Origin: Thelephora terrestris
Taxonomy: Eukaryota > Basidiomycota > Agaricomycetes > Thelephorales > Thelephoraceae
NCBI GenBank assembly: GCA_015956445.1
Contig: WIUZ02000001.1
Coordinates: 2,604,001 to 2,668,000, forward strand
Length of the DNA: 64,000 nt
Direction: 5' to 3'
Below, piece by piece: positions 1 through 64,000 of this stretch. Made by a program: the position numbers and the translations under genes. The notes below the pieces were generated by a model. That model searched no databases. It had not been told where the DNA came from and worked only from the letters and a program-made list of their open reading frames with translations. Every line of letters begins with the position of its first letter. Position 1 is the stretch's first letter.

Positions 1-246
1 GAACTGTCTACGGCCGTCGACGCCATGCGGACCCGGAACGGGATAGGGGGCTTCAGCGTACAGTCACGTTTCCAGAATAAGAAATCGATGTGCGTGGGAA
101 TTCCGAATTGTGAGATCCGCGACGCGCGCTTAGACGCCCAGGGCCAGGGTCACGGGATGTGGATATGACGAGCGGCAGAGACACTCGCAGACTACTTGAT
201 ACATACGAAAAAAAACATACAGAACCTAATGTAAGATATGCAGGCA
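1..246. other. 3' flank of SNW1, no gene seen
   Basis: Short stretch between the window edge and the SNW1 stop codon. It holds only short open frames without recognisable similarity. It is probably the SNW1 3' untranslated region plus intergenic DNA. Confidence 0.4.
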
Positions 247-2278
247 TTATTGCTCACGCTCCGATGCCTTGTCCATTTGCTGTCGTTTCCGTGTGCCACC
301 CCTGCGAAATGGAGGAATCAGTTGGTGGAAAGAAACGATCGCAAGAGCCACGTACACCTCCGTGTCCAAACCCCTTTTCCTACCACTCTTGGCCTCATCC
401 AAGAACTTGTCCAGGCCGAACACATCTCCGGTATCCTTTTCGAACTGCACTGGTCCCTCCCGTACCTCTTGCTCGTTAGCACCCTCAAACCCAACCTGGG
501 CCCGTCCTAGGCCAAACCTATCATTATCCAGGGCCCGAGAGATGCCCTCTTCTGTGCCACCTCCGTAAGACTCGTCGTTTCCTTCAGTAATGTTACCCCT
601 GGCCTTGTAGATGGCGGCGGCGGCGGAAGAACCATGGAATAAAGGACGATCGTAGAGGTTGTAGGACTCGTCGTCAGCGAAGTTGTTTGAGAGGCTCTCC
701 TGGTTGAAGAGCCGAGAATCCAACATCGACTCTTTCGACATCGTCGGCTTGGCCAGACCCAGGGCGATCTTCTCAGAAATGTCACGATTCTGCTGACGAG
801 CGAGCATCTTCGCCCGTTGTTCAGCTCCCATGTTACTCATCCTCATCTCACGCTCACGTTCCCTCCTCTTCTCTCTCCTCATCTCGTCACGAAGCTTGGC
901 AGCTTCCTCCTCCTCCTCCTCATCGTCTCTTCCCTCCTCACGGTGTGAGGCCTCGGAACCAGATTCACTGTCACTTCCATAATCAGCAAGCCCGGTCTTC
1001 ATAGCAGCGTGACCCTGTGCCGTCGCCACGGCAGAGTGTTTTGGAGGAGCAACTCCGGAACGCTCCTCCCGAGCGCGTTGGGCTAACACCCTAAGGTTTT
1101 CTTCTTTTTGGGCTTTCTCCTTTTCTGCGAGCTTCTGTTGCATCAGGTTCCGCTGTCTGACTTCCTCTCGCGCGTGTCTGTCAGCGATGTACAAGGCTTC
1201 GGAGAACTTAGCAAAATTGTCGTTGATGTGAATCTAGAAGGGGAAAGAAGGTTAGCTTGAACGAATAAAGTAAATGCGATGCCTCACATCTTGGAGACCG
1301 CGTCCATCTGCCGCCAGACGTTTGTCGAGAGGGATGGTATAACCCTTGTTGTTCTTCCAGTTGGAGATACAGGGCGGAATCATCCATTCCTTCTGCTCCT
1401 GGGCAGTGGCTTTGCGTGGAGGGCTGTGAAGAATGGGAGGTGGTGGACTGGGAGGTCCGCGAGGGACCTTTTTGTGCTTGAAGCGAGGAGGTTCCAGAGG
1501 ATCCTCCACTACCTCGGACATTTTGATGATCCTTTGCTTCAAACCGTTTCCGCCACCCTGTTGACCAGGAGTGTACCGAATGAATGTCGTCTTCCCTTGG
1601 CTGTCAGGGACATGCTTTGGTTGTGCTGCCTTGATTTTCCCGTTGGTAATTTTCTCGAGAGCGGCCTTAGTTTTCTCAGCCGTTGCAGCAACCTCTTCTT
1701 CTGAAGGACGTTCCATTGTCCGGTCTGTGTCGGTAAGGTCTTTGCGGTATGCGAGCGGAACGAGGTCTTTAAACTGCGACTGAACTATTTTGCCGTCTCG
1801 TTGGCCTTGTTGAGCAATCGCGTCGTAACGAACGTTTCCTTCAGAGTCAACTTGTAGTGCAAGCGTGTTCCCTGCGGCAGTCTTCCAGTGAATCGTTAGT
1901 TACAACTCGGAGAGTCCGCGCAAACAAACCGCTCTTACCTTCTTCCTGCCAAGATCCAGCGGGTACTGAGCGATATGACATTCTGGGTAGGCACCACCAT
2001 CACCTTCAAAGCCACCAATTAGTTGCCGTTTCAGACCCAATGAACATCATATCACGCACCAAAATCATCTGGAGTTGAGGGTTTCCACCCGGCTCGCTGT
2101 CCGTAAGGAGGGATGGGATTCCGTGTAATTAAAGATTGGGAAGGGTGAGAAGGAGTTTCGTCGACATCATCTTCTATGGTGACTGAGTGCACCGGGGTCG
2201 GAAGGAGCCTGAAGAAAAGCAATTAAAGGTAACATCGCAAAGAGAACGAGCGTAAACTCACGCAGCGAGGGCAGCCAT
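247..2278 (-). CDS. SNW1: SNW/SKIP-domain splicing factor (PRP45/SNW1)
   Basis: Homologue of SKIP/Prp45, a spliceosome component of the Prp19-associated complex and a transcription coregulator acting in the nucleus. The start MAALAALLPTPVHS is split after 17 coding bases by a 53-nt intron (2209-2261). The central exon (about 1252-1716) carries the SNW signature, seen as CISNWKNNKGYTIPLDKRLA, preceded by the RYTPGQQG and IKMSEVVEDPLEPPRFKHKK blocks. The last large exon (from about 1194 down) is the charged helical tail (ADRHAREEVRQRN, then Glu-rich and Lys/Arg-rich stretches) ending in the conserved GPVQFEKDTGDVFGLDKFL. Near the 3' end a 54-nt GTACGT..CGCAG stretch could be a last intron; its length is a multiple of three, so the frame stays open either way. 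It is divergent from NEDD1 with a 184-bp spacer. Family assignment is secure; inner exon edges are approximate. Confidence 0.95.
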
Positions 2279-2462
2279 TAGAGAGAGGGGCAAGTGGTAA
2301 CCCTGGAGCTAGGATGAGCGTGACTGTCGGTGACAAACCGCGGCAGTGTGGCTTCTGCCGGGGTCGTGGTCCCGCGAAGCACGTGATGCGACGCGTTGAA
2401 CATTCAACTCGTCGCGGCCTTCCATTTGACATTCTCCCCCGACACCGAACCCGCAACGGACA
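2279..2462. promoter_or_regulatory. Divergent promoter SNW1 / NEDD1
   Basis: 184 bases separate the two start codons on opposite strands, so both core promoters and both 5' leaders must lie here or overlap the genes. No clear TATA box was seen. A shared bidirectional promoter is an inference from spacing only. Confidence 0.5.
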
Positions 2463-4859
2463 ATGACAACGCTCGCCGTCGCGACAACAGAGCACTTGCT
2501 GCTTCCGGCAACAACGTTTCTCAAACGCACGTCGTCTCTTTCGTCTTCAAATCCCAAAATCTCAATACCAAGACCGCTGGCGGGGACGTGGAGTTCCGAT
2601 AACTCGACGCTTTTCCTGGTATTTACCGATGGTATCCGCAAGTACAGCAACGGGGGTACTACGGGGGAGATTGTCTTTTCTTCTGATGAGGAAGAGCTGC
2701 AGGGATGCATCGTTGCAAAAGACAACGGGGCTATTATCAGTGCCTTGTCAAACAGAATCGCCGTCTTGGAGCCCGCTCCACTTTCTAGCGACTACACCAT
2801 TGCCAGAACAATTGACGTCCACACATTTCCAGTAACTTCCCTTGCGATCTCAAACGACGGCGCCGCTCTTGCTTCCACTTCCCAAACCACGGTTTATATC
2901 CACAATCTCGAAAGTGCCTCCCACACAGCGTTGCGCGGGCTACCTCAGTCATCAGAAGAACCCTCACTGTGTACCTTCTCTCCGCACTCCCGGTCAAAAC
3001 TAATTGTTGGGTCGGGCCAGGTGCTCTACGTCTACGACATAAATAGACCCTCCAGCCCCACAAAAACCATTCCGCTTGGAAGTAGCGCCAATGGGGATGT
3101 TGTTTCACTGGCATGCAGTCCATACAGCAAGACCCTCGTGGCTGTTGCTTGCGAGGAGGGAACCGTGCACCTCGTCGATCTTGAAAAAGAGAAAGGGTTC
3201 GAGTGATCGTTTGCCAAGATATACGGCAGTGCTGATTCCGGTCGATAGGCCTTTCAAGATGGTAGACGTAAAGACCCGGATAACGTCACTGGTCTTCTCT
3301 CCTGAGGGTGCAGCTATGTATGTCGGGACTGACGGCGGAAGTCTCTTGGTAATCGACCTGCGCTCACTGGAGAAACCACCCAAGTCTATCTCTGCTAGTA
3401 GGATCGGCAGTCGTGTCGAATGCCTCGTAGCTCAGGTTCGTTTTTTGTCGAATTCGAAACCAGGGCCCCTCTGATTCATATGTCAAGGCAAAGTCATTGA
3501 CTCCCACCTCTGAGGCCTCATCCAAGCAAAATATACGAAAGCCAATAACACAACAGGAGAAAGGTACGAGAGCGTCTCCACAACGCCGGCTACCATCTTC
3601 CCACCCACTTCCCAAAAAATCACCCGTTCCTACCTTGTCCGCCAAATTCAAGGAGTCACCGGTCCCGACCCCGGTTCGTAAGCGCACCGTCTCTGGGGTT
3701 GTTCGTAGCCCAAGTGTCAGATCACCCCCGGTATTACGGAGGTCAGCATCTACTTTATCGAACGCACCCTCTTCAAGCAAAACCGCTCCATCCAAACCGA
3801 AGGTGTTTTCACCGCCACCTCGAAAACCACCAGGTACTGCGACCACAACCAAGGCCACGACGAAGCCCAGTACGCCCCAGATTGCCTACCAAAAGGATCA
3901 GTGCTGACCTTCTTGCAGATTCTAAAACTGACCCCCAGAAGGAATTAGGGAGGGTGACTAAGACCTTGACGAAAGCAGCTTCGAAGTCCCCTCTCCTACC
4001 CAAGGCGCGTCTCACGACTGAGCCCACGAGACGGGTTGTCTCTACAAGCGCGACAGATACCAAAGTTACCTCCCGCAGACAACTCTCTACGGGACCTTCC
4101 ATCTCAACAGCTACGACCCGGAAACCCAAGTCTCCCTCCTTCTCTTTATCCTCTTCGGGGAAGCAATCCGGCCGCTTATCGGCTTCCACGTCCTCATCTT
4201 CGAAGCCGCGCACAACTACGGCTTCCTCCTCGCGGAAGTCTACCACCCCATCGACCTCACCTGAACCACATACCCCTACCTTACCACTCAAGAGTCTGGG
4301 ATTCGGGTCGGCTTTCAGCCTACAGTCCACTGATGATGAGGGGGAAGATTGGGACGCCGATATCAAGACCAAACAACCTGCTCAACGGCAGGTTGGGTTT
4401 GGTGGTCTCAGCCCTACAGAAGAAGGGAAGATCGAGGAACTCGATGACCAAAGGGACATCGACAACAAGGCGTCCAGTGCGTCGTCTCGAAAAAAGGAGA
4501 AGACTCTACAAGTCACACCAGCCCGACCTGGTGTGCGACGACAATCTGCAGCGTGGTCTCCCGTACCATCGCCCCTGCGTCACGGATTAGAAGACATGCA
4601 GCACTCGGGGGGTGCCCCTTCGTCTGTTACGAACGTTCACAATATGCTTAACCAAATTATGCGAGATGTGATGTATGATTACCAGGAGGATATGCGGACG
4701 GAGTTGGTTGGTATGCATCTAGATATGGTCAGGATGGGGAGGAATTGGAAAAGGGACATGAAGGAAACTATGGACACGTATGCGAAGGATTTGAGAGAGC
4801 TGAGGGAAGAAAATAGGCTGCTGAGAGAGGAGAATGAGAGGTTGAAGCGAGGATATTGA
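2463..4859 (+). CDS. NEDD1: NEDD1-like WD40 gamma-tubulin-ring recruiting protein
   Basis: NEDD1/GCP-WD proteins recruit the gamma-tubulin ring complex to spindle poles and microtubules. Four inferred exons (2463-3196, 3249-3435, 3488-3833, 3919-4859) join in frame to about 735 residues. The first half is a WD40-type propeller (for example VTSLAISNDGAALAST, VVSLACSPYSKTLVAVAC, ITSLVFSPEGAAMYVGTDGG). The middle is Ser/Pro/Thr/Lys-rich and disordered, as in NEDD1. The C-terminus is the conserved helical gamma-tubulin-binding part (NMLNQIMRDVMYDYQEDMR) ending in a leucine-rich coiled coil. The apparent change of frame near 3197 is resolved by a 52-nt GTTCGA..GATAG intron. It is convergent with RPA1. 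The name rests on domain order and the C-terminal helix pattern. Confidence 0.88.
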
Positions 4860-5311
4860 GTTTTGTCTTGTAGTACCGTAGTTACTTATGCCCACGGTTT
4901 CGTCGAGGCCTGGTTGGGCAGGTGCAACCCGCCCAGAGCCCCTCCCACGCGATTTATCATCAGCAAATTGGGAAAAGTCCGACAGTCGAATATATAGCCC
5001 TATGAAAGTGGTAGGGTAAGCTATAGCCTTATAATGCATTACATAGAACGGCGCTAAGGTCATCTGGGAAGCTTGTAATGGCTTACAACACATTATAACG
5101 GGTTACAAGCCCTTGTATGGGATATGCCTCGATCAGCAGACTTTTCGCAACTTGCTGATGATGTTATCCGCTATACCTATATGCACATCATCTGGGGAGA
5201 TACCGTATTCTGTGGTAACCCGACTTGAAATGGACTGCCATGTGAAGATGTACATGTCATTAGTTGCAGCAAGCGGGTGATGTTACACGAGAAAGATTTC
5301 CCAGGAAACTA
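4860..5311. other. Convergent 3' region of NEDD1 and RPA1
   Basis: About 450 bases between two stop codons on opposite strands. AT-rich stretches around 5030-5110 carry short related and partly inverted motifs (ATTACAT, CTTGTAATGG, CTTACAA, GGTTACAAG) that may form imperfect hairpins near the 3' ends. No gene is seen. Confidence 0.4.
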
Positions 5312-8300
5312 CTAATCAGCCCAATTCGTCTTGATAATATCCCTCAAATGAGCCGTTTCTTCCCTGTAGTTCAAGGGGAGGATCTTCGAGATTCCGTATC
5401 GTACTTTCGATTGACCGTTGTATGTGTCGAGTTTCGCACGACAGGTAAAGTTGAAAGTGGAGTATTCTGACTTGGATGAGATTGCGGTATACCTGTCAGC
5501 GTTGGTGTTCTGGCAAACATCATTCAATAAATGCTGATCATTGGGCTGTTCAACACACGAACCTTGATTTCCATGAGTTCATCTGCGGACATGTTGAAGA
5601 CAGCCAGGCCGACGTCATTAAAACCCTGTAACCAAGCTTGCCCCGTGTGATCAGAGACCACCATGGAGATAGTGTACCTTACATGAACATGAGTTGAGGT
5701 CCTAGGATTAGGTCACAAGCAATGCACCTGTACTCTGGCTCCTCCCAGGTTTTTCCGCATTTTTCGCAGTTCCAGCCACCCACGGTTTCCACAACTTTCT
5801 TTCTACACGATTGCTTGGGACACGCGGGATAGGCTGGATTATCGCCCCTGACCCGCAAGATAGTCCCACGGCACGAGAACATGATCTCGGCCCCCTCCGC
5901 GATCTGCAGATTCGTCAGGAAATCTTCAATGGTTCGCATCTGAGCTCCGTTCAACGTGGCGGCTCCTCCAGATACCGAGCCCGCACTAGAGTTCGCGGCG
6001 AAGCTTTGGTTGACACCAACGGAATCGTACCATCCCCGAAGGACGTGGGCGTCGGGAATGTTGGGATTGATCGTCACGGTACTACCGCCAATCATAGATA
6101 GAGTGCGTCCTACACAGCGGACAGAAATGAGTATTGGCACGAGAATCAGAACACAATTGCGGCCCACCCCGGAACTCGTTGATTCTCACCCCCTTGAACG
6201 CGATGACAGGATGGCTACCATCATCTTCGTATGTCTCTGCCTGTTTTCCCCATAGAGTGAGCCTGATCGATGAATTCGAGCGATCAACCAAGGTGAGGTC
6301 CCGTTTCATAATCTATACTCCGTTTATCAGTTAGCCTGAAGCGAAGTGAAGAGCAGAGTCTCGCTCACCGTCCTGTTGTCCTTGGTTAAGATTGTGGAGA
6401 CTTGCCCAACTTCGCTGGCTATCGCGATCACGTCTGGAAGGTGGGTCATTTAAATACAGTGAAATTACAAGGGGAAAATGGGCGACTACCACAAGTCGAA
6501 TTCACCGGCTTGTTGATGAGATCATCCAGTTTCACAAAGCCATTCGTGATCTTGGGCACCTCACTGTCGTCTGTGCACTGTGACCTTTTGTCAATCCTCT
6601 ACTGGTGACTGACGTGTAGGATCATCACCTCTTCAATCTTAGTGTTCTCCCCTAGAGTAAGTTCGAAGTCGCTCGCACCGTCGGCGAACTTCCTCTTTGA
6701 AACTTTTACCCTCGCCTTTGAGAGATAGTAAACCTTCCCATCTTCTAATTTGTAGTAGAGTTGGTCAACGACCGCGTCGAAGCCAACTCCACGCATTTCC
6801 CCGGTTTCGTCCGCGAGGGTGAAGTTGAAAAATCTCCCTTCGGCGTGTGATTTCGACCAGGTCTTGATTTCTGACTTTTGGGTGACACGAGCCTTGATCG
6901 TCCAGTTGTTCGAATATGGGTTTAGCTCTCCAATCGGCAGAGTTGGTCGGCCTGGCTTAGGAGGTGCCGTTCGGGGTTCCGAAGGTTCCGCGGTGTTTAG
7001 TGGATTGGGGGTCGTTCCCTCTGGACTCAGAGTGCATGGGGTAGGGTCTCCGATCCTCCCAGTTTCTTTGACAAGGATTTCAAGACCAAGGATAATCATG
7101 ATGCTGTTCGTTCCAAGGAACGTGTTCAGAATTCGCACGAGGCGTATGGTTGAAGGATAGCATACCGCCGATCCTGAACCGTGTGGGTTGTAAAACGCTC
7201 GACGCGAACGATGGAACCTATCCCCGCACGCCTGTCCTGAAACAACGCAGTTAGCTGGGGGGCCATCATTACCTGAAGGATGTGTGTTCCGTCGGAGATC
7301 ATTGCCCGCCACCGCACTGGACCGTTGGCTTCGATGGCCTTTGTCTGAACTATTTGCACGATGGGTGAGGTCGCCCAGACGGGGTCTTGAGCACTAGTGG
7401 ACGACACGAGCTGGTTGAGGAACCCGGTGGTGAGCTGAGGTATGTCCTCATTCGTGGTCGTTGTAGCCCACGGAGTAGGGTTTCCGATTTTCCCTGCTTC
7501 TTTGACCAAGACTTCGAGATCGAGGATGGTCGCGATGCTGCTCATTCAAAAAAGATTGCGTTCAGAATCCGTACGACGCGCACGGTTGGAGATGGCATAC
7601 CGTTTACCCTGAATGGTGCTCATGGCAAAACGCTGTACGCGAACGATGGAACCTTTCCCCACAAGTCCGTTCTCAAACAATGTGTGGAGCCGAGTGTCCG
7701 CCATCGCCTGGAGAACGTGCCCTCCATCGGAGATCACGATACGCCACCACGGCTTTTGACCGTCGGTTTCGATGGCCTTTACATGAGCAATTTGCACAAC
7801 AGGGGAGGTCGCCCGAACATGGTCTGGTGTGCTATCTAAGGATACGAGCTGACCGCAAAACCCCGTAGTGAGCTGAGGTACATCCGCGTCCGTGGTCGTT
7901 ATAGCGCGCCGAGTAGGGTTTCCGATCTGTTCTGCTTCTTTGACCAAGACCTCGAGATCAAGTATAATCACGATGCTGATCATTCCAAAAAGTGGCGTTT
8001 AACATTCGCACGGCGGGTATGGTGTTGAACTGGGTAGTGACTTGCCGCTTGCCCATAATCACTTTCGCTGTGAGACGTCGAAGGCGAACGATGGAACCGT
8101 CTCCCGCATGCCCGTTTTCAAACAGGGTGCTAAGCTCAGTGACCATCGCTGGCAGGGCTTGTGTCCCGTCGGAGATAAAGGTTCGCCATAGTTTTTGGCT
8201 GTTGTGTTCGATAACCTTCGGTTGGAGAATTTGCACAATGGGGGAGGTGAACCGGACGAGATCTTGAGGCTCAGTGGACGCGATCTGGTCGCAGACACCA

Positions 8301-8353
8301 GCGGTGAGCCGAGGTATGTCCTCACGCATGTTCGTTATCAGTCTCGGTTCCAT
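5312..8353 (-). CDS. RPA1: Replication protein A large subunit with three tandem RPA70N domains
   Basis: Large subunit of the RPA single-stranded-DNA-binding trimer, used in nuclear replication, repair and recombination. Ten inferred exons (8353-8046, 7975-7601, 7537-7166, 7103-6629, 6577-6490, 6433-6369, 6312-6168, 6109-5728, 5677-5563, 5509-5312) sum to 2523 bases, about 840 residues. The family is usually near 610-620. The excess is two extra N-terminal modules: three RPA70N (DBD-F) units of about 123 residues, each running from [D][IV]P[QR]LT.G through SDG..LQ.M and GSIVR..RF to ILDLEVLVKE...IGNPT. Then follow DBD-A (NPYSNNWTIKARVTQKSEIK), DBD-B (from VPKITNGFVKLDDL, then KRDLTLVDRS and LTLWG) and DBD-C with its zinc site (CPKQSCRKKV, WNCEKCGKTW). 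The C-terminus is RYGISKILPLNYREE. The frame is continuous through all splices. The start at 8353 has a second in-frame ATG 24 bases later. Confidence 0.93.
7040..8330 (-). repeat. Tandem triplication of the RPA70N-coding unit
   Basis: Three direct repeats with a period of about 430-440 bp inside RPA1: unit 1 about 7895-8330, unit 2 about 7460-7895, unit 3 about 7040-7460. Each unit has the same exon pattern, with an intron inserted at the same codon (Arg of GKR/DRR) just before the ILDLEVL strand. The introns are 7976-8045, 7538-7600 and 7104-7165. The protein copies are clearly diverged, so this is not a recent assembly artefact. Confidence 0.9.
7976..8045 (-). other. GC-AG intron in RPA1 unit 1
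   Basis: The 70-nt intron of the first RPA70N unit begins GCAAGT, where the equivalent introns of units 2 and 3 begin GTATGC. It ends GATCAG. Reading frame (GKR then IVIILDLEVL) and intron position match the sister units exactly. This makes a non-canonical GC donor the simplest reading. Confidence 0.75.
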
Positions 8354-9473
8354 CCGGCCAGATCATCCCAGATTGGATTTTGTGGGAAAGTAGCCGTCAC
8401 TGACATCACCGCTTTTCTTTTTCTCCCACATCTGCTACACCTTGGGGTAGAGCAGTAATCTGGAAATCGTATGGCCACAAGGTAGATGCACGGGAGCTTC
8501 CGTACCCCAACTTCGAAGGAGATTGAAACCTCTGGCCAAACGCCACGACTGTATACACCCACCAGTTGCATGCCCCGAGTCTCTCCTCGGTCGGGCGTCC
8601 TGAGCGGTCTCATCTTCGACCCTCTCGCCGACATAGCTTCTTACATTTCCCTTCGGCCAGGACTGACAGCATCAGCCCTCGTCATGTTCGTAGAACCGTG
8701 TGGAGTGTAGTGCCCTACGCAAACGTAGACAGGGGCACTATCAGCCTTAGGATATTCTCCAACGTTGGTGCTGTCCTCCCGGGTGGCAAGGAGACCGCGA
8801 CCGGGGTTTGTCGGCGGATGTGTCTTTGGGTCTGGTCATTTAGAAACTGTTGCGACCCAAGCCAAAAAGCGCGACGCCGAGAACAATGGATAGTCATGAT
8901 GGTCAACCAGGGCAACTGGCGTTTCCCTTCTCGTGACTGGGTCAAGACCACCAATCCTCCCTGCTTACAGGGGTAGTGTAAGTAGTCTGTTTATTGGTGT
9001 GGCTGCAGGGTGGAGCCGCTGCATCAAGGGACGGGGTGGCTCCCTGCCCTATAGAGCGATAACCCTGGAGCCTATGTCGCGAACCGGAGACATTCAAAGT
9101 CGTAGTGATGCCGTCCCGCTTTATTTGTTTGTTTAAAAGATAGGGGTTGCCTAAAATTCCCGTACGGGAGTTCGCAGCTGGGATTCTGTTGGGACTGCCC
9201 GTCGCGCTACGTAGGATTTTAGTATGTCCCACGTAAACAAACAGCGTTTCCGTGCCCACTACAAAGCTTAGGTGTGAACGTCAACCCTTGCCAGACCTCC
9301 CACGGAAGTGTTCCATCCCGCCAAATAAGGCACGGCAGGCGGAGACCCGCCGACTCCCGGAGAGTGTCACACGAGACGGTAGCTCCGGAGCGAGGTCACA
9401 TGATCGAAAATCCCTTCCGAACGTGCTTCCGTGACGGAATTGGGCTGAAGACATTAACGACGTGGCCGAGCTA
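8354..9473. other. Intergenic 1.1 kb between RPA1 and TIM54
   Basis: Divergent spacer longer than most here. It contains only short open frames in several phases without recognisable domains, so no gene is called. It must include the 5' regions of RPA1 and TIM54. A short spliced gene cannot be excluded. Confidence 0.3.
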
Positions 9474-10925
9474 ATGTCCTCCAATGGCGCAGCTCCCACC
9501 GCCCCCCAGGTCCAGGAATCTGGCATAAAGGCTGCCCTGAAGTACACCGGTATCCCACAGTCGTGGCTTTCCAAGCGACCAAAGCTACCCTCTCGGAATT
9601 GGCTCATCTTCATCGGCATTACTTCTACCGTCACGGGCTATTATTTGTACGACAGACGACAGTGTAAAACGATTCGTCAGGCCTATGTGGACAAAGTGAA
9701 GCACCTTGCAGAGGTTCCGTTGCATAGTCACGACTATCCGAGGAAAGTCACGGTGTATGGTGCAAAGTGGCCGGACGATGAAGATTCGGACCGAGCCATC
9801 AAGTACTTCAGAAAATACGTGAAGGTGCGTGCATGTCCTTCTATTGCCTCCAGAATTTGGTGCTCATGCCTGCTTGCCTAGCCGATCCTTGTTGCTGCCG
9901 CTGTGGACTTTGACATGGTCATTGGGAAACGCTACGGTGATATATCTTCCCGTGTCGCGGACGAAATCCGGTCTCGGAGGCGTCTGGAGGCAGGCATAGA
10001 TCCTCCAAAGCGGAATATTATTGCCAAGGCTGGCAACCATTCACCAGAGGCCGAACGTCGACGGGAACTAGCAGGTGGTATCGTCCTGGTCGGTAGACCG
10101 ACTTTCAAAGAGTTTATGGAAGGCTTACGGCGTGGGTGGTCTGATGGACTCGAAAAAGTCGACAGGGAGGACAAGCTCGCACGCGAACTGGAATCAGACG
10201 GCAAGTTTGACGAGTTAGAGGAGCCATCATCTCCAGTAGACCCCGAGAGTGTCGGTGATGGTGAACCGCTCCCCACAAAATCGCGCCTCCCCCCTTCCAC
10301 CGGTCTTTTTAAACCCCCATATCTTCGTCCCTTACCGGTAGACAAGGGGTCCTCCTCTTCGTCATCCCCGATTCCAGAGCAGTTCAATATACCCCCAGCT
10401 TCTATTCCCCAACAACCACCGATCCTCTTCGTCCCCTTTACGAACTACCTCGGGTTCCTTCAAGTCCCCCACATGATCTGGGACTTCTTCAATCAGCGAC
10501 AAAAAGTGCTCTCTGGGGCTCAATGCGCGTACAAATTGATTGAGTCCCAGACTCGTCCATTTGAACCTACAACGGATCTCGACTGCGGACTCGACGCAGA
10601 ACACTACTACAAATCCTCCATGAAAAAATACGCAGAGAGCATCGAAAAAATTCGGACGGGGTACTACAAGGCTCTTCCCGACAAACTCAAGACCGCTAGA
10701 GACCTCGCCAGGGGTAACCGAGAACCCACTAAGGACGAGACCAACTACCCTCCACCCACTGAGGTAGAGCTGCGCGCGGAGAGGTTAAAGAAGGAGCTTA
10801 GATGGAGGAGCGATGTTTCTGGTTGGGATATTATCAAACCGGAAGCACCGGTTGCCTTTGACGAGAGGTTCAACGGTGCACTGGAGGTTTTCGCTGATCC
10901 ACTGGACAAGGAGACAGAATTATAG
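9474..10925 (+). CDS. TIM54: Mitochondrial inner-membrane translocase subunit TIM54
   Basis: Tim54 is a subunit of the TIM22 carrier translocase of the mitochondrial inner membrane. Two exons (9474-9824 and 9882-10925; 57-nt intron 9825-9881) give 464 residues, close to family size. Residues about 15-60 hold the signature GIPQSWLSKRPKLPSRNWLI followed by one hydrophobic segment (FIGITSTVTGYYLYDRR), the membrane anchor. Next come the conserved KVTVYGAKWPDDE, the ILVAAAVDFDMVIGKRYGDI block, and a large intermembrane-space part with an acidic and proline-rich insert. The C-terminal part carries RRLEAGID, GRPTFKEFMEGLRRGW and, near the end, GWDIIKPEAPVAFDERF. The ATG at 9474 is the first in frame. 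It is convergent with MER3, with 77 bases between stops. Confidence 0.93.
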
Positions 10926-11002
10926 TTATTCACACAATCAGTGGTACACTACACCGTCCAACTAATCTTTCATCCGATGAGAATTCCCTTCATAGTGCAT
11001 AA

Positions 11003-14000
11003 TTACAACTTATCCACAATTTGCACCGCACCGCTTGCGATCCAAGCTTCGAACTCCGCCAAGGGGTCGTCCTCGTCGATAATGGCGTCTCCAGCGTGAC
11101 CCTTGGTTGTGTCCACCATGGAATCTATACCAGCATAGATTTCCTCCAGATTGTCGTGTTCAGCGCCAAATTCCATTCCTAGATCAGCCGTAGCAACAAC
11201 CCCGACCTTGGGACCGGGACTAGGAGACCGGATCACGAAGTCACCAGTACCGACAACATCGTCCCTCTTCTCATCGCTACTTCCAAGAAACAGAGGAGGA
11301 GATCTTGATTTGAAGGTTGAATCAATAGCCTGTATTGAAACCCAGGTCAAGATCCCATCCCAGTGCAATGACCGTCGGGGAAGAACCCACTTCCTGAGCG
11401 GATTCCGGACGCACAGGCCCAAACCTATGCTGGTGAAAATCGCCCTCCCAATCACTAACCCTTCTCATCCGTTTGAAGGATCGGTCAGGAGGGGGAAGTG
11501 GATCGCGCAAGCGCTTCCGAGACGCTCGAGGGACATCAGAAGGAGACGAAATATCTTCGGCATCATCGATAGTCAAGTCCACAGCCACAGTAAAATTATC
11601 AGCATCCAGAGCAGAGCTAGGAGCGGCGCGAATCAAGTCATCCATATCGTCAGAACCGAAGTCAGGGGAGGGAGAACGAATGCTGTCAATGATCTTGAGG
11701 GTAGATGGTCCACGCGTGACTGCGGGTTGTTTGATATTGTCGTCAGAGAATTTGACTTCCGTGATTTTCCCTCGGCCAGGCGATTTGAAAACACGCGACA
11801 AAGAGGAGCTGACACCAGAAGTACCCGGGTGAGAGGCGGTAAGGACGGTGTTCTTGCGAGTCTCGGGGAGCAGAGTATCCAGGACATTCAGAACTGATCT
11901 TCCAGAGGTTGGTTGAATCACACGAGAGAATCCGTCCTTAGTCGAAGCCTTCGTTTTTCCGGGCTCAGCTCTTGCTTTCGGTGCTGCCTTTGACTTTGGA
12001 GGCGGTGGTGGGTTCTTCAGCCCTTCCCGACAGCTACCACCTTTTGAATGGGCGTGAAGGAACGACAGACACAAACGCACCAGATATGCCTGCAATTGTT
12101 CCTATCCTTGCACGTGTGGTTGCACCTAAAACAGGGTGAGGGTCCGGAGTCTGGGTTGAGGAAGAAGGCTTGCTTGTAATTCCCATTGGTCAACTGCTCC
12201 GGCCTCCATTCCTGGTGTGATGTTTTGACATTCATCTCTGTTAAATTGGACCTACCCGAGCCAGTAGGGGGGAGCTTCTCCCTATGAGGGGCAGGATTGT
12301 AACTGGAGAAGGAAGTTCCAGGAAGGTCATCAGGGTCCAGTACTCCTTGCGGCTCTCCTTGTTCCGAGCCGAGCCCACCATATTCCTCAAAGTCACGACG
12401 AGGAGCTGGGGGCTTTGTGTTTAAGGTAGGGTATTCATTTCCAGGAAGATCGGGTCTGAAACATTGCGAGAGGGCATCCCCAGCGATCGTTTCCTACAAC
12501 GAGTCAATGGCAACAAAAAAACTGGTAAGTCCTGCCCTTACCGAACCGATAATCGTGACCACGGACTGGCTCGGTTTCGACAATTCCGCAAACACCGTGA
12601 AAGTTTTAGCGTCTTTGAGTGAGTGGGTCCTACACAGTGCATCAGAGTTGGTTGGGAGCTAGCCCATGTGAGCGAGCGCACGGTATTCTCCGGTAGTCAA
12701 CGAAGTTGTTGTCAGACGTGACGGTAAGGATCGAAGTCATCTCGAACGCGCGAAATTTGCCTTTCTTCTGTTGTGGCTTCAACAAATCCGCACAGAGTCC
12801 GCACTTTATCTCAAGGACAACTTCCACAGGACCCTGCCCTCGATAGGGCTTGACTGACTTCTTCGCGATGTGAAGAGAATACTGTGGAAACCTCGCTGCT
12901 TGATCAAGGATGATGTGGCCGAATGGGGTGCGGCGGTTAAGAAGCTACGTCACCAGAGTGAGAGGCCACGATAGTGGAAAGAGTTCGGAAACATACAATT
13001 TCGATTCGCTCAGGCGGCTGTTTACGGAGGGAGGCGAAGGACGTAATCCCGTGCTCTGCGAGTACCTGTCCGGCCAATGAGATCCCGTCGTTGGAAGTAC
13101 GAGCAGCCTCTTACCTTTATCCTAAGGGACCCAGCTGATAGTTTGGTGATCAGGGCAAGGACTAGATGCATTACTTACGATTTATCACCAATCTGGTCTA
13201 TCTGTCGCAAAACAATCGGGCGGTCTTCCCAAGCCTTGGCGGATAAGATCCGAAGACTGCCATTTTCGTGAGTCATCGTATTTAAAAGTCAAACACATAC
13301 AGGAACACACCTTTCAAGTCCATACCTGATCAGCCCTCCCGATTGTCGGATGATCGCCACCTCAACCAGAGCTGGGGGAGATTCGCATCTAATTCAAGTA
13401 AACATAATACCCAGGATTCATACCTCGAGAAATCCTTCCGATGTGACGGAATATCGTGAACGCTTCCAACGTGAGTTGACTGTCGGAACCCTTAAACTCA
13501 GGCGCACTAAGAGATATCCCTCCCAGTACAGCCTACACGGGTGTCCCTTTTAGTGTCCCGTATAATGGGTGGTAGACAAACCTGGATCAGGAGGAAGACC
13601 TTGTCTTGTATGGTCTCTACCTTCTTCAAGGTATATCGGATTTCTTCATGAGTCCGAAGGCGGTTCAAGACCTATAAAGAGTCAGGGTGTTTACGGACTC
13701 TAGCCACAAGCATTGCAAACCTGCTTCTCGCCACTCCGGATTTTGAGTTCCAAAAACCTTTCAATGGTTATAGAGCCACAACCCGATGAACGAAAAAAGG
13801 CTCACTCATCTGAAGCTGACAGTGTCTCTAGCTAACGATCCGTTGAGTTTCGACGAAGCTGATCCACAGGATATCGCTTACGATCTGTCGAACCCCCGCG
13901 TTGAGGTCAAGGTCCATGATCGTTTTCATCTTTGCAGAATTAGCTGTTTCGGAGATAGCGCGAGCCACTTGACTGACCGTGTTCTGCTTGATGTAGAACT

Positions 14001-17000
14001 GGGTGGGCATAAGTAGCCGTTGTCTAGAACGAAGTGATGATCCTTACCTTGCTCATCACGTCACCGTACTCGGTTGAACGTAGCTGATGCTCTTCTCCAT
14101 CCTCGGGAGTCTCTACCAGCTTACTTGCCTTAAGTTCCGTGACACTATCCAGAATCATCTGATCCAGGCGTTCCTGCCATGTCTGTTGCTCATCTTTCCC
14201 AATGGCATAGTGCTTCGGGTTCCGTTGTAGACGCTGGAACAGGAATGAGTTGTGAAGCCACGCCTTCGCTGACTCGATGTCTGTAATCGTCCCCAGTCCT
14301 ATCTCGGAGTTCACATGCTCCGCCATTGTGACGTGGAGACTCGATTCCAAAAGTGTAGTCCCTTGGGCTAGGTTTCTGTACTTTGCCTCGAGTTGGGATT
14401 CACATATTATGATCGCAAGTCCCTCTTTGTCTACTCGGGGTTGAGCCACGATCGCATGGTAATAGCCCGGATCATGCAACCGCTTACCAAATTGAGGGCG
14501 CCCCTGCACGAAAATCAGAAGTCGAGCAAAGGGAAAGTAGGAAAAACTCACTGCGCGACCGATCATTTGCATAATTTCCAGATCGGTGTATTCCTTCATA
14601 GCCCCATCCCTGAACAGCTTAACGCCCTTTATGACTACCGTGTGAGCGGCTACAGGTCCGGAGTGAGCTCCTCCATGTGCGTGGTGAATAGGGGAGAGAC
14701 AAACGGAGATTAACGCCAACAGCCAATGTCTACCAGGATGTTTTAGAATGACGGAGGAGGAATATTGCTTTTACGAACAGATGTGCACACAATTACTTTC
14801 AATGTCCTCTTCAAGTATAGTTCTTCTGTTGCCCTTCGGTCGCCGAGGGCCATCCCTGCGTGGTGAACGCCGATGCCACCCGCCGCGAGTTCTATCAAAA
14901 TCATCGTTAGATCGTGCACAACGAATTTTGACAGACATACTTTCTAGGCGGTGATCATCAAACTTGGTATTAATGCTGTCACGGGTCAGTATTTGATCAC
15001 CCATTTCAGATCAACACCTACCTGTGCGGCCGGGTCCAAGGGAGAGGCTGGTTCGATTTTACTGCTGCATCGTAATCGCTGACAAGTTGTTCAGCGGTCG
15101 CAATGACACCTTCCGAAGTACGTGAGATGAATGTACGACAGGAGGCATAGATCGAGTACTTTTCCGCGTGGACGAAAAGACGAGGATTGGTTTATCCGTG
15201 ATGTGCTTCTGTAAGATCTCAAACAATCTGAAGTCCAAGGTCCTCTGGAAAACGAAATCGTTCTGGTCTCGTTTGCGTTCGATACCGTGGACGAACCGTG
15301 AGATCTTGCACGGGCGAAAATCTTCCCCAAACTGGCGGCGCGTCAAGTCCTCTGCCAAAAGTTGAAATGACCAACCGAACCTCAAAAACCCGAGCGGGTG
15401 AGCCATCCTGGCTGACTCCGATCCACGCGGCGACATCTTGAACGTTTGGAACCGTTGCGGATACCATGATAAACCGTACACTTGAACCGCGCAGTTTCAT
15501 TCTTGATATCACAACCTCAAGAGTACCACCGCGAGTTTCATTCAGAATGTGGACCTACAACCCAAGCGTTGGATCCCCACTGTCTCACTTCAAATGTTGG
15601 ATGCCCGTACCTCATCAACAAGGAAAAGTTTGATTTGGGACAAGATCCCGTTTTCTTGCCTGTGCAGAGGTCTGTAAAACACATGCAGGGAGAACGATGG
15701 CGCCACATACCAATTACGTGTTAAGGCATCCCACTTTTCAGCCTGCAAACGGTCAGGGACGACGCATACAACAAACTGAAAGAGCTCTACCGTAGTGACG
15801 CTAGGCAGATATTACTCACTCGATGTAATACCTGGTGAGAATGTGGTACTTACATTATGGAGGATTTTTTGGCATCCCCCCATGGATTTCTCCCGAACAC
15901 AACCGTATCTCCCGTAAGCTCGCAGCCTGGAACGCTGGTTACTGGCAGTAGAGTATGTGCGTTAAATGACATACACGCGATCCCCAGGCCGGAAAACTTT
16001 TTCGTCCAATCGTTGAATTTTTCGGTGCACAGAGCCTAGAAACACAATATATGCGCAACATGACTCTCGAGAGGACGTCGACTGACCTTTGTCGGGGCCA
16101 CATAGACGCACTTTGCTACGCTCGGATTGTTTGCAGAGTCCAATAACATCCGTATCATTGCAAGTTCGAACAGGACTGTTTTGCCGCTCCCTGTAGGAGC
16201 TATGAATCCGCATTAGCGTGTATCGAGTTCGTAGGGATAAAAGACCCGACAGGATATGACCTAAGGAACGAAGTCAGCGACGTAAACGCCGATGGACACC
16301 AGGCTTACCATATTTTGGAGGGTGTGCATCAACTTTATGGCGGGTCAAAAAAATGCGGGATGGCAGGCGCAACAAAAAGGCTCACGTCATCAAAACAGGT
16401 GGACTGAATTGCGTTGAAGTCCCCAAACGTAAATAATCCACGATAAGCATCGGCTGAGGATAACATGAGAACGCGAATCTGATGACGATGGGTGGCTTAC
16501 GAAGATCTGAAATGGGTCTCAGTCGAATCCCATGAGAAATCAGCTGGTTGGTAGGCGCGGAAACCCCGCGTTGAGGTCTGCCACCCCCATGGACCTGTTG
16601 ATTGGCCATCGGATGGAGGGGTTGGATCGGTACGTTTCTCGAAGGGCTCCACCCACCCATCGCACGTGAATTCTGATATCCTCGTTGGTCAGAAACTCCC
16701 GCACGGTGGGGTATGTCCCGATAGGGTGGACCTCGTACTGTGCTGCGAGGTACGGTGCGTTCTGCGGGAGCGAATTGTTGCCAGGGAAATGGAGTTTCAA
16801 CGCCATCGACTACGTTTTTCAAGCCTCAGCAAATAATGGACTTGCTGGGATCATGACTTACAAGTTTCTGGGTTCCAGCGCGAAGGATTGCCATCTCCGT
16901 GGACGTTAGCTGGATCATCGTAGTCAAGATATTCATCAATGCGCGAAGCATCAGTATATCCGTAGGACGTGTCTGTTCTATAGGTTTGTCTTTCCGGGGG

Positions 17001-17181
17001 ACAAGGAGACGAAATGTCTAACGAAAAGAAGTTGTAACTCAGAAACCTCGTTCATTCCTTAGCTTTCACCTTCGAAGGAATCATTGTCCGAGAGCCCGGT
17101 TTCATTGAGAATCATCTGATCATCACTCGGATAAAACTGTTGCGGGCGTGGCTGTCGACCAAACAGTGTCTGTCGACGCAT
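11003..17181 (-). CDS. MER3: Meiotic DNA helicase MER3/HFM1
   Basis: Ski2-like superfamily 2 helicase that promotes meiotic crossovers. Many small exons; visible pieces in order: start [20 protein letters not shown] (17181), [20 protein letters not shown], the Q-motif region [17 protein letters not shown], Walker [21 protein letters not shown] (about 16190), [41 protein letters not shown] then [20 protein letters not shown] (motif II), VSATVPN (motif III), [12 protein letters not shown] (motif IV), [20 protein letters not shown] and EIMQMIGRA. The Sec63-like part follows ([19 protein letters not shown]). The C-terminal zinc knuckle reads [16 protein letters not shown], then an acidic disordered tail ending at 11003. 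The knuckle is a hallmark of HFM1-type proteins. Exon borders were not all fixed; identity is secure. Confidence 0.93.
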
Positions 17182-18614
17182 ATTCGGAGTGAGGTGATAG
17201 TGGCAATAGAAAGAAAGACGATTCCGTCCTTGCCCTTCCTGATCAAGTACAGTGGGGCCGGACCGAAGCCGGACCGAATGTTACGAAGCGCCTATCGATC
17301 GAGTGGTACACTGTCTTGAGAATCGACTTCCACCGGTCCAAGCCAAACCAGAGCGCCTGTTCGAGCTCTCGCGATTTTCTTCGCCTGAAATCTGTGCGGA
17401 TCCGCATGTTGAAGCTAGAGAGATGAATATCATGCCGCTCAAACATTGGGAAGCCTGTCCGACTATGCAGATGGGCTGCTAGACTTCCGCGAGGAAGGGA
17501 TCCGGGGAGTGAAGGGAGGACTGGTAATCTACAAACATCTCTGTCGCACGATGGGATAAGCGAGCGCTTTCAACGATGTCACTTTGTCTTGTCGTGTGAT
17601 AGAAAACGACTTGAAGCCGCAGGAGAAGTTGTATCTCTCTCCTCCCCCAGGAAGGCTAGGAACTTTGGGTCTGTTTGACTTATCGTGTTCTTGGTGATGC
17701 AGAGACAAGGCCTTTGGGGCAGCCCTCGGTGTTGCGCCCCTTTCGACTGGGATGATAAGGTATACTGGATTTGTCACGCTCTTGTGGCCAAGGAAGGCAG
17801 GTTCGGCCATGCACATCATAGTGCTCACATTGATCGGGCCACTTGAAGCTTGAAGTCGCACAGGGTTGATAGTGCATACAATCGGGGTTGCACGATCTTC
17901 TTGCAAGCTAGGGTTAGATATGGACGATGTAGACTTGGGGAAGCGGCGTCCGAGCGTTGGGCGCCCTCGAGATCTTGGGGGAACTCGGATCTATGTGGAG
18001 ATCTGCAAAGCTCTCCTCTGGAACACCGAGCGAGCAATGGAGAGCCGGTGCACCCCGGCTATGAGTCTCCGTCTCTTACGGTTTTTCATCCTCCCTTCAT
18101 GAGGAGCAGTATACCACCCGACACCTCGACAATACTTTCCAAGTCGCTGACCACGGATATCTTATCTTCGAATGTAGTATCTTTCGTTATCACTGCCCCC
18201 CCTTTCCCCCAAGGTCACCACCTATCCCGCTAGCTGAACTCCTGTAAACTATGGGGCTTTGTGTAATGTGGTTATCCCACTGTCCTAGATTTCCTCTAGC
18301 GATACCAGCAAACGATGTATCGACGATCGGCGGCGTTTCCACTGTCGGGCCCTCCAACACGAACAGTCGGGCGATAAGCAGGCGATTCGCCACATTTTCC
18401 TAGGCACACGAATGGTACACAGACGCGTCCTGTAAGAACCTCAGGTAGACCCTCTCCCCACATGGCTCCGGGACGCGATCAGCCGAACCGGGATGTCGTG
18501 ACCAGTGACGGTGACGAGCGCCCTATTATCCTTTCTACACTACACTCAACTCTCGTGGTGATACAGAACCATCTCGTGTGTCCTTGTTAATCTCCCGAGC
18601 CCGGTCAACCCACA
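17182..18614. other. 1.4-kb divergent spacer MER3 / CKS1
   Basis: No gene is called. Several minus-strand open stretches (about 17530-18400) lack recognisable motifs and do not join obviously by splicing. The segment must contain the MER3 and CKS1 promoters. A small spliced minus-strand gene remains possible. Confidence 0.3.
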
Positions 18615-19115
18615 ATGTCTCAGAGGTCAGACAAACCAGACGAAGCAAAGATTAACGAATACATCGAGAGGTTCGTCACGATCCACAGCTTCTCTGGCCA
18701 CTTTCGTGTCCAACATCAATGCCGCGTTCTTTAGGATCCACTATTCTGATCGATACTCAGACGACCAGTATGAGTACCGACATGTGATCCTCCCAAAACC
18801 TCTCTTCAAACTCATTCCTAAGAGCTACTTCAACAATGAAGAGAACGGCAACGGTACTCTTCGTCTTCTGTCGGATCACGAATGGCGAGGAATCGGTATC
18901 CAGCAGAGCTTAGGATGGGTTCATTATGAAATTCATGGTACGCCCGTCGCACTGCAATGTAACCCAGGACCGAACGCACCGACTCTTCGATAGCGCCTGA
19001 ACCACACGTCCTTCTGTTCAGGAGGGCCAAGGACTACGATCAACAAACTCAGCAACAAATCCAGGTACAGCCCAATGGCAAAAGCGTCGCTGGAAGGAAC
19101 GGTCGGAAGAAATGA
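18615..19115 (+). CDS. CKS1: Cyclin-dependent kinase regulatory subunit CKS1/Suc1
   Basis: Small Cdk-docking adaptor that binds Cdk1 and phosphothreonines of Cdk substrates. Three exons (18615-18670, 18735-18937, 18994-19115) with introns of 64 and 56 nt give 126 residues. The protein reads [79 protein letters not shown]. These include the HAPEPH hinge responsible for beta-strand exchange and the anion-binding Arg/Trp residues of the family. The C-terminal tail (about 25 residues, Gln-rich then basic) is a little longer than in the shortest family members. It is convergent with the insulinase gene. Very secure call. Confidence 0.97.
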
Positions 19116-19344
19116 CAATCGGACGAGCCTGGTACCAGTATTCCACGTATTTTCACTCTCGGTGCACTTCCACTTTGCTTTCATTCCCGCTTAGATTACC
19201 CATTCCTGACGCAGTACACACCACTGCGAGTCAGTTTTTGTTGTAATTTTGTTACATGAACCCCCGTTTTTTCCAACTCTGTGTCTCAGAGCATTTCTAT
19301 ATTTGGGATAACAATAAGCAGATGTACATTGCGACGGCGAGAAT

Positions 19345-22300
19345 CTAGAATCTAGAGAGAGGTAGGTCGCCCCAATCAACAAGCGGAATAGCCCCCTCGG
19401 CAACCTTTAAGGAATCCTTGAATTTCTTCGGTTCTTCGATAGCGACATATCCAGCTGGCAAGATACCATGTCTATCACTGTCGTCGGGATACTTCTCTGT
19501 CAACGTCGTGAGTTCCCTCTCCACGATATCAATGGTAGCTGGATCGTTGATGATCTCCTTCAGCACTCGCAAAGTATCAGGGATAGTTTCAGTGTCCGGA
19601 AGCTTATCCATCCATTCGAGGGGCAAAGTGATTCCGCGCTTCTCCAGCATAGCGTCCACCTCCAGCAGCGCTTTCGAAGAGAGCTTCTTGGGTCTGGGTT
19701 TGCAGGAGACACAGTGGACTGAGAGCTTGGCCCTCTGAGAGGACGATGGGTGTACGTTCGATAGGAAGAGTGACAGGACTTCTTCTTTTGTGACACCCCC
19801 CAACATATCCGCGTCGTTATCCTCTGGAAGAAGGACCAGATGTAAGCTAGCAATCCAGAACTGATCAGTTCAAAATACACACTCCTGTGAAAATCAAGTA
19901 CTCCCGACTCAATATGAGCCCAGTACTTGTTTGTTTCTTCGACTATGTTCTTTGCAGCTTCCCTCCACTTCCTTTCAAGACCCGTCTTTTGCTCTGAAAA
20001 GTCGCTCTCAGGCATGGCCTCCAGCTTGATCTTGAAGGAATCCAAGAATGATTCGACGCGTTCCTCCAGATACGTAGGGTGCCGTTCGCTTTGAATCAAA
20101 ATCCTGACGCCAAAATACACGTCCCCTGGTAACCCCCATTGCGAACAACTGACGACATATCCCAGTTGCTCTTGGGTGCGGAGCACATTGAAGGCAGGTT
20201 CAGAGAGAATCTGTACCAACAGTTGACCAACGACCCTAAGGCGTGAATCGTTGCGGGAGCCGAGATGCAGATAGTATGTCAAGCTAGAGTTGGGTTCGTT
20301 TGGATTCGGGACTGGAATCGTCCAGACATAATTGGACCCTAGATCCTCGTGAGATAATTTGGAATCGGATTATACACGGGGACCTACCCGGAGGAAGAAT
20401 GCGTGGTCGGTCGATTAGTTCTGAAGGGTTCGCTGGTGCGGGGTCAAGGAGCTCTTCGGCAACTTCCGTGAGGTTTATTGCTTCCTATTGCGGGCAAAAG
20501 AGTGAATTTCCGGGAATTGCGGTTTATTGCTGTACACTCACTTGTTTGTACATGTTGCCAACAACAAGAACCTTCAGGTTGACATCGGAGAGTAATTTCT
20601 TCGCATGAGCCTGCAAGCCCTCTGCCGTAACAGCTGTGCGGGGTCAACGGGGGTGGGGGCGCATGGCTTCGTGACTTACAAGCAATCTCAGGGAGCTTCT
20701 CGTTCAAGAGCCAAAGGTTCTCATAAAGGGGATACTTTCCATAATACTCGGAAAGTTGATACGTTTGTCCCAAGAAGAAGTTTTCCCAATTCCGTTTGAG
20801 CTTTTCAGGATCGTCGTCATTCACAGTCCGTTTTCAGAACACAGATTCGTACCTGTTCCTTCGCGACGTCCAGTCGGTCTGGCTTGACCTTGAGACCTTT
20901 GATCTTCTCAAATATGTGGCGCAAGAGAAGCGGCAGCTTGTCGTTGTATCCTCCAATGATGAGATACGTCCCAAACGAATGAGATGTATAGTTGTAGGAG
21001 AGCCCTGCAAGATCGGCGTTGTAAGAGAATTCGGTCAGGGAGTCACTAACAAGGTCCGCAAAGAGCCTAAGAATCACATTAAAGCAAACAAATTATGGTC
21101 ATGTAGAAAGCAGATGCACCTTGTCATGACTGATTCCTTCGGTGAAGCATTGGCGTGTGGGCTAGGCGCTTGTCAGACCCACTATCGGCGCCGCACGTTC
21201 TTGCATAAACGCACCTGCGAATGTCGATGCAAACCTGCGCTTTTGGAACCCAATACTGATCATCTTTCTTGTACCACAGTTGGGAGAGCGAATTTTGACG
21301 GATGAGGTGGGGACGCTTTGCGGGCAGTGTAGCCTCCGTTTTGTCGACCTCCAGGTTTTCTGGGAGGAATTCATTCTGCTCAGGAAGATACAATTCCGGG
21401 ATATCGTTCGGTTCCCGTGCCTAAAAAAGTTTACTCGATGCCACACAATGACTTCAGAGTCATCCTCACCTTGGAGGCGAAGTCATCGTCAAATCTTTCC
21501 ACCGCGTATTTCGTTCCATACCAGGGTTCCAACTCCCAGTTCAGAACCTTACCTTCAGCCTCAAATACACGCTGAAATTCGGAAGGTCGAGCCATCACAA
21601 CCGCTCTGCCCTCGTCGATAGTTAGGGTGTTCAAGATATCTCTGACTTCCTTCTCTCCTTCGCCAGCTTCGTCCCATTCCGAAACAAGCTGGGCAGCACT
21701 CAGTATAGCATCCCGTTCGACTGGCCAAGCCATGTGTTCAGATATCCAAACTGCGTAATCGTCCGGGCGTCGTTTTTCAGCGAATCGGAATCTCATCGCA
21801 CTAATGGCACCGAGTTCCTTCTGGTACCAAGGAGGAAACTCGGAAGATCGGAGGAGTGACAGGTACTTGTGAGTTGCGAGAATAACATCACGGTAATTCG
21901 CTGTGGTTTCGAGTTACACCAAATCTTGCTCAGTGGGACGTGGCAGTGGACTCACAGAAACCTTCCTGAGTGAGATGCAGGGTAACCTTGAACATAGCAA
22001 ACTCCCGCGCCAGATTCTGAGGCCCGGAGCTCAAACTGGTCAGCCAGCCCTTTCGTTTGAGATAGGAATGTAGTGACCCAGGACCTTCGTGGCCGACGAA
22101 ATGAGCCAGGAAATTTGCAGGCTTGTATTTCCACATCGCGGGCTGGTACGGGAGCGGGAACGAAACCTCGATGGCCTGGAAGGACATGATTGTTTGGACT
22201 GCCACCATAGTCTGTTGCACAAATGAGCTGTTGTCCGGGAAGAGAGATACCCTTGACTTACCCCTTTCTCATTTGGCCCGAACGGGTGGTCAGGTATAGC

Positions 22301-23475
22301 TGGGAGGGACTCAACTTCCCCACGGTTCGGGATGTCGGAAAACAGCTTTGAGGTCATATCGCTGAGTTCATCCAGGGATTCTACGACATGATAAATGAGG
22401 TCTCAATGGTTGACCCGAAAAAAGAAGGCATACCTTTGCCCACAACGCACAACCGCATCCGACTGGCACTGTATTCGTTTGCCCACCATTCGATGAGCCG
22501 TCTCCGGGTTTCCATACCCACCGGTCCTCCGTCTTCCGTGTCACTGAAGCTGGACCCCGTGGAGGAGGAAGGGGATGGAACGCGTGAAGAAGTTGCGCTC
22601 TTAGATGCACGCACGGCGTCCTTCGCCGCCCGTGACAAACTCTCCTTGTGACCAGTACCAAATTTGTTCCACGGGTGCCCGTCCTTGGTAAGGTGCTTGT
22701 TCAGCTGGAAGATTCGCCACATATCCGATTGGTGATTCTTTTTGTGTTCCGAGTTTACCGCATTCAGTTCGCGCACGGTGCAAGATGGGGAGAAGAGCGG
22801 GGAGTGGAAGAATGCTGCGAAACGAGCTAGGGCGCCTTCTAGGGCGGGGGTCCCGACGTTGAAGTAATAATTGGTGTTGGACGTGCCGGTATATGCATTC
22901 GATGCTCCGTTATTCCTCGCGAGAAACTACAAGAAGTCGTGTTCAGACTATAGGCAGCCTGGGCACACAACCGGTACGAACCTCAGAGTACTCGTTCTCC
23001 CGAGGGAACTTCTCCGTCCCCTACGACGACATTAGCAATGTCATACTTTATTCGTAGCGGCAATGTACCATGAACAGCAGATGCTCGCAGAAGTGAGCTA
23101 AACCTGGCATGTCGGGCTAGTGCCCAATAAGTGCGCTGTGGACGATCGAGAGGTCGAGACACAACGTACCGGGTCATATAGGTGACCGACTGCGACATCC
23201 AAGCTTGCGGCTGCTTTGTCTGCTTTTACATCGTGTACAAGCATTGCTTCTAACCCATTCTGGAGGCGAATCACTCTGTAATCTCTCTCATCTCGCTCCG
23301 ACCGCTGGATATCCTTATTGTAGACGCGGTAGGAGGGTATCTGTTTGTTGCCGGGGCGTGGAATCCATTCGGGGTGGGCAACGCAGATTGCGGGCATGAC
23401 CGCCATAGTGCGAATGGCGGAGCGTCTTGAGTGACGGGGGATAACAGAGAAGGGAGAGAACCATGACCTGAACAT
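19345..23475 (-). CDS. STE23: M16 insulin-degrading enzyme (insulinase, STE23 type)
   Basis: Zinc metallopeptidase of family M16A; yeast Ste23/Axl1 relatives process a-factor and degrade small peptides. The inverted zinc motif is visible as GLAHFCEHLLFM (about 23090), with the distal Glu in ELNAVNSEHKKN (about 22750). Other blocks are RVIRLQNGLEAMLVHD near the N-terminus, PFGPNEKG and SWNPQNLA-type stretches in the middle, the C-terminal half with NVLRTQEQLGYVVSC (about 20190), and the last exon ending VDWGDLPLSRF. The start chosen is MFRSWFSPF at 23475, because its basic, hydroxylated leader (RHSRRSAIR) could serve as a mitochondrial or secretory presequence. A longer open frame upstream has no ATG. 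Multi-exon with short introns. Confidence 0.92.
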
Positions 23476-24435
23476 TCGAATGAGGCCAGTCGCGGTCCGG
23501 CTATTTGCGAATATTGCCCACTGGCCTCGATCGCGGACCGCGACGGACACGCTTGCTTTCTGCGGGTTCTCACGTACCCCGGAGCGTTGAATGGGCTTAT
23601 TGAGCACCGGACCCTATATTTGCTGGACAGTCTTACATGGATGCCTTAGCAGCCGCGTTGGTCAAGGTCTCCTAGTCTATGGTCGATGGTCCCCCGCGCT
23701 GAGGGCCAAGGTTTGACGCTCTAAATAGGCGAGAATTTCGTGCGATGAGGTGCTCACCGAATAAGCTTTCGTAATGAACGTTCTGAACTTCGGAATACAT
23801 GACTTCGACCTTGCTCTCAATCAAACGGCGCGCCTTGATCACCGCTGCGGGTTTCCGCCGGCTTACTGATAGCATCTGCCTCATGCCCGAACCGCTCAGA
23901 TGTACGTATCCTGGATATCATATTTCTTCTCACCTTTAGGTACGATCAGCTATCCGAACGCTGTGGTGACATTGCTGCAAGACCCCCACAGACTGATCGG
24001 TCGATTAGGTACTAGTTGTCTACAACGCCTCTGCCTACCCACAAAGAAGAAGGGTGTCGTGATAGCCTCGAGCTCACACATAAGCATGGCGTGACTAGCG
24101 ACTGCGTACTGCACTGGCTCTTCTACATCCGATTACGATTGGCGACACTAATTCTGGATTTCCGCAGAGCGTCAGGTTGATGGGGTCGGTATCCCTCTGA
24201 GCGGTCGTTCGCGAACGTAACGAGCACACAAAGGCGGTGGTGAAATCTGTCCATTTCTTTCGCGCCCAATTTTGGGTACGCGGGCGTCCTTTCGCATCCA
24301 CTTGATCCAGTCCCGGGTGGCAACGATTCAATTGCATGGTTGTCGATTCTTTTGTCCAAAATCACGGGTGAGGGGTATAGACTAGGGGGTTACTATGCAG
24401 GGCATCAGACCGACTGCCACGGGTGACTATGATGC
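23476..24435. other. Intergenic about 1 kb, no gene recognised
   Basis: Spacer between the insulinase start and the F-box/LRR stop. A minus-strand open frame at 23672-23884 includes a helical-looking stretch (IKARRLIESKVEVMYSEVQN) but no family was recognised and no partner exon is evident. Left uncalled. Confidence 0.3.
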
Positions 24436-26021
24436 TCAATTACCTGCTGGAACGGTAATACGGCGGAAGGCTTGCCACGCTTGGATCCCACGTTGCGTTT
24501 CCGCCCAAGGCTCTGAAAGATTGCCTGTATGTGCGATTGTGTCCAGGTGGGGAAATAAATGGATAAGGAAGTACGTCATGATCCCAACAGAATCGGGGGC
24601 CCTAGGGAAGGGCAGTTCGCGAACATACAGCCACCGTAGGTTGCAGCTGCTGACTTGCGTGAAGATGGTTCTTATCGGGACTCGTCCCTCTTCCGTTAAT
24701 GAGGCTGAGTGGTTGAATATCCTACTCTGGGGTGCATTGAAGTGGACCTCAAGTTCGAGAAGGGAGGTGCAATACTTCGACAGGAAGAAGAGACCGTCCA
24801 TGGTGAATGTCGGGGAAGGGTTTCCGCATCTCGGTCCACCAAAAACCAATGTCTCGAGCCTACATAGGGATGAGGCTAGCTGCGCGATATCGGGGTCCGC
24901 GAGATCGAAAGCACATGTGTGGGTGTGACATGGGGTATGGATTTCCAAGGTTGTGAGGTTGCGGAGAGAAAGAATGGGTGTTATTGTTGTTTTCGAAACA
25001 TTCCAGGGTCTGCTAGCATTGATGCGTAAGACACGTAATGTTTCTTGTGTGCCAGAGGTATTAAGAGCCGAAACTAATCGTTGGGTAAAGTCTGGAGAGG
25101 GCACTAAGCCCTCCGCCCAGGTGATGGATAGGTATCTCAACCCAGCTCTCATGTCCTTCAACAGGTCCAGCCAACCCAAGTCGTCGTCGACCTGAGCGTA
25201 GAGGCACCTCAACGAAGGGAATATCTCCGTTGCACCAGATAGCGCAAAATTTGAGTCCCGGAACGAGATCCCGAGCACTCGAAGGTTCGAAAGCCGGGAT
25301 ATGTGATTCGTAGCTTCTTCCGAAATCTTGTGATACGTGATAAGCTCTTGTAGAGGGGTAGAAAGCTTGAGCAAACAACTCGACAGCGTTCGCACACTCG
25401 CTGCGTCCAATGGGAAATCCTCTAGATGGAGTGCTTGCAGGGCCTTCATCGGAAGGAGCTCCAGCATGGGTCCAGCTATTGGATCGGGGTTGTTCTCGAA
25501 GGTATTCAGGTCGATAAAGAGGAGAGACGGGGACAAAAACAGTTTGATCCACACAAAATGTTCCCAATCGATGAAGCACGTCAACCTCTGCAAATTTGGG
25601 AGGAAGGAACCGTTCGGGAAGTATAAGTCGAGGAGCTGATAGACCCTCGTCGATAGACCATCCCAATGCGGCTCCTCGTTCACCTGCAGATTGTGGATGC
25701 GATGCCGATACTTCTCGAAGCAGTTCCATTCGTAAGGTGTGGGAATGCGAGTAAAGTGCTGGCAGCAGTTAATTGCGTGAGATTCTGAGGACAACAGTCA
25801 CTCACTAGCTTCCGGCGATTCACTTCCCAGATATCTGAAGGAAGAGTTTTGAGGAGGTTAATCAAACTGTCCTGAGTCTCCCACAGCACATCGAGTGCTG
25901 GGTCGGAGATCGTCTTGCAAGTTAAAGCCCAGTCGAGTACGATGCGTTGTGGAGTGTGCCACATGAACATATGCCTGGTTATTTGTTTGGTCAATTCATC
26001 TATCTGGAAGATATGGTGCAT
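24436..26021 (-). CDS. F-box/LRR-like protein (basidiomycete type)
   Basis: Two exons (26021-25806 and 25758-24436, 47-nt intron GTGAGT..GCCAG) give about 512 residues. The N-terminal 60 residues (MHHIFQIDELTKQITRHM, then LDWALTCKTISDPALDVLWE) have the pattern of the degenerate F-box found in Agaricomycete F-box proteins. The rest is a run of Leu-rich stretches (for example LQALHLEDFPLDAASVRTLS, LRYLSITWAEGL, LTTLEIHTP) typical of LRR-like solenoids. By family knowledge such proteins are candidate substrate receptors of SCF ubiquitin ligases; the substrate is unknown. The codon at the 5' end of the open frame is TTG, so the first ATG (26021) was chosen. Not closely related to the two F-box genes at 40.7 and 44.5 kb. 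Confidence 0.8.
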
Positions 26022-26251
26022 CCTCGATGGGGTGGTGAGGGCCAGACGGATCAAGCGCCGGGGCTGAGTAAAATCATCTCCTTAGCGCACCAGGACTGAT
26101 GGCACCCACGAGCTTAGATTATGTGGTTACTTGTACAGATATCACATTGCGTATGCGCTTGTTGCTTTGGGTAAACCAAGGGTTGGTACAAATAGTTCCA
26201 CGATCGAAGGCACCTCTGTTCTTGTCATTCAACACACCAACAAATCATTAA

Positions 26252-27153
26252 TCATCGACCAGGCGGTGGCGGAAGGAGTGGAAATGCTCCGCCACTTGCC
26301 CCTCCTCCGCTTGTATTGCTAGATGTGGAACCAAATAGATCTGGCAAGGCATTCGACTGCGTGCTCTTCGTCTTCCCTGGTATTGTGATGGTGAAAGTTT
26401 GACCATCTTTCAGTGAAAAGTCCTTCTTCGGCCCCGCAGGAAGATGCGGGGAAGGTGTAAGTTCTTCAGCCTCTGGAGGGTTCATCCTGGCTCTCCAACG
26501 CCTATACAAGGGGTCGGTCTTAGAGCAATAGGGCAAGCGAGGAATCAACGACGTACTTTGTATAGTCTTGGAGTGCAACATCTATGATCACCAGCGATGA
26601 AATTAGACAAGCATAGCCCTCGTCACCGGCTGCGTGGACGTACTGAAATCGAAGCTATCTGATCTCTCCAGGAAGCCCATACCGATGTAGGCCTTCCGAC
26701 CACCATCCTCAACTCTAACGACGAAATAGCGTGATGAATCAAGTACACCCTCGACGGAGGGTTTGGCGGGGTCGTAAGGAGCGTTGGCAAAGACTTTACT
26801 CCGGTCAACTTAAGACCAGTAGCATATGAGAGATAAACATACGTTCACCTGAAACGAACAATAAACTATCGCGTGTGCGTCCAGAAGACGTGGCTACGCA
26901 CCAGTGGTTGGATCCTCGAGCTTAATGGTAACACCGGCACCCTTCTCAATAATCCTCATTCGTCCTTTCCAGAGGGGATTTCCGAGATCTCCCCATTCCT
27001 GAGCTCGGTGACCCTCGTTCTTCTTCAGTGGAGGAATCTTGAAGACTAAGCACATCTCAACACCCTATCGCAGCGACAGTTAGAGCACGACACACCTGAA
27101 ACTTCCCTGCACATATATAAAATCGACTCGATCTCTTCCTCGAAAGCCTCCAT
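26252..27153 (-). CDS. NECAP: NECAP-like adaptor (endocytic coat-associated PHear domain)
   Basis: NECAP proteins bind AP-2/AP-1 and clathrin coat components. Spliced order: MEAFEEEIESILYMCREVS (27153), GVEMCLVFKIPPLKKNEGHR, AQEWGDLGNPLWKGRMRIIE, KGAGVTIKLEDPTTG, then KVFANAPYDPAKPSVEGVLD, SSRYFVVRVEDGGRKAYIGM, GFLERSDSFDF. Together these make the PHear domain. The C-terminal exon (26252-26581) is Pro/Gly/Ser-rich with FSLKDGQTFTITIP, matching the family's conserved FKEGQTIKINI strip. The family's C-terminal adaptor-binding motif was not found. It is divergent from CSN8 with 80 bases between start codons. Confidence 0.9.
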
Positions 27154-27233
27154 GGTTGCAAGCTGACGGGGGGCGTTGACGAGTGCGACACTCCGATCAT
27201 TCTCCGCAGGCGCCTTGGATCACATCTTTGACT
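27154..27233. promoter_or_regulatory. 80-bp divergent promoter NECAP / CSN8
   Basis: Only 80 bases lie between the ATG of NECAP (minus) and the ATG of the CSN8-like gene (plus). Both genes must share or overlap their promoters and leaders. This is seen directly from the start positions; shared regulation is inferred. Confidence 0.55.
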
Positions 27234-28274
27234 ATGTCTACCAGAAATCTCCCAACCCCACCACCTGAGGGCCCCGCTGAGACCCCCGTGGAGCCCCCTA
27301 CAGAAATAGATCGAGCGACGCCCCCAGCAACGGGCACTGATGAGGCCGCCGCTACCACAAATTCACCACCAGCCCAGCCCGAGCCACAACCAACACAGAT
27401 ACACACGGTTTATAGGGATATCTTCACCCTTGTTGCCAACAAAGCCATCGACAAAGATTGGTCTGGCCTAACCATGTTGGCAGAATTGTACGATCTACGC
27501 GTATGTGTTGAGCACAAATGCGTCCAGTCCCGAGCCCCCTAATTCCATTCCCCGTTATCTACAGACAGAGCACGAGGCCGACGCATCGAGACTGTTGCTC
27601 ACAACTCCGCTCGTCCTGTCATACTTGATCTTGGACGATATGTACGGTTTCAAAGCCACAAGCACAGGATATCTACTGAACCTTCACGATCAGTCCTCCC
27701 GCTAGGTTCGCATTAACCCGCCTACCCCCGCCACTCCTCCACCACCCCCTCACGGAGAAACTCTTCAACCTACTGGCATCTACTTCTGAGAGGAATTATC
27801 CCCAGGTCTACGTCAGAGCAATAGCGCTGTCGGATGCCTTAAGCGAGGATGCTGATTTGAGCATATTTGGACCATCCATGGTGAAATCCTTTACCTGTGA
27901 GGAGAACTATCATATCTAGTTTCGGTGCTGTCTCTCATTATCCTGTCAAAAGCCTCATTTCGCCACCGGACATTCAACTTGATCTCGAAAGCTTACACGA
28001 GCATTCCAATGTCACTCGCCGAATCGTATCTGGGTCTTCCCCGTGACGACCTCTTGCCAAGTACGCAACTATCACGTCCCATGATTCCCCCCTTTGATTG
28101 CCACTTGTAGCTGTAACTAGGCACAAATGGAAGTACGAACCAACTACAGACATCCTGACTCCCGCTCGCCCCCAAAACACAAGCGCACGACACATTCAGG
28201 AAGTCGTCTCCGGTCCGTCCACCTTGCTCACCTTCGATGTCGTCACAAACGGTGTCGCTCTCTTGGAGTCCTAA
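27234..28274 (+). CDS. CSN8: COP9 signalosome subunit 8-like (CSN8/PSMD8/EIF3K domain)
   Basis: CSN8 is the small PCI-like subunit of the COP9 signalosome, which deneddylates cullins. The first exon encodes a Pro/Thr-rich leader followed by HTVYRDIFTLVANKAIDKDW and LTMLAELYDLR. After a short intron come TEHEADASRLLLTTPLVLSY, ALTRLPPPLLHHPLTEKLFN, YPQVYVRAIALSDAL and then ISKAYTSIPMSLAESYLGLP, the helix-turn pattern of the CSN8_PSD8_EIF3K domain. The last exon (from about 28110) starts VTRHKWKYEPTTDILTPARP and ends at TAA 28272-28274. Length and C-terminus fit CSN8 better than the larger proteasome PSMD8. At least five exons; inner borders approximate. Convergent with UBLCP1 (127 bases between stops). 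Confidence 0.78.
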
Positions 28275-28401
28275 AAGTTTCCGCACCCTGGTGCTGTAGC
28301 ATTACATGTAGTACCAATTACATCCAAGACTACATTATGATCGGGGCATCGTAGTATGGATCTGAGTTCATGACCGACATATCCCAGGCGAGAGAGTCGA
28401 A

Positions 28402-30146
28402 TCACTGCGGCAAACCTCGGACTACCCGTTTCCACTCCTGTACACAGTTAGTTCACGCCGTACCGCAAAGGTGTGCCCTTACGTGGTGATCGAGGGAAGT
28501 GAAGTCCTCCGCCGTGGTCGCAATGAAAGTCATGTACCTTCCGACCTTGTACAGCTCTCGGTCACTTTGCGCCTCTGCCGTATGCGCCGACTTGAACGCG
28601 TGTATCTTCAGTCCAGACCGCGGATTCAACGCGAAATTCCTGCTCTACCAAGCGAACAACCATCAAAAATCGAACCCGAGGCCACAAACGAGGGAAACTA
28701 TACAAGGTCATCGATATGGATAGTGTTTTTTGCGTTGCTGCGTGCAGGTGAGGGGTCAGACTCCCTCGAGGTGTAACTGGTTGTCAACGTACTATTGTTT
28801 GAGATGATTCCATATTATTTGAAGCGGTTTAACAGAATGTGTGTACTGTTTACCGTCTCTCATGGAAAAAACGGTAAACATAGAAGTTTTATCCAAGACT
28901 GGATGTGAAGCGGGTGAACCGCTGAAAATCGGTCGGGTAGGTCCACGACATACCGAACGAGATCTATGAATGCATCAGAGGCGAAGAATAGACCTCTCTG
29001 GCATGCGACCTGCCTTGTAGTTCTTATCTGACCCCACCATCTCGAGCTCGACAAGTTTGGCTTCGAGCCACACCCAGCTCGTTTGTGACCTAAAAGCAGA
29101 GCAATGAACGGCGGCCCTTTCACCTCAGGCAAGTCCGCCCGCTCGTACCATATGCAGATATCGTAGTAAGGGTATACCATCTCCAGGAACTCATGAAGCC
29201 CCGGCCTCGCGCACTCAGCGGGAGGAAGCGCTCCGGATGTGAGTGGCTTGGTATCAAGTATTGCTGTTAACGAATCCCAGTGAGTGCGAGGAAGCCCATA
29301 CCCGCAAAAAACGCACTGTAGTCGATATCAAGAACGAGTAGTCGTTTCCCAGGACGTGGCGGGTTGATGATATTCAACTGCAGTTTCGCCGTATGTTCGC
29401 GGATTTTTCGAAGATTCCGTTGATCGTTGATGTACGCGGCCGCTGCGACAGAATCGATGGCGAGGTCGACATCGAGGTCGTTGACGACGTCTGGTAGGTT
29501 CAAAAGCTCTAAACCAAGACAAAATCCATGAGGCAGACCGATATCGATCCAACGAGTGAACCCAAGCTCACCATTGGGGTCTTTGATTTCGTGGCCTTGA
29601 GGCGTTCCGACAAGCGTGAACTTCTTCCCGCTAACGAGGTTGAGGTCCCCTCTGAGCCCAGACGATCAGCACCCCCGTCGCAAGCACAAGATGCTGGCAC
29701 ATTCATGGGACAAGAAAGCGAGGGGACATACATCCGTTCTTGATCGGGCGGGAGTTTCCCCTTGACCAGACCAAGGATCTTCTGTCTCTCCTCTGGCACG
29801 GTCGTCAATTCCCGCAGAGCGACCTTGAGATCAAATACCCTACACACGAAGCAATAGACTGTCAGCGCCACTCCCGACAGTTTTCATGATGTGAGTTGAG
29901 CATACTGACCGATCCGATTCAGCGATGTCAAGGGTGAGACTTTTCCCTGACCAAGTAAAGACCAGGTGAATCCATTTCTCTTTCTCCTCGGGCTTCTCAC
30001 CCGGGGTAACCTTGTGGCGTAACACCATGATCAGACACAAGTCTTCACATTCGGTGTGCGAGTGCCTTCCATACCTCGGTCGAGAGAACCGTCGCGTCAG
30101 CTACGACTGGGGGGACATCCGACGGAGTCTGGGGCAACGCCGACAT
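28402..30146 (-). CDS. UBLCP1: UBLCP1-like ubiquitin-domain CTD phosphatase
   Basis: UBLCP1 is a nuclear HAD-family phosphatase acting on the 26S proteasome (and CTD peptides in vitro). The N-terminal ubiquitin-like part reads WIHLVFTWSGKSLTLDIAES, VFDLKVALRELTTVPEERQK, ILGLVKGKLPPDQ. The phosphatase follows: NIINPPRPGKRLLVLDIDYT (catalytic DxDxT, the Thr completed across an intron), ILDTKPL, MVYPYYDICIW, then SQTSWVWLEAKLVELEMVGS, DKNYKAVLDKTSMFTVFSMR, DGKQYTHSVKPLQIIWNHLK, NAKNTIHIDDL and SRNFALNPRSGLKIHAFKSA. The end is EWKRVVRGLPQ with TGA at 28402-28404. All junctions keep frame with GT..AG introns. Start choice: ATG 30146 (MSALPQTPSDVPP) joined by a 64-nt intron, or ATG 30028 (MVLRHKVTPGEK) in the next exon. 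Confidence 0.9.
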
Positions 30147-30912
30147 GACTGGGAGAACGTTTCGGCTTGTGGAGGGTAACCTCGATCGGATATTTGATAT
30201 GATAATTATTAGCGCCGGCAAGCGGCATGGCCCACGACCGGCTTCTGTAATCCTCACGCCCTGCGAATAGATTGCTGCAACAATCCTCCTTCGACCCCTA
30301 GTTTTCCAGTTTCTCGCGAACTGATAGACCGACCCCTATTAATTACTTTTGTACCGCTGCCCAGTCGTATACCGACCACTAAAAATTTTCCATTCAAGTA
30401 AGCACGCGCAGGATAAACCATGTTCCTGGCACTAGCAGGCAATCGTTGAACCGAATGGTCTGTTCAATTTTGGCTCCCAGATGGCACTTCATCTAACCCT
30501 TAGTGGAGAGGCACGATGCTCACCGATTGCCTGTGGGGAAAAGGTAGGACCGGTCACCATGAATCCCATCAAGCTAGCCTGGTACCGCCAGAAATAGTTA
30601 CGGGCGACAAGTCAATCTGGCCTCAAATCATGGGATTGTCACTGGGGGAAGACGCCTCCATGGTCGATGACGCAAGGAACACTTTGGATCTTTCGGACTA
30701 CATCCATCCCCCTCAATACACTCGCCAAATCCGAAGTCACGTTTATCAGATAATACACAGGGATTGGTGGTGATAGAAAACTAGTGAAGAAGAGGGTGGG
30801 TGAGCGATGAATTAAACGTACAGTCACGGCGTAGCACATAGTTGTGAAGAATTAGTATCAGGACCCCTATAGAGCCCCATGGAGAGCCCTCCGTAATAAC
30901 TCCCTCCTCATG
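30147..30912. other. Boundary spacer between conserved core and family A array
   Basis: About 770 bases with only short open frames and no recognised gene. It separates UBLCP1 from the first family A gene and marks where conserved housekeeping content gives way to lineage-specific genes. Confidence 0.35.
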
Positions 30913-32399
30913 TTAATCGTTTCCTCGCTGATTCTTCCTCCCTCCACCTTCCGCAAAGCTTTTCGTTTTCCTCTCCTGCTTTCCCACCTCGAGTGAAGAA
31001 TCTGTTTTCCAGTCTTGGTCGGAGGAATGCAGATCCATGACCGAGGGACTTCTGCGTTTCACAATGGCTTTGTCAAACGCCTTGATGATCTCCGTCCCGA
31101 CCTCTTCACGGTCCATACCTGTCGCTACCAGTTCCGCGGCGTCGTTAAACTCCCTGCGGAGGATTGCGCGAACCGCCGCGCGTCGGAGTTGCAGGTCGAG
31201 CAAAGTGAGCTTGGGACCGCCTGGTTTCAATGCAAACGGGGTTAGGTCTTCATAGAAGAGTGTGGTGGAGGTCGTAAGGTTCGGAGCACCAACGCTAGGC
31301 TTGATAGGAGTGAGGATAGGGACTGTTCCCGATGCGGGGGTCTTCTGTGCGGCTTTCGCCGTCTGCGTCGTCGACGTTCTGCTCGCGGATGTGGATAGGT
31401 CCCGCAGGTCAAGCCGACGACCGTCAGCGTTCTCCGCCCTCGTTGGAAAGCTCACCATTTCCCTCACTACACTTGGACCACTGTCTTTGATGTCAACCTT
31501 AATTTTCTCGTTTTTCTTCTTTACCTCAGGAAAGACTCGAATCCCAAAGTGCATGGGGCGGAAGCTGCATCTTTGTCTGCGGTTGCGGCAAGGCTCGCAC
31601 ATCACGATGGTACCCTCCTTGCCTTTGCACCATATAGGGATGCAAGTCGTTTGGGGCGATTTTTTAGCGGAGCACGCGCCGCACACCTAGGGGACGATGA
31701 GCTTCACCATATCCACCTCTGGCGTATGCCACCCACCAATCCCTCTGCCTGAGGAACTACCTTCGTGTCCAGCCTATCCCCCTCTGTCATTTTCATCGAG
31801 CTCAAGTTCATTCCCATTGGACAAAAAGACCTCGTGTCTGTGTGTGGCTTGCTCACGTCCTTCGTCGATGCTTGGGGCGGTTGCGGAGTCGCACTTCCTT
31901 CAGCACTCGCAGTGTTGGCTGTCTCGGGTGTTCCTTTGGGGCTATCAACCTGGAAAGCCATATCCTCGGGCAGGCGGCGTCGTTTAACGCAAGTGTTCGC
32001 ATATTCTGCAATGATCTTGAATGGCGTTAGATGAAATGCCAGGCAAAGCTCTCTGTGCCTCGTCTGCGCCCTTGCGCGGTGAGTCTTCCGTACGCTGGAG
32101 CTCTTGAGTACGTTACTTACCAGCCAAGCCGATAGGTGCTGAGCCCATGGCTCCGCAAGCGCCGTCTCTTCTTTCAGACGCTCTTCCATGCTCTTGAGCC
32201 GCCAGATTGCCAGGACAGACTTCCACACGACGTCCTCGCATCCAGGAGAGCCTACGAGAAGACCCCGCAGGTCCACTTTTGCCCATCCGGACTCGCGATC
32301 GGGGGTTTCCTCGTCCCTCTCCACCTCTTGGAACGCCTCAAACGGTGTGAGTCCGTTGGGGCCCTGCATGGGTGTCCACTCCAGTGAAAAGAAGTCCAT
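30913..32399 (-). CDS. Family A copy 1: Cys-rich protein of unknown function
   Basis: Not recognised as a named family; defined here by comparison with its four neighbours. Three exons. Module N (exon 1): MDFFSLEWTPMQGPNGLTPF, then WKSVLAIWRLKSMEERLKEE and AEPWAQHLSAWLV. Exon 2 starts TRHRELCLAFHLTPFKIIAE after a short intron beginning GTAAGT and continues as a Pro/Ser/Thr-rich linker. Exon 3 (from about 31690) opens with module Z, CGACSAKKSPQTTCIPIWC and MCEPCRNRRQRCSF: spacing C-x2-C-x9-C-x4-C-x9-C-x2-C-x6-C. Its final CxxCRNRRQRC resembles the basic half of a fungal Zn2Cys6 cluster. Module C follows: LFYEDLTPFALKPGG, LTLLDLQLRRAAVRAILRRE, IGTEIIKAFDKAIV-type helices, and a basic tail. Zinc or DNA binding is inferred only. 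Confidence 0.8.
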
Positions 32400-32761
32400 A
32401 GAGAATGGGTAAACAGTTGAGGGTGACAAAGGGAGATGTGGCGGCGGAAGCTTTTCGTTCTGTCTCGCGCAATTACCGAATTGAGTTGCCTCACCTCAGC
32501 CGCATGTTAACTTTGTGTTCTCGTGCAGCCATGGCCGGTATGTCGAAGCGCTTGTATTTCGCGTGACTTATGTACGCCCAACATGGGTTCAAACCTCGTT
32601 AGATACTGTTCGTATTTGAGGTACATTCATAACAGAAGTGTATGAGAAGGGAACGCGCGGTTGATACACGACCAAAATGAGGCCGCCAAATGGGGTAGGT
32701 GCGCGAGGCAGCAAAACCTTCCGCAGGCACGTCATCACTCTTCGCTTTAAGTTCTCTCCCA
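32400..32761. promoter_or_regulatory. Divergent spacer between family A copies 1 and 2
   Basis: 362 bases between start codons of two paralogues on opposite strands. It presumably contains both promoters. No clear TATA box or shared repeat was seen. Confidence 0.4.
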
Positions 32762-33943
32762 ATGGACCTATCACTTGACTGGACTCCAACGAAAGGCCCG
32801 AACGGCCTGGCGCCATTTGAGGCGTTCCGATTGGTCGAGAACGATGATGAAACTCCAAGTCGCGGAAGCGGATGGTTGAAAACGGACGTGCGAGAGCTTG
32901 TCGCCCACTCTCCCGCTTCCGAAGATTTGATCTGGAAATCGGTGCTGGCAATTTGGCGGCTGAAAAGTATGGAGGGTCGCCTGAAGGAAGAGGAAAAAGA
33001 GCTCGCGGAGCCGTGGGCTGAGCACATGTCTGCTTGGCTGGTGAGTAATCTGCGTACCGTTAAACAGACACGGGATTGACTGCGTGAGGGAGTATAGACA
33101 AGGCATGAGGATCTTTGCCACGCTTTTCATCTTGAGCCGCTACAAATAATCACAGAGTGCGCGAAGGATTGCGTTGCAGCAGGACATATCCCCAACCGCA
33201 TGGTTGCGCATTCCCGAGACCCGGAAATCATTCCTTTCCCGTGCGCGACCAAAAGCGATGAGAATGGTTGGAGTCCGCGATCGTCATGGCACGAAAGAAA
33301 GGTGGAGAAGACCAATGAGGAACAGACGCCATTCCCGCCACAGGTGGACGAGGGGAACAGCACTGGACTTGCGCTAAACCGACCAGGCTCGTCAAAGAGG
33401 AAGAAGGGGCTGCGCAAGGGGCAAAGCACCAAGCGATTGGAGGGGACGTACGCCGATTCAAAACTGCAGATCTTTGCAGGAGCGGAAAGGATGGAGGAGG
33501 AAAAAGGAGAGCTTGGGAGGATGGGGGAGAGTCTTTTAACGAGGGTGGGGAAGGTCAAAGGTCCTCTGCCTACGCGTTGGGAGAGGGAAGAAGAGAGTTT
33601 GGCAAGTGGAACGCCTCTCGCTTCCACTTCCAGTGCTCCCAACGTTGGTTCTGTGAGCACCATGGCGTCTGCAACCCTCTTCTACAGCGACCTTGCTCGT
33701 TTCGGGGCTGGGCCATCGCCTCGAGAGATGTCTCTTCCGGACCTTGAGCTCCGATATAGAGACATTGCCAACGCTCTGCAAAGAGAGCGGGAGGACGCTG
33801 AAGAGCTTTTCACAATGGCAGTGGATCGCCGGCGGACGGCAACAAAAATCCTTGCAGCGCTGAATGAAGCCATAGTGCAACATGGGGGTCGCGCGATCCA
33901 TCTCACGTGGGCGTTTGACGAAGAGACGGATGATGCGCAGTAG
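32762..33943 (+). CDS. Family A copy 2, lacking the Cys-rich module
   Basis: Exon 1 (MDLSLDWTPTKGPNGLAPFE, WKSVLAIWRLKSMEGRLKEE, AEPWAEHMSAWL) matches module N of copy 1 very closely. The intron runs from GTGAGT near 33042 to GAGTATAG. Exon 2 then opens TRHEDLCHAFHLEPLQIITE, and continues without another intron as one open frame to 33943. Where its paralogues have module Z, this copy has a charged linker rich in Lys, Glu and Arg with no Cys cluster. Module C is present: ATLFYSDLARFGAGPSPREM, LPDLELRYRDIANALQRERE, RRTATKILAALNEAIVQHGG. Two exons instead of three. This looks like a clean loss of the exon-3 start and Cys module rather than decay, since the frame is intact. Confidence 0.75.
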
Positions 33944-34359
33944 TTACCGGTGTGGTGAGTGCAAAGGAACTCGTTTCAGGGGAGGGTTGTATCCAGGCAG
34001 ATGGTTCTTGCAGATCCTGCGCGACTCCGGCGCAGCGATAGAACCTATTGGGGCTGTGCAGAAGAGGTAGGAGGCGTGGCGCGAGTTGGACGTGAGTGTG
34101 AGCTTGACGATCCGGGTAGGATGTACTGGAATGTAGTGTATAACAGTACGATCTTTTTTGACAGTAATTGTTATGGTGCGCGTTCATTGTTTACAGAATC
34201 CTTCCCTCTGTTTCCGAAACATAAGCCAAGTGTAATTGTCCACAGCGTCCTCGCAAAAGGTTACATAGAATGACAAAGCATGTTTACGCATATCGATGTT
34301 TCTCACAGGCGACAAGAGATATCCTGGGTGTTACACATGGCTAAAGACCCCTTTCTCCC
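33944..34359. other. Convergent spacer family A copies 2 and 3
   Basis: About 415 bases, AT-richer than the flanks, between two convergent stops. No gene seen. Confidence 0.35.
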
Positions 34360-36283
34360 TCACCCGTCCACCGAACCTTTCCCAGGGCTGTAGTCCGAAT
34401 CGCTCGTGTCACTGTCTTCATCGTAACTTTCTCCCGACAGATTATCTGCTTTGCATACAAGCTCCCAAGGTTCGTACAATGCACTGCCCCCCTCATCCAC
34501 AATTGCCTCGTTTAGCGCAGCGAGGATGTCTGCCCCAATCAGCCGACGATCCGTAGAGGTTTCCACAGCCTCTGAAACGGCGTTCCACTCCCTGAGCAAC
34601 ACTGCGCGAACTTCGTTCCGTAGTAGTTGGAGTTCGAAAATGGAATGGTCCTCGTCCGCCGCCGCTGCCGCAAACGGAAGGAGGTCGGCATAGAAGATGG
34701 TTACCGAAGATGAACTGGCTGGATCAGCCCCAGCAGCCTGACTGGTAGCTGCAGCAGGAACCGCGGTTGAATCCAATGGCTCATGCAATCCTCCGGTGGC
34801 TTTCGTGTGCGACCTCGTAGATAGCAATGAACCCGTGTTTTGGAGTGGGTGCAGCATGTTGGTTGCCCTCCTTGTCCTTGTTTGGCATACATTCCCCCTT
34901 CTTCCGATCGCCGAATCTGTTGTCCCTCTCTCCTTGCGTTTGGATTGCGCACCTTTCTTTCCTTTCTCCTTCTCAACCTGCAACAGTGTCACCTGTGGCC
35001 ACACCCCCACCCCAAAATCTTCTCCCTCGAAGGTGCATTTCTTGTTGCTGCGGTGGCAAGCTACACACTTTATCTTTGCACGGTCCTCACCCGCGTACCA
35101 GGTGGGAATACACCTCTCCCGAAGTTTCCGTCGTTCTGAACATCGTTCACACTTCTGTTGACTTCTTCAGCTTCTCTTCTACAAGATGGCGAGCTAAATA
35201 CTCACCGCTCCCACCACTTGCGGAACAATTTGTGCATCCACTGCGTCTCCTTCCGCCATTGTTAAACCCCCCAGCTTGATCCCCGCAGCGAACAACCCCC
35301 TCTCCCTCTCTATCCCAACAGTCGGATTGATTCCCGTGTGCGAAACAGTGGTTGTAGCCGTCCGTAGTCTCTTGGTGGAGGTGGATGGTCCATCCGGTTT
35401 GCTTGGTGAGCTGGAAAGCCCTCGCTTCGCCTTTTTGCTCGTCTTCGCAGGTATGGTTCTGTTTTGCGGTGGCTCGGGCCTCGGCGTCTGCACTACACCC
35501 GGGATCAAGATGGCTTTCTCCTTACCCTTGTGAGAGCTCTCTGCGAGCATCGTCGCATCACCTTCCGCCATCTCTACATCTTTGTCGTATTCTGTGGTTT
35601 GCGGCGTCGAAAGTCTAGAGGACATACTCTTGGCCGCTGGCGTGAGCATGTTGTCCATGTCGCTCAGCTGTGGAGGGTTCTCTAAACATGCATTTCCCTC
35701 GTCGGAGCTTTTCGCAGCGGGGTCCGCGCCTTCGTCGACGGTTTGAACATTATCCCTACCATCTGGGACTTGAGTAGGCAAAGTCTTGGACGACTTTGCA
35801 TTCGAATGGAGGGCTCCGGTATCCTCCACTTCCCCAAAGTCGGGAACCATGTGCGCCTGCAAAAGCTTCTGTTTCACAAACGCATGCGCCAGTTCGGTAA
35901 TGAAATCGAATGGCATGAAGTTGAACAGGCGGCACAGATCCCTGTGCCTAGTCTACTTGCTCGTGCCGTGAGATCTTCTTGCGTTTGCCTCCAGTCATCT
36001 CACTCACCAACCAAGCAGACATGTGCTCAGCCCACGGCTTTCTCAGCTCCACTTCTACACGCAAACGAGTCGCCATCCTCCTGAGTCTCCAGATCGCCAG
36101 CACAGATCTCCAGACGACTTCAAGTGTACAGGGAGCGTTGGAAACAAGCGCTTTGACGTTCCGCTTTGACCACCTGCTCGGGACGTGGGGAGCCTCGGCG
36201 TCCTCTTCTGCTAAAATGAATTCCTCAAACGGCGCAATCCCATTTTGGCCCTCAGTAGGGCTCCAGCTCAACGAAACGTCCAT
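34360..36283 (-). CDS. Family A copy 3: Cys-rich protein, one Cys replaced
   Basis: Three-exon paralogue of copy 1. Module N: MDVSLSWSPTEGQNGIAPFE, VVWRSVLAIWRLRRMATRLR, KPWAEHMSAWLVS. Exon 2 (to about 35195) begins with the RHRDLC-type strip and MPFDFITELAHAFVKQKLLQ, then a long acidic, disordered linker with basic patches (KTSKKAKRG, KRLRTATT) that may be nuclear signals. Module Z (about 35000-35165): CERCSERRKLRERCIPTWY and IKCVACHRSNKKCTF. The fourth Cys of copies 1 and 5 is Tyr here, leaving six conserved Cys. Module C: VTIFYADLLPFAAAAADEDH, LQLLRNEVRAVLLREWNAVS, IGADILAALNEAIVDEGGS. The tail is strongly acidic (Asp/Ser). Function unknown. Confidence 0.78.
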
Positions 36284-36579
36284 GCGGAATTGAGGGAGAG
36301 TTGAAAAAGACGACGGATCACGTGGCTAGAAAGACCGTTCGTCGATTCACGTGCACCTCCCCGATTTGGGCGCCGCGTTTGCGGCGCCGATGTGTTGTTT
36401 TACGAGCAGTTCTCTCCTTTTCTCACCAACCGACAGACCGTTCTCTTTTAAATATGTATATATTGTGTGTCCCTCAAGCGACGCCTACGGTCTTCGCAAC
36501 TCATCGTTGATGTGTGGAAGCTGGTAAATTGATCGAGCGCGTGTGAACCTGACGCAAGGCTGAAGTCCGTGGTCCAAAT

Positions 36580-37495
36580 TTGGTAGTGGCCAGAGATCAA
36601 ATGAAATCGTCCGCCTGCAACATCATCACCCCTGGCACTCGACCCTCCTGCAAGATGGAACAGGATTTGTCATTGGCGAACAGGAGAGTCTCCAACATCT
36701 TTTATGGATGTTCAGAGGCAGAAATACGCGGGCTGGTGGCTGGGACATCTGGATGGGAAAAAGACCTTTGGGGATCCGGCGCGGTGATCCGCTTGCGGAA
36801 GAACATGGAGGAGCGTCTATACCAGGAGGAGGGAGTTGGAGAGCCGTGGGCTCACAAGGGACTTGTAGAGCCGTGGGCTCAAAACACGTGGGCTTGGGGC
36901 GTGAGTGGAGTCGTTGCGTTATAGCAGAGACGGAATTGATCAAGTGTGAGATCAGAGCAGGTGTATTGCGAGGAACCGGGAGAATCGCTCAGCGATGAAC
37001 AACAACGCGGAGGCGTCTCTACCTCTTCCCGGGTTAGCGGGAGTGACAGTGAGCCCTGGTGGTGAAGGCTCTGCGCAGCACGCAACAATCTTCCACGTTG
37101 ACCTCGCCAGTTTTGCGTTGCCAACAGATCCAGTGGTATCGTTGGCGCAACTGGAGCTCCGGCGCACGGAGCTCATGGCTCTCTTGCACAAAGAAGCGGA
37201 GGACGTTGGGAAGGTTGTCAGAAGACACGCCGAACGAATGGAAACGATGGAGCTGATTATCGCAAACTTAAGCCGGGCCATCTCGCAGCGTGAGGTCGCC
37301 CTAGCCCACCACATCCGCGAAGCTGAAGATGGAACAGAAATGTTGTGGGGAGAGGGTAGTGATCAGGACGTGGGTGTGGAAGATGTTGAAAGGGATGACG
37401 GAGGATTTCAAGATGTAGTGGAGGAAGAGCTGGATCTTGACCCGCTGTTCCAGTGGGGTATCAAGGCAGTGCACGTTGGTGTCTTTGGAAGCTAG
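36580..37495 (+). pseudogene. Family A copy 4, degenerate remnant
   Basis: A partial module N is seen at about 36720-36924 (EAEIRGLVAGTSGWEKDLW, IRLRKNMEERLYQEEG). Its end has a small internal duplication of the EPWA strip (GEPWAHKGLVEPWAQNTWAW). The start WTP..GPN block, the RHR..LC strip and the whole Cys module are not seen. Module C follows as a separate open frame from 36995: ATIFHVDLASFALPTDPVVS, LAQLELRRTELMALLHKEAE, LIIANLSRAIS, ending in an acidic tail at 37495. A short protein made from 36995 alone is possible. The remnant was either shortened by deletion or is a decaying copy. Confidence 0.6.
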
Positions 37496-37869
37496 CTGGG
37501 ATCCATATGCTGGGGTGAATAGATATAAGCAAGAGCCTTTGCGCGGAGTTGCTACCGCGACGAGAGGCATTGACCTTGTGTGAGGGCAGAGTGGCACAGC
37601 AGCAGCGCAACTTGATGTATATCGCCGCCCAACCTTCCTCAATGGACGCGCATTCGAACGGTGCGCGAGACGTGTGTAGACTCGTTGCGAGTGTGGGCTC
37701 GTTTGTGAGACAGAGTCTCCTCGAGTTACATCCCTTCTCTCACCCTTTCAAAATGCAATGAAGAGGTAAACCAATAGAAATTCAGAAAATATAGTTCATT
37801 TACGCGAGACAGCAGATATATAGATATGAACTTGTAATTATTGGCAAAAAAAACCTACGTTTCCTTCTC
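37496..37869. other. Spacer between family A copies 4 and 5
   Basis: About 370 bases between two convergent stops. AT-rich near 37760-37860. No gene seen. Confidence 0.35.
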
Positions 37870-40044
37870 TCATGGTTGTGGTGGACTGTTCCCCCCCTGC
37901 GGCCCCTCAAAGTCCGGAATGCCTCCTCCCGCAGCGCTCCTAACCATTTGGTCCTTAAACGCGTCCGTTTCCAGGTTAATCATGTCAGCGACGGTGGGCT
38001 CAAAGTCAGAGCGCGGAAAGAGAGGTCGACCACCACGTTCGACAATAGCGACGTTCAGCGAGGCGAGAAGCTGGGCTCCAATCTGGCTACGCTCGGAACC
38101 AGTGGCGAGGACCTCGGAGACATCGTTCCACTCCCTTCGCATAATTGTGCGGAGCTGCGTACGATACAGCTGAAGGTCGAGCAGCGATTGCTCGGGATCC
38201 TGTGCCACCACTCCAAATGGAGTCAGATCAGCGTAGTAGAGGGTGGTACGGTTTGCAGCGTTGGGATCACCGGCAGAGGGACCAATGGGAGATGGGGAAT
38301 GGACCGTAGCCACTGCAGCGGTGGTCTGTGGCGTTACCATCGCCGGTCTCGTGGAGGGGGGCGCAGTAGATGGGGCTGCATTGCGCAGTGCATAGCGGGT
38401 GGACTTAGCCTTCTTGGACCTCGTGATGGGACCGCTTGCACGTGTTGCGATGCTGGGAACGTCCACCACGCTCTCGGACTCCGTCTGCGGGGCCTCATCT
38501 TTGGGGATCAGGACTGGCCATATTTCGATTCCAAAGTGCTCGGCGCGGAAGCTGCACCCTTGCTTTCGATTCTTGCATTTCTGGCATTGGATGTTGATTC
38601 TCTCCTGGCCGCCACACCATTGCGGCAAGCAACTCTCGCGCGAACCATCCCGAGATTCACAGCCAATGCATACCTAAGGGGGTGTGAGCAATACGTATAT
38701 GATTGACCTAAAAGGCTACTCACCCGTTGCTTTGCCAACGGAACCATGGTCGTGTCCACCGGAGCTCCCTCATTCACTGTTATCACCCCGAGGTCCAGCC
38801 CTCCCGCAAGAAATGACCTGGCTTTTCCACCGCGCCGCTTTTTTGTAGACGTCGAGGGGCCGTCTCCCTTGCTGGGGGAGTTCGACAGCTCGCGCTTCGT
38901 CCCGATGGTGGGTTGGGTGCTGGGGACCTTCTTCTCCATGGGTCTGGGCCTCGTTTTCTTCTTTACCCCTTGTTCCTCACCGGCTCTACTCTTGCCTTTG
39001 TCAACCTTCCGCGGCACCACCAGCACGGCCTCCTCGTCCATCGGAACGTCCTCCCAGGGGCTGGGGGTTTGGGAAACGCTTGACCTCATCGGAACGTCCT
39101 CCTGGGGAGCGGGGGATTGCAGGATGTTTGTCCTCGGAACGAGTTCCTGAGGGGCGGGGGTATGGGAGAGCCTTGTTGTTATTGGAAAGACCTCTTGAGG
39201 GGCGGGAGTTTGTTGGAGGCTTGACCTCGTCAGAACGTTCATCTGGGGAGCGGAGGATTGGAAGATATTTGTCCTCGGAACCAGTTCCTGAGGGGCGGGT
39301 GTATGAGAGAGCCTTGTCGTTACCGGAAAGACTTCTTGAGGGGCGGAGATTTGTTGAACGCTTGACCTCGTCGGAACATCCATCTGGGGAGCGGCGGATT
39401 GGAAGATGTTTGTTCTGGGAACGAGTTCCTGTAGGGCGGGGGTATGGGAGAGCGTTGTCCTTATCGGAAAGACTTCTTGAGGGGCGGGGGTTTGTAGGAC
39501 GCTTGCCCTAATCGGGATGTCCTCCCGGGGAACTGGGGTATGAGAGGCGCTTCCCCTCGCAGGGGGAGCGGGTGTGCTTTCGTAGTTGGCGAATTCTGGA
39601 ACCATGTGTGGAGCGATGTGTTCATTCTTGACGGCCTGTCGCGCATAGTTGAGGATGATTTCGAATGGATTGACATGGAAAGCCCTGCAAAGATCCCTGT
39701 GCCTCGACTGCACTCCCACCCTCAGCTCAGTCATGAATATGAGAGCCGATACTGAGGTTACTTACCAGCCACGCCACCATATGTTCCGCCCACGGCCCTG
39801 CGAGTGACTCCTCTCGCTCCAACCGTTCTTCCATGCTCCGCAAGCGCCAGATTGCCAGCACGCACTTCCACATCACTTCCTCGCAGGCGGGGGAGTTCGT
39901 AATCAGCGCACGCATCTCCTTCTTGGACCAGCCAGTTCCAGGGTTGGGAGTTTCGTCGTCGTTCTCCACAATTTTGTATTCCTTGAACGGTGCGATCGCG
40001 TTGGGACCCTGGTCCGGAGTCCAGGTGGTAGAGAGGTCGCCCAT
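37870..40044 (-). CDS. Family A copy 5: Cys-rich protein with internal 47-residue repeats
   Basis: Longest member. Exon 1 (40044 to about 39770): MGDLSTTWTPDQGPNAIAPF, VMWKCVLAIWRLRSMEERLE, AGPWAEHMVAWL, then a GTAAGT intron ending GTGCAG. Exon 2 opens SRHRDLCRAFHVNPFEIILN, YARQAVKNEHIAPHM, then three 47-residue Pro/Gln/Thr-rich repeats, then basic stretches (KKKTRPRPMEKK, KKRRGGKARS). The second intron begins GTGAGT and ends CCCCTTAG. Exon 3 starts with module Z, CIGCESRDGSRESCLPQWC and IQCQKCKNRKQGCSF (all seven Cys present). Module C: TTLYYADLTPFGVVAQDPEQ, LLDLQLYRTQLRTIMRREWN, IGAQLLASLNVAIVERGGRP. Probably nuclear from the basic motifs; this is inference. Confidence 0.8.
39075..39497 (-). 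repeat. Three tandem 141-bp repeats in family A copy 5
   Basis: Exactly three in-frame units of 47 codons. The strip APQEVFP recurs every 47 residues, followed by LSHTPA.QELVPRTNI.QS and APQ..V..RSS. Within each unit a shorter near-16-residue pattern (TPAPQE..P.RT) is visible. Units differ at several codons. Such repeats are prone to copy-number change. Confidence 0.9.
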
Positions 40045-40694
40045 GATGGGGAAGGGAGGCGAGCGTTGGGAACAAAGAAGATGGAGATGGCAGGGAAAGA
40101 GTTTTGTTTGTTTTTGCACTATTACCGTATTTGGACGCTTCGCGCCCTGGACGCCGCGTTGGGAACGAGTCGAAGGCTGGTATCTAGACTAGATATTACA
40201 GCTTCATGTCTGCACGCACGGTTACCTCCCTCCAATAGGCCCTATTCATGTAGGGAAGTGCACCCTTTTCGCTTTAACTTCCACCCTTCCCTCCATCACA
40301 CCCAAGCGCTCAATGCTTTCGGTGAGCTCGCCTCCACTATGTCTCACGTTGCTCAACGATAAAGTACCGTATGTTCCACACCTTAATAACGATGATCCTT
40401 GAGTCCACAACACCACAATTTATATTCGAGCACTTGAAATAGAGTGCTTGACTAGTTCAAAGATGTTTTGTTGTTGAGGCGTGAAACATATGGCCCAGTT
40501 TCAGTTCCATTCGTATCATCGAACGTGGAACCGTTGCTCCGCTATAAATTCCCGACCCTTCCTCCTATCACACCAATGCGCTCAACCTTTTCCGCGAGCT
40601 CACTCAACTATGTCTCATGTTGCTCGGCCATGAAATACCTGCTATAACGAAATTTTACGATCAGGCTCACTTTTTTTATAAACGCAAATAAAGC
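40045..40694. other. Intergenic DNA with a duplicated block
   Basis: Spacer between the start of family A copy 5 and the stop of the first F-box gene. Apart from the duplicated block described separately, no gene is seen. Confidence 0.4.
40265..40650. repeat. Direct duplication of an approximately 100-bp intergenic block
   Basis: Block one (about 40265-40372) and block two (about 40541-40650) share order and most bases: CCCTTCC-TCCATCACACC, GCGCTCAA, GAGCTC, ACTATGTCTCA-GTTGCTC, then AA-TACC. The second starts with a TATA-like CTATAAATTCCC. They are diverged, and may be old promoter duplication or remains of a small mobile element. Confidence 0.6.
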
Positions 40695-42263
40695 TCACGT
40701 TCCCTCCAAGACATTGCTCACCTCAAAGACTGTCACGAGCGCACGTATCTCTCGCAACACAGTTCCGCAAATATGCCCGTGGGGCGCGATAATGGTGAGA
40801 GATATTTGCTGCCCTTCGGCCGTCTGCTGCGCGACATATTCCCGCAAAGGTTGCCAGCTGCCTCGCTCCAGCGGAAACACGTCTTCCAAACAAAGATTTT
40901 GAAGCGATGGGAAGAGCTTCGTGTTGATGCCCCCCTCGTCTGGTTGCAGGAAACCGGTCTGCACTTCAACGTCAATAAGATGTACGTCGGTGATGTTCGG
41001 CAACATAGACGCGAGCTGTTTGACAATGTCCATCGCCATCTCTCCCCCAAAGTATACCACCTCCTCCGTAGGAACGCAGGCCATAAGGTCTCTGCATAGC
41101 TGCACGTATTCGTCGTAGTCCATGTCCTCCGACAGATGAGCCTGGAAGGTCGCAAAAGTCCTCCTTTGCATTCTGTCCGCGCTTTGTGTAGTGTCGCTAG
41201 CTTGTAACTGGATATAATCTGACAAGCAGTGGAGTTCGATTCCAAGATCGCTGCGAAATTTCCGCTCGTGGCGAAGGTGTTGTCGTACCACCCGACCGAG
41301 GGTATCCAGAATTTGGCGCGGTCCGGATTTAGCCGTGGTGAGGAACATGTGGTCAATAGACTGAGGACAGTGAAGCCGGCGAAGCAGGTGGTACACCGAC
41401 CGGTGACCTCCTTCAATGGAGATCTTCTTCAGCGCATGCATCGGAATGGAACCAATTGGGGAGTGTTCCTCTATGCGGACGGTCCATAGACAGCTGATAG
41501 TGACATTGCAAAGATGTGGATTGCGTCCCAACAAGCACAGCAGCTCAGGAATGGATGGGAGACTTGGAACACCGTCGTTCTCGAGCGTGAGCGCCAGAGT
41601 GGTGAGGGCCATCGTGTGGTTTGCGATAGTGGGCCAATCTGTAACGTGGGTACCCGATGCGAGGTTGAGGTAGGTGAGGCGGGGAAAGCGGGTGCGCGCC
41701 ATGAATGCGGAAGCGTCCACGTAACGGAGAGCCATCGTCTGTAGACTGGAAACACGAAGTTGGTTTTCGTCTGGAGTCAACGCCTCAAGAACCTCTGTGA
41801 GGACACCCTTCCTTTCGCTCCAGAGGTTAAGTGAACGGACGATGTCCCGTTCTGCGTGATCCCGTAGTGCCGCTAGAAGCGGACGGCAGACAGGGAAGGT
41901 AGAGCCGCCCCGAAAGCCACTGAGGGTCAGGTCCACTGGGAGCGCACCAGAGCGGTCGAAACGACTCAACCAGTGCGCAAGCTTGTGCCCCCAGAAGGTC
42001 CACAACTCGGGAGTACTGCGCGCGACGTGGTACCAACGGTGGCAAACGAATAGAAATCGATAGCAGGCGCCGTGCAGACTGTGCAGCCGGTTGTGGTCGC
42101 CTACGATGCAGAGGAAGATGTATCCGAGCAACTCGGGAGGGACTCGAATCGAGATGTTGAGGAGGGCGTTTCGCGCTCGTTTCAAGCGACCTGCATTTCC
42201 CATACCCTCCTCGATTTTCTTCTCCAATTTCCGTATATCAACCTCGTTGACCTCACGTCCCAT
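40695..42263 (-). CDS. F-box protein, single exon, paralogue 1
   Basis: Uninterrupted 522-residue frame. A coiled-coil-like leader (DIRKLEKKIEEGMGNAGRL) is followed by the Agaricomycete F-box pattern NISIRVPPELLGYIFLCIVG, with FLFVCHRWYHVARSTPELWT. The rest is Leu-rich and LRR-like (LTYLNLASGTHVTDW, LTTLALTLENDGVPSLPSIP, LHCLSDYIQLQASD), ending PLERGSWQPLREYVAQQTAE and ISLTIIAPHGHICGTVLREI. By family knowledge it is a candidate SCF ubiquitin-ligase substrate receptor. It is clearly paralogous to the gene at 44487-46091 along its full length. Confidence 0.85.
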   Translation of the reverse strand: MGREVNEVDIRKLEKKIEEGMGNAGRLKRARNALLNISIRVPPELLGYIFLCIVGDHNRLHSLHGACYRFLFVCHRWYHVARSTPELWTFWGHKLAHWLSRFDRSGALPVDLTLSGFRGGSTFPVCRPLLAALRDHAERDIVRSLNLWSERKGVLTEVLEALTPDENQLRVSSLQTMALRYVDASAFMARTRFPRLTYLNLASGTHVTDWPTIANHTMALTTLALTLENDGVPSLPSIPELLCLLGRNPHLCNVTISCLWTVRIEEHSPIGSIPMHALKKISIEGGHRSVYHLLRRLHCPQSIDHMFLTTAKSGPRQILDTLGRVVRQHLRHERKFRSDLGIELHCLSDYIQLQASDTTQSADRMQRRTFATFQAHLSEDMDYDEYVQLCRDLMACVPTEEVVYFGGEMAMDIVKQLASMLPNITDVHLIDVEVQTGFLQPDEGGINTKLFPSLQNLCLEDVFPLERGSWQPLREYVAQQTAEGQQISLTIIAPHGHICGTVLREIRALVTVFEVSNVLEGT

Positions 42264-43073
42264 GCTTATAAGTTATACTCTGTTAGTGTTCCCCTAAAAT
42301 GGTGCCAGTCAAGGTCACGTGACTTACATCGAAGAGATTGCCCTGTAACTATTAGTGTTATCAGGGCGAGCGAAAGTTCCACCCGCAAGCCCATAAGGTA
42401 TTGAAGACCCTGGTGTGTCCCGATTGTAGGCGAACATCTTAGGACGTGAACGGGGGATGTCGTATGCATGAGCTCCCACTTTATAACATCAGCGGGCGTC
42501 GTGCAGCCCCTGTTTCAGAGCCATCGCAGTGTGATTCGTAAACGCCCGTGCGCTAGCTAGCTCTCCCGGCTTGGCGGAAAGGCCAAGCGGAAAGAGTTCG
42601 ACCCCGCAGAAATCACACCTGTCGGAGAGAGCTAGGCGTATGTGCAAATATGAAGCCGGATTTTCTTTCACGCTCAAGATACCAGCCTTTGATCACCGAC
42701 ACGGCGCACATGACGCGAGGCGTCTAAATACGGTAACACTCTGCTTGTCGGCGACAGCCCTTTTACTCCAAGCTTCGTGCGCACCGTTGGTTTCAGCCCC
42801 AAATACATGTAGATTAGAGGGAACGTCAGGGCGGAGTTTTATTTTCGACACTACAAAGCACCAACAGGATGCCGCCAACTATATACATTCATACTCGCCA
42901 ACGCTTTCGACCGTTGCGCAGCACACTTACAATCCCCCCTTCCCTGAGCCACTCGGCTCACCTTTTCGCACCACATTGTAAAACTTGGCTTCTTTCCCCG
43001 CGCGATTGGCCTTGCTCAAAACCTGTCCGGCCATCTTACGTGCGATGTCCTTTTGAATATGTTAGCCCACGGT
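42264..43073. other. Spacer without a recognised gene
   Basis: About 810 bases between the F-box paralogue 1 start and family B copy 1. Short open frames only. It must contain the promoter of the F-box gene. Confidence 0.35.
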
Positions 43074-44038
43074 TTACAACACTGTAGCACACACAATGCC
43101 TACCATACTAAGGCCACCGTCGATAACATATATTCCTCTCAAGAGCTCGCGGAAGATGAAGGAATCGTTCGGCTGCTTGAGCAAGCGGAGGGCCATTCTC
43201 ACTTGAACGATCTGCCCGGGGCGGATTTTGTTGGGAAGAATCTCACGACGAACGATATCCCTGTAGTGCTGTTTGTGAAATGCTCCTGAAACATATGGAA
43301 ACAAATACCCAGTGGCCGTCGTTCCATCGCCGAAAAAGAAGACCTCGTTGTCCTTGGAAAAAACAAATTTGCCATGGCCGGCCTGAATTGCGGCTTCGAA
43401 TGGGTCAGGGTTCTCAAGCGTAGGAATGGGCACTGCAGCTGCTCCAGGCGTTATCTGCAAGGAGGTCAACATCGCAGCGGACGGACGGAAGCAATTGGCG
43501 CCCGAAGCGAGGAATTGGGGAGGGGGGACGGCATTGTCGACACACAAGCCCATGAAGCTGCACAAGAGTTTGCTCGCCTCCACAGCTGCGTCAAAGGAGG
43601 GATCGGCAATCGCGGTAACTTTGATCCATCGTCGGAAAAACGGAAATTTGGATCTGAGCGTGATGAGCAAAGAGACGTTGGGCAGCGCATGTTTAAACTT
43701 ACTTGGCATATCCGGGGGGAGCTTCCAGGCACGAGTCAACTACCACGGCGATGACATCAAATACCGCCTCTTCTCCATTTGCCATCTGAAGCGCAACGTC
43801 CCCGTTGGAAGCGCATTTGTTTTCATGTCGTCCGGAACTGTTTGAAAATCGCACAGAGGCTTCAGCTCATCGGAATATAATGCGTAGTAGCACCCAAGTT
43901 CTAAGTCTAAACGGTTGCGACAATTAAAACCCACAGTGCACTGTTCGTTGGTTACGTACCGGCATCACGAATGAGGTTGATGATGCTGTCTTCCCCAACC
44001 TTTTTAGATAGGGAACGCTGGGTACGAAACGGCGCCAT
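43074..44038 (-). pseudogene. Family B copy 1 (unrecognised), one frameshift
   Basis: Unrecognised family, defined by similarity with the gene at 46506-47385. Start MAPFRTQRSLSKKVGEDS (44038), then a short intron and DLELGCYYALYSDELKPLCD. Near 43818-43822 the frame changes: the alignment to copy 2 (TNALP then NGDVALQMANGEE, AVFDVIAVVVDSCLEAPPGY) is gap-free at protein level but one base is missing at DNA level. After the next intron come VTAIADPSFDAAVEASKLL, AGHGKFVFSKDNEVFFFGDG and, past a conserved intron, DIVRREILPNKIRPGQIVQV. The C-terminal intron lies at the same codon as in copy 2. Either a recently broken copy or a one-base sequence error. Function unknown. Confidence 0.65.
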
Positions 44039-44486
44039 GCTGCGAACGAACAGAGGAAACGAGGTTCACGCGAGGGGACCATAGCGCAGATATTTAGACA
44101 ATTTCAACCCATGGGGCGACGGAACAAGCAACGGCAGATCCGCAAGGGGTGGGAGTTACCCCGCGGAGTGGTCCCCCATTGCGGAGGCGCCGGTTGACCG
44201 CGTGCGCAAAGGATCGTGGAACGCGGCTACGGATCGGAGACCCGTGATAGGATGTTCCCAAGATGTTCCCATGCAGGAGTACCGGGGTGGGGCTGGGTTT
44301 GACTCTGGTGTAATATCCCCTGTACGTTTCCGCGCAGACTTCGCGCAGTCTCCCTCTAACCGCACCATTGTCTTTTGCGAATGGCATCCATCCCAGACAC
44401 ACCTCCAGAGCCTGCCGCAGAGCAGATAAGTTCGATGTGAGCAGTTGTCCGCTTGCGGGGGACCTCCTCTCATCACATCACACAGC
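44039..44486. other. Divergent spacer family B copy 1 / F-box paralogue 2
   Basis: About 450 bases between start codons on opposite strands; presumed promoters. No recognisable gene or clear motif. Confidence 0.35.
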
Positions 44487-46091
44487 ATGGGAACCGAGAT
44501 TAACCAGCATCGCATCCATCATTTGGAGTTGCAGATACGGTCTGCCGGCGGGGACACAATCGAACTCAAAAGGGCGCGCAACTCTCTGTTAAACATATCA
44601 ATCCGCATTCCTCCCGAGATTCTTGGACACGTCTTCTACTGGACTGTCCTTGAGCGCCGCATACTACCCCGACTTCGAGGAGGCTCCCTCCATGTACTCT
44701 TGGTCTGCCATTATTGGCAAGAAGTCGCTTCCCAGACTCCTCGACTGTGGAGCTTTTGGGGACACCTATTGGTACACTGGTACCAGAGATTCAAGCTATC
44801 GCGCTCCGTCCCTGCTGATCTTGTACTCAATGGGTACATCGTTGGCGAGCGGTCTCCTCCCGTCCGCGAAGCCTTGCGCCTTGCGCTTCGAGAACACGCC
44901 CAAACGGATATCATCAACTCCGTGCAACTGTGGAACGAGAGAAGACCCATCCTAGAGCAAGTCCTCGCAGCGCTAACCCCTGACGAGGGAGAGGTTCGCA
45001 CATCAAGCATCCGCATAATCAACCTTCGTCTGGTCAACGCCTCCAGGTTCATGGCCCGTTTGCGCTTCCCTCAATTGACGTACCTCTGTCTCTCAACGGG
45101 AACGCAGGTTGTGGACCTGCGACATCTGGGGGAGCATACGGGGGCATTGTCGACCCTCGTGCTCACCTTGGAGAACCACGGCGCCTCGGCCTTACCCACC
45201 GTCTCTGAGCTGTTGCTCTTGTTTCTATATAATCCCCGACTCGAAGACGTTACCTTGCACAGGTTGCTGAGCAGGATTATCCCACCCGGTTTCCCCATCA
45301 TTCGCGTGCCATTGCGCAATCTCAAAAGGCTCACCATCGACGGTGAAGCTCAATCGATCTTCCAGCTGATGAAACGCTTGGCGTATCCTGCGGACCTCGA
45401 AGCTATCTCACTTATGGTAGCTGACTATGGACCCAGCTCCATCTGCGATACATTAGGAAAAGTGGCGTTGGATTACTTTCAGCTTCAGAGTGGACGTCGG
45501 GTAGAAGTTGGGATCGACGTTCGGACTCTCCGCAAGTCGATCTCTGTCCAGGCGGACAGTATTTTGGAAGGCGCAGACGGAAACGCGATGGGAACCTCCG
45601 CAAGGTTCATCGTGTATGTACCTCTTTTCACCGGCCGGCGCCAATACGTCCAGTTGTGCTTGGATCTCGTGGGTTGTGTACCCCCACTGGAGGTGACTGC
45701 CTTTAGAGGGGAGCTGAGCGCCCGAATCGTCCAAAGGGTCATCAAGACCATGCCCAATATACTGGATCTTCACCTCGTCCACGCGGAGCTAGAGCCTGGA
45801 TTCCTGCGACACATCCCCACCACTCCCAACGTCCGTCTTCTTCCAAGTTTGCGTAGGCTGTGTTTGGAAGAGTCGAGCACTCATGAGGGCAGTTGGCAAC
45901 CCCTTGTTGAACTTTTGGCAGAGCTTTCCGCAGATGGTAATGATATATCGCTCACCATGCTAGAACCGCAAGAGCACATTTGCCGCCATGTATTACGGAA
46001 CATAGAGCTGCTAGTTGCGGCTTTTGATGTGGATGGGAGCGTGGATGCGGATTGTCCATTCGATTGGTGCGGAGTGACGGAGGAAGGGTAG
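44487..46091 (+). CDS. F-box protein, single exon, paralogue 2
   Basis: 534-residue uninterrupted frame starting MGTEINQHRIHHLELQIRS. F-box pattern NISIRIPPEILGHVFYWTVL with VLLVCHYWQEVASQTPRLWS, then Leu-rich LRR-like region (LTYLCLSTGTQVVDLRHL, LSTLVLTLENHGASALPTVS) and the same ending (EGSWQPLVELLAELSADGND, ISLTMLEPQEHICRHVLRNI) as paralogue 1. Full-length collinear with paralogue 1 but clearly diverged. The upstream open codons lack an ATG before 44487. Candidate SCF substrate receptor; substrate unknown. It lies between two family B genes and next to a Helitron relic. Confidence 0.85.
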   Translation: MGTEINQHRIHHLELQIRSAGGDTIELKRARNSLLNISIRIPPEILGHVFYWTVLERRILPRLRGGSLHVLLVCHYWQEVASQTPRLWSFWGHLLVHWYQRFKLSRSVPADLVLNGYIVGERSPPVREALRLALREHAQTDIINSVQLWNERRPILEQVLAALTPDEGEVRTSSIRIINLRLVNASRFMARLRFPQLTYLCLSTGTQVVDLRHLGEHTGALSTLVLTLENHGASALPTVSELLLLFLYNPRLEDVTLHRLLSRIIPPGFPIIRVPLRNLKRLTIDGEAQSIFQLMKRLAYPADLEAISLMVADYGPSSICDTLGKVALDYFQLQSGRRVEVGIDVRTLRKSISVQADSILEGADGNAMGTSARFIVYVPLFTGRRQYVQLCLDLVGCVPPLEVTAFRGELSARIVQRVIKTMPNILDLHLVHAELEPGFLRHIPTTPNVRLLPSLRRLCLEESSTHEGSWQPLVELLAELSADGNDISLTMLEPQEHICRHVLRNIELLVAAFDVDGSVDADCPFDWCGVTEEG

Positions 46092-46184
46092 GGAGGATGG
46101 AATGTACATTGAGCCGTATCACATGTGGAATGCGAAATCGTTTGCGATGTCCTGTGGCATAGCCCGATATGTGCGGAGCTGGTT

Positions 46185-46380
46185 GCGCAACCTTGGCGAC
46201 CACACCGTCCCATGTTGCGCAACCGTCTCCCATTGAGGGACAGACACCGAAACATGTTCCCCAAGTGCTCCAACTGTCTTTTGGCAATTCGTTTGAAAGG
46301 AGGTCTGGGAGCACCTTCATAATGTTCAAGGGCGTTGCCGTCGATACCATCAGACACGGAGGATCAGTTCCCCTACGCGT
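46185..46380 (-). mobile_element. Relic of a Helitron helicase C-terminus
   Basis: Minus-strand translation GTDPPCLMVSTATPLNIMKV matches GTEPPYVMVSRATSLNAIKV near the C-terminus of the complete Helitron helicase (about 50965-51020). Nucleotides further along (CCCATGTTGCGCAACCGTCTCCCATT on the plus strand, taken as two halves) also align with the region at 50850-50880. The fragment lacks the ATPase core. It is a decayed piece of a rolling-circle transposon, related to but not identical with the long one. Confidence 0.7.
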
Positions 46381-46505
46381 TTTCATAAGCAAGCTAGAAA
46401 CACTTTGAAGAATTCTACGAATACAAGGAAATGGTACAGAGACTGTGTGCAGCGTCTCCGCCGTGTGCTGCATTTTGGGGACCCATTGGACGGCTGAGCA
46501 ACCTA

Positions 46506-47385
46506 TTAATCGTCGCAGGGAAGGAGCTCCCCTTGCGCACCCCCCGCCACAACAGGAGGGGGCAAACATGCCATAGTCAACTCTTCGTGAACGAGATGGA
46601 TACTCTTCAGCAGCTGGCGTGCTCGGAAAGAACCATCCGGCTGGAGGATAAGGCGTGGCGACATAGAGATGCGTGCCACCCTTGCCTCCTTCACGGACGC
46701 CGGACGTATGTAACGCCTAACGATCTCCCTGTGATGATGTCAGCGTGTGAATACAGCACTATACACCACCTTACCCGTTGCGCAGCACGTCATCGCCGAA
46801 AAAGAAAATCTGGTTGTCGGCGGAGAAAACGAATTGCCCATGGCCGTTGCGAATGGCGGCCTGAATAGGGACTTCGTTGTCCAAAGGCGCAATGTCCACA
46901 GGCTCAGCGGTGGGGCATCGAATCAAGGAAGTCAACATTGAGGCCGAAGCACACACGTGGTCCAGCTGAGCAACTACCGAGAGAGTCGCCGAAACATCCC
47001 CCCCCGCAGCGGTGGCCATGAAGGTATACAGCTGGTTCCTTGCGGCCAAACATTCCGCAAACAACGGATCGTTTATGCCTTCCAGCCTCACCGATCGTCG
47101 AAAGTCAGGAATGTCATCCCTGGATTGGCTAAGAATGGTGTACCCACGATGAAAACGAAAGTACCTTGGAAGCCCATGAGGAGCAACACAACAAGCCTCC
47201 GTGATCACGCCGATGACATCGAACGTGGCCTCGACGCCGTCCATGCGCCTCAAAATGATATCTCCGTTTGGGAGCACCTCGTTATGAAGCGCATGCTGTA
47301 CTGTGTTGAATTTGAACAGAGGGTTGAGGTCCTCAGAGAACGCCTCGTAAAGATAGCTCAAGTTGAGAGCTTGAGTGTAGGGCAT
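46506..47385 (-). CDS. Family B copy 2 (unrecognised)
   Basis: Two exons (47385-46775 and 46728-46506; 46-nt GTAAGG..CACAG intron) give 277 residues. Visible blocks: ALNLSYLYEAFSEDLNPLFK, VLPNGDIILRRMDGVEATFD, VIGVITEACC, YFRFHRGYTILSQSRDDIPD, GINDPLFAECLAARNQLYTF, SASMLTSLIRC, NGHGQFVFSADNQIFFFGDD, then EIVRRYIRP and SMSPRLILQPDGSFRARQLL. No known domain was recognised. The strip QFVFS.DN.IFFFGD and the intron after it are shared with copy 1. The open frame continues upstream to 47688 without an ATG (PYYLHLVRKGYTPRKQLAYF), so an upstream exon is likely. The Helitron relic lies directly downstream on the same strand. Confidence 0.65.
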
Positions 47386-47929
47386 TGAGAGGAAATAAGC
47401 CAGTTGTTTGCGGGGTGTGTATCCTTTACGCACAAGGTGTAGGTAGTACGGGGCAGTCGTCTGCCATAGTTGCGGAATTCTTGTGAAGCTGCACGGGAGT
47501 CTCGATGCAAAGTAGGACACTGGGAGCGCTTGGCGCAGTCGAAGGGGCGTCGGCACTGTAGGTCGAGGGGTGTCTGACGGATAATATCCAATCAATGTAC
47601 CATCCGCCCGCGATGTATTCGGAACAATATCGCAGGGGAGGCGGAACGAGTTGAGCGCCGATGGTACCCAACCCCTCTCATCTCTCACATACGCGGACTC
47701 AAGCGGATTGGTTCCGAGGTGAGGGGGGTGTCTGTGAAACAGGGTATTGCATGCGCGATGGGGCTGCGGAGCTCTTAGGAGGAAGTCAGAGGACGATCAA
47801 TGTCCGGTTCGTCGATCGAAACGCTAAAAAGGAGTTTGAAATATGTTCGATCACACGTCAAGAGGATTGCGGCGACGGATATCGGTGGCTAAAGGTGTCC
47901 GAGGCTCCACAAAGAATTGAGGGTAGTGA

Positions 47930-48560
47930 TAGAGAAGAGGAAGGAATCGAGGGGGGTAATCCCCAAACATCCGCGCATGCGGGCTATGTGCGCACCTGCT
48001 CGGACTCGGAGAATACCACTGCTCGCAGTCCACCACATCTCATCATACCTTTCGCCCAGGAAAGACCCAAGGCTCCGCATACACTGAACCGTTCCGCAAT
48101 GATTGACGCCTTAGTGGGAGAGGATCCAGCATATGGGGTACAGTCTTCAGTTGGCTTCGGCAATAGCACCGCTGCCGATCGAATCCTTACGTAATTCAAA
48201 TTTCATTGGATATTTATCAGCCTAGAGAGCGCCCCCACCAATGAGTCCGATCCCCCAGCTGAGCAATACGCAGATCCCTTCTCACATGATTGATGCCTCT
48301 GTGGGAGATGGTCCCGTGTATGAGGCGGAGCCGCGCAGCTTCTGGGGGTGAGCTCGACAAAGATCGATGTCAAATTCGTCACTCCAGAACTTAGAAGAAA
48401 ATTAGATGTTTTTTCCATCAGACGTTGGTGCCCGGCGGCGTCCAGACCCGTGGGTTCACACAGTTTGTGACCCAAACAAGCGCAGGGGAAGGGGAAGAAA
48501 TCGAGGGGAGGTAATCCCCAAACTTCCGCGCATGGAAATCATACCCAGATCGGTTCCAAA
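47930..48560. repeat. Pair of related non-coding blocks upstream of family B copy 2
   Basis: Two motifs each occur twice in direct orientation: ATCGAGGGG-GGTAATCCCCAAAC-TCCGCGCATG at about 47947 and 48503, and ATGATTGA-GCCT..GTGGGAGA-G at about 48099 and 48284. Their order differs between the two copies, so this is a rearranged or interleaved duplication. The stretch 47689-48881 otherwise shows only short open frames and no recognised gene. Confidence 0.55.
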
Positions 48561-48881
48561 GCGGGTAACGCCCCTGGAGATGGAACACTTGTCGAACATT
48601 CCACGCAGAAGAAACCGGAAGGTGGAGTACATGTGATCTGCGCACGCAATAGCGGGGCCCCAATGCGAGGAGGCGCTGGGAACAGGGCGGAATCAACGAA
48701 TCGCAACTTAAAGGGGTGCGGAAAGGCCACTCTGGGATGGACCTCTTTTCCGGAGACTCGGCCATGTATTTCGGATTATGGAGTGTTCGTGCGCGCAAGG
48801 GCTTTCAACTGTATTCTGCGATAACGGATTGCTTGCTCCTTCGATTGCTCATTACGGCTGTGCCTCGTATATACCTGTAGC

Positions 48882-50396
48882 CTACAAGAACTCCTCATCC
48901 AATTCAATACTAGTGACCTCCGCATCGTCATCCTTTTCCTCTGGCTTCGGAATCTCCGGCTCTTTGTACTCAAGTATCTCGTTGACACCAAACGTCACAG
49001 GGGGAGCTGAGGAAGGGTCAGATGGAGGACAATCCACAGGATCTGCCAGGACAACGACTCCGAGTATGTTGGGGTAGAACGCGAATGAAATGCCCTTGGG
49101 CAAATGCCGAAGGTCTTTTATGGAGCCGGCGAGCGCGCCCTTGCGGAGCGAGAAGAGGACCATGACTGTGCTTCCCTTTGGGATATTGGAGTCATAAGAG
49201 TGTTCCCAATATTTGCCCAGCTGGAACCCATGACGTCCGTCGTATACGGGTACTACAAGGAAGTTAGCTTTGTCTGTAGTCAGTGGAGACTCGAAGTACG
49301 CACTGTCATTGTTTTTTGGAATGAGCGATCCAGCGATTGGGGCGCTCAGTACGCCCTTAGCCACAGTAGGAGTGGGTACGCCAACCCCTGGGAACCTGCT
49401 CACGGCGAAAGAGATTCCACCCTGGAAAGATGGTACGAACACGGATCGGACGCCGCACATCTGAGCTAGGACTGCCGCAAAGCGGAGCCACCCGTGAGCA
49501 AAGGGGGTAACGCAGATCTGGCGGATACCGGAGGTTGAATAGTAGGTGCTAAGGCCGGTGAGGGAGGTCAATACCCATGAGTTCGTCGCCTTTGACCACA
49601 GGTATCCTTTGTCGTTGAAAGAGAACATGGAGGGATCTGCCAATGACATGTTTACGATTCCACCGATTGGGGCCTTGATGGCGACACTGTCAGCGTGTGC
49701 TGCGCACGCAAGTAGACGTCTATAGCAAGGGTCAAAAAAGAGCGCAAACTCAAGGTGGCCACCCACGCTGCATTCCTCTCATCATGGATTTGAAGAGCGT
49801 TCACAGTAGCAACGCCACTGAACTGATACGCTTCGTCATACTTCGAAGATGTGACGGCCAGTGCACCTTGCAGAACCTTTTTTTTCGTCGGGAACAGGGA
49901 CCTGCAACAGACGGTGAGCATGGCGGCCATCACCCATGAGTTGAGCATGCGTACGAGTATGCATTGTTGCTATTAGAGTAGATGTCAGTGGGCGATGGAG
50001 CTATCAAAGACTTCGCACTCACTGGTGAACGTCGTCGACAGCTTCCGCTGACTCAACGACTTCTGGAACGCTCTCAGAAGGAAGGGCAACTTCGACAGAA
50101 ACAACGGGGTCGGCGTGAGCCATGGGCGTAGGATCTCTGTCAGCTGAAGTCAAATCCCGAGGCGCTGTTTGGTTGTCGGTTGAAGCTGTTTCCTCAGTAC
50201 TCTGGGTGGGGTCTACCCCACCCTCGGCAGCCTGCTCACCATCCACGGCTGCGCGCAAATCGTCGGGGGTGGTGGGAGTGCTCCCACCCCCATCCGCACC
50301 TTCTACATCGTTTACACCCACATCGTCTACGCGTCGGGAGGACTTGGAGCTGCGGGTGTTGCGAGCGGGGCTTTCACACTTGCGCTTGTTGACCAT
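48882..50396 (-). CDS. Family B-like gene (copy 3) beside the Helitron
   Basis: Probable multi-exon gene. Exon 1 starts MVNKRKCESPARNTRSSKSS (50396), a basic nuclear-signal-like stretch, followed by an acidic, Pro/Thr-rich linker to about 50023 and a GTGAGT donor. Middle exon about 49700-49910: PTKKKVLQGALAVTSSKYDE and FSGVATVNALQIHDERNAAW. The last exon is a long open frame to 48882 with IKAPIGGIVNMSLADPSMFS, FNDKGYLWSKATNSWVLTSL, NFLVVPVYDGRHGFQLGKYW, IPKGSTVMVLFSLRKGALAG and an acidic tail. The blocks FSFNDKGYLW and IPKGSTVMV..SLR resemble FSADNQIFFF and IRPGQIVQVRMALR of copies 2 and 1, so it is placed, cautiously, in the same family. The junction near 49700 was not resolved. Same strand as, and 316 bases downstream of, the Helitron helicase. 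Confidence 0.55.
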
Positions 50397-50445
50397 GCTG
50401 AGTTGGGGGAAAAAACGTCTCCCACCCCTGTTGGGCGCGCTTGGC

Positions 50446-50451
50446 TTTATA
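50446..50451 (-). promoter_or_regulatory. TATA-like box of the family B copy 3 gene
   Basis: The minus strand reads CCTATAAAGCC about 50 bases before the ATG at 50396. Position and sequence suit a core promoter element. It would allow this gene its own promoter independent of the Helitron helicase. Confidence 0.4.
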
Positions 50452-50711
50452 GGTGTGGGAAAGCCTATTTCGAATAAAAGGGGATAGCTCCTACTTTCCG
50501 CAAAATGCCGTAGATCTTCCCGCAACTCGCCGCGAGCTGATCCCACTGATACAGTAGGCCTCTGGCCAGCGCTTCCTGTGCGTAGCACGATGTGAATCTC
50601 TCCAGCGCTTAGTATGGGGACATCGCTCCACATCTACATCGTTCCCTGCAAAGCTTCCGCACACGCATTTTCCGCGCGCGTTTTCGGTGGTATGCTCCAC
50701 GCGCTGTATGT

Positions 50712-53700
50712 CTATCGCGAGGTGTTCCCAACCTTTGATCTCTTGTTGCGTGTGCCATAGGCATTGGGATTCTTGCGTCTCTTTGTTCCGCAGACTGCGG
50801 TTGCTCGATGTTCGGCCACAGTCCTCGTTGCGTCTCCAACGTCAGACCCACCCCCATGTTGCGCCATCGTCTTCCATTTGAGAGCCGTCAAACGGCGGAA
50901 TTCATCCCTCAGTTGCTCTGATCGCCTTTTGGTGATTTGCTTGAAATCAAAGTCTCGGAGAACTTTTATAGCGTTCAAGGACGTCGCCCTTGAAACCATC
51001 ACATATGGAGGCTCGGTCCCCCTACAGCCCGCAAGGTCCATAATGACCCTGTCCATCGTACGTCCTTGCGCCTTGTGCACTGTCATAGCAAACCCGGGCT
51101 CTATTGGAACCTGTAGCCGTTTGATGGTACAGCGTTTATGGGACGCAGGATTTTCAAACCTAAGATCGACAACGTCGGGCAGGATAGGGAAATGGTGCGG
51201 AGCCAGTCCCGGCATAGCAACATCATCGGAGCCCGAGATCTCCACCACGCACGACTTCAAGATGCGCAGCCCCTGATCGTTCATGTAGTATCTTATTCTC
51301 TTTAAAATGCCATGGCTGCCATTAACCACCCCTGCAGCAACGTCGAAATTCTGGTTAACCGCCACAGGCATTCCAATTGCAAGAGGGATTCGTCGAAGTC
51401 TGTGCTTTGTCTGACCGGAGTTCTGTTCTTCCAGTCTTTGGATTAACGATTCATCCACGATAACCTTCTTCTGATGAGTGTCAACCGCATGGTACCAATG
51501 TAGGTCAGCGCCGTGTTGTTCCGCAAACGCTTGCGCACACCGCCGGTTTATTACGTCCCTGGATGCGTTGTTGGTCACGATGATAGGCGCAAACCTCCAA
51601 TACGCGGGGTCGGTGGGTTGTCCCTGCAGCTTTATACTACGCGCTGTGAGCAAATCATAATCCGCGATCGTGCATACCCCATTTCTAAGCCGTCCCAAAA
51701 GTTCAACAAACTGTGCATTGTCCATGCCACTCTGACGCATTGTCTCTTCAAGTATCACAACCGTCTCAAATGACAGCCATAATAGCTTCCCCAAAGTCTT
51801 GGCTTGTGCGCGATTTGTAGCCACAGACGCGGGTGATGTGATGTTTACGTTCGCGTAGAGTCGAGCGTCACCAATGGGGGGCAGTTGAGCAAAATCACCC
51901 GCCAATATAACATTCACGCCTCCGAAAGGTTTTGTGTTGCCTTTCGCCTCTGTCAAAGCGTAACTGATATTGTGCAGCATCTCACAGCCAATCATGGAGA
52001 CCTCATCCACAAAAAGGTAATCCACACCGTCCCACATCGCCCCCAAGTCCCTGATCCCCTTCACGCTTTTTTCACGGCCGGATTCGTTCATCTGCAACAG
52101 CGCATGCAGTGTGGCACCCCCAATATTCCTTGCTGCGACACCTGTGAAAGCTGCAAGCCGGAATCGGCGAGTCTGCTTCCGTAGGCCAAAGAAGTCGCGC
52201 AAAGCGTTTACCACTCTGGACTTTCCCGTTCCCCCGGCGCCGCCAAGATACATAAAAAGCTGCTCCGGCCTTTCCACAACAGTGTGCTTCGCCACTATAT
52301 CAAACGCGCGTCGTTGCTCTTTATTCAGCGTCCACATATCACCTACGCGGCACAGGAGGGTTTCAGGGGTGACGGAATCCTCAGCCAGGCCCACGGCAGT
52401 CATCTCGCCGACAACAGGCAGAGCGACTGACAGCTGTTCAATCATTGCGGCATCTGTTATGGACGTACTCTCCGCAACGACCGGCTCTTCGCATTGGCTT
52501 GCCTGGTGCTTCCACTCTGCTTTTCTTCGGTCATATGCATCCCTCCATAGGTCTTCGACCAGATCGTCGTTCTCTTCGGCTGTTGGCATGTCCTGTTGTT
52601 CAGACCCTGCCAACCCATCGTTTTGGATCGTAGCGAAAAACCCCGCGTTTGTCAGCTCATCGACACACTGTTGCGCATCTCGTGCACTCTCCAAGAGCTT
52701 ACAGGAATACATGCGATCCATCTCGTCCAGATGATCTATAAAATCACCCATAGTAACGTCTTCTATCCCGTTGTCGCCAACGTCCTTTGTAGTACGAGAA
52801 TCAACGTCCCCTCTGGATCGCTGTCGAGACCTGGTTTGCATGTGATCATTACGGCTGTCTCGGCACTCATTCAGGACATGCATATTCTCGAGAACGGCTC
52901 GATGATGACCGTCCATCGCGTCAACGAGGGTGTTGAAGGTTGTCTCCCACGAGGACCCTTCGCTTCGTAGCCCAGCAATTGTACGCCAAGGCTTGAAAAG
53001 TATGACAATTAAACGACAGTAACGCACATACGAATCGGGCACATCTCGACGTGGCATAGCAGGTCCAATAGGTACGGGTACAACTTGTTCGCTGCGCAGG
53101 CGAATGTGTTTTGTTTCGCTTTCACTGTGTCCTGGCAAGAACTCGTATTTAGAGATTTTCCTTCGCCCACGTTTTGGAGGACCCATGTCTTGAACGTCGA
53201 CATTGACAGCCTCTTCGGATCCATCCGCGTCATGCTCAGCGGGTTCATCGTCGTCTGCCGCGTCAATTTCATCGTCTTCCGAAGTACTTGCCTTTTTGGC
53301 TCTTTGATACGCCTTTTCAGTCTTGGCCACAAAATCCCACAGGCACATTGTGTCCTGCTCTATTGGACGGAGATGATAGTCAGCGACCTGGTCCGACAAC
53401 TGAGAAACATTCCCAGCTTCATCAACACGGATACCCACCTCCTCCTCGCCGTCCTCTGCTTCTGGAGCCGCAGAATGGTCGACGTCATCCGTTGGCAGCG
53501 CAGCGAGATTCACAGGCTCCCCGTCGGCATCTCCATCTTCCTCTCCAGGTTGGGAGTCCATCGCTTCAACCGAGGGCCTACGGAAAAGTTTCTCGTGATC
53601 GTTTCGCTCAACAAAACGTTCAAATGACGCCCAGTACAAGTACCCAAAGTTGTGAGAGGTGAAATGATCCTCGTATCCCATCAAGTAAGATGCCACCTGT

Positions 53701-56700
53701 TGCGCAGACATCTCCTGATGAGATATCAAAGCATAGGCGCATTTCTGCAACAGCCGTTTAGACTTGATGGCGAAGTCATCGTCCTCGGATACAACATCCT
53801 CACACTTCTTCACAGCCAACTGCAACGCGGCGTACGCAACGTGAGTCTTCAACTGCGACTTGGTGATGTAGTCTGTGATGTAGTATATCATTGCTTTCGC
53901 AGACTCGCCGGACCCAATGAATTGAATATCCATATTGCATCTGACAGCCTCTAGAATTGTCATGTTGAAGTTGTTCACGAGCCCATCGAGACAGCGCAAA
54001 CATATGAGGCCAGTGTCGGGATCAATACAACTGTTTTCGCGAAAGTTTTCTTCTTTAAGGTCAAATCGACAACTTCTTGTCTCTCCGGGACGGTAGTGCT
54101 TGTAGCAAGTGAAATTATGCCGGTGGCGCTGTACACGAGCAGCCAATCGATGAACATCTTTCATCCTCAATGCAAGCCGTTCCGCAACGTCGGTGTTTCT
54201 GAGGTCAGTACCCCGCAGCGTACACGGATCGATTTCATCCCAAGGCGTGGATTGTTGTGGCAGAGGGTCTTCGGGAACAACATTTGTTATCGTATCATCA
54301 AGGTATTTCAACAGCTGTTTCCCCCAGTTCGGGTCGCTCAGCACCTTGTCTCTGATCTCATTTGGGTTTAGCGCGCCCTCAACCCAGACCAGCATGTGGC
54401 AATGAAGACTGCCGCGACCCTGCGCCTCCACACAGCCATAATGGGCTTTTACCATACCCAGTATGCCACCGTTGTTATCCACGGTGTTCTTATCGTAGCC
54501 CAGTACAGTACCTATGAAAGCCCTCAAGTAAAGGTTAAAGAACTTTGCGCCTATGGCGGGATTTGACGAGATCAGTAGAGACTGTTCCCAATAGTTCGGA
54601 ATGTCATGTTGCATCATGTTGTCGAGGTCGATCTCTGCTCCTGCCAAAAACTTTACGATTGGGTTGTGGGTGTCCGCCGGATTTATGGTGAGGTAGAAAC
54701 TGGGCATACCGTGCGTTATTGTGAGCGCCCTTATCTCGTTGCGCATAGCAACACGTGAAGCCGAAGACCCGGGAACCTTGGCAGCCACGAGATTGACCTC
54801 TTTCATCAACCTCAGCACTTTACGCTCTTCATTGGTGTGCGCAACCGCTCCTTCTCCCTTCTCGATCCTTTCTAACACCGTGCTCACAGCCGCGGATGAT
54901 ACGCTGGAAAATGTCCGCGCAAACTGAGTGAATGATGCCCTTTTCACTTTCAGCGCGCTGCCCAACAACAGAGCTCGTCGCTGCAAGATATTGAACACTA
55001 TGAACAGAAACGAATAGTGCGTTTGAAACCTCTTATCACCCAAGGAGAAAAAATACTTAGCTTGTTCTTTCATCGATATAGCCTTACTCCGGGTTCGATC
55101 GTCAAAACCGCCGCATCCGTATGGGAAGAGCGTGGGGTACAATGTGGGGAACAGGTCCACGTTGTTGAACTCGTTCACAGGTGAAGGCCCATGCGCTACC
55201 TGTACAAAAGGTTTACCATTGGTCTTGGCGTGATGAACGGCAGCCGCCTGTAGCTGTCTCGCCGGTGTGTGAACATCGACATCTGCAACGACCACTGTCT
55301 CAAAATGCGTGGAGGAGGGGGTAGAGACACCCTCGGACGTGTTGTCGTACCCTGACGTCAAAGACTCCTGCGCATCATCACTCGGTACACATTCGACATG
55401 ATACGGCAGGACGTCGTGAACAGGCAATGAGTTCACGTTAGCGTCGGATATCTCCACATTTTGGTATAGCGGGTTGTTATCCTTTAGCCATCGCAAGGCG
55501 TTCCTCACCTTCTCACGACGAACAATTAGCGGCTTGGCTTTTTCTCGTAACCATTCACCCGTCAGTTGAGAGCTCCCTACAAAAATGATGCAAATGAAGG
55601 TCAGGGTTTCGCCGACTGGGGGCGGGAGCAATGTGGCAAGCTTGTCAGGCTGTTGAGGATAAATAATTGTATGCCCTTTCAATCCCCTCTGGGACGTAGG
55701 AGAAGCCACCTCCGCATTGTTCTCTTGCAATTTAACGATCCACGATTTTGCACGCGCACGGGCAATCATGGATTCCTCCACCATGGTCAGATCGTCCAAC
55801 TCACGCGGAACTGGACCAACATACAACTTGTTAGCGAGCGCATGTTTTGGTAAACTGTTTTTTCTCAAGCATTGCGAACAAGAGTTGCACAGATCCAAAG
55901 AGGTCGCCTCTCCAGCACCTGTGACACCTCGCTCGTCTACAAGTACGTTTTTCAGCGGACCTGCCGAGAAGGGAGTAGGGGGAGGCGGAAAGGACGCATC
56001 GTTCCAGTGGGATGAGGGCCCCTCCAACAACTTCAAGTTCACCTCTTCGAGCAATTTTCGGATACGTTCTTGGATGGGTTGCTGGCATCCGCAGCAGGCG
56101 CATACGAAAGTCGCCAATGCCTCCGACGATGTCGCAGCGCGAAACTCTCTCACCACCTTCTCCTTCATTTCCATAGGAACTAGTTTAGGCCAAGATTTCC
56201 GAATACCGTCGAGCCGGCGCAACCTCTCCATAACGGCATCTTCAGCTTTCGCTTCTTTCACTTTACCTCGCTCAATGGTGGATATGTACCTCTTCAGTTT
56301 GCCGCGCAGTTTCTTGACAGTTTCCGCAGAGTCATAAGCAATCTCGTGCAAATCCAGAACAACCTGCAGCTGCTTCCTCGAAGCGACTTCCAAGACGTGT
56401 TGAAGCACCGCCACTTGTAGATAAACCGCACGCTGCGCGTTTATAGTAGGGTCACCTTGCACATTAACACAGCCCGGGCGTTCTCGACCAGAATTCACGC
56501 ATCTGCCCTCCGTAATGTGAGCTAAGATTTTCGCTGTATTATCCTCCTTCGAAGCCTCCTCCGAAACTTCGATGCCATGTGCATCACAAATAGCTCTGAG
56601 CGGTTTAGCAGCAGATTGACAGCCCAATTTTGCGAAAAGGTCTACCACCTGTAGGGCGGCAGCGTCTGACATATCAAGGAGTTTTCGCCGACGTTCCACA

Positions 56701-57359
56701 AGCTTGGATGAGAGAGACCTGAGCCTCTGTTTAGCTTGTGAAGTTATGCCAAGTGCCTCACACACACGAGCCAATTCCGTGGCACTCAACGCGCCTTCTT
56801 GAACCCATTGTATGGCGTCGTCAATCAGGTGGATTCCCATAGAATGTGGCCATTTTTCGCAAGAGACAACTTGCGCGCATTCCGCACCTTTGTGTAACAC
56901 ACAATCACCATCGAATATGTGACGGATGAATCCCGATCGCAGCGCCTCCACACTCGTCAAGGCCACTGAGAATTGGTGTTGGCATTGAATTGTGGCCCAA
57001 AACTCCACACCATTTTCATGCAAACACTTTTTTAACAAAGTCAACACGAGATTCATATTGTATTCAGGATTGTCACGGTTTTTCATATTGTATTCAGGAT
57101 GGTCACGGTCTTTCGCATTGTCCTCCGATATTGAGGCGGACGGATGCGAAAGAAGCTGCGAACAATTCGGGTCAAGTATCACCTGATCATGGTGACCTGG
57201 CATAGCATGGGGGTTTCCGCGTACGCCGCTGGTGGTCTTGAAGCGCGGGTAGGTGGGGGGGGGGATCCCCCCGCCGCTAGTGGCGCGGGTCGGCGAGAAC
57301 AAACGCTGGTCTTCGCGAGAATGCAGCAGCGAAAAGGGCATAAATGTGTCTGTGTACAT
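50712..57359 (-). CDS. Helitron replicase-helicase (Rep/Hel)
   Basis: One uninterrupted frame of more than 2,200 codons, unusual in this intron-rich genome. In order: an N-terminal region of about 450 residues without a recognised domain; a CxxC strip (LDLCNSCSQCLRKNSLPKHA) with ALANKLYVGPVPRELDDL as in Helitron DUF6570; the Helitron-like N domain (NLFPTLYPTLFPYGCGGF-type strip); the HUH motif GRGSLHCHMLVWVEG at about residue 1000 and the two-tyrosine motif IYYITDYITKSQ at about 1170; an acidic spacer; then a PIF1-type helicase with Walker A LGGAGGTGKSRVVNALR (about 1720), YLFVDEVSMIG (motif II), LAGDFAQLPPIG and MTVHKAQGRTMDRVIMDL near 2110. The C-terminus is basic. No ATG at the 5' end of the frame (57392); first ATG 57359, next plausible 57203. 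Key residues are all present, so it may be functional. Confidence 0.92.
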   Translation of the reverse strand: MYTDTFMPFSLLHSREDQRLFSPTRATSGGGIPPPTYPRFKTTSGVRGNPHAMPGHHDQVILDPNCSQLLSHPSASISEDNAKDRDHPEYNMKNRDNPEYNMNLVLTLLKKCLHENGVEFWATIQCQHQFSVALTSVEALRSGFIRHIFDGDCVLHKGAECAQVVSCEKWPHSMGIHLIDDAIQWVQEGALSATELARVCEALGITSQAKQRLRSLSSKLVERRRKLLDMSDAAALQVVDLFAKLGCQSAAKPLRAICDAHGIEVSEEASKEDNTAKILAHITEGRCVNSGRERPGCVNVQGDPTINAQRAVYLQVAVLQHVLEVASRKQLQVVLDLHEIAYDSAETVKKLRGKLKRYISTIERGKVKEAKAEDAVMERLRRLDGIRKSWPKLVPMEMKEKVVREFRAATSSEALATFVCACCGCQQPIQERIRKLLEEVNLKLLEGPSSHWNDASFPPPPTPFSAGPLKNVLVDERGVTGAGEATSLDLCNSCSQCLRKNSLPKHALANKLYVGPVPRELDDLTMVEESMIARARAKSWIVKLQENNAEVASPTSQRGLKGHTIIYPQQPDKLATLLPPPVGETLTFICIIFVGSSQLTGEWLREKAKPLIVRREKVRNALRWLKDNNPLYQNVEISDANVNSLPVHDVLPYHVECVPSDDAQESLTSGYDNTSEGVSTPSSTHFETVVVADVDVHTPARQLQAAAVHHAKTNGKPFVQVAHGPSPVNEFNNVDLFPTLYPTLFPYGCGGFDDRTRSKAISMKEQAKYFFSLGDKRFQTHYSFLFIVFNILQRRALLLGSALKVKRASFTQFARTFSSVSSAAVSTVLERIEKGEGAVAHTNEERKVLRLMKEVNLVAAKVPGSSASRVAMRNEIRALTITHGMPSFYLTINPADTHNPIVKFLAGAEIDLDNMMQHDIPNYWEQSLLISSNPAIGAKFFNLYLRAFIGTVLGYDKNTVDNNGGILGMVKAHYGCVEAQGRGSLHCHMLVWVEGALNPNEIRDKVLSDPNWGKQLLKYLDDTITNVVPEDPLPQQSTPWDEIDPCTLRGTDLRNTDVAERLALRMKDVHRLAARVQRHRHNFTCYKHYRPGETRSCRFDLKEENFRENSCIDPDTGLICLRCLDGLVNNFNMTILEAVRCNMDIQFIGSGESAKAMIYYITDYITKSQLKTHVAYAALQLAVKKCEDVVSEDDDFAIKSKRLLQKCAYALISHQEMSAQQVASYLMGYEDHFTSHNFGYLYWASFERFVERNDHEKLFRRPSVEAMDSQPGEEDGDADGEPVNLAALPTDDVDHSAAPEAEDGEEEVGIRVDEAGNVSQLSDQVADYHLRPIEQDTMCLWDFVAKTEKAYQRAKKASTSEDDEIDAADDDEPAEHDADGSEEAVNVDVQDMGPPKRGRRKISKYEFLPGHSESETKHIRLRSEQVVPVPIGPAMPRRDVPDSYVRYCRLIVILFKPWRTIAGLRSEGSSWETTFNTLVDAMDGHHRAVLENMHVLNECRDSRNDHMQTRSRQRSRGDVDSRTTKDVGDNGIEDVTMGDFIDHLDEMDRMYSCKLLESARDAQQCVDELTNAGFFATIQNDGLAGSEQQDMPTAEENDDLVEDLWRDAYDRRKAEWKHQASQCEEPVVAESTSITDAAMIEQLSVALPVVGEMTAVGLAEDSVTPETLLCRVGDMWTLNKEQRRAFDIVAKHTVVERPEQLFMYLGGAGGTGKSRVVNALRDFFGLRKQTRRFRLAAFTGVAARNIGGATLHALLQMNESGREKSVKGIRDLGAMWDGVDYLFVDEVSMIGCEMLHNISYALTEAKGNTKPFGGVNVILAGDFAQLPPIGDARLYANVNITSPASVATNRAQAKTLGKLLWLSFETVVILEETMRQSGMDNAQFVELLGRLRNGVCTIADYDLLTARSIKLQGQPTDPAYWRFAPIIVTNNASRDVINRRCAQAFAEQHGADLHWYHAVDTHQKKVIVDESLIQRLEEQNSGQTKHRLRRIPLAIGMPVAVNQNFDVAAGVVNGSHGILKRIRYYMNDQGLRILKSCVVEISGSDDVAMPGLAPHHFPILPDVVDLRFENPASHKRCTIKRLQVPIEPGFAMTVHKAQGRTMDRVIMDLAGCRGTEPPYVMVSRATSLNAIKVLRDFDFKQITKRRSEQLRDEFRRLTALKWKTMAQHGGGSDVGDATRTVAEHRATAVCGTKRRKNPNAYGTRNKRSKVGNTSR
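57054..57113 (-). repeat. Tandem 30-bp repeat near the Helitron N-terminus
   Basis: Two direct in-frame 30-bp units encode two copies of a ten-residue strip (DRDHPEYNMK then NRDNPEYNMN). They differ at two bases in the clearest part. Because the length is a multiple of three the reading frame is kept. Confidence 0.8.
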
Positions 57360-57754
57360 TGAGCGAAGAGAAAACGTCCGTGGGCAGGCCACCTACCATC
57401 CGCCAGCCACACATGACCTTCAGGTAGAACCACAGAGACTCCTTCATAGGGTGACAGGAGTATGTTACTCGCGGCCGATACACGGCAACATCGCAACCAA
57501 TCAGCCCCAAGGATGATATCTGCTTTGCGGGTTGGAGACAGAAGGAGGAGAAACTCTGAGGAAGAATAATACCCCCCCTGAGAGGGAACAGAGATAGTCA
57601 GCCGAGCTGAATGCACGCCCCCGACTTCCAGATGCGCGTGGAGGGAGTTTTCAAACAAAAAAGCAGGTGACGCCATTGAACGAGGATAGCTGGCGTCCAG
57701 CAGATAGGTGCAGGGATGCGCCTCCGCATAGCCGAGGACTTGGATAGAAGTCAT
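57179..57754 (-). other. Open frame upstream of the Helitron gene, unassigned
   Basis: Minus-strand frame beginning MTSIQVLGYAEAHPCTYLLD, with ADIILGADWLRCC in the middle. The latter pattern is like the second strand-turn of retropepsin-fold proteins, but no family is assigned. Its 3' half overlaps the 5' part of the Rep/Hel frame in another phase. It may be part of the transposon's upstream region, a separate short gene, or an old fragment. Nothing more is claimed. Confidence 0.3.
57255..57280. repeat. G/C-run palindrome followed by CTAG
   Basis: Plus strand: ten G, AT, six C, giving the perfect palindrome GGGGGGATCCCCCC (57259-57272), then GCCG and CTAG (57277-57280) followed by T. Hairpin plus CTAG/T is the layout of a Helitron 3' terminus. 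It lies inside the 5' part of the Rep/Hel frame and on the opposite strand, so it cannot be that element's own 3' end. Confidence 0.5.
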
Positions 57755-57841
57755 GGTGACAGTGAGCAACTGAGCAACAAACGATGGCGAAGCGCGGGGA
57801 GGACGACGACGAAGCGCAAGTACAGCAATGGCAAAGCGCAA

Positions 57842-58269
57842 GCGTGGAAAGGAGGCAGCACAGCCCTTGGCTGCATATGGAAATCTTTTCCCTGGGAGGC
57901 GGTGCAGCCCTTTACCACATATGGCAATAATTTCCCTCGGAAGGAGCCCAAAGGAGCGGCAATTTCAAAATCCCACGATTTTCGAGTCGTTCAGCCAAAT
58001 CGAAAACATTAAAACAACACGACCCCCTCCCTATCGGTCGTGGGGATAATATTTGGGTTTCAAGTAGTCCATCGTCGGGTCTCGGATCGGGATCTCCGCT
58101 AGGTCTCAGACTCTCAGCTTGAGTCCGTAGCGAGCTCGTACATAAAAATCGACAAGAGGATGTTGGTCTCGTGAGCTCGTGAGTAAACGGGTATACAAAA
58201 ATGTGAAGAGGGTCCAGGTGAAAGTCTGTGAGATACACTCGCGGTGCCCGTCTGTGTCTATCTACTACT
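57842..58269. other. Spacer between Helitron region and GH16 gene
   Basis: About 430 bases with two near-copies of a 25-base strip: GCATATGGAAATCTTTTCCCTGGGAGGC type at 57872 and CCACATATGGCAATAATTTCCCTCGG type at 57916. No gene seen. Confidence 0.35.
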
Positions 58270-59966
58270 TCAGACAAGAATGGCAAGTGCTCCGATAAAC
58301 AACAAGACAAATAAGGGGAGAGAAGATGAGACATTGAGTACAACACCTGGATTGGATCCACTCTTAGAGCTGGTGCTGGTGCTCGTTGGCGTGGATATCG
58401 AGGAAGTGCTGGTGCGATGCAAAGAACTTAAAACGGAAGAAGTGACTCCATCAACAGTGTACACGCGAACGTAGTTGATCTGGAAGTAGGCATTGTCGTA
58501 GCGGGGGCTACCTGCGCCAATAACGTTATCGGTATACTGCGCATAGATCGAATCAATCTCCCTTCCGCGTAGAAATCAAGAAACCTACACAAACTCCAGT
58601 CGTCCCACCGCTACAAGTCGCGTTATAGACCGACGGAACGCCAGCCCAGTCTCCGCAGAGGGTGATATCAAGGACAAGCTGCGAGGGTTCATAGGTATGG
58701 GTGGTATAAACCAAGCAGCGCAAGACGAACCTTCTGTGCCGTGAAATAGTTAGTAATGTTGCAAGTGGAAGACGGGTATGCAGCGGAGGGGGTGCCCCAT
58801 GCGGTGGTATTAATTGTCGATCCAGGGTTCTGCAGGTTGGCTGGCACACTGGCGCGCTAGAGAGCGAAATCAGAAGGGCTTTTCATCTTCACAAGATTTT
58901 ACTCACGCTCCAGAACCAGATACTGATTTTTCGAGAGAGGCGAGTGGTCAGTACTGGGCAGCTAATCGAGAATAAAGCGGGGTCCTACTAGATGCCTGTA
59001 ACGGGTATTAACATAACCCGCGATCAAAAGAACCGGTTATAACTCACCGGAAACATCAAACTGTGCAGCATAGACTCCACCCTGAGCGCTCGCAAATGCA
59101 GCTCCAACGCTTTTGGTATTTGTTTCAAGAACAGTGCAGCCTGTACCGTCAGTACAGTTGGCGTTGTTGTTGATTCCAGTCTGCTGGCTATTGTTTGCCT
59201 TGGTGCACCCGCTCGCAGCATGGACAGCCATTTGGTTCTGGGTCATGAGGTTGACTCTGACGGAACATTCCATGTGAGATCCATGGACGACATGCAAAAT
59301 TGCGGGGGATCGTACGTTTCAAGGATGTCAATTTCTCCTCCTATCGGCCAATTGGGTCCTGGGCCAGTGTCAGACGATCACGGCTATGGTTGAGAAAATT
59401 TCACTGTACCCATTGTCCAGAAAGCTAGCGGGTTGAAGTTGAATCGATGGTCACGGGAAATAAATCTGCGGAAAGTGCGCCTCACCTGGCCAGACGCTGC
59501 ATCCATAAGGGAGGTGCAAGGCATCAAGTATGAACACGCTTCCAACTGGGAAGGAATTCGTGGTCGTGATTCGGACCTTGGGGGATACCGTTAGTTGACA
59601 TTTTCCTTGAGAGCACTGGTTCAACCCACCGAGTTACGTTTGTCGTTATAAAGTACATTCGTGGTGTTGTCGACCTTGATGATGGCCTTTCCGTTGCCGT
59701 CTACGTACGCCAGATGGCTAGAGGTGGCGAGAGATTGGTTCACCCAAATCGTGTCTCCCTGCGTCGGGGGTGAATGCCATCCACTGATCGAACCACAATG
59801 AACTTACATTCGTAAGGTTGTCATAAGCTCCGTAAAACTGCCAGCCATCGAAAAATGACTGTCCAGCCCATGTCTGAACGAGGTTGTAGTCCGCGTGTGC
59901 GCCTGGAACTACGGACAGCACTGCAAGCGCAAGACCGATCGAGACAGAAGTCAACACGCCCTTCAT
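58270..59966 (-). CDS. Secreted GH16 beta-glucanase, membrane- or GPI-anchored
   Basis: Endo-1,3(4)-beta-glucanase-type glycoside hydrolase of family GH16, probably acting on fungal wall or plant glucans outside the cell. A signal peptide is clear (MKGVLTSVSIGLALAVLSVV, PGAHADY). Spliced blocks: WAGQSFFDGWQFYGAYDNLT, GDTIWVNQSLATSSHLAYVD, GNGKAIIKVDNTTNVLYNDK, VGSVFILDALHLPYGCSVWP, then the catalytic motif GGEIDILE (E-x-D-x-x-E nucleophile and acid/base), joined over a 56-58-nt intron to VNLMTQNQMAVHAASGC. Later: YFTAQ then LVLDITLCGDWAG and YFQINYVRVYTVDGV. The C-terminus is a Ser/Thr-rich stalk and a final hydrophobic segment (LPLFVLLFIGALAILV), as in GPI-anchored or membrane-tethered wall enzymes. 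Exon borders partly approximate. Confidence 0.88.
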
Positions 59967-60431
59967 CTTCCAACAAGTCGAACGGTAGTCGGAGAAGCGA
60001 TGTTCTGCTTTGGCAGTGATGAAAGAGAGTGTTGAGAGAGGTGAGAGAGGGTGCAGGGAAGAACGAGCGTACGCAGAAAGGTCCTTAAGTCACTCCTCAG
60101 GCGGTCTTGGTTATTCTTGGTTCCGTAGCGTGTGGCCTCGTGTAGCTTAAATTTACCTTGATCTCCGGGCCGGATCGCGTGGCAATACTGCGGACCGATC
60201 ACACTCCACTCTGACGCACTTCGCGTGAGGTTTCTTGAACGAAGGGATGCATTGTGTGCTTAGAGGGTAAAGATGATAACGCTACATATACCAAGAAACC
60301 GAACAGAGGTCGTATGCTACAGGTGGGATTAACACAACATTATGATAACCATTGGACAAAGGAATGAATGACGGTAGGGTTAAGGGAATAATAAGGAGTC
60401 CGCAGCAGCACGCTGTGGGGTGAGAAGTTGA
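59967..60431. other. GH16 upstream region / carboxylesterase 3' flank
   Basis: About 465 bases without a gene. It carries the GH16 5' region on its left part and the 3' end of the carboxylesterase gene on its right. Confidence 0.4.
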
Positions 60432-62272
60432 TCAGAGGCCATAGACTTGATAATCGTAAGACACAGCACCACCCCAAAAGTTTGGGGTACAGGCGTCGAC
60501 TGGCGCTGGTCCAGAGCCTCCAAGGAGGATGGCATTGGTCGAGGATGAGGTGGCAGTGTTCCATTGTGCGAGCCCAGGAACATTGGGGTTGCCAGTGTTT
60601 AAGAAGGATTTATAGCGCGCTTGCATTTCCTGAATTAATTGTGTTTGCTGGGTATTTGGGTTGCTCGCTGTTCCAAACTGCGGTGATCGCGTCAATAAGC
60701 TAGGCAAGGCTCGGGATGGGCATCCGAAACTTACCACAATCTGGATGTCATCCTGGTGGCAAACGGCGCCGTTGCTAGTGCAAAACGGGATTCCGGCATT
60801 GGCCGGGTACGTGGCTCCGACAATATACATTCCCACGTAGGTAGGCCCGCCACTCGAAGCCCAAGTACGAGAGAAGGTCCAGGATGAACATTTCCACAGG
60901 TAGTCTGTGCCCAGATTTTCAAGGCTAGGTCGTGCATCTTCGACGCCTCCAGAAGTCTGAACCACGTAACGTTCGGAACCAAGGACTGTATCAGCCCTAG
61001 AAGTTCCGAGCAGCCCTTCGAGGACCTGGACGGAGACCTGTTCAGACACTGGGGAGGGGAACATCGTGTAGATAGTGGAGCCAGCCTCGTCGACCACAGT
61101 GGATACCAATATCGATTTGGAAGTCTGGGGAAACGAGCTTGTGGTCAAAGTATTGGTAATGAGCTGGCCATCGTGAACGGGGCGTATGGGTTCGCCTTGG
61201 CCAGCAGCCGGATTTAGGGACATCGCTTGGGAGTAAAGAGTATCGGAAGCCTGGAGGATATCGCTAACAGACAGAGAAGATGCGCAGCTGTCATCGGATG
61301 GATTGCAAGAGAACTGCTCGTTGAAAAAGTTCTGCATGGTCTGTTGTATTCCGGGCGACAAGAACCCATAGTCCTGGATCGAAGCACGATAAGCCTATCA
61401 TCACCAATTACGTTCGTGATAGCATTACCATTGGGTCTGACTGGATGATTGCAGACCTGAAGAGAGACGAGGCCGAGGGAGTGGCAAGGAGAGCCCTAAC
61501 CATCGTGGCGCCGGAACTTTGGCCTGCGATCGTGATCTTTGACGAAGACCCACCAATCATTGGGATGCCGGCGTTTAAGACCTTCAAAGCGTTGATCACA
61601 TCCCCGACGGCTAAGTTTGTCCCTCCATTAGGTGCCATGAAGCCCAACTACACACAAGTTAGTAAGGGATTAGGCATGATGATGGATGGAACTGTACCCC
61701 GCCAAGTCTGTACTGGACAACGGCAACAATGCTTTGAGTTGCAGCGGCAAGGTTAGCGCCGTTAATTGCGGGGTCACTCGCAGAACCGCTTGTGAATGAT
61801 CCACCGTGAATCCTGAAAAAAAAATGAACACGTATCACAAGATACGATGGAACGGAAACCGAACCAGAGGAGGGAGGGGGCATTGATGCCAGCCCCGATA
61901 GAGTTTGGGACATAAACAACCATATAAAGGCAGTCCTCGGAGGTGGAGTTTGAGCCAGACTGAGGGCAGGCGGGAGGGAGATCCTGTAGGCAGGGCTCGT
62001 CAATAGGTCCCAGACATGATAGGAAGAGTGTATACCTGCTGGAGCAGGCTCGCCCCCTGCGAGATGGATACGGGCGTCGAAGGTTTCCAACGTTGAGCGT
62101 TTGCGTATTTTACCACGAACCTGGTGACATCTTCGCGCACAGAGAAGCCGCAGTGGGCGCGCTGATCATGGTTGTATACGGGACTCCTAGCAGCGAGATC
62201 GGCGACTATGGGAGAACTGCGAGCCAAAAATACTGGGAGGAGCAGAACGATGAAGGAGAGTAAGGCGACCAT
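60432..62272 (-). CDS. Secreted type-B carboxylesterase/lipase
   Basis: Alpha/beta-hydrolase of the carboxylesterase type-B family. The start MVALLSFIVLLLPVFLARSS (62272) is a strong signal peptide. Blocks in order: YANAQRWKPSTPVS, LPACPQSGSNSTSEDCLYM (conserved EDCL Cys), IHGGSFTSGSASDPAINGAN (oxyanion-hole HGG), VAVVQYRLG, AVGDVINALKVLNAGIP, the nucleophile elbow ITIAGQSSGATMVRALL (Ser in GxSxG), SAIIQSDPM, and the long last exon from FFNEQFSCNPSDDSCASSLS to SYDYQVYGL at 60432. The catalytic His/Glu lie in the C-terminal half but were not pinned down. At least five exons with short introns. Neighbouring secreted GH16 gene is on the same strand. Substrate unknown. Confidence 0.88.
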
Positions 62273-64000
62273 GATACTATTACGTCGAGGGTCAACGTCT
62301 TGGGCGTTGCGAACGAAAGCAACAGCGGCGACCTGCACCACAGCCGAGAGCTTTTATAATTGTAGTTTGAGGGTGGGTTCGAGGTTGTACCCCTGAGCTT
62401 GAGGATTGTGTAGCGAGTGAATAACCAAGATGATGATGGGGAAAACGAAGGGGTTCTGATGGGTCACTCACATTTTGCGTTCCGCCAGGCTTCTCATTCT
62501 CCACCTTCGCCATTGATGTTGACGGAAGCTCACAATGGGCGGGTATATGCGTCTGTCACGACGTCACGCACTCCCGTCACAACCCTACCTTGTTCCAAAA
62601 GCGGAGATCTGCAGGAGCTGAGACCGGCAACAGCGTGGTAAGTATGGCAGCTCATGCGCTCACGGCAGACATTGCGCCTGTTCTGTCACCAAAATTAATG
62701 ATAGGTCTCAGTGCGGGGCTAAAATTCGGCGCCAGGTGTTAGCCTTCGAGTTCTCAAAGGTGGAAAGTATGCGCCTGTGTTCACGCCGGTACCTGTTCCG
62801 TGCCGCAATTATGCAGAACGATTTCCCCCTCACTCCGCGGTGTGTATTCGTCTCTCCCATCATGCCGCCAACAACGGAACATTTCACTACAATTTTGCCA
62901 TTCTCCATCCCGCCAAAATGCCTGTGGGAACGTATCTTCAGCACAGTCTGAATTGCGCCCTTCTTCCCCCTGCCGTAAAATGATGCCTGCTATCACCCTG
63001 GTATCTGTTGTAACGACCAAGTGGCGGAGGCGGGCGTACTGCGTCTCAACCCGCCAAGCTGGGAGTCGTTGACTTCGTTGACCCATAAATCGGCTGGGCG
63101 TACGTGAGCACGCTCCCGGGTGCACCATACCCCCGAGATCCGCTCAGTGACTGGTCTGACGGAAGGTTCGATTTGGATGGTCGTGAATAACGCGGCCGTG
63201 TGTGGACTCCACTCCTAACGTGAGCGGGTGATAGACCATCTGCACCCAGTCGCACAGCAGGTGTGTCGGTCTCGTAACGTCCTTAATTTGGAGGACTGGC
63301 GTGTTTCAGGCCGTCATGCTGAATTATCCTTTCATGGATTGCTACCAGGTGTGACCCAAGAACCACGCACAAACCAGATCGCACCTCTTCACCTTCCCTA
63401 CTGGGCTCTTGCGGAGGAGAGGAACCTGTATTTCACATTTTTCAATCATTTTGGAGCCGCGCTCAAAGTGCAACGCGCTGCTCGACGGTCTAATGCATGT
63501 AACACATTACGATGTGCCGCCCCCAACCACGCTCCTTGGTAGTCAACCGTTGCAGCATTCTCGTGCTCCGAGTCTTGATCGCGCACACGGAAGGTCCTAG
63601 TTGAGACCCCTTTCAAATGAATAGGTGTATAAATGAATTCGAGCGAAAATGATAATTACCCAGCGGAAACATGACGACGACGATCAATTGATCAATGGGG
63701 TTGGATCTCGCAGGAGAGCTGAGCGGAATGAAATGGATCCGACGTCGCTTGACCCTGCGTTTACAGGAAACCCGGGCCGGACCCCATGCACGTCGGCGAT
63801 ACTTACATGCAAGCAGTGCTTTTTTCACGGCTCTCGACCTTCTCGTGAAAAGTGCCAGAGTTGAGCGTAGCTGGAGGGTTCTCCGCAGACACCTCGCCGA
63901 CGAGCGACGATTGAAAGTGGTGGTGAGGATAAGCGAGAACGAACCTTCAAAAGTAAAGACAGACAGGAGCCTAACCGCGATTTCCTGTATTTTCTTGAAC
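62273..64000. other. Right-hand 1.7 kb, no supportable gene
   Basis: Open frames on both strands at 62417-63140 and 63228-63864 are short, overlap each other and lack recognisable motifs. The left part includes the carboxylesterase promoter. The last 150 bases may belong to a gene cut by the window edge, but nothing can be supported. Confidence 0.3.

Follow-up and report, generated by a model that had tools for sequence, protein, structure and literature searches.

To our knowledge, described RPA1 proteins carry one RPA70N each. A locus on the minus strand of a 64,000-nucleotide stretch of Thelephora terrestris DNA (hereafter the window) was proposed in a preliminary description to encode an RPA1 with three of them, which raises the questions of whether this is one continuous gene, whether it provides the RPA1 of this fungus, and what three such domains in a single chain would do.

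The spliced model of the locus (8353-5312, minus strand) comprises 840 codons plus a stop over ten exons, with no internal stops, in agreement with the coordinates, exon number, length of about 840 residues and whole-codon exon sum originally given for it. On the separate reading exons, three in-frame units match the Rep-A_N profile (PF04057) above its cut-off of 26.7 bits (Table 1), and in the spliced protein this profile reaches a total of 167.9 bits over three stretches, followed by PF01336, PF16900 and PF08646, each above its own cut-off, which bears out the proposed order of three RPA70N units ahead of DBD-A, -B and -C. Without any gene model, a DNA repeat of three copies spaced about 438 bp apart marks the same region, and the three intra-unit introns interrupt the identical codon in the identical phase (cg^...^c). 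Intron 1 is of the GC-AG type (GCAAGT), and the other eight are GT-AG. Pairwise, the units are identical at 60-65 of 114-116 residues, in line with the single gene model with three diverged units that had been put forward; the ending ILDLEVLVKE, ascribed to all three, is found in units 1 and 2, while unit 3 ends in ILGLEILVKE. The best solved relative of the three-unit protein is U. maydis RPA1 (4gnx_C, 482 bits, vs 397 bits for human). An assembly error behind the three units is unlikely because the units are so diverged and the window contains no N. We also rejected three separate small genes, as no stop lies between them, their introns are in register, and ACG replaces ATG at both junctions.

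Table 1. Features of the three-unit RPA1 paralog. Positions are those of the window; limits of the RPA70N units were derived from the exon coordinates, and human residue numbers are given where a feature is named after them.
Feature	Residues	Positions	Strand	Evidence and remarks
Whole coding region, three-unit RPA1 paralog	840 aa	5312..8353	-	Ten exons; Pfam on the spliced protein
RPA70N unit 1	10-123	7915..8326	-	Rep-A_N 38.3 bits; contains intron 8045-7976 (GC-AG)
Linker between units 1 and 2	eight residues	7891..7914	-	Aligns with the start-codon context of the single-unit gene, ACG replacing ATG
RPA70N unit 2	132-248	7477..7890	-	Rep-A_N 54.4 bits; contains intron 7600-7538
Linker between units 2 and 3	eight residues	7453..7476	-	Aligns with the start-codon context of the single-unit gene, ACG replacing ATG
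RPA70N unit 3, canonical-like	257-372	7043..7452	-	Rep-A_N 53.1 bits; contains intron 7165-7104
DBD-A	419-499	6662..6904	-	PF01336 40.5 bits; F238 and F269 retained
DBD-A stretch with clustered changes (human 210-223)	432-445	6824..6865	-	7 of the 26 changes peculiar to this protein at conserved positions; permutation p 0.008
DBD-B	527-624	6066..6529	-	PF16900 101.3 bits; introns 6489-6434, 6368-6313 and 6167-6110; W361 and F386 retained
DBD-C and zinc ribbon	686-830	5345..5882	-	PF08646 152.8 bits; introns 5727-5678 and 5562-5510; zinc cysteines retained

Across the assembly (40.6 Mb, 60 contigs), four Rep-A_N matches were found, three of them inside the window and a fourth at C1:2671210 (+), about 3.2 kb past the window's end, and in the six-frame search the matches to PF08646 (at least six) and PF16900 (at least two) were confined to the same two loci. 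The fourth match belongs to a plain RPA1 with one RPA70N (Rep-A_N 75.7 bits for the gene product), 582 aa and 8 exons (positions 3189-5324 of locus L005), which lies on the same contig as the three-unit gene, about 59 kb away and in inverted orientation, and whose seven introns coincide in place with introns of the latter. The intron matching the GC-AG intron 1 (8045-7976) reads GTAAGT in this single-unit gene. Because a normal RPA1 is present at this distance, the three-unit gene, which the preliminary description had treated as the RPA1 of the organism, is a paralog; both its anatomy and this paralogy can be read from the sequence with high confidence. Downstream, the similarity between the two genes stops with the stop codon; upstream, it reaches about 10 bases beyond the start of the single-unit gene. 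Window positions 1-14000 have no flanks in common with loci L005 and L006. One RPA2-like locus, in two adjacent pieces, was found in the genome, which suggests that the two RPA1 proteins share their trimer partners; the PF08784 profile gave no match.

The neighbours of the three-unit gene are what we take to be the end of a coiled-coil protein resembling NEDD1 (3549-4859, +) and a presumed TIM54-like gene in two frames (9435-10925, +), and the gene adjoining the single-unit RPA1 (L005 1396-2962, -) resembles the gene of the nuclear-envelope protein Brl1/Brr6. Further along the window, positions 30913-40188 carry a group of related open frames, located on either strand, in agreement with the DNA repeats there: frames with a cysteine cluster (e.g., 30913-31686, 34360-35166 and 37870-38673, minus strand) and frames with an RHRDLCR-like motif (e.g., 33098-33943 (+), 35194-35952 (-) and 38508-39761 (-)). 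Together they suggest that an uncharacterised family has expanded locally. A tandem repeat of 141 bp (39040-39515, 3.1 copies, 85% matches) is situated within the open frame 38508-39761 (-).

On balance, we favour the reading that the three-unit gene, a fast-evolving paralog of the single-unit RPA1, has specialised, and that of its recruitment domains one is canonical-like and two are altered. The likeliest rival, which we nevertheless consider rather unlikely, holds it to be a redundant duplicate on which selection has relaxed and which is heading to loss, the triplication being neutral and units 1 and 2 idle. Its rate of evolution fits both readings. In the shared core, U. maydis RPA1 has the same residue as the single-unit protein at 221 of 428 positions and as the three-unit protein at 181 of 430. 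When U. maydis serves as outgroup, 51 changes are unique to the three-unit copy vs 11 to the single-unit copy (p 2.8e-7); when human does, 31 vs 14 (p 0.016). By these counts, the three-unit gene is the faster-evolving copy and the single-unit gene the ordinary one. The former deviates at 26 of the 128 positions where the single-unit protein, U. maydis and human agree, and the latter at 6 of the 108 positions where the three-unit protein, U. maydis and human agree (a number calculated from the other counts). Within the RPA70N units, unique changes relative to the single-unit gene stand at 11:2, 11:1 and 11:2 with human as outgroup, a significant excess in the units of the three-unit gene; with yeast as outgroup they stand at 7:4, 7:5 and 6:5, which is not significant. 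The donor sites of the three-unit gene also look weaker, three of nine being without G at +5 vs none of seven in the single-unit gene (counted by eye), and R41 is missing from units 1 and 2. The donor sites, the GC-AG type of intron 1 and the lack of significance with yeast weigh against the favoured reading.

Set against redundancy are the 840 codons that stay open with nine introns in place, and the substitution pattern. For the core of the two genes, dN/dS is 0.19 (bootstrap upper limit 0.26), among the three units it is 0.30, 0.46 and 0.41 (upper limits 0.48, 0.76 and 0.64), and the upper limits are below 0.8 in all seven comparisons; as pairwise values these are means over both lineages, compatible with a recent loss of function in the three-unit gene. 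In neutral simulations under a simple model, none of 500 copies was stop-free at each of the three distances (K 0.1, 0.2 and 0.4). The gene still looks constrained, bearing the mark of purifying selection. From dN/dS and the stop-free simulation, a dead pseudogene is unlikely, and recent decay would be compatible with both.

The DNA-binding domains also speak against a redundant copy, in that the stacking aromatics (human F238, F269, W361 and F386) and the four zinc cysteines are identical (8/8) in the three-unit protein, the single-unit protein, U. maydis and human. Seven of the 26 changes peculiar to the three-unit protein at conserved positions (R210K, N214K, R216H, G217A, K220R, L221F and S223N) nevertheless cluster in 14 residues of DBD-A, human 210-223 (100,000 permutations, p 0.008). 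Apart from R210, this stretch is, we assume, situated near the DNA. R210 itself is listed in PMC4269926 among the residues crucial for DNA binding, and four further DBD-A residues given in that paper (R234, F238, F269 and E277) are retained. The altered stretch may confer weaker DNA binding on the three-unit protein, which would count against the favoured reading.

A second rival, quite unlikely in our judgement, grants that the three-unit protein is functional but holds its units to be equivalent, so that tripling would simply raise the avidity for one set of partners (checkpoint kinase adaptor, nuclease, helicase) with no division of labour. All three units exceed the Rep-A_N cut-off and retain R43, I33 and M57 of the groove, and in human crystals reported in PMC10479964 two RPA70N domains are spanned by peptides of the partners BLM, RMI1 and p53, an arrangement that its authors suggest may serve oligomeric assembly and increase avidity. 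R41 and R91 speak against equivalence. At human R31, R41, R43 and R91, mutation of which weakens the binding of several partners by human RPA70N (PMC10479964), the single-unit protein has R, R, R, R, unit 3 has K, R, R, R, unit 1 has K, L, R, K, and unit 2 has K, a residue other than R (aligned as P, next to an inserted residue), R, K. R41 and R91 are thus both retained in unit 3 only, and units 1 and 2 have lost R41 and carry K at R91; in yeast, too, these positions (R, K, L, R) are not those of human. Since the units do not have the same groove arginines, plain trivalency with three equivalent sites, one of the two outcomes first envisaged, is unlikely, and for the other, specialisation of the diverged units, there are signs in these unequal grooves. 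Each unit is moreover closer to the single-unit protein (72-74 of 114-116 residues) than to the other units, and therefore each has diverged in its own way. Net charge is -1, 0 and 0 for units 1, 2 and 3, -2 for the single-unit domain and +2 for the human fragment; no unit looks strongly basic overall, a point against the favoured reading, and overall charge does not tell them apart. One structure model was made, for exon 3, which encodes the final strand of unit 2 followed by the body of unit 3, from an alignment consisting of exons 1 and 2. Of its five versions (pLDDT 73.8, 54.1, 52.7, 51.6 and 35.1) the best alone is usable; its nine top PDB matches are all human RPA70N entries (TM 0.57-0.63), which supports an RPA70N fold and nothing beyond.

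The junctions between the units hold traces of how the array may have arisen. The start codon is preceded by a similar context in the single-unit gene (ACAACGACC ATG) and in unit 1 (ATAACGAAC ATG), and the context of the single-unit gene recurs at both inter-unit junctions, with ACG for ATG. Because of this replacement, the linkers are no start sites; each looks like a fusion of the linker that follows the domain with a former 5' leader that is now translated. We propose that the array originated by tandem duplication of a segment broken within the 5' leader on one side and within the linker after the domain on the other, whereby the leader would have become coding and the former ATG would have turned into ACG at both junctions. 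The order of the unit triplication and the duplication of the gene has no preferred solution: the unit tree is a star, the three unit groupings are favoured by 10, 9 and 9 quartet sites, units 2 and 3 group together with bootstrap values of 69 (nucleotide) and 52 (codon), and support in the protein tree is 27-48; dS is near 1, too saturated for dating. That the three-unit gene is ancestral and the single-unit gene derived by the loss of two units would suit this star and the endings (ILGLEIL common to the single-unit protein and unit 3, ILDLEVL common to units 1 and 2), but is very improbable given that the single-unit gene has the shortest branch, that it and unit 1 have ATG where the junctions have ACG, as if one unit had been copied together with its leader, and that the compared human and yeast chains have one such domain.

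Under the favoured reading of a specialised paralog, the three-unit protein would join RPA2 and RPA3 and sit on single-stranded DNA through DBD-A, -B and -C; of the grooves that it would offer on eight-residue linkers, that of unit 3 would be canonical-like and those of units 1 and 2 altered. In human RPA70N, the groove has weak affinity for short motifs of its partners (KD about 4, 17 and 18 uM for three peptides; PMC10479964), and the N domain of yeast RPA binds Ddc2 through its basic-hydrophobic groove (PMC13237216). Partners with several motifs could be gripped more tightly by the three-unit protein than by the single-unit one, or different partners could be held side by side, and the paralog might serve a subset of RPA work (repair, checkpoint or meiosis) while the single-unit protein does bulk replication. 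More tentatively, we picture a heterovalent RPA whose three non-equivalent grooves may hold different partners from repair or checkpoint pathways, or else a single partner by its several motifs.

With canonical RPA1 (RPA70, Rfa1; human, S. cerevisiae and U. maydis) the three-unit protein shares the domain order RPA70N, DBD-A, -B and -C, the aromatics and the zinc cysteines, and it differs in its three RPA70N, which short linkers join, and in altered residues within a conserved part of DBD-A. Eukaryotic RPA1 is described in PMC4731521 as DBD-F, A, B and C, and the plant groups A, B and C treated there likewise comprise duplicated, specialised RPA1 genes, the basic cleft of the N domain being lost in RPA1B. 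Unlike the protein found here, these paralogs, in the account of that paper, have one DBD-F each and are distinguished by cleft loss and C-terminal zinc fingers instead. The RPA1 expansion of the ciliate Oxytricha resembles the present pair in comprising several paralogs, 5 of 8 preferentially expressed at one developmental stage, but as presented in PMC5312943 it concerns the number of genes, whereas here RPA70N is repeated within one protein. Another parallel is basidiomycete Pot1, a fungal single-stranded DNA-binding protein with an extra N-terminal OB fold that has no appreciable DNA binding and is implicated in Rad51 binding (PMC9119445); according to that source this is a single fold, closer to that of animal Pot1 than to the N fold of RPA70, and no RPA70N array. 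A full-text search, covering titles, the openings of abstracts and few subscription papers, found no account of an RPA1 with several RPA70N. RPA1 paralogs and cleft loss were already known. Relatives sought in prokaryote and virus contig collections gave 6 and 2 pattern matches, none confirmed, a result uninformative on fungi.

The co-occurrence of a one-unit and a three-unit RPA1 in one genome offers a direct test of how the number and make-up of RPA70N affect checkpoint and repair recruitment, and the three-unit gene illustrates a simple route by which OB-fold arrays may grow, through a 5' leader turned linker. If the proposed heterovalency is true, the bridging between separate RPA70N domains seen in human crystals would, in this fungus, be built into a single chain.
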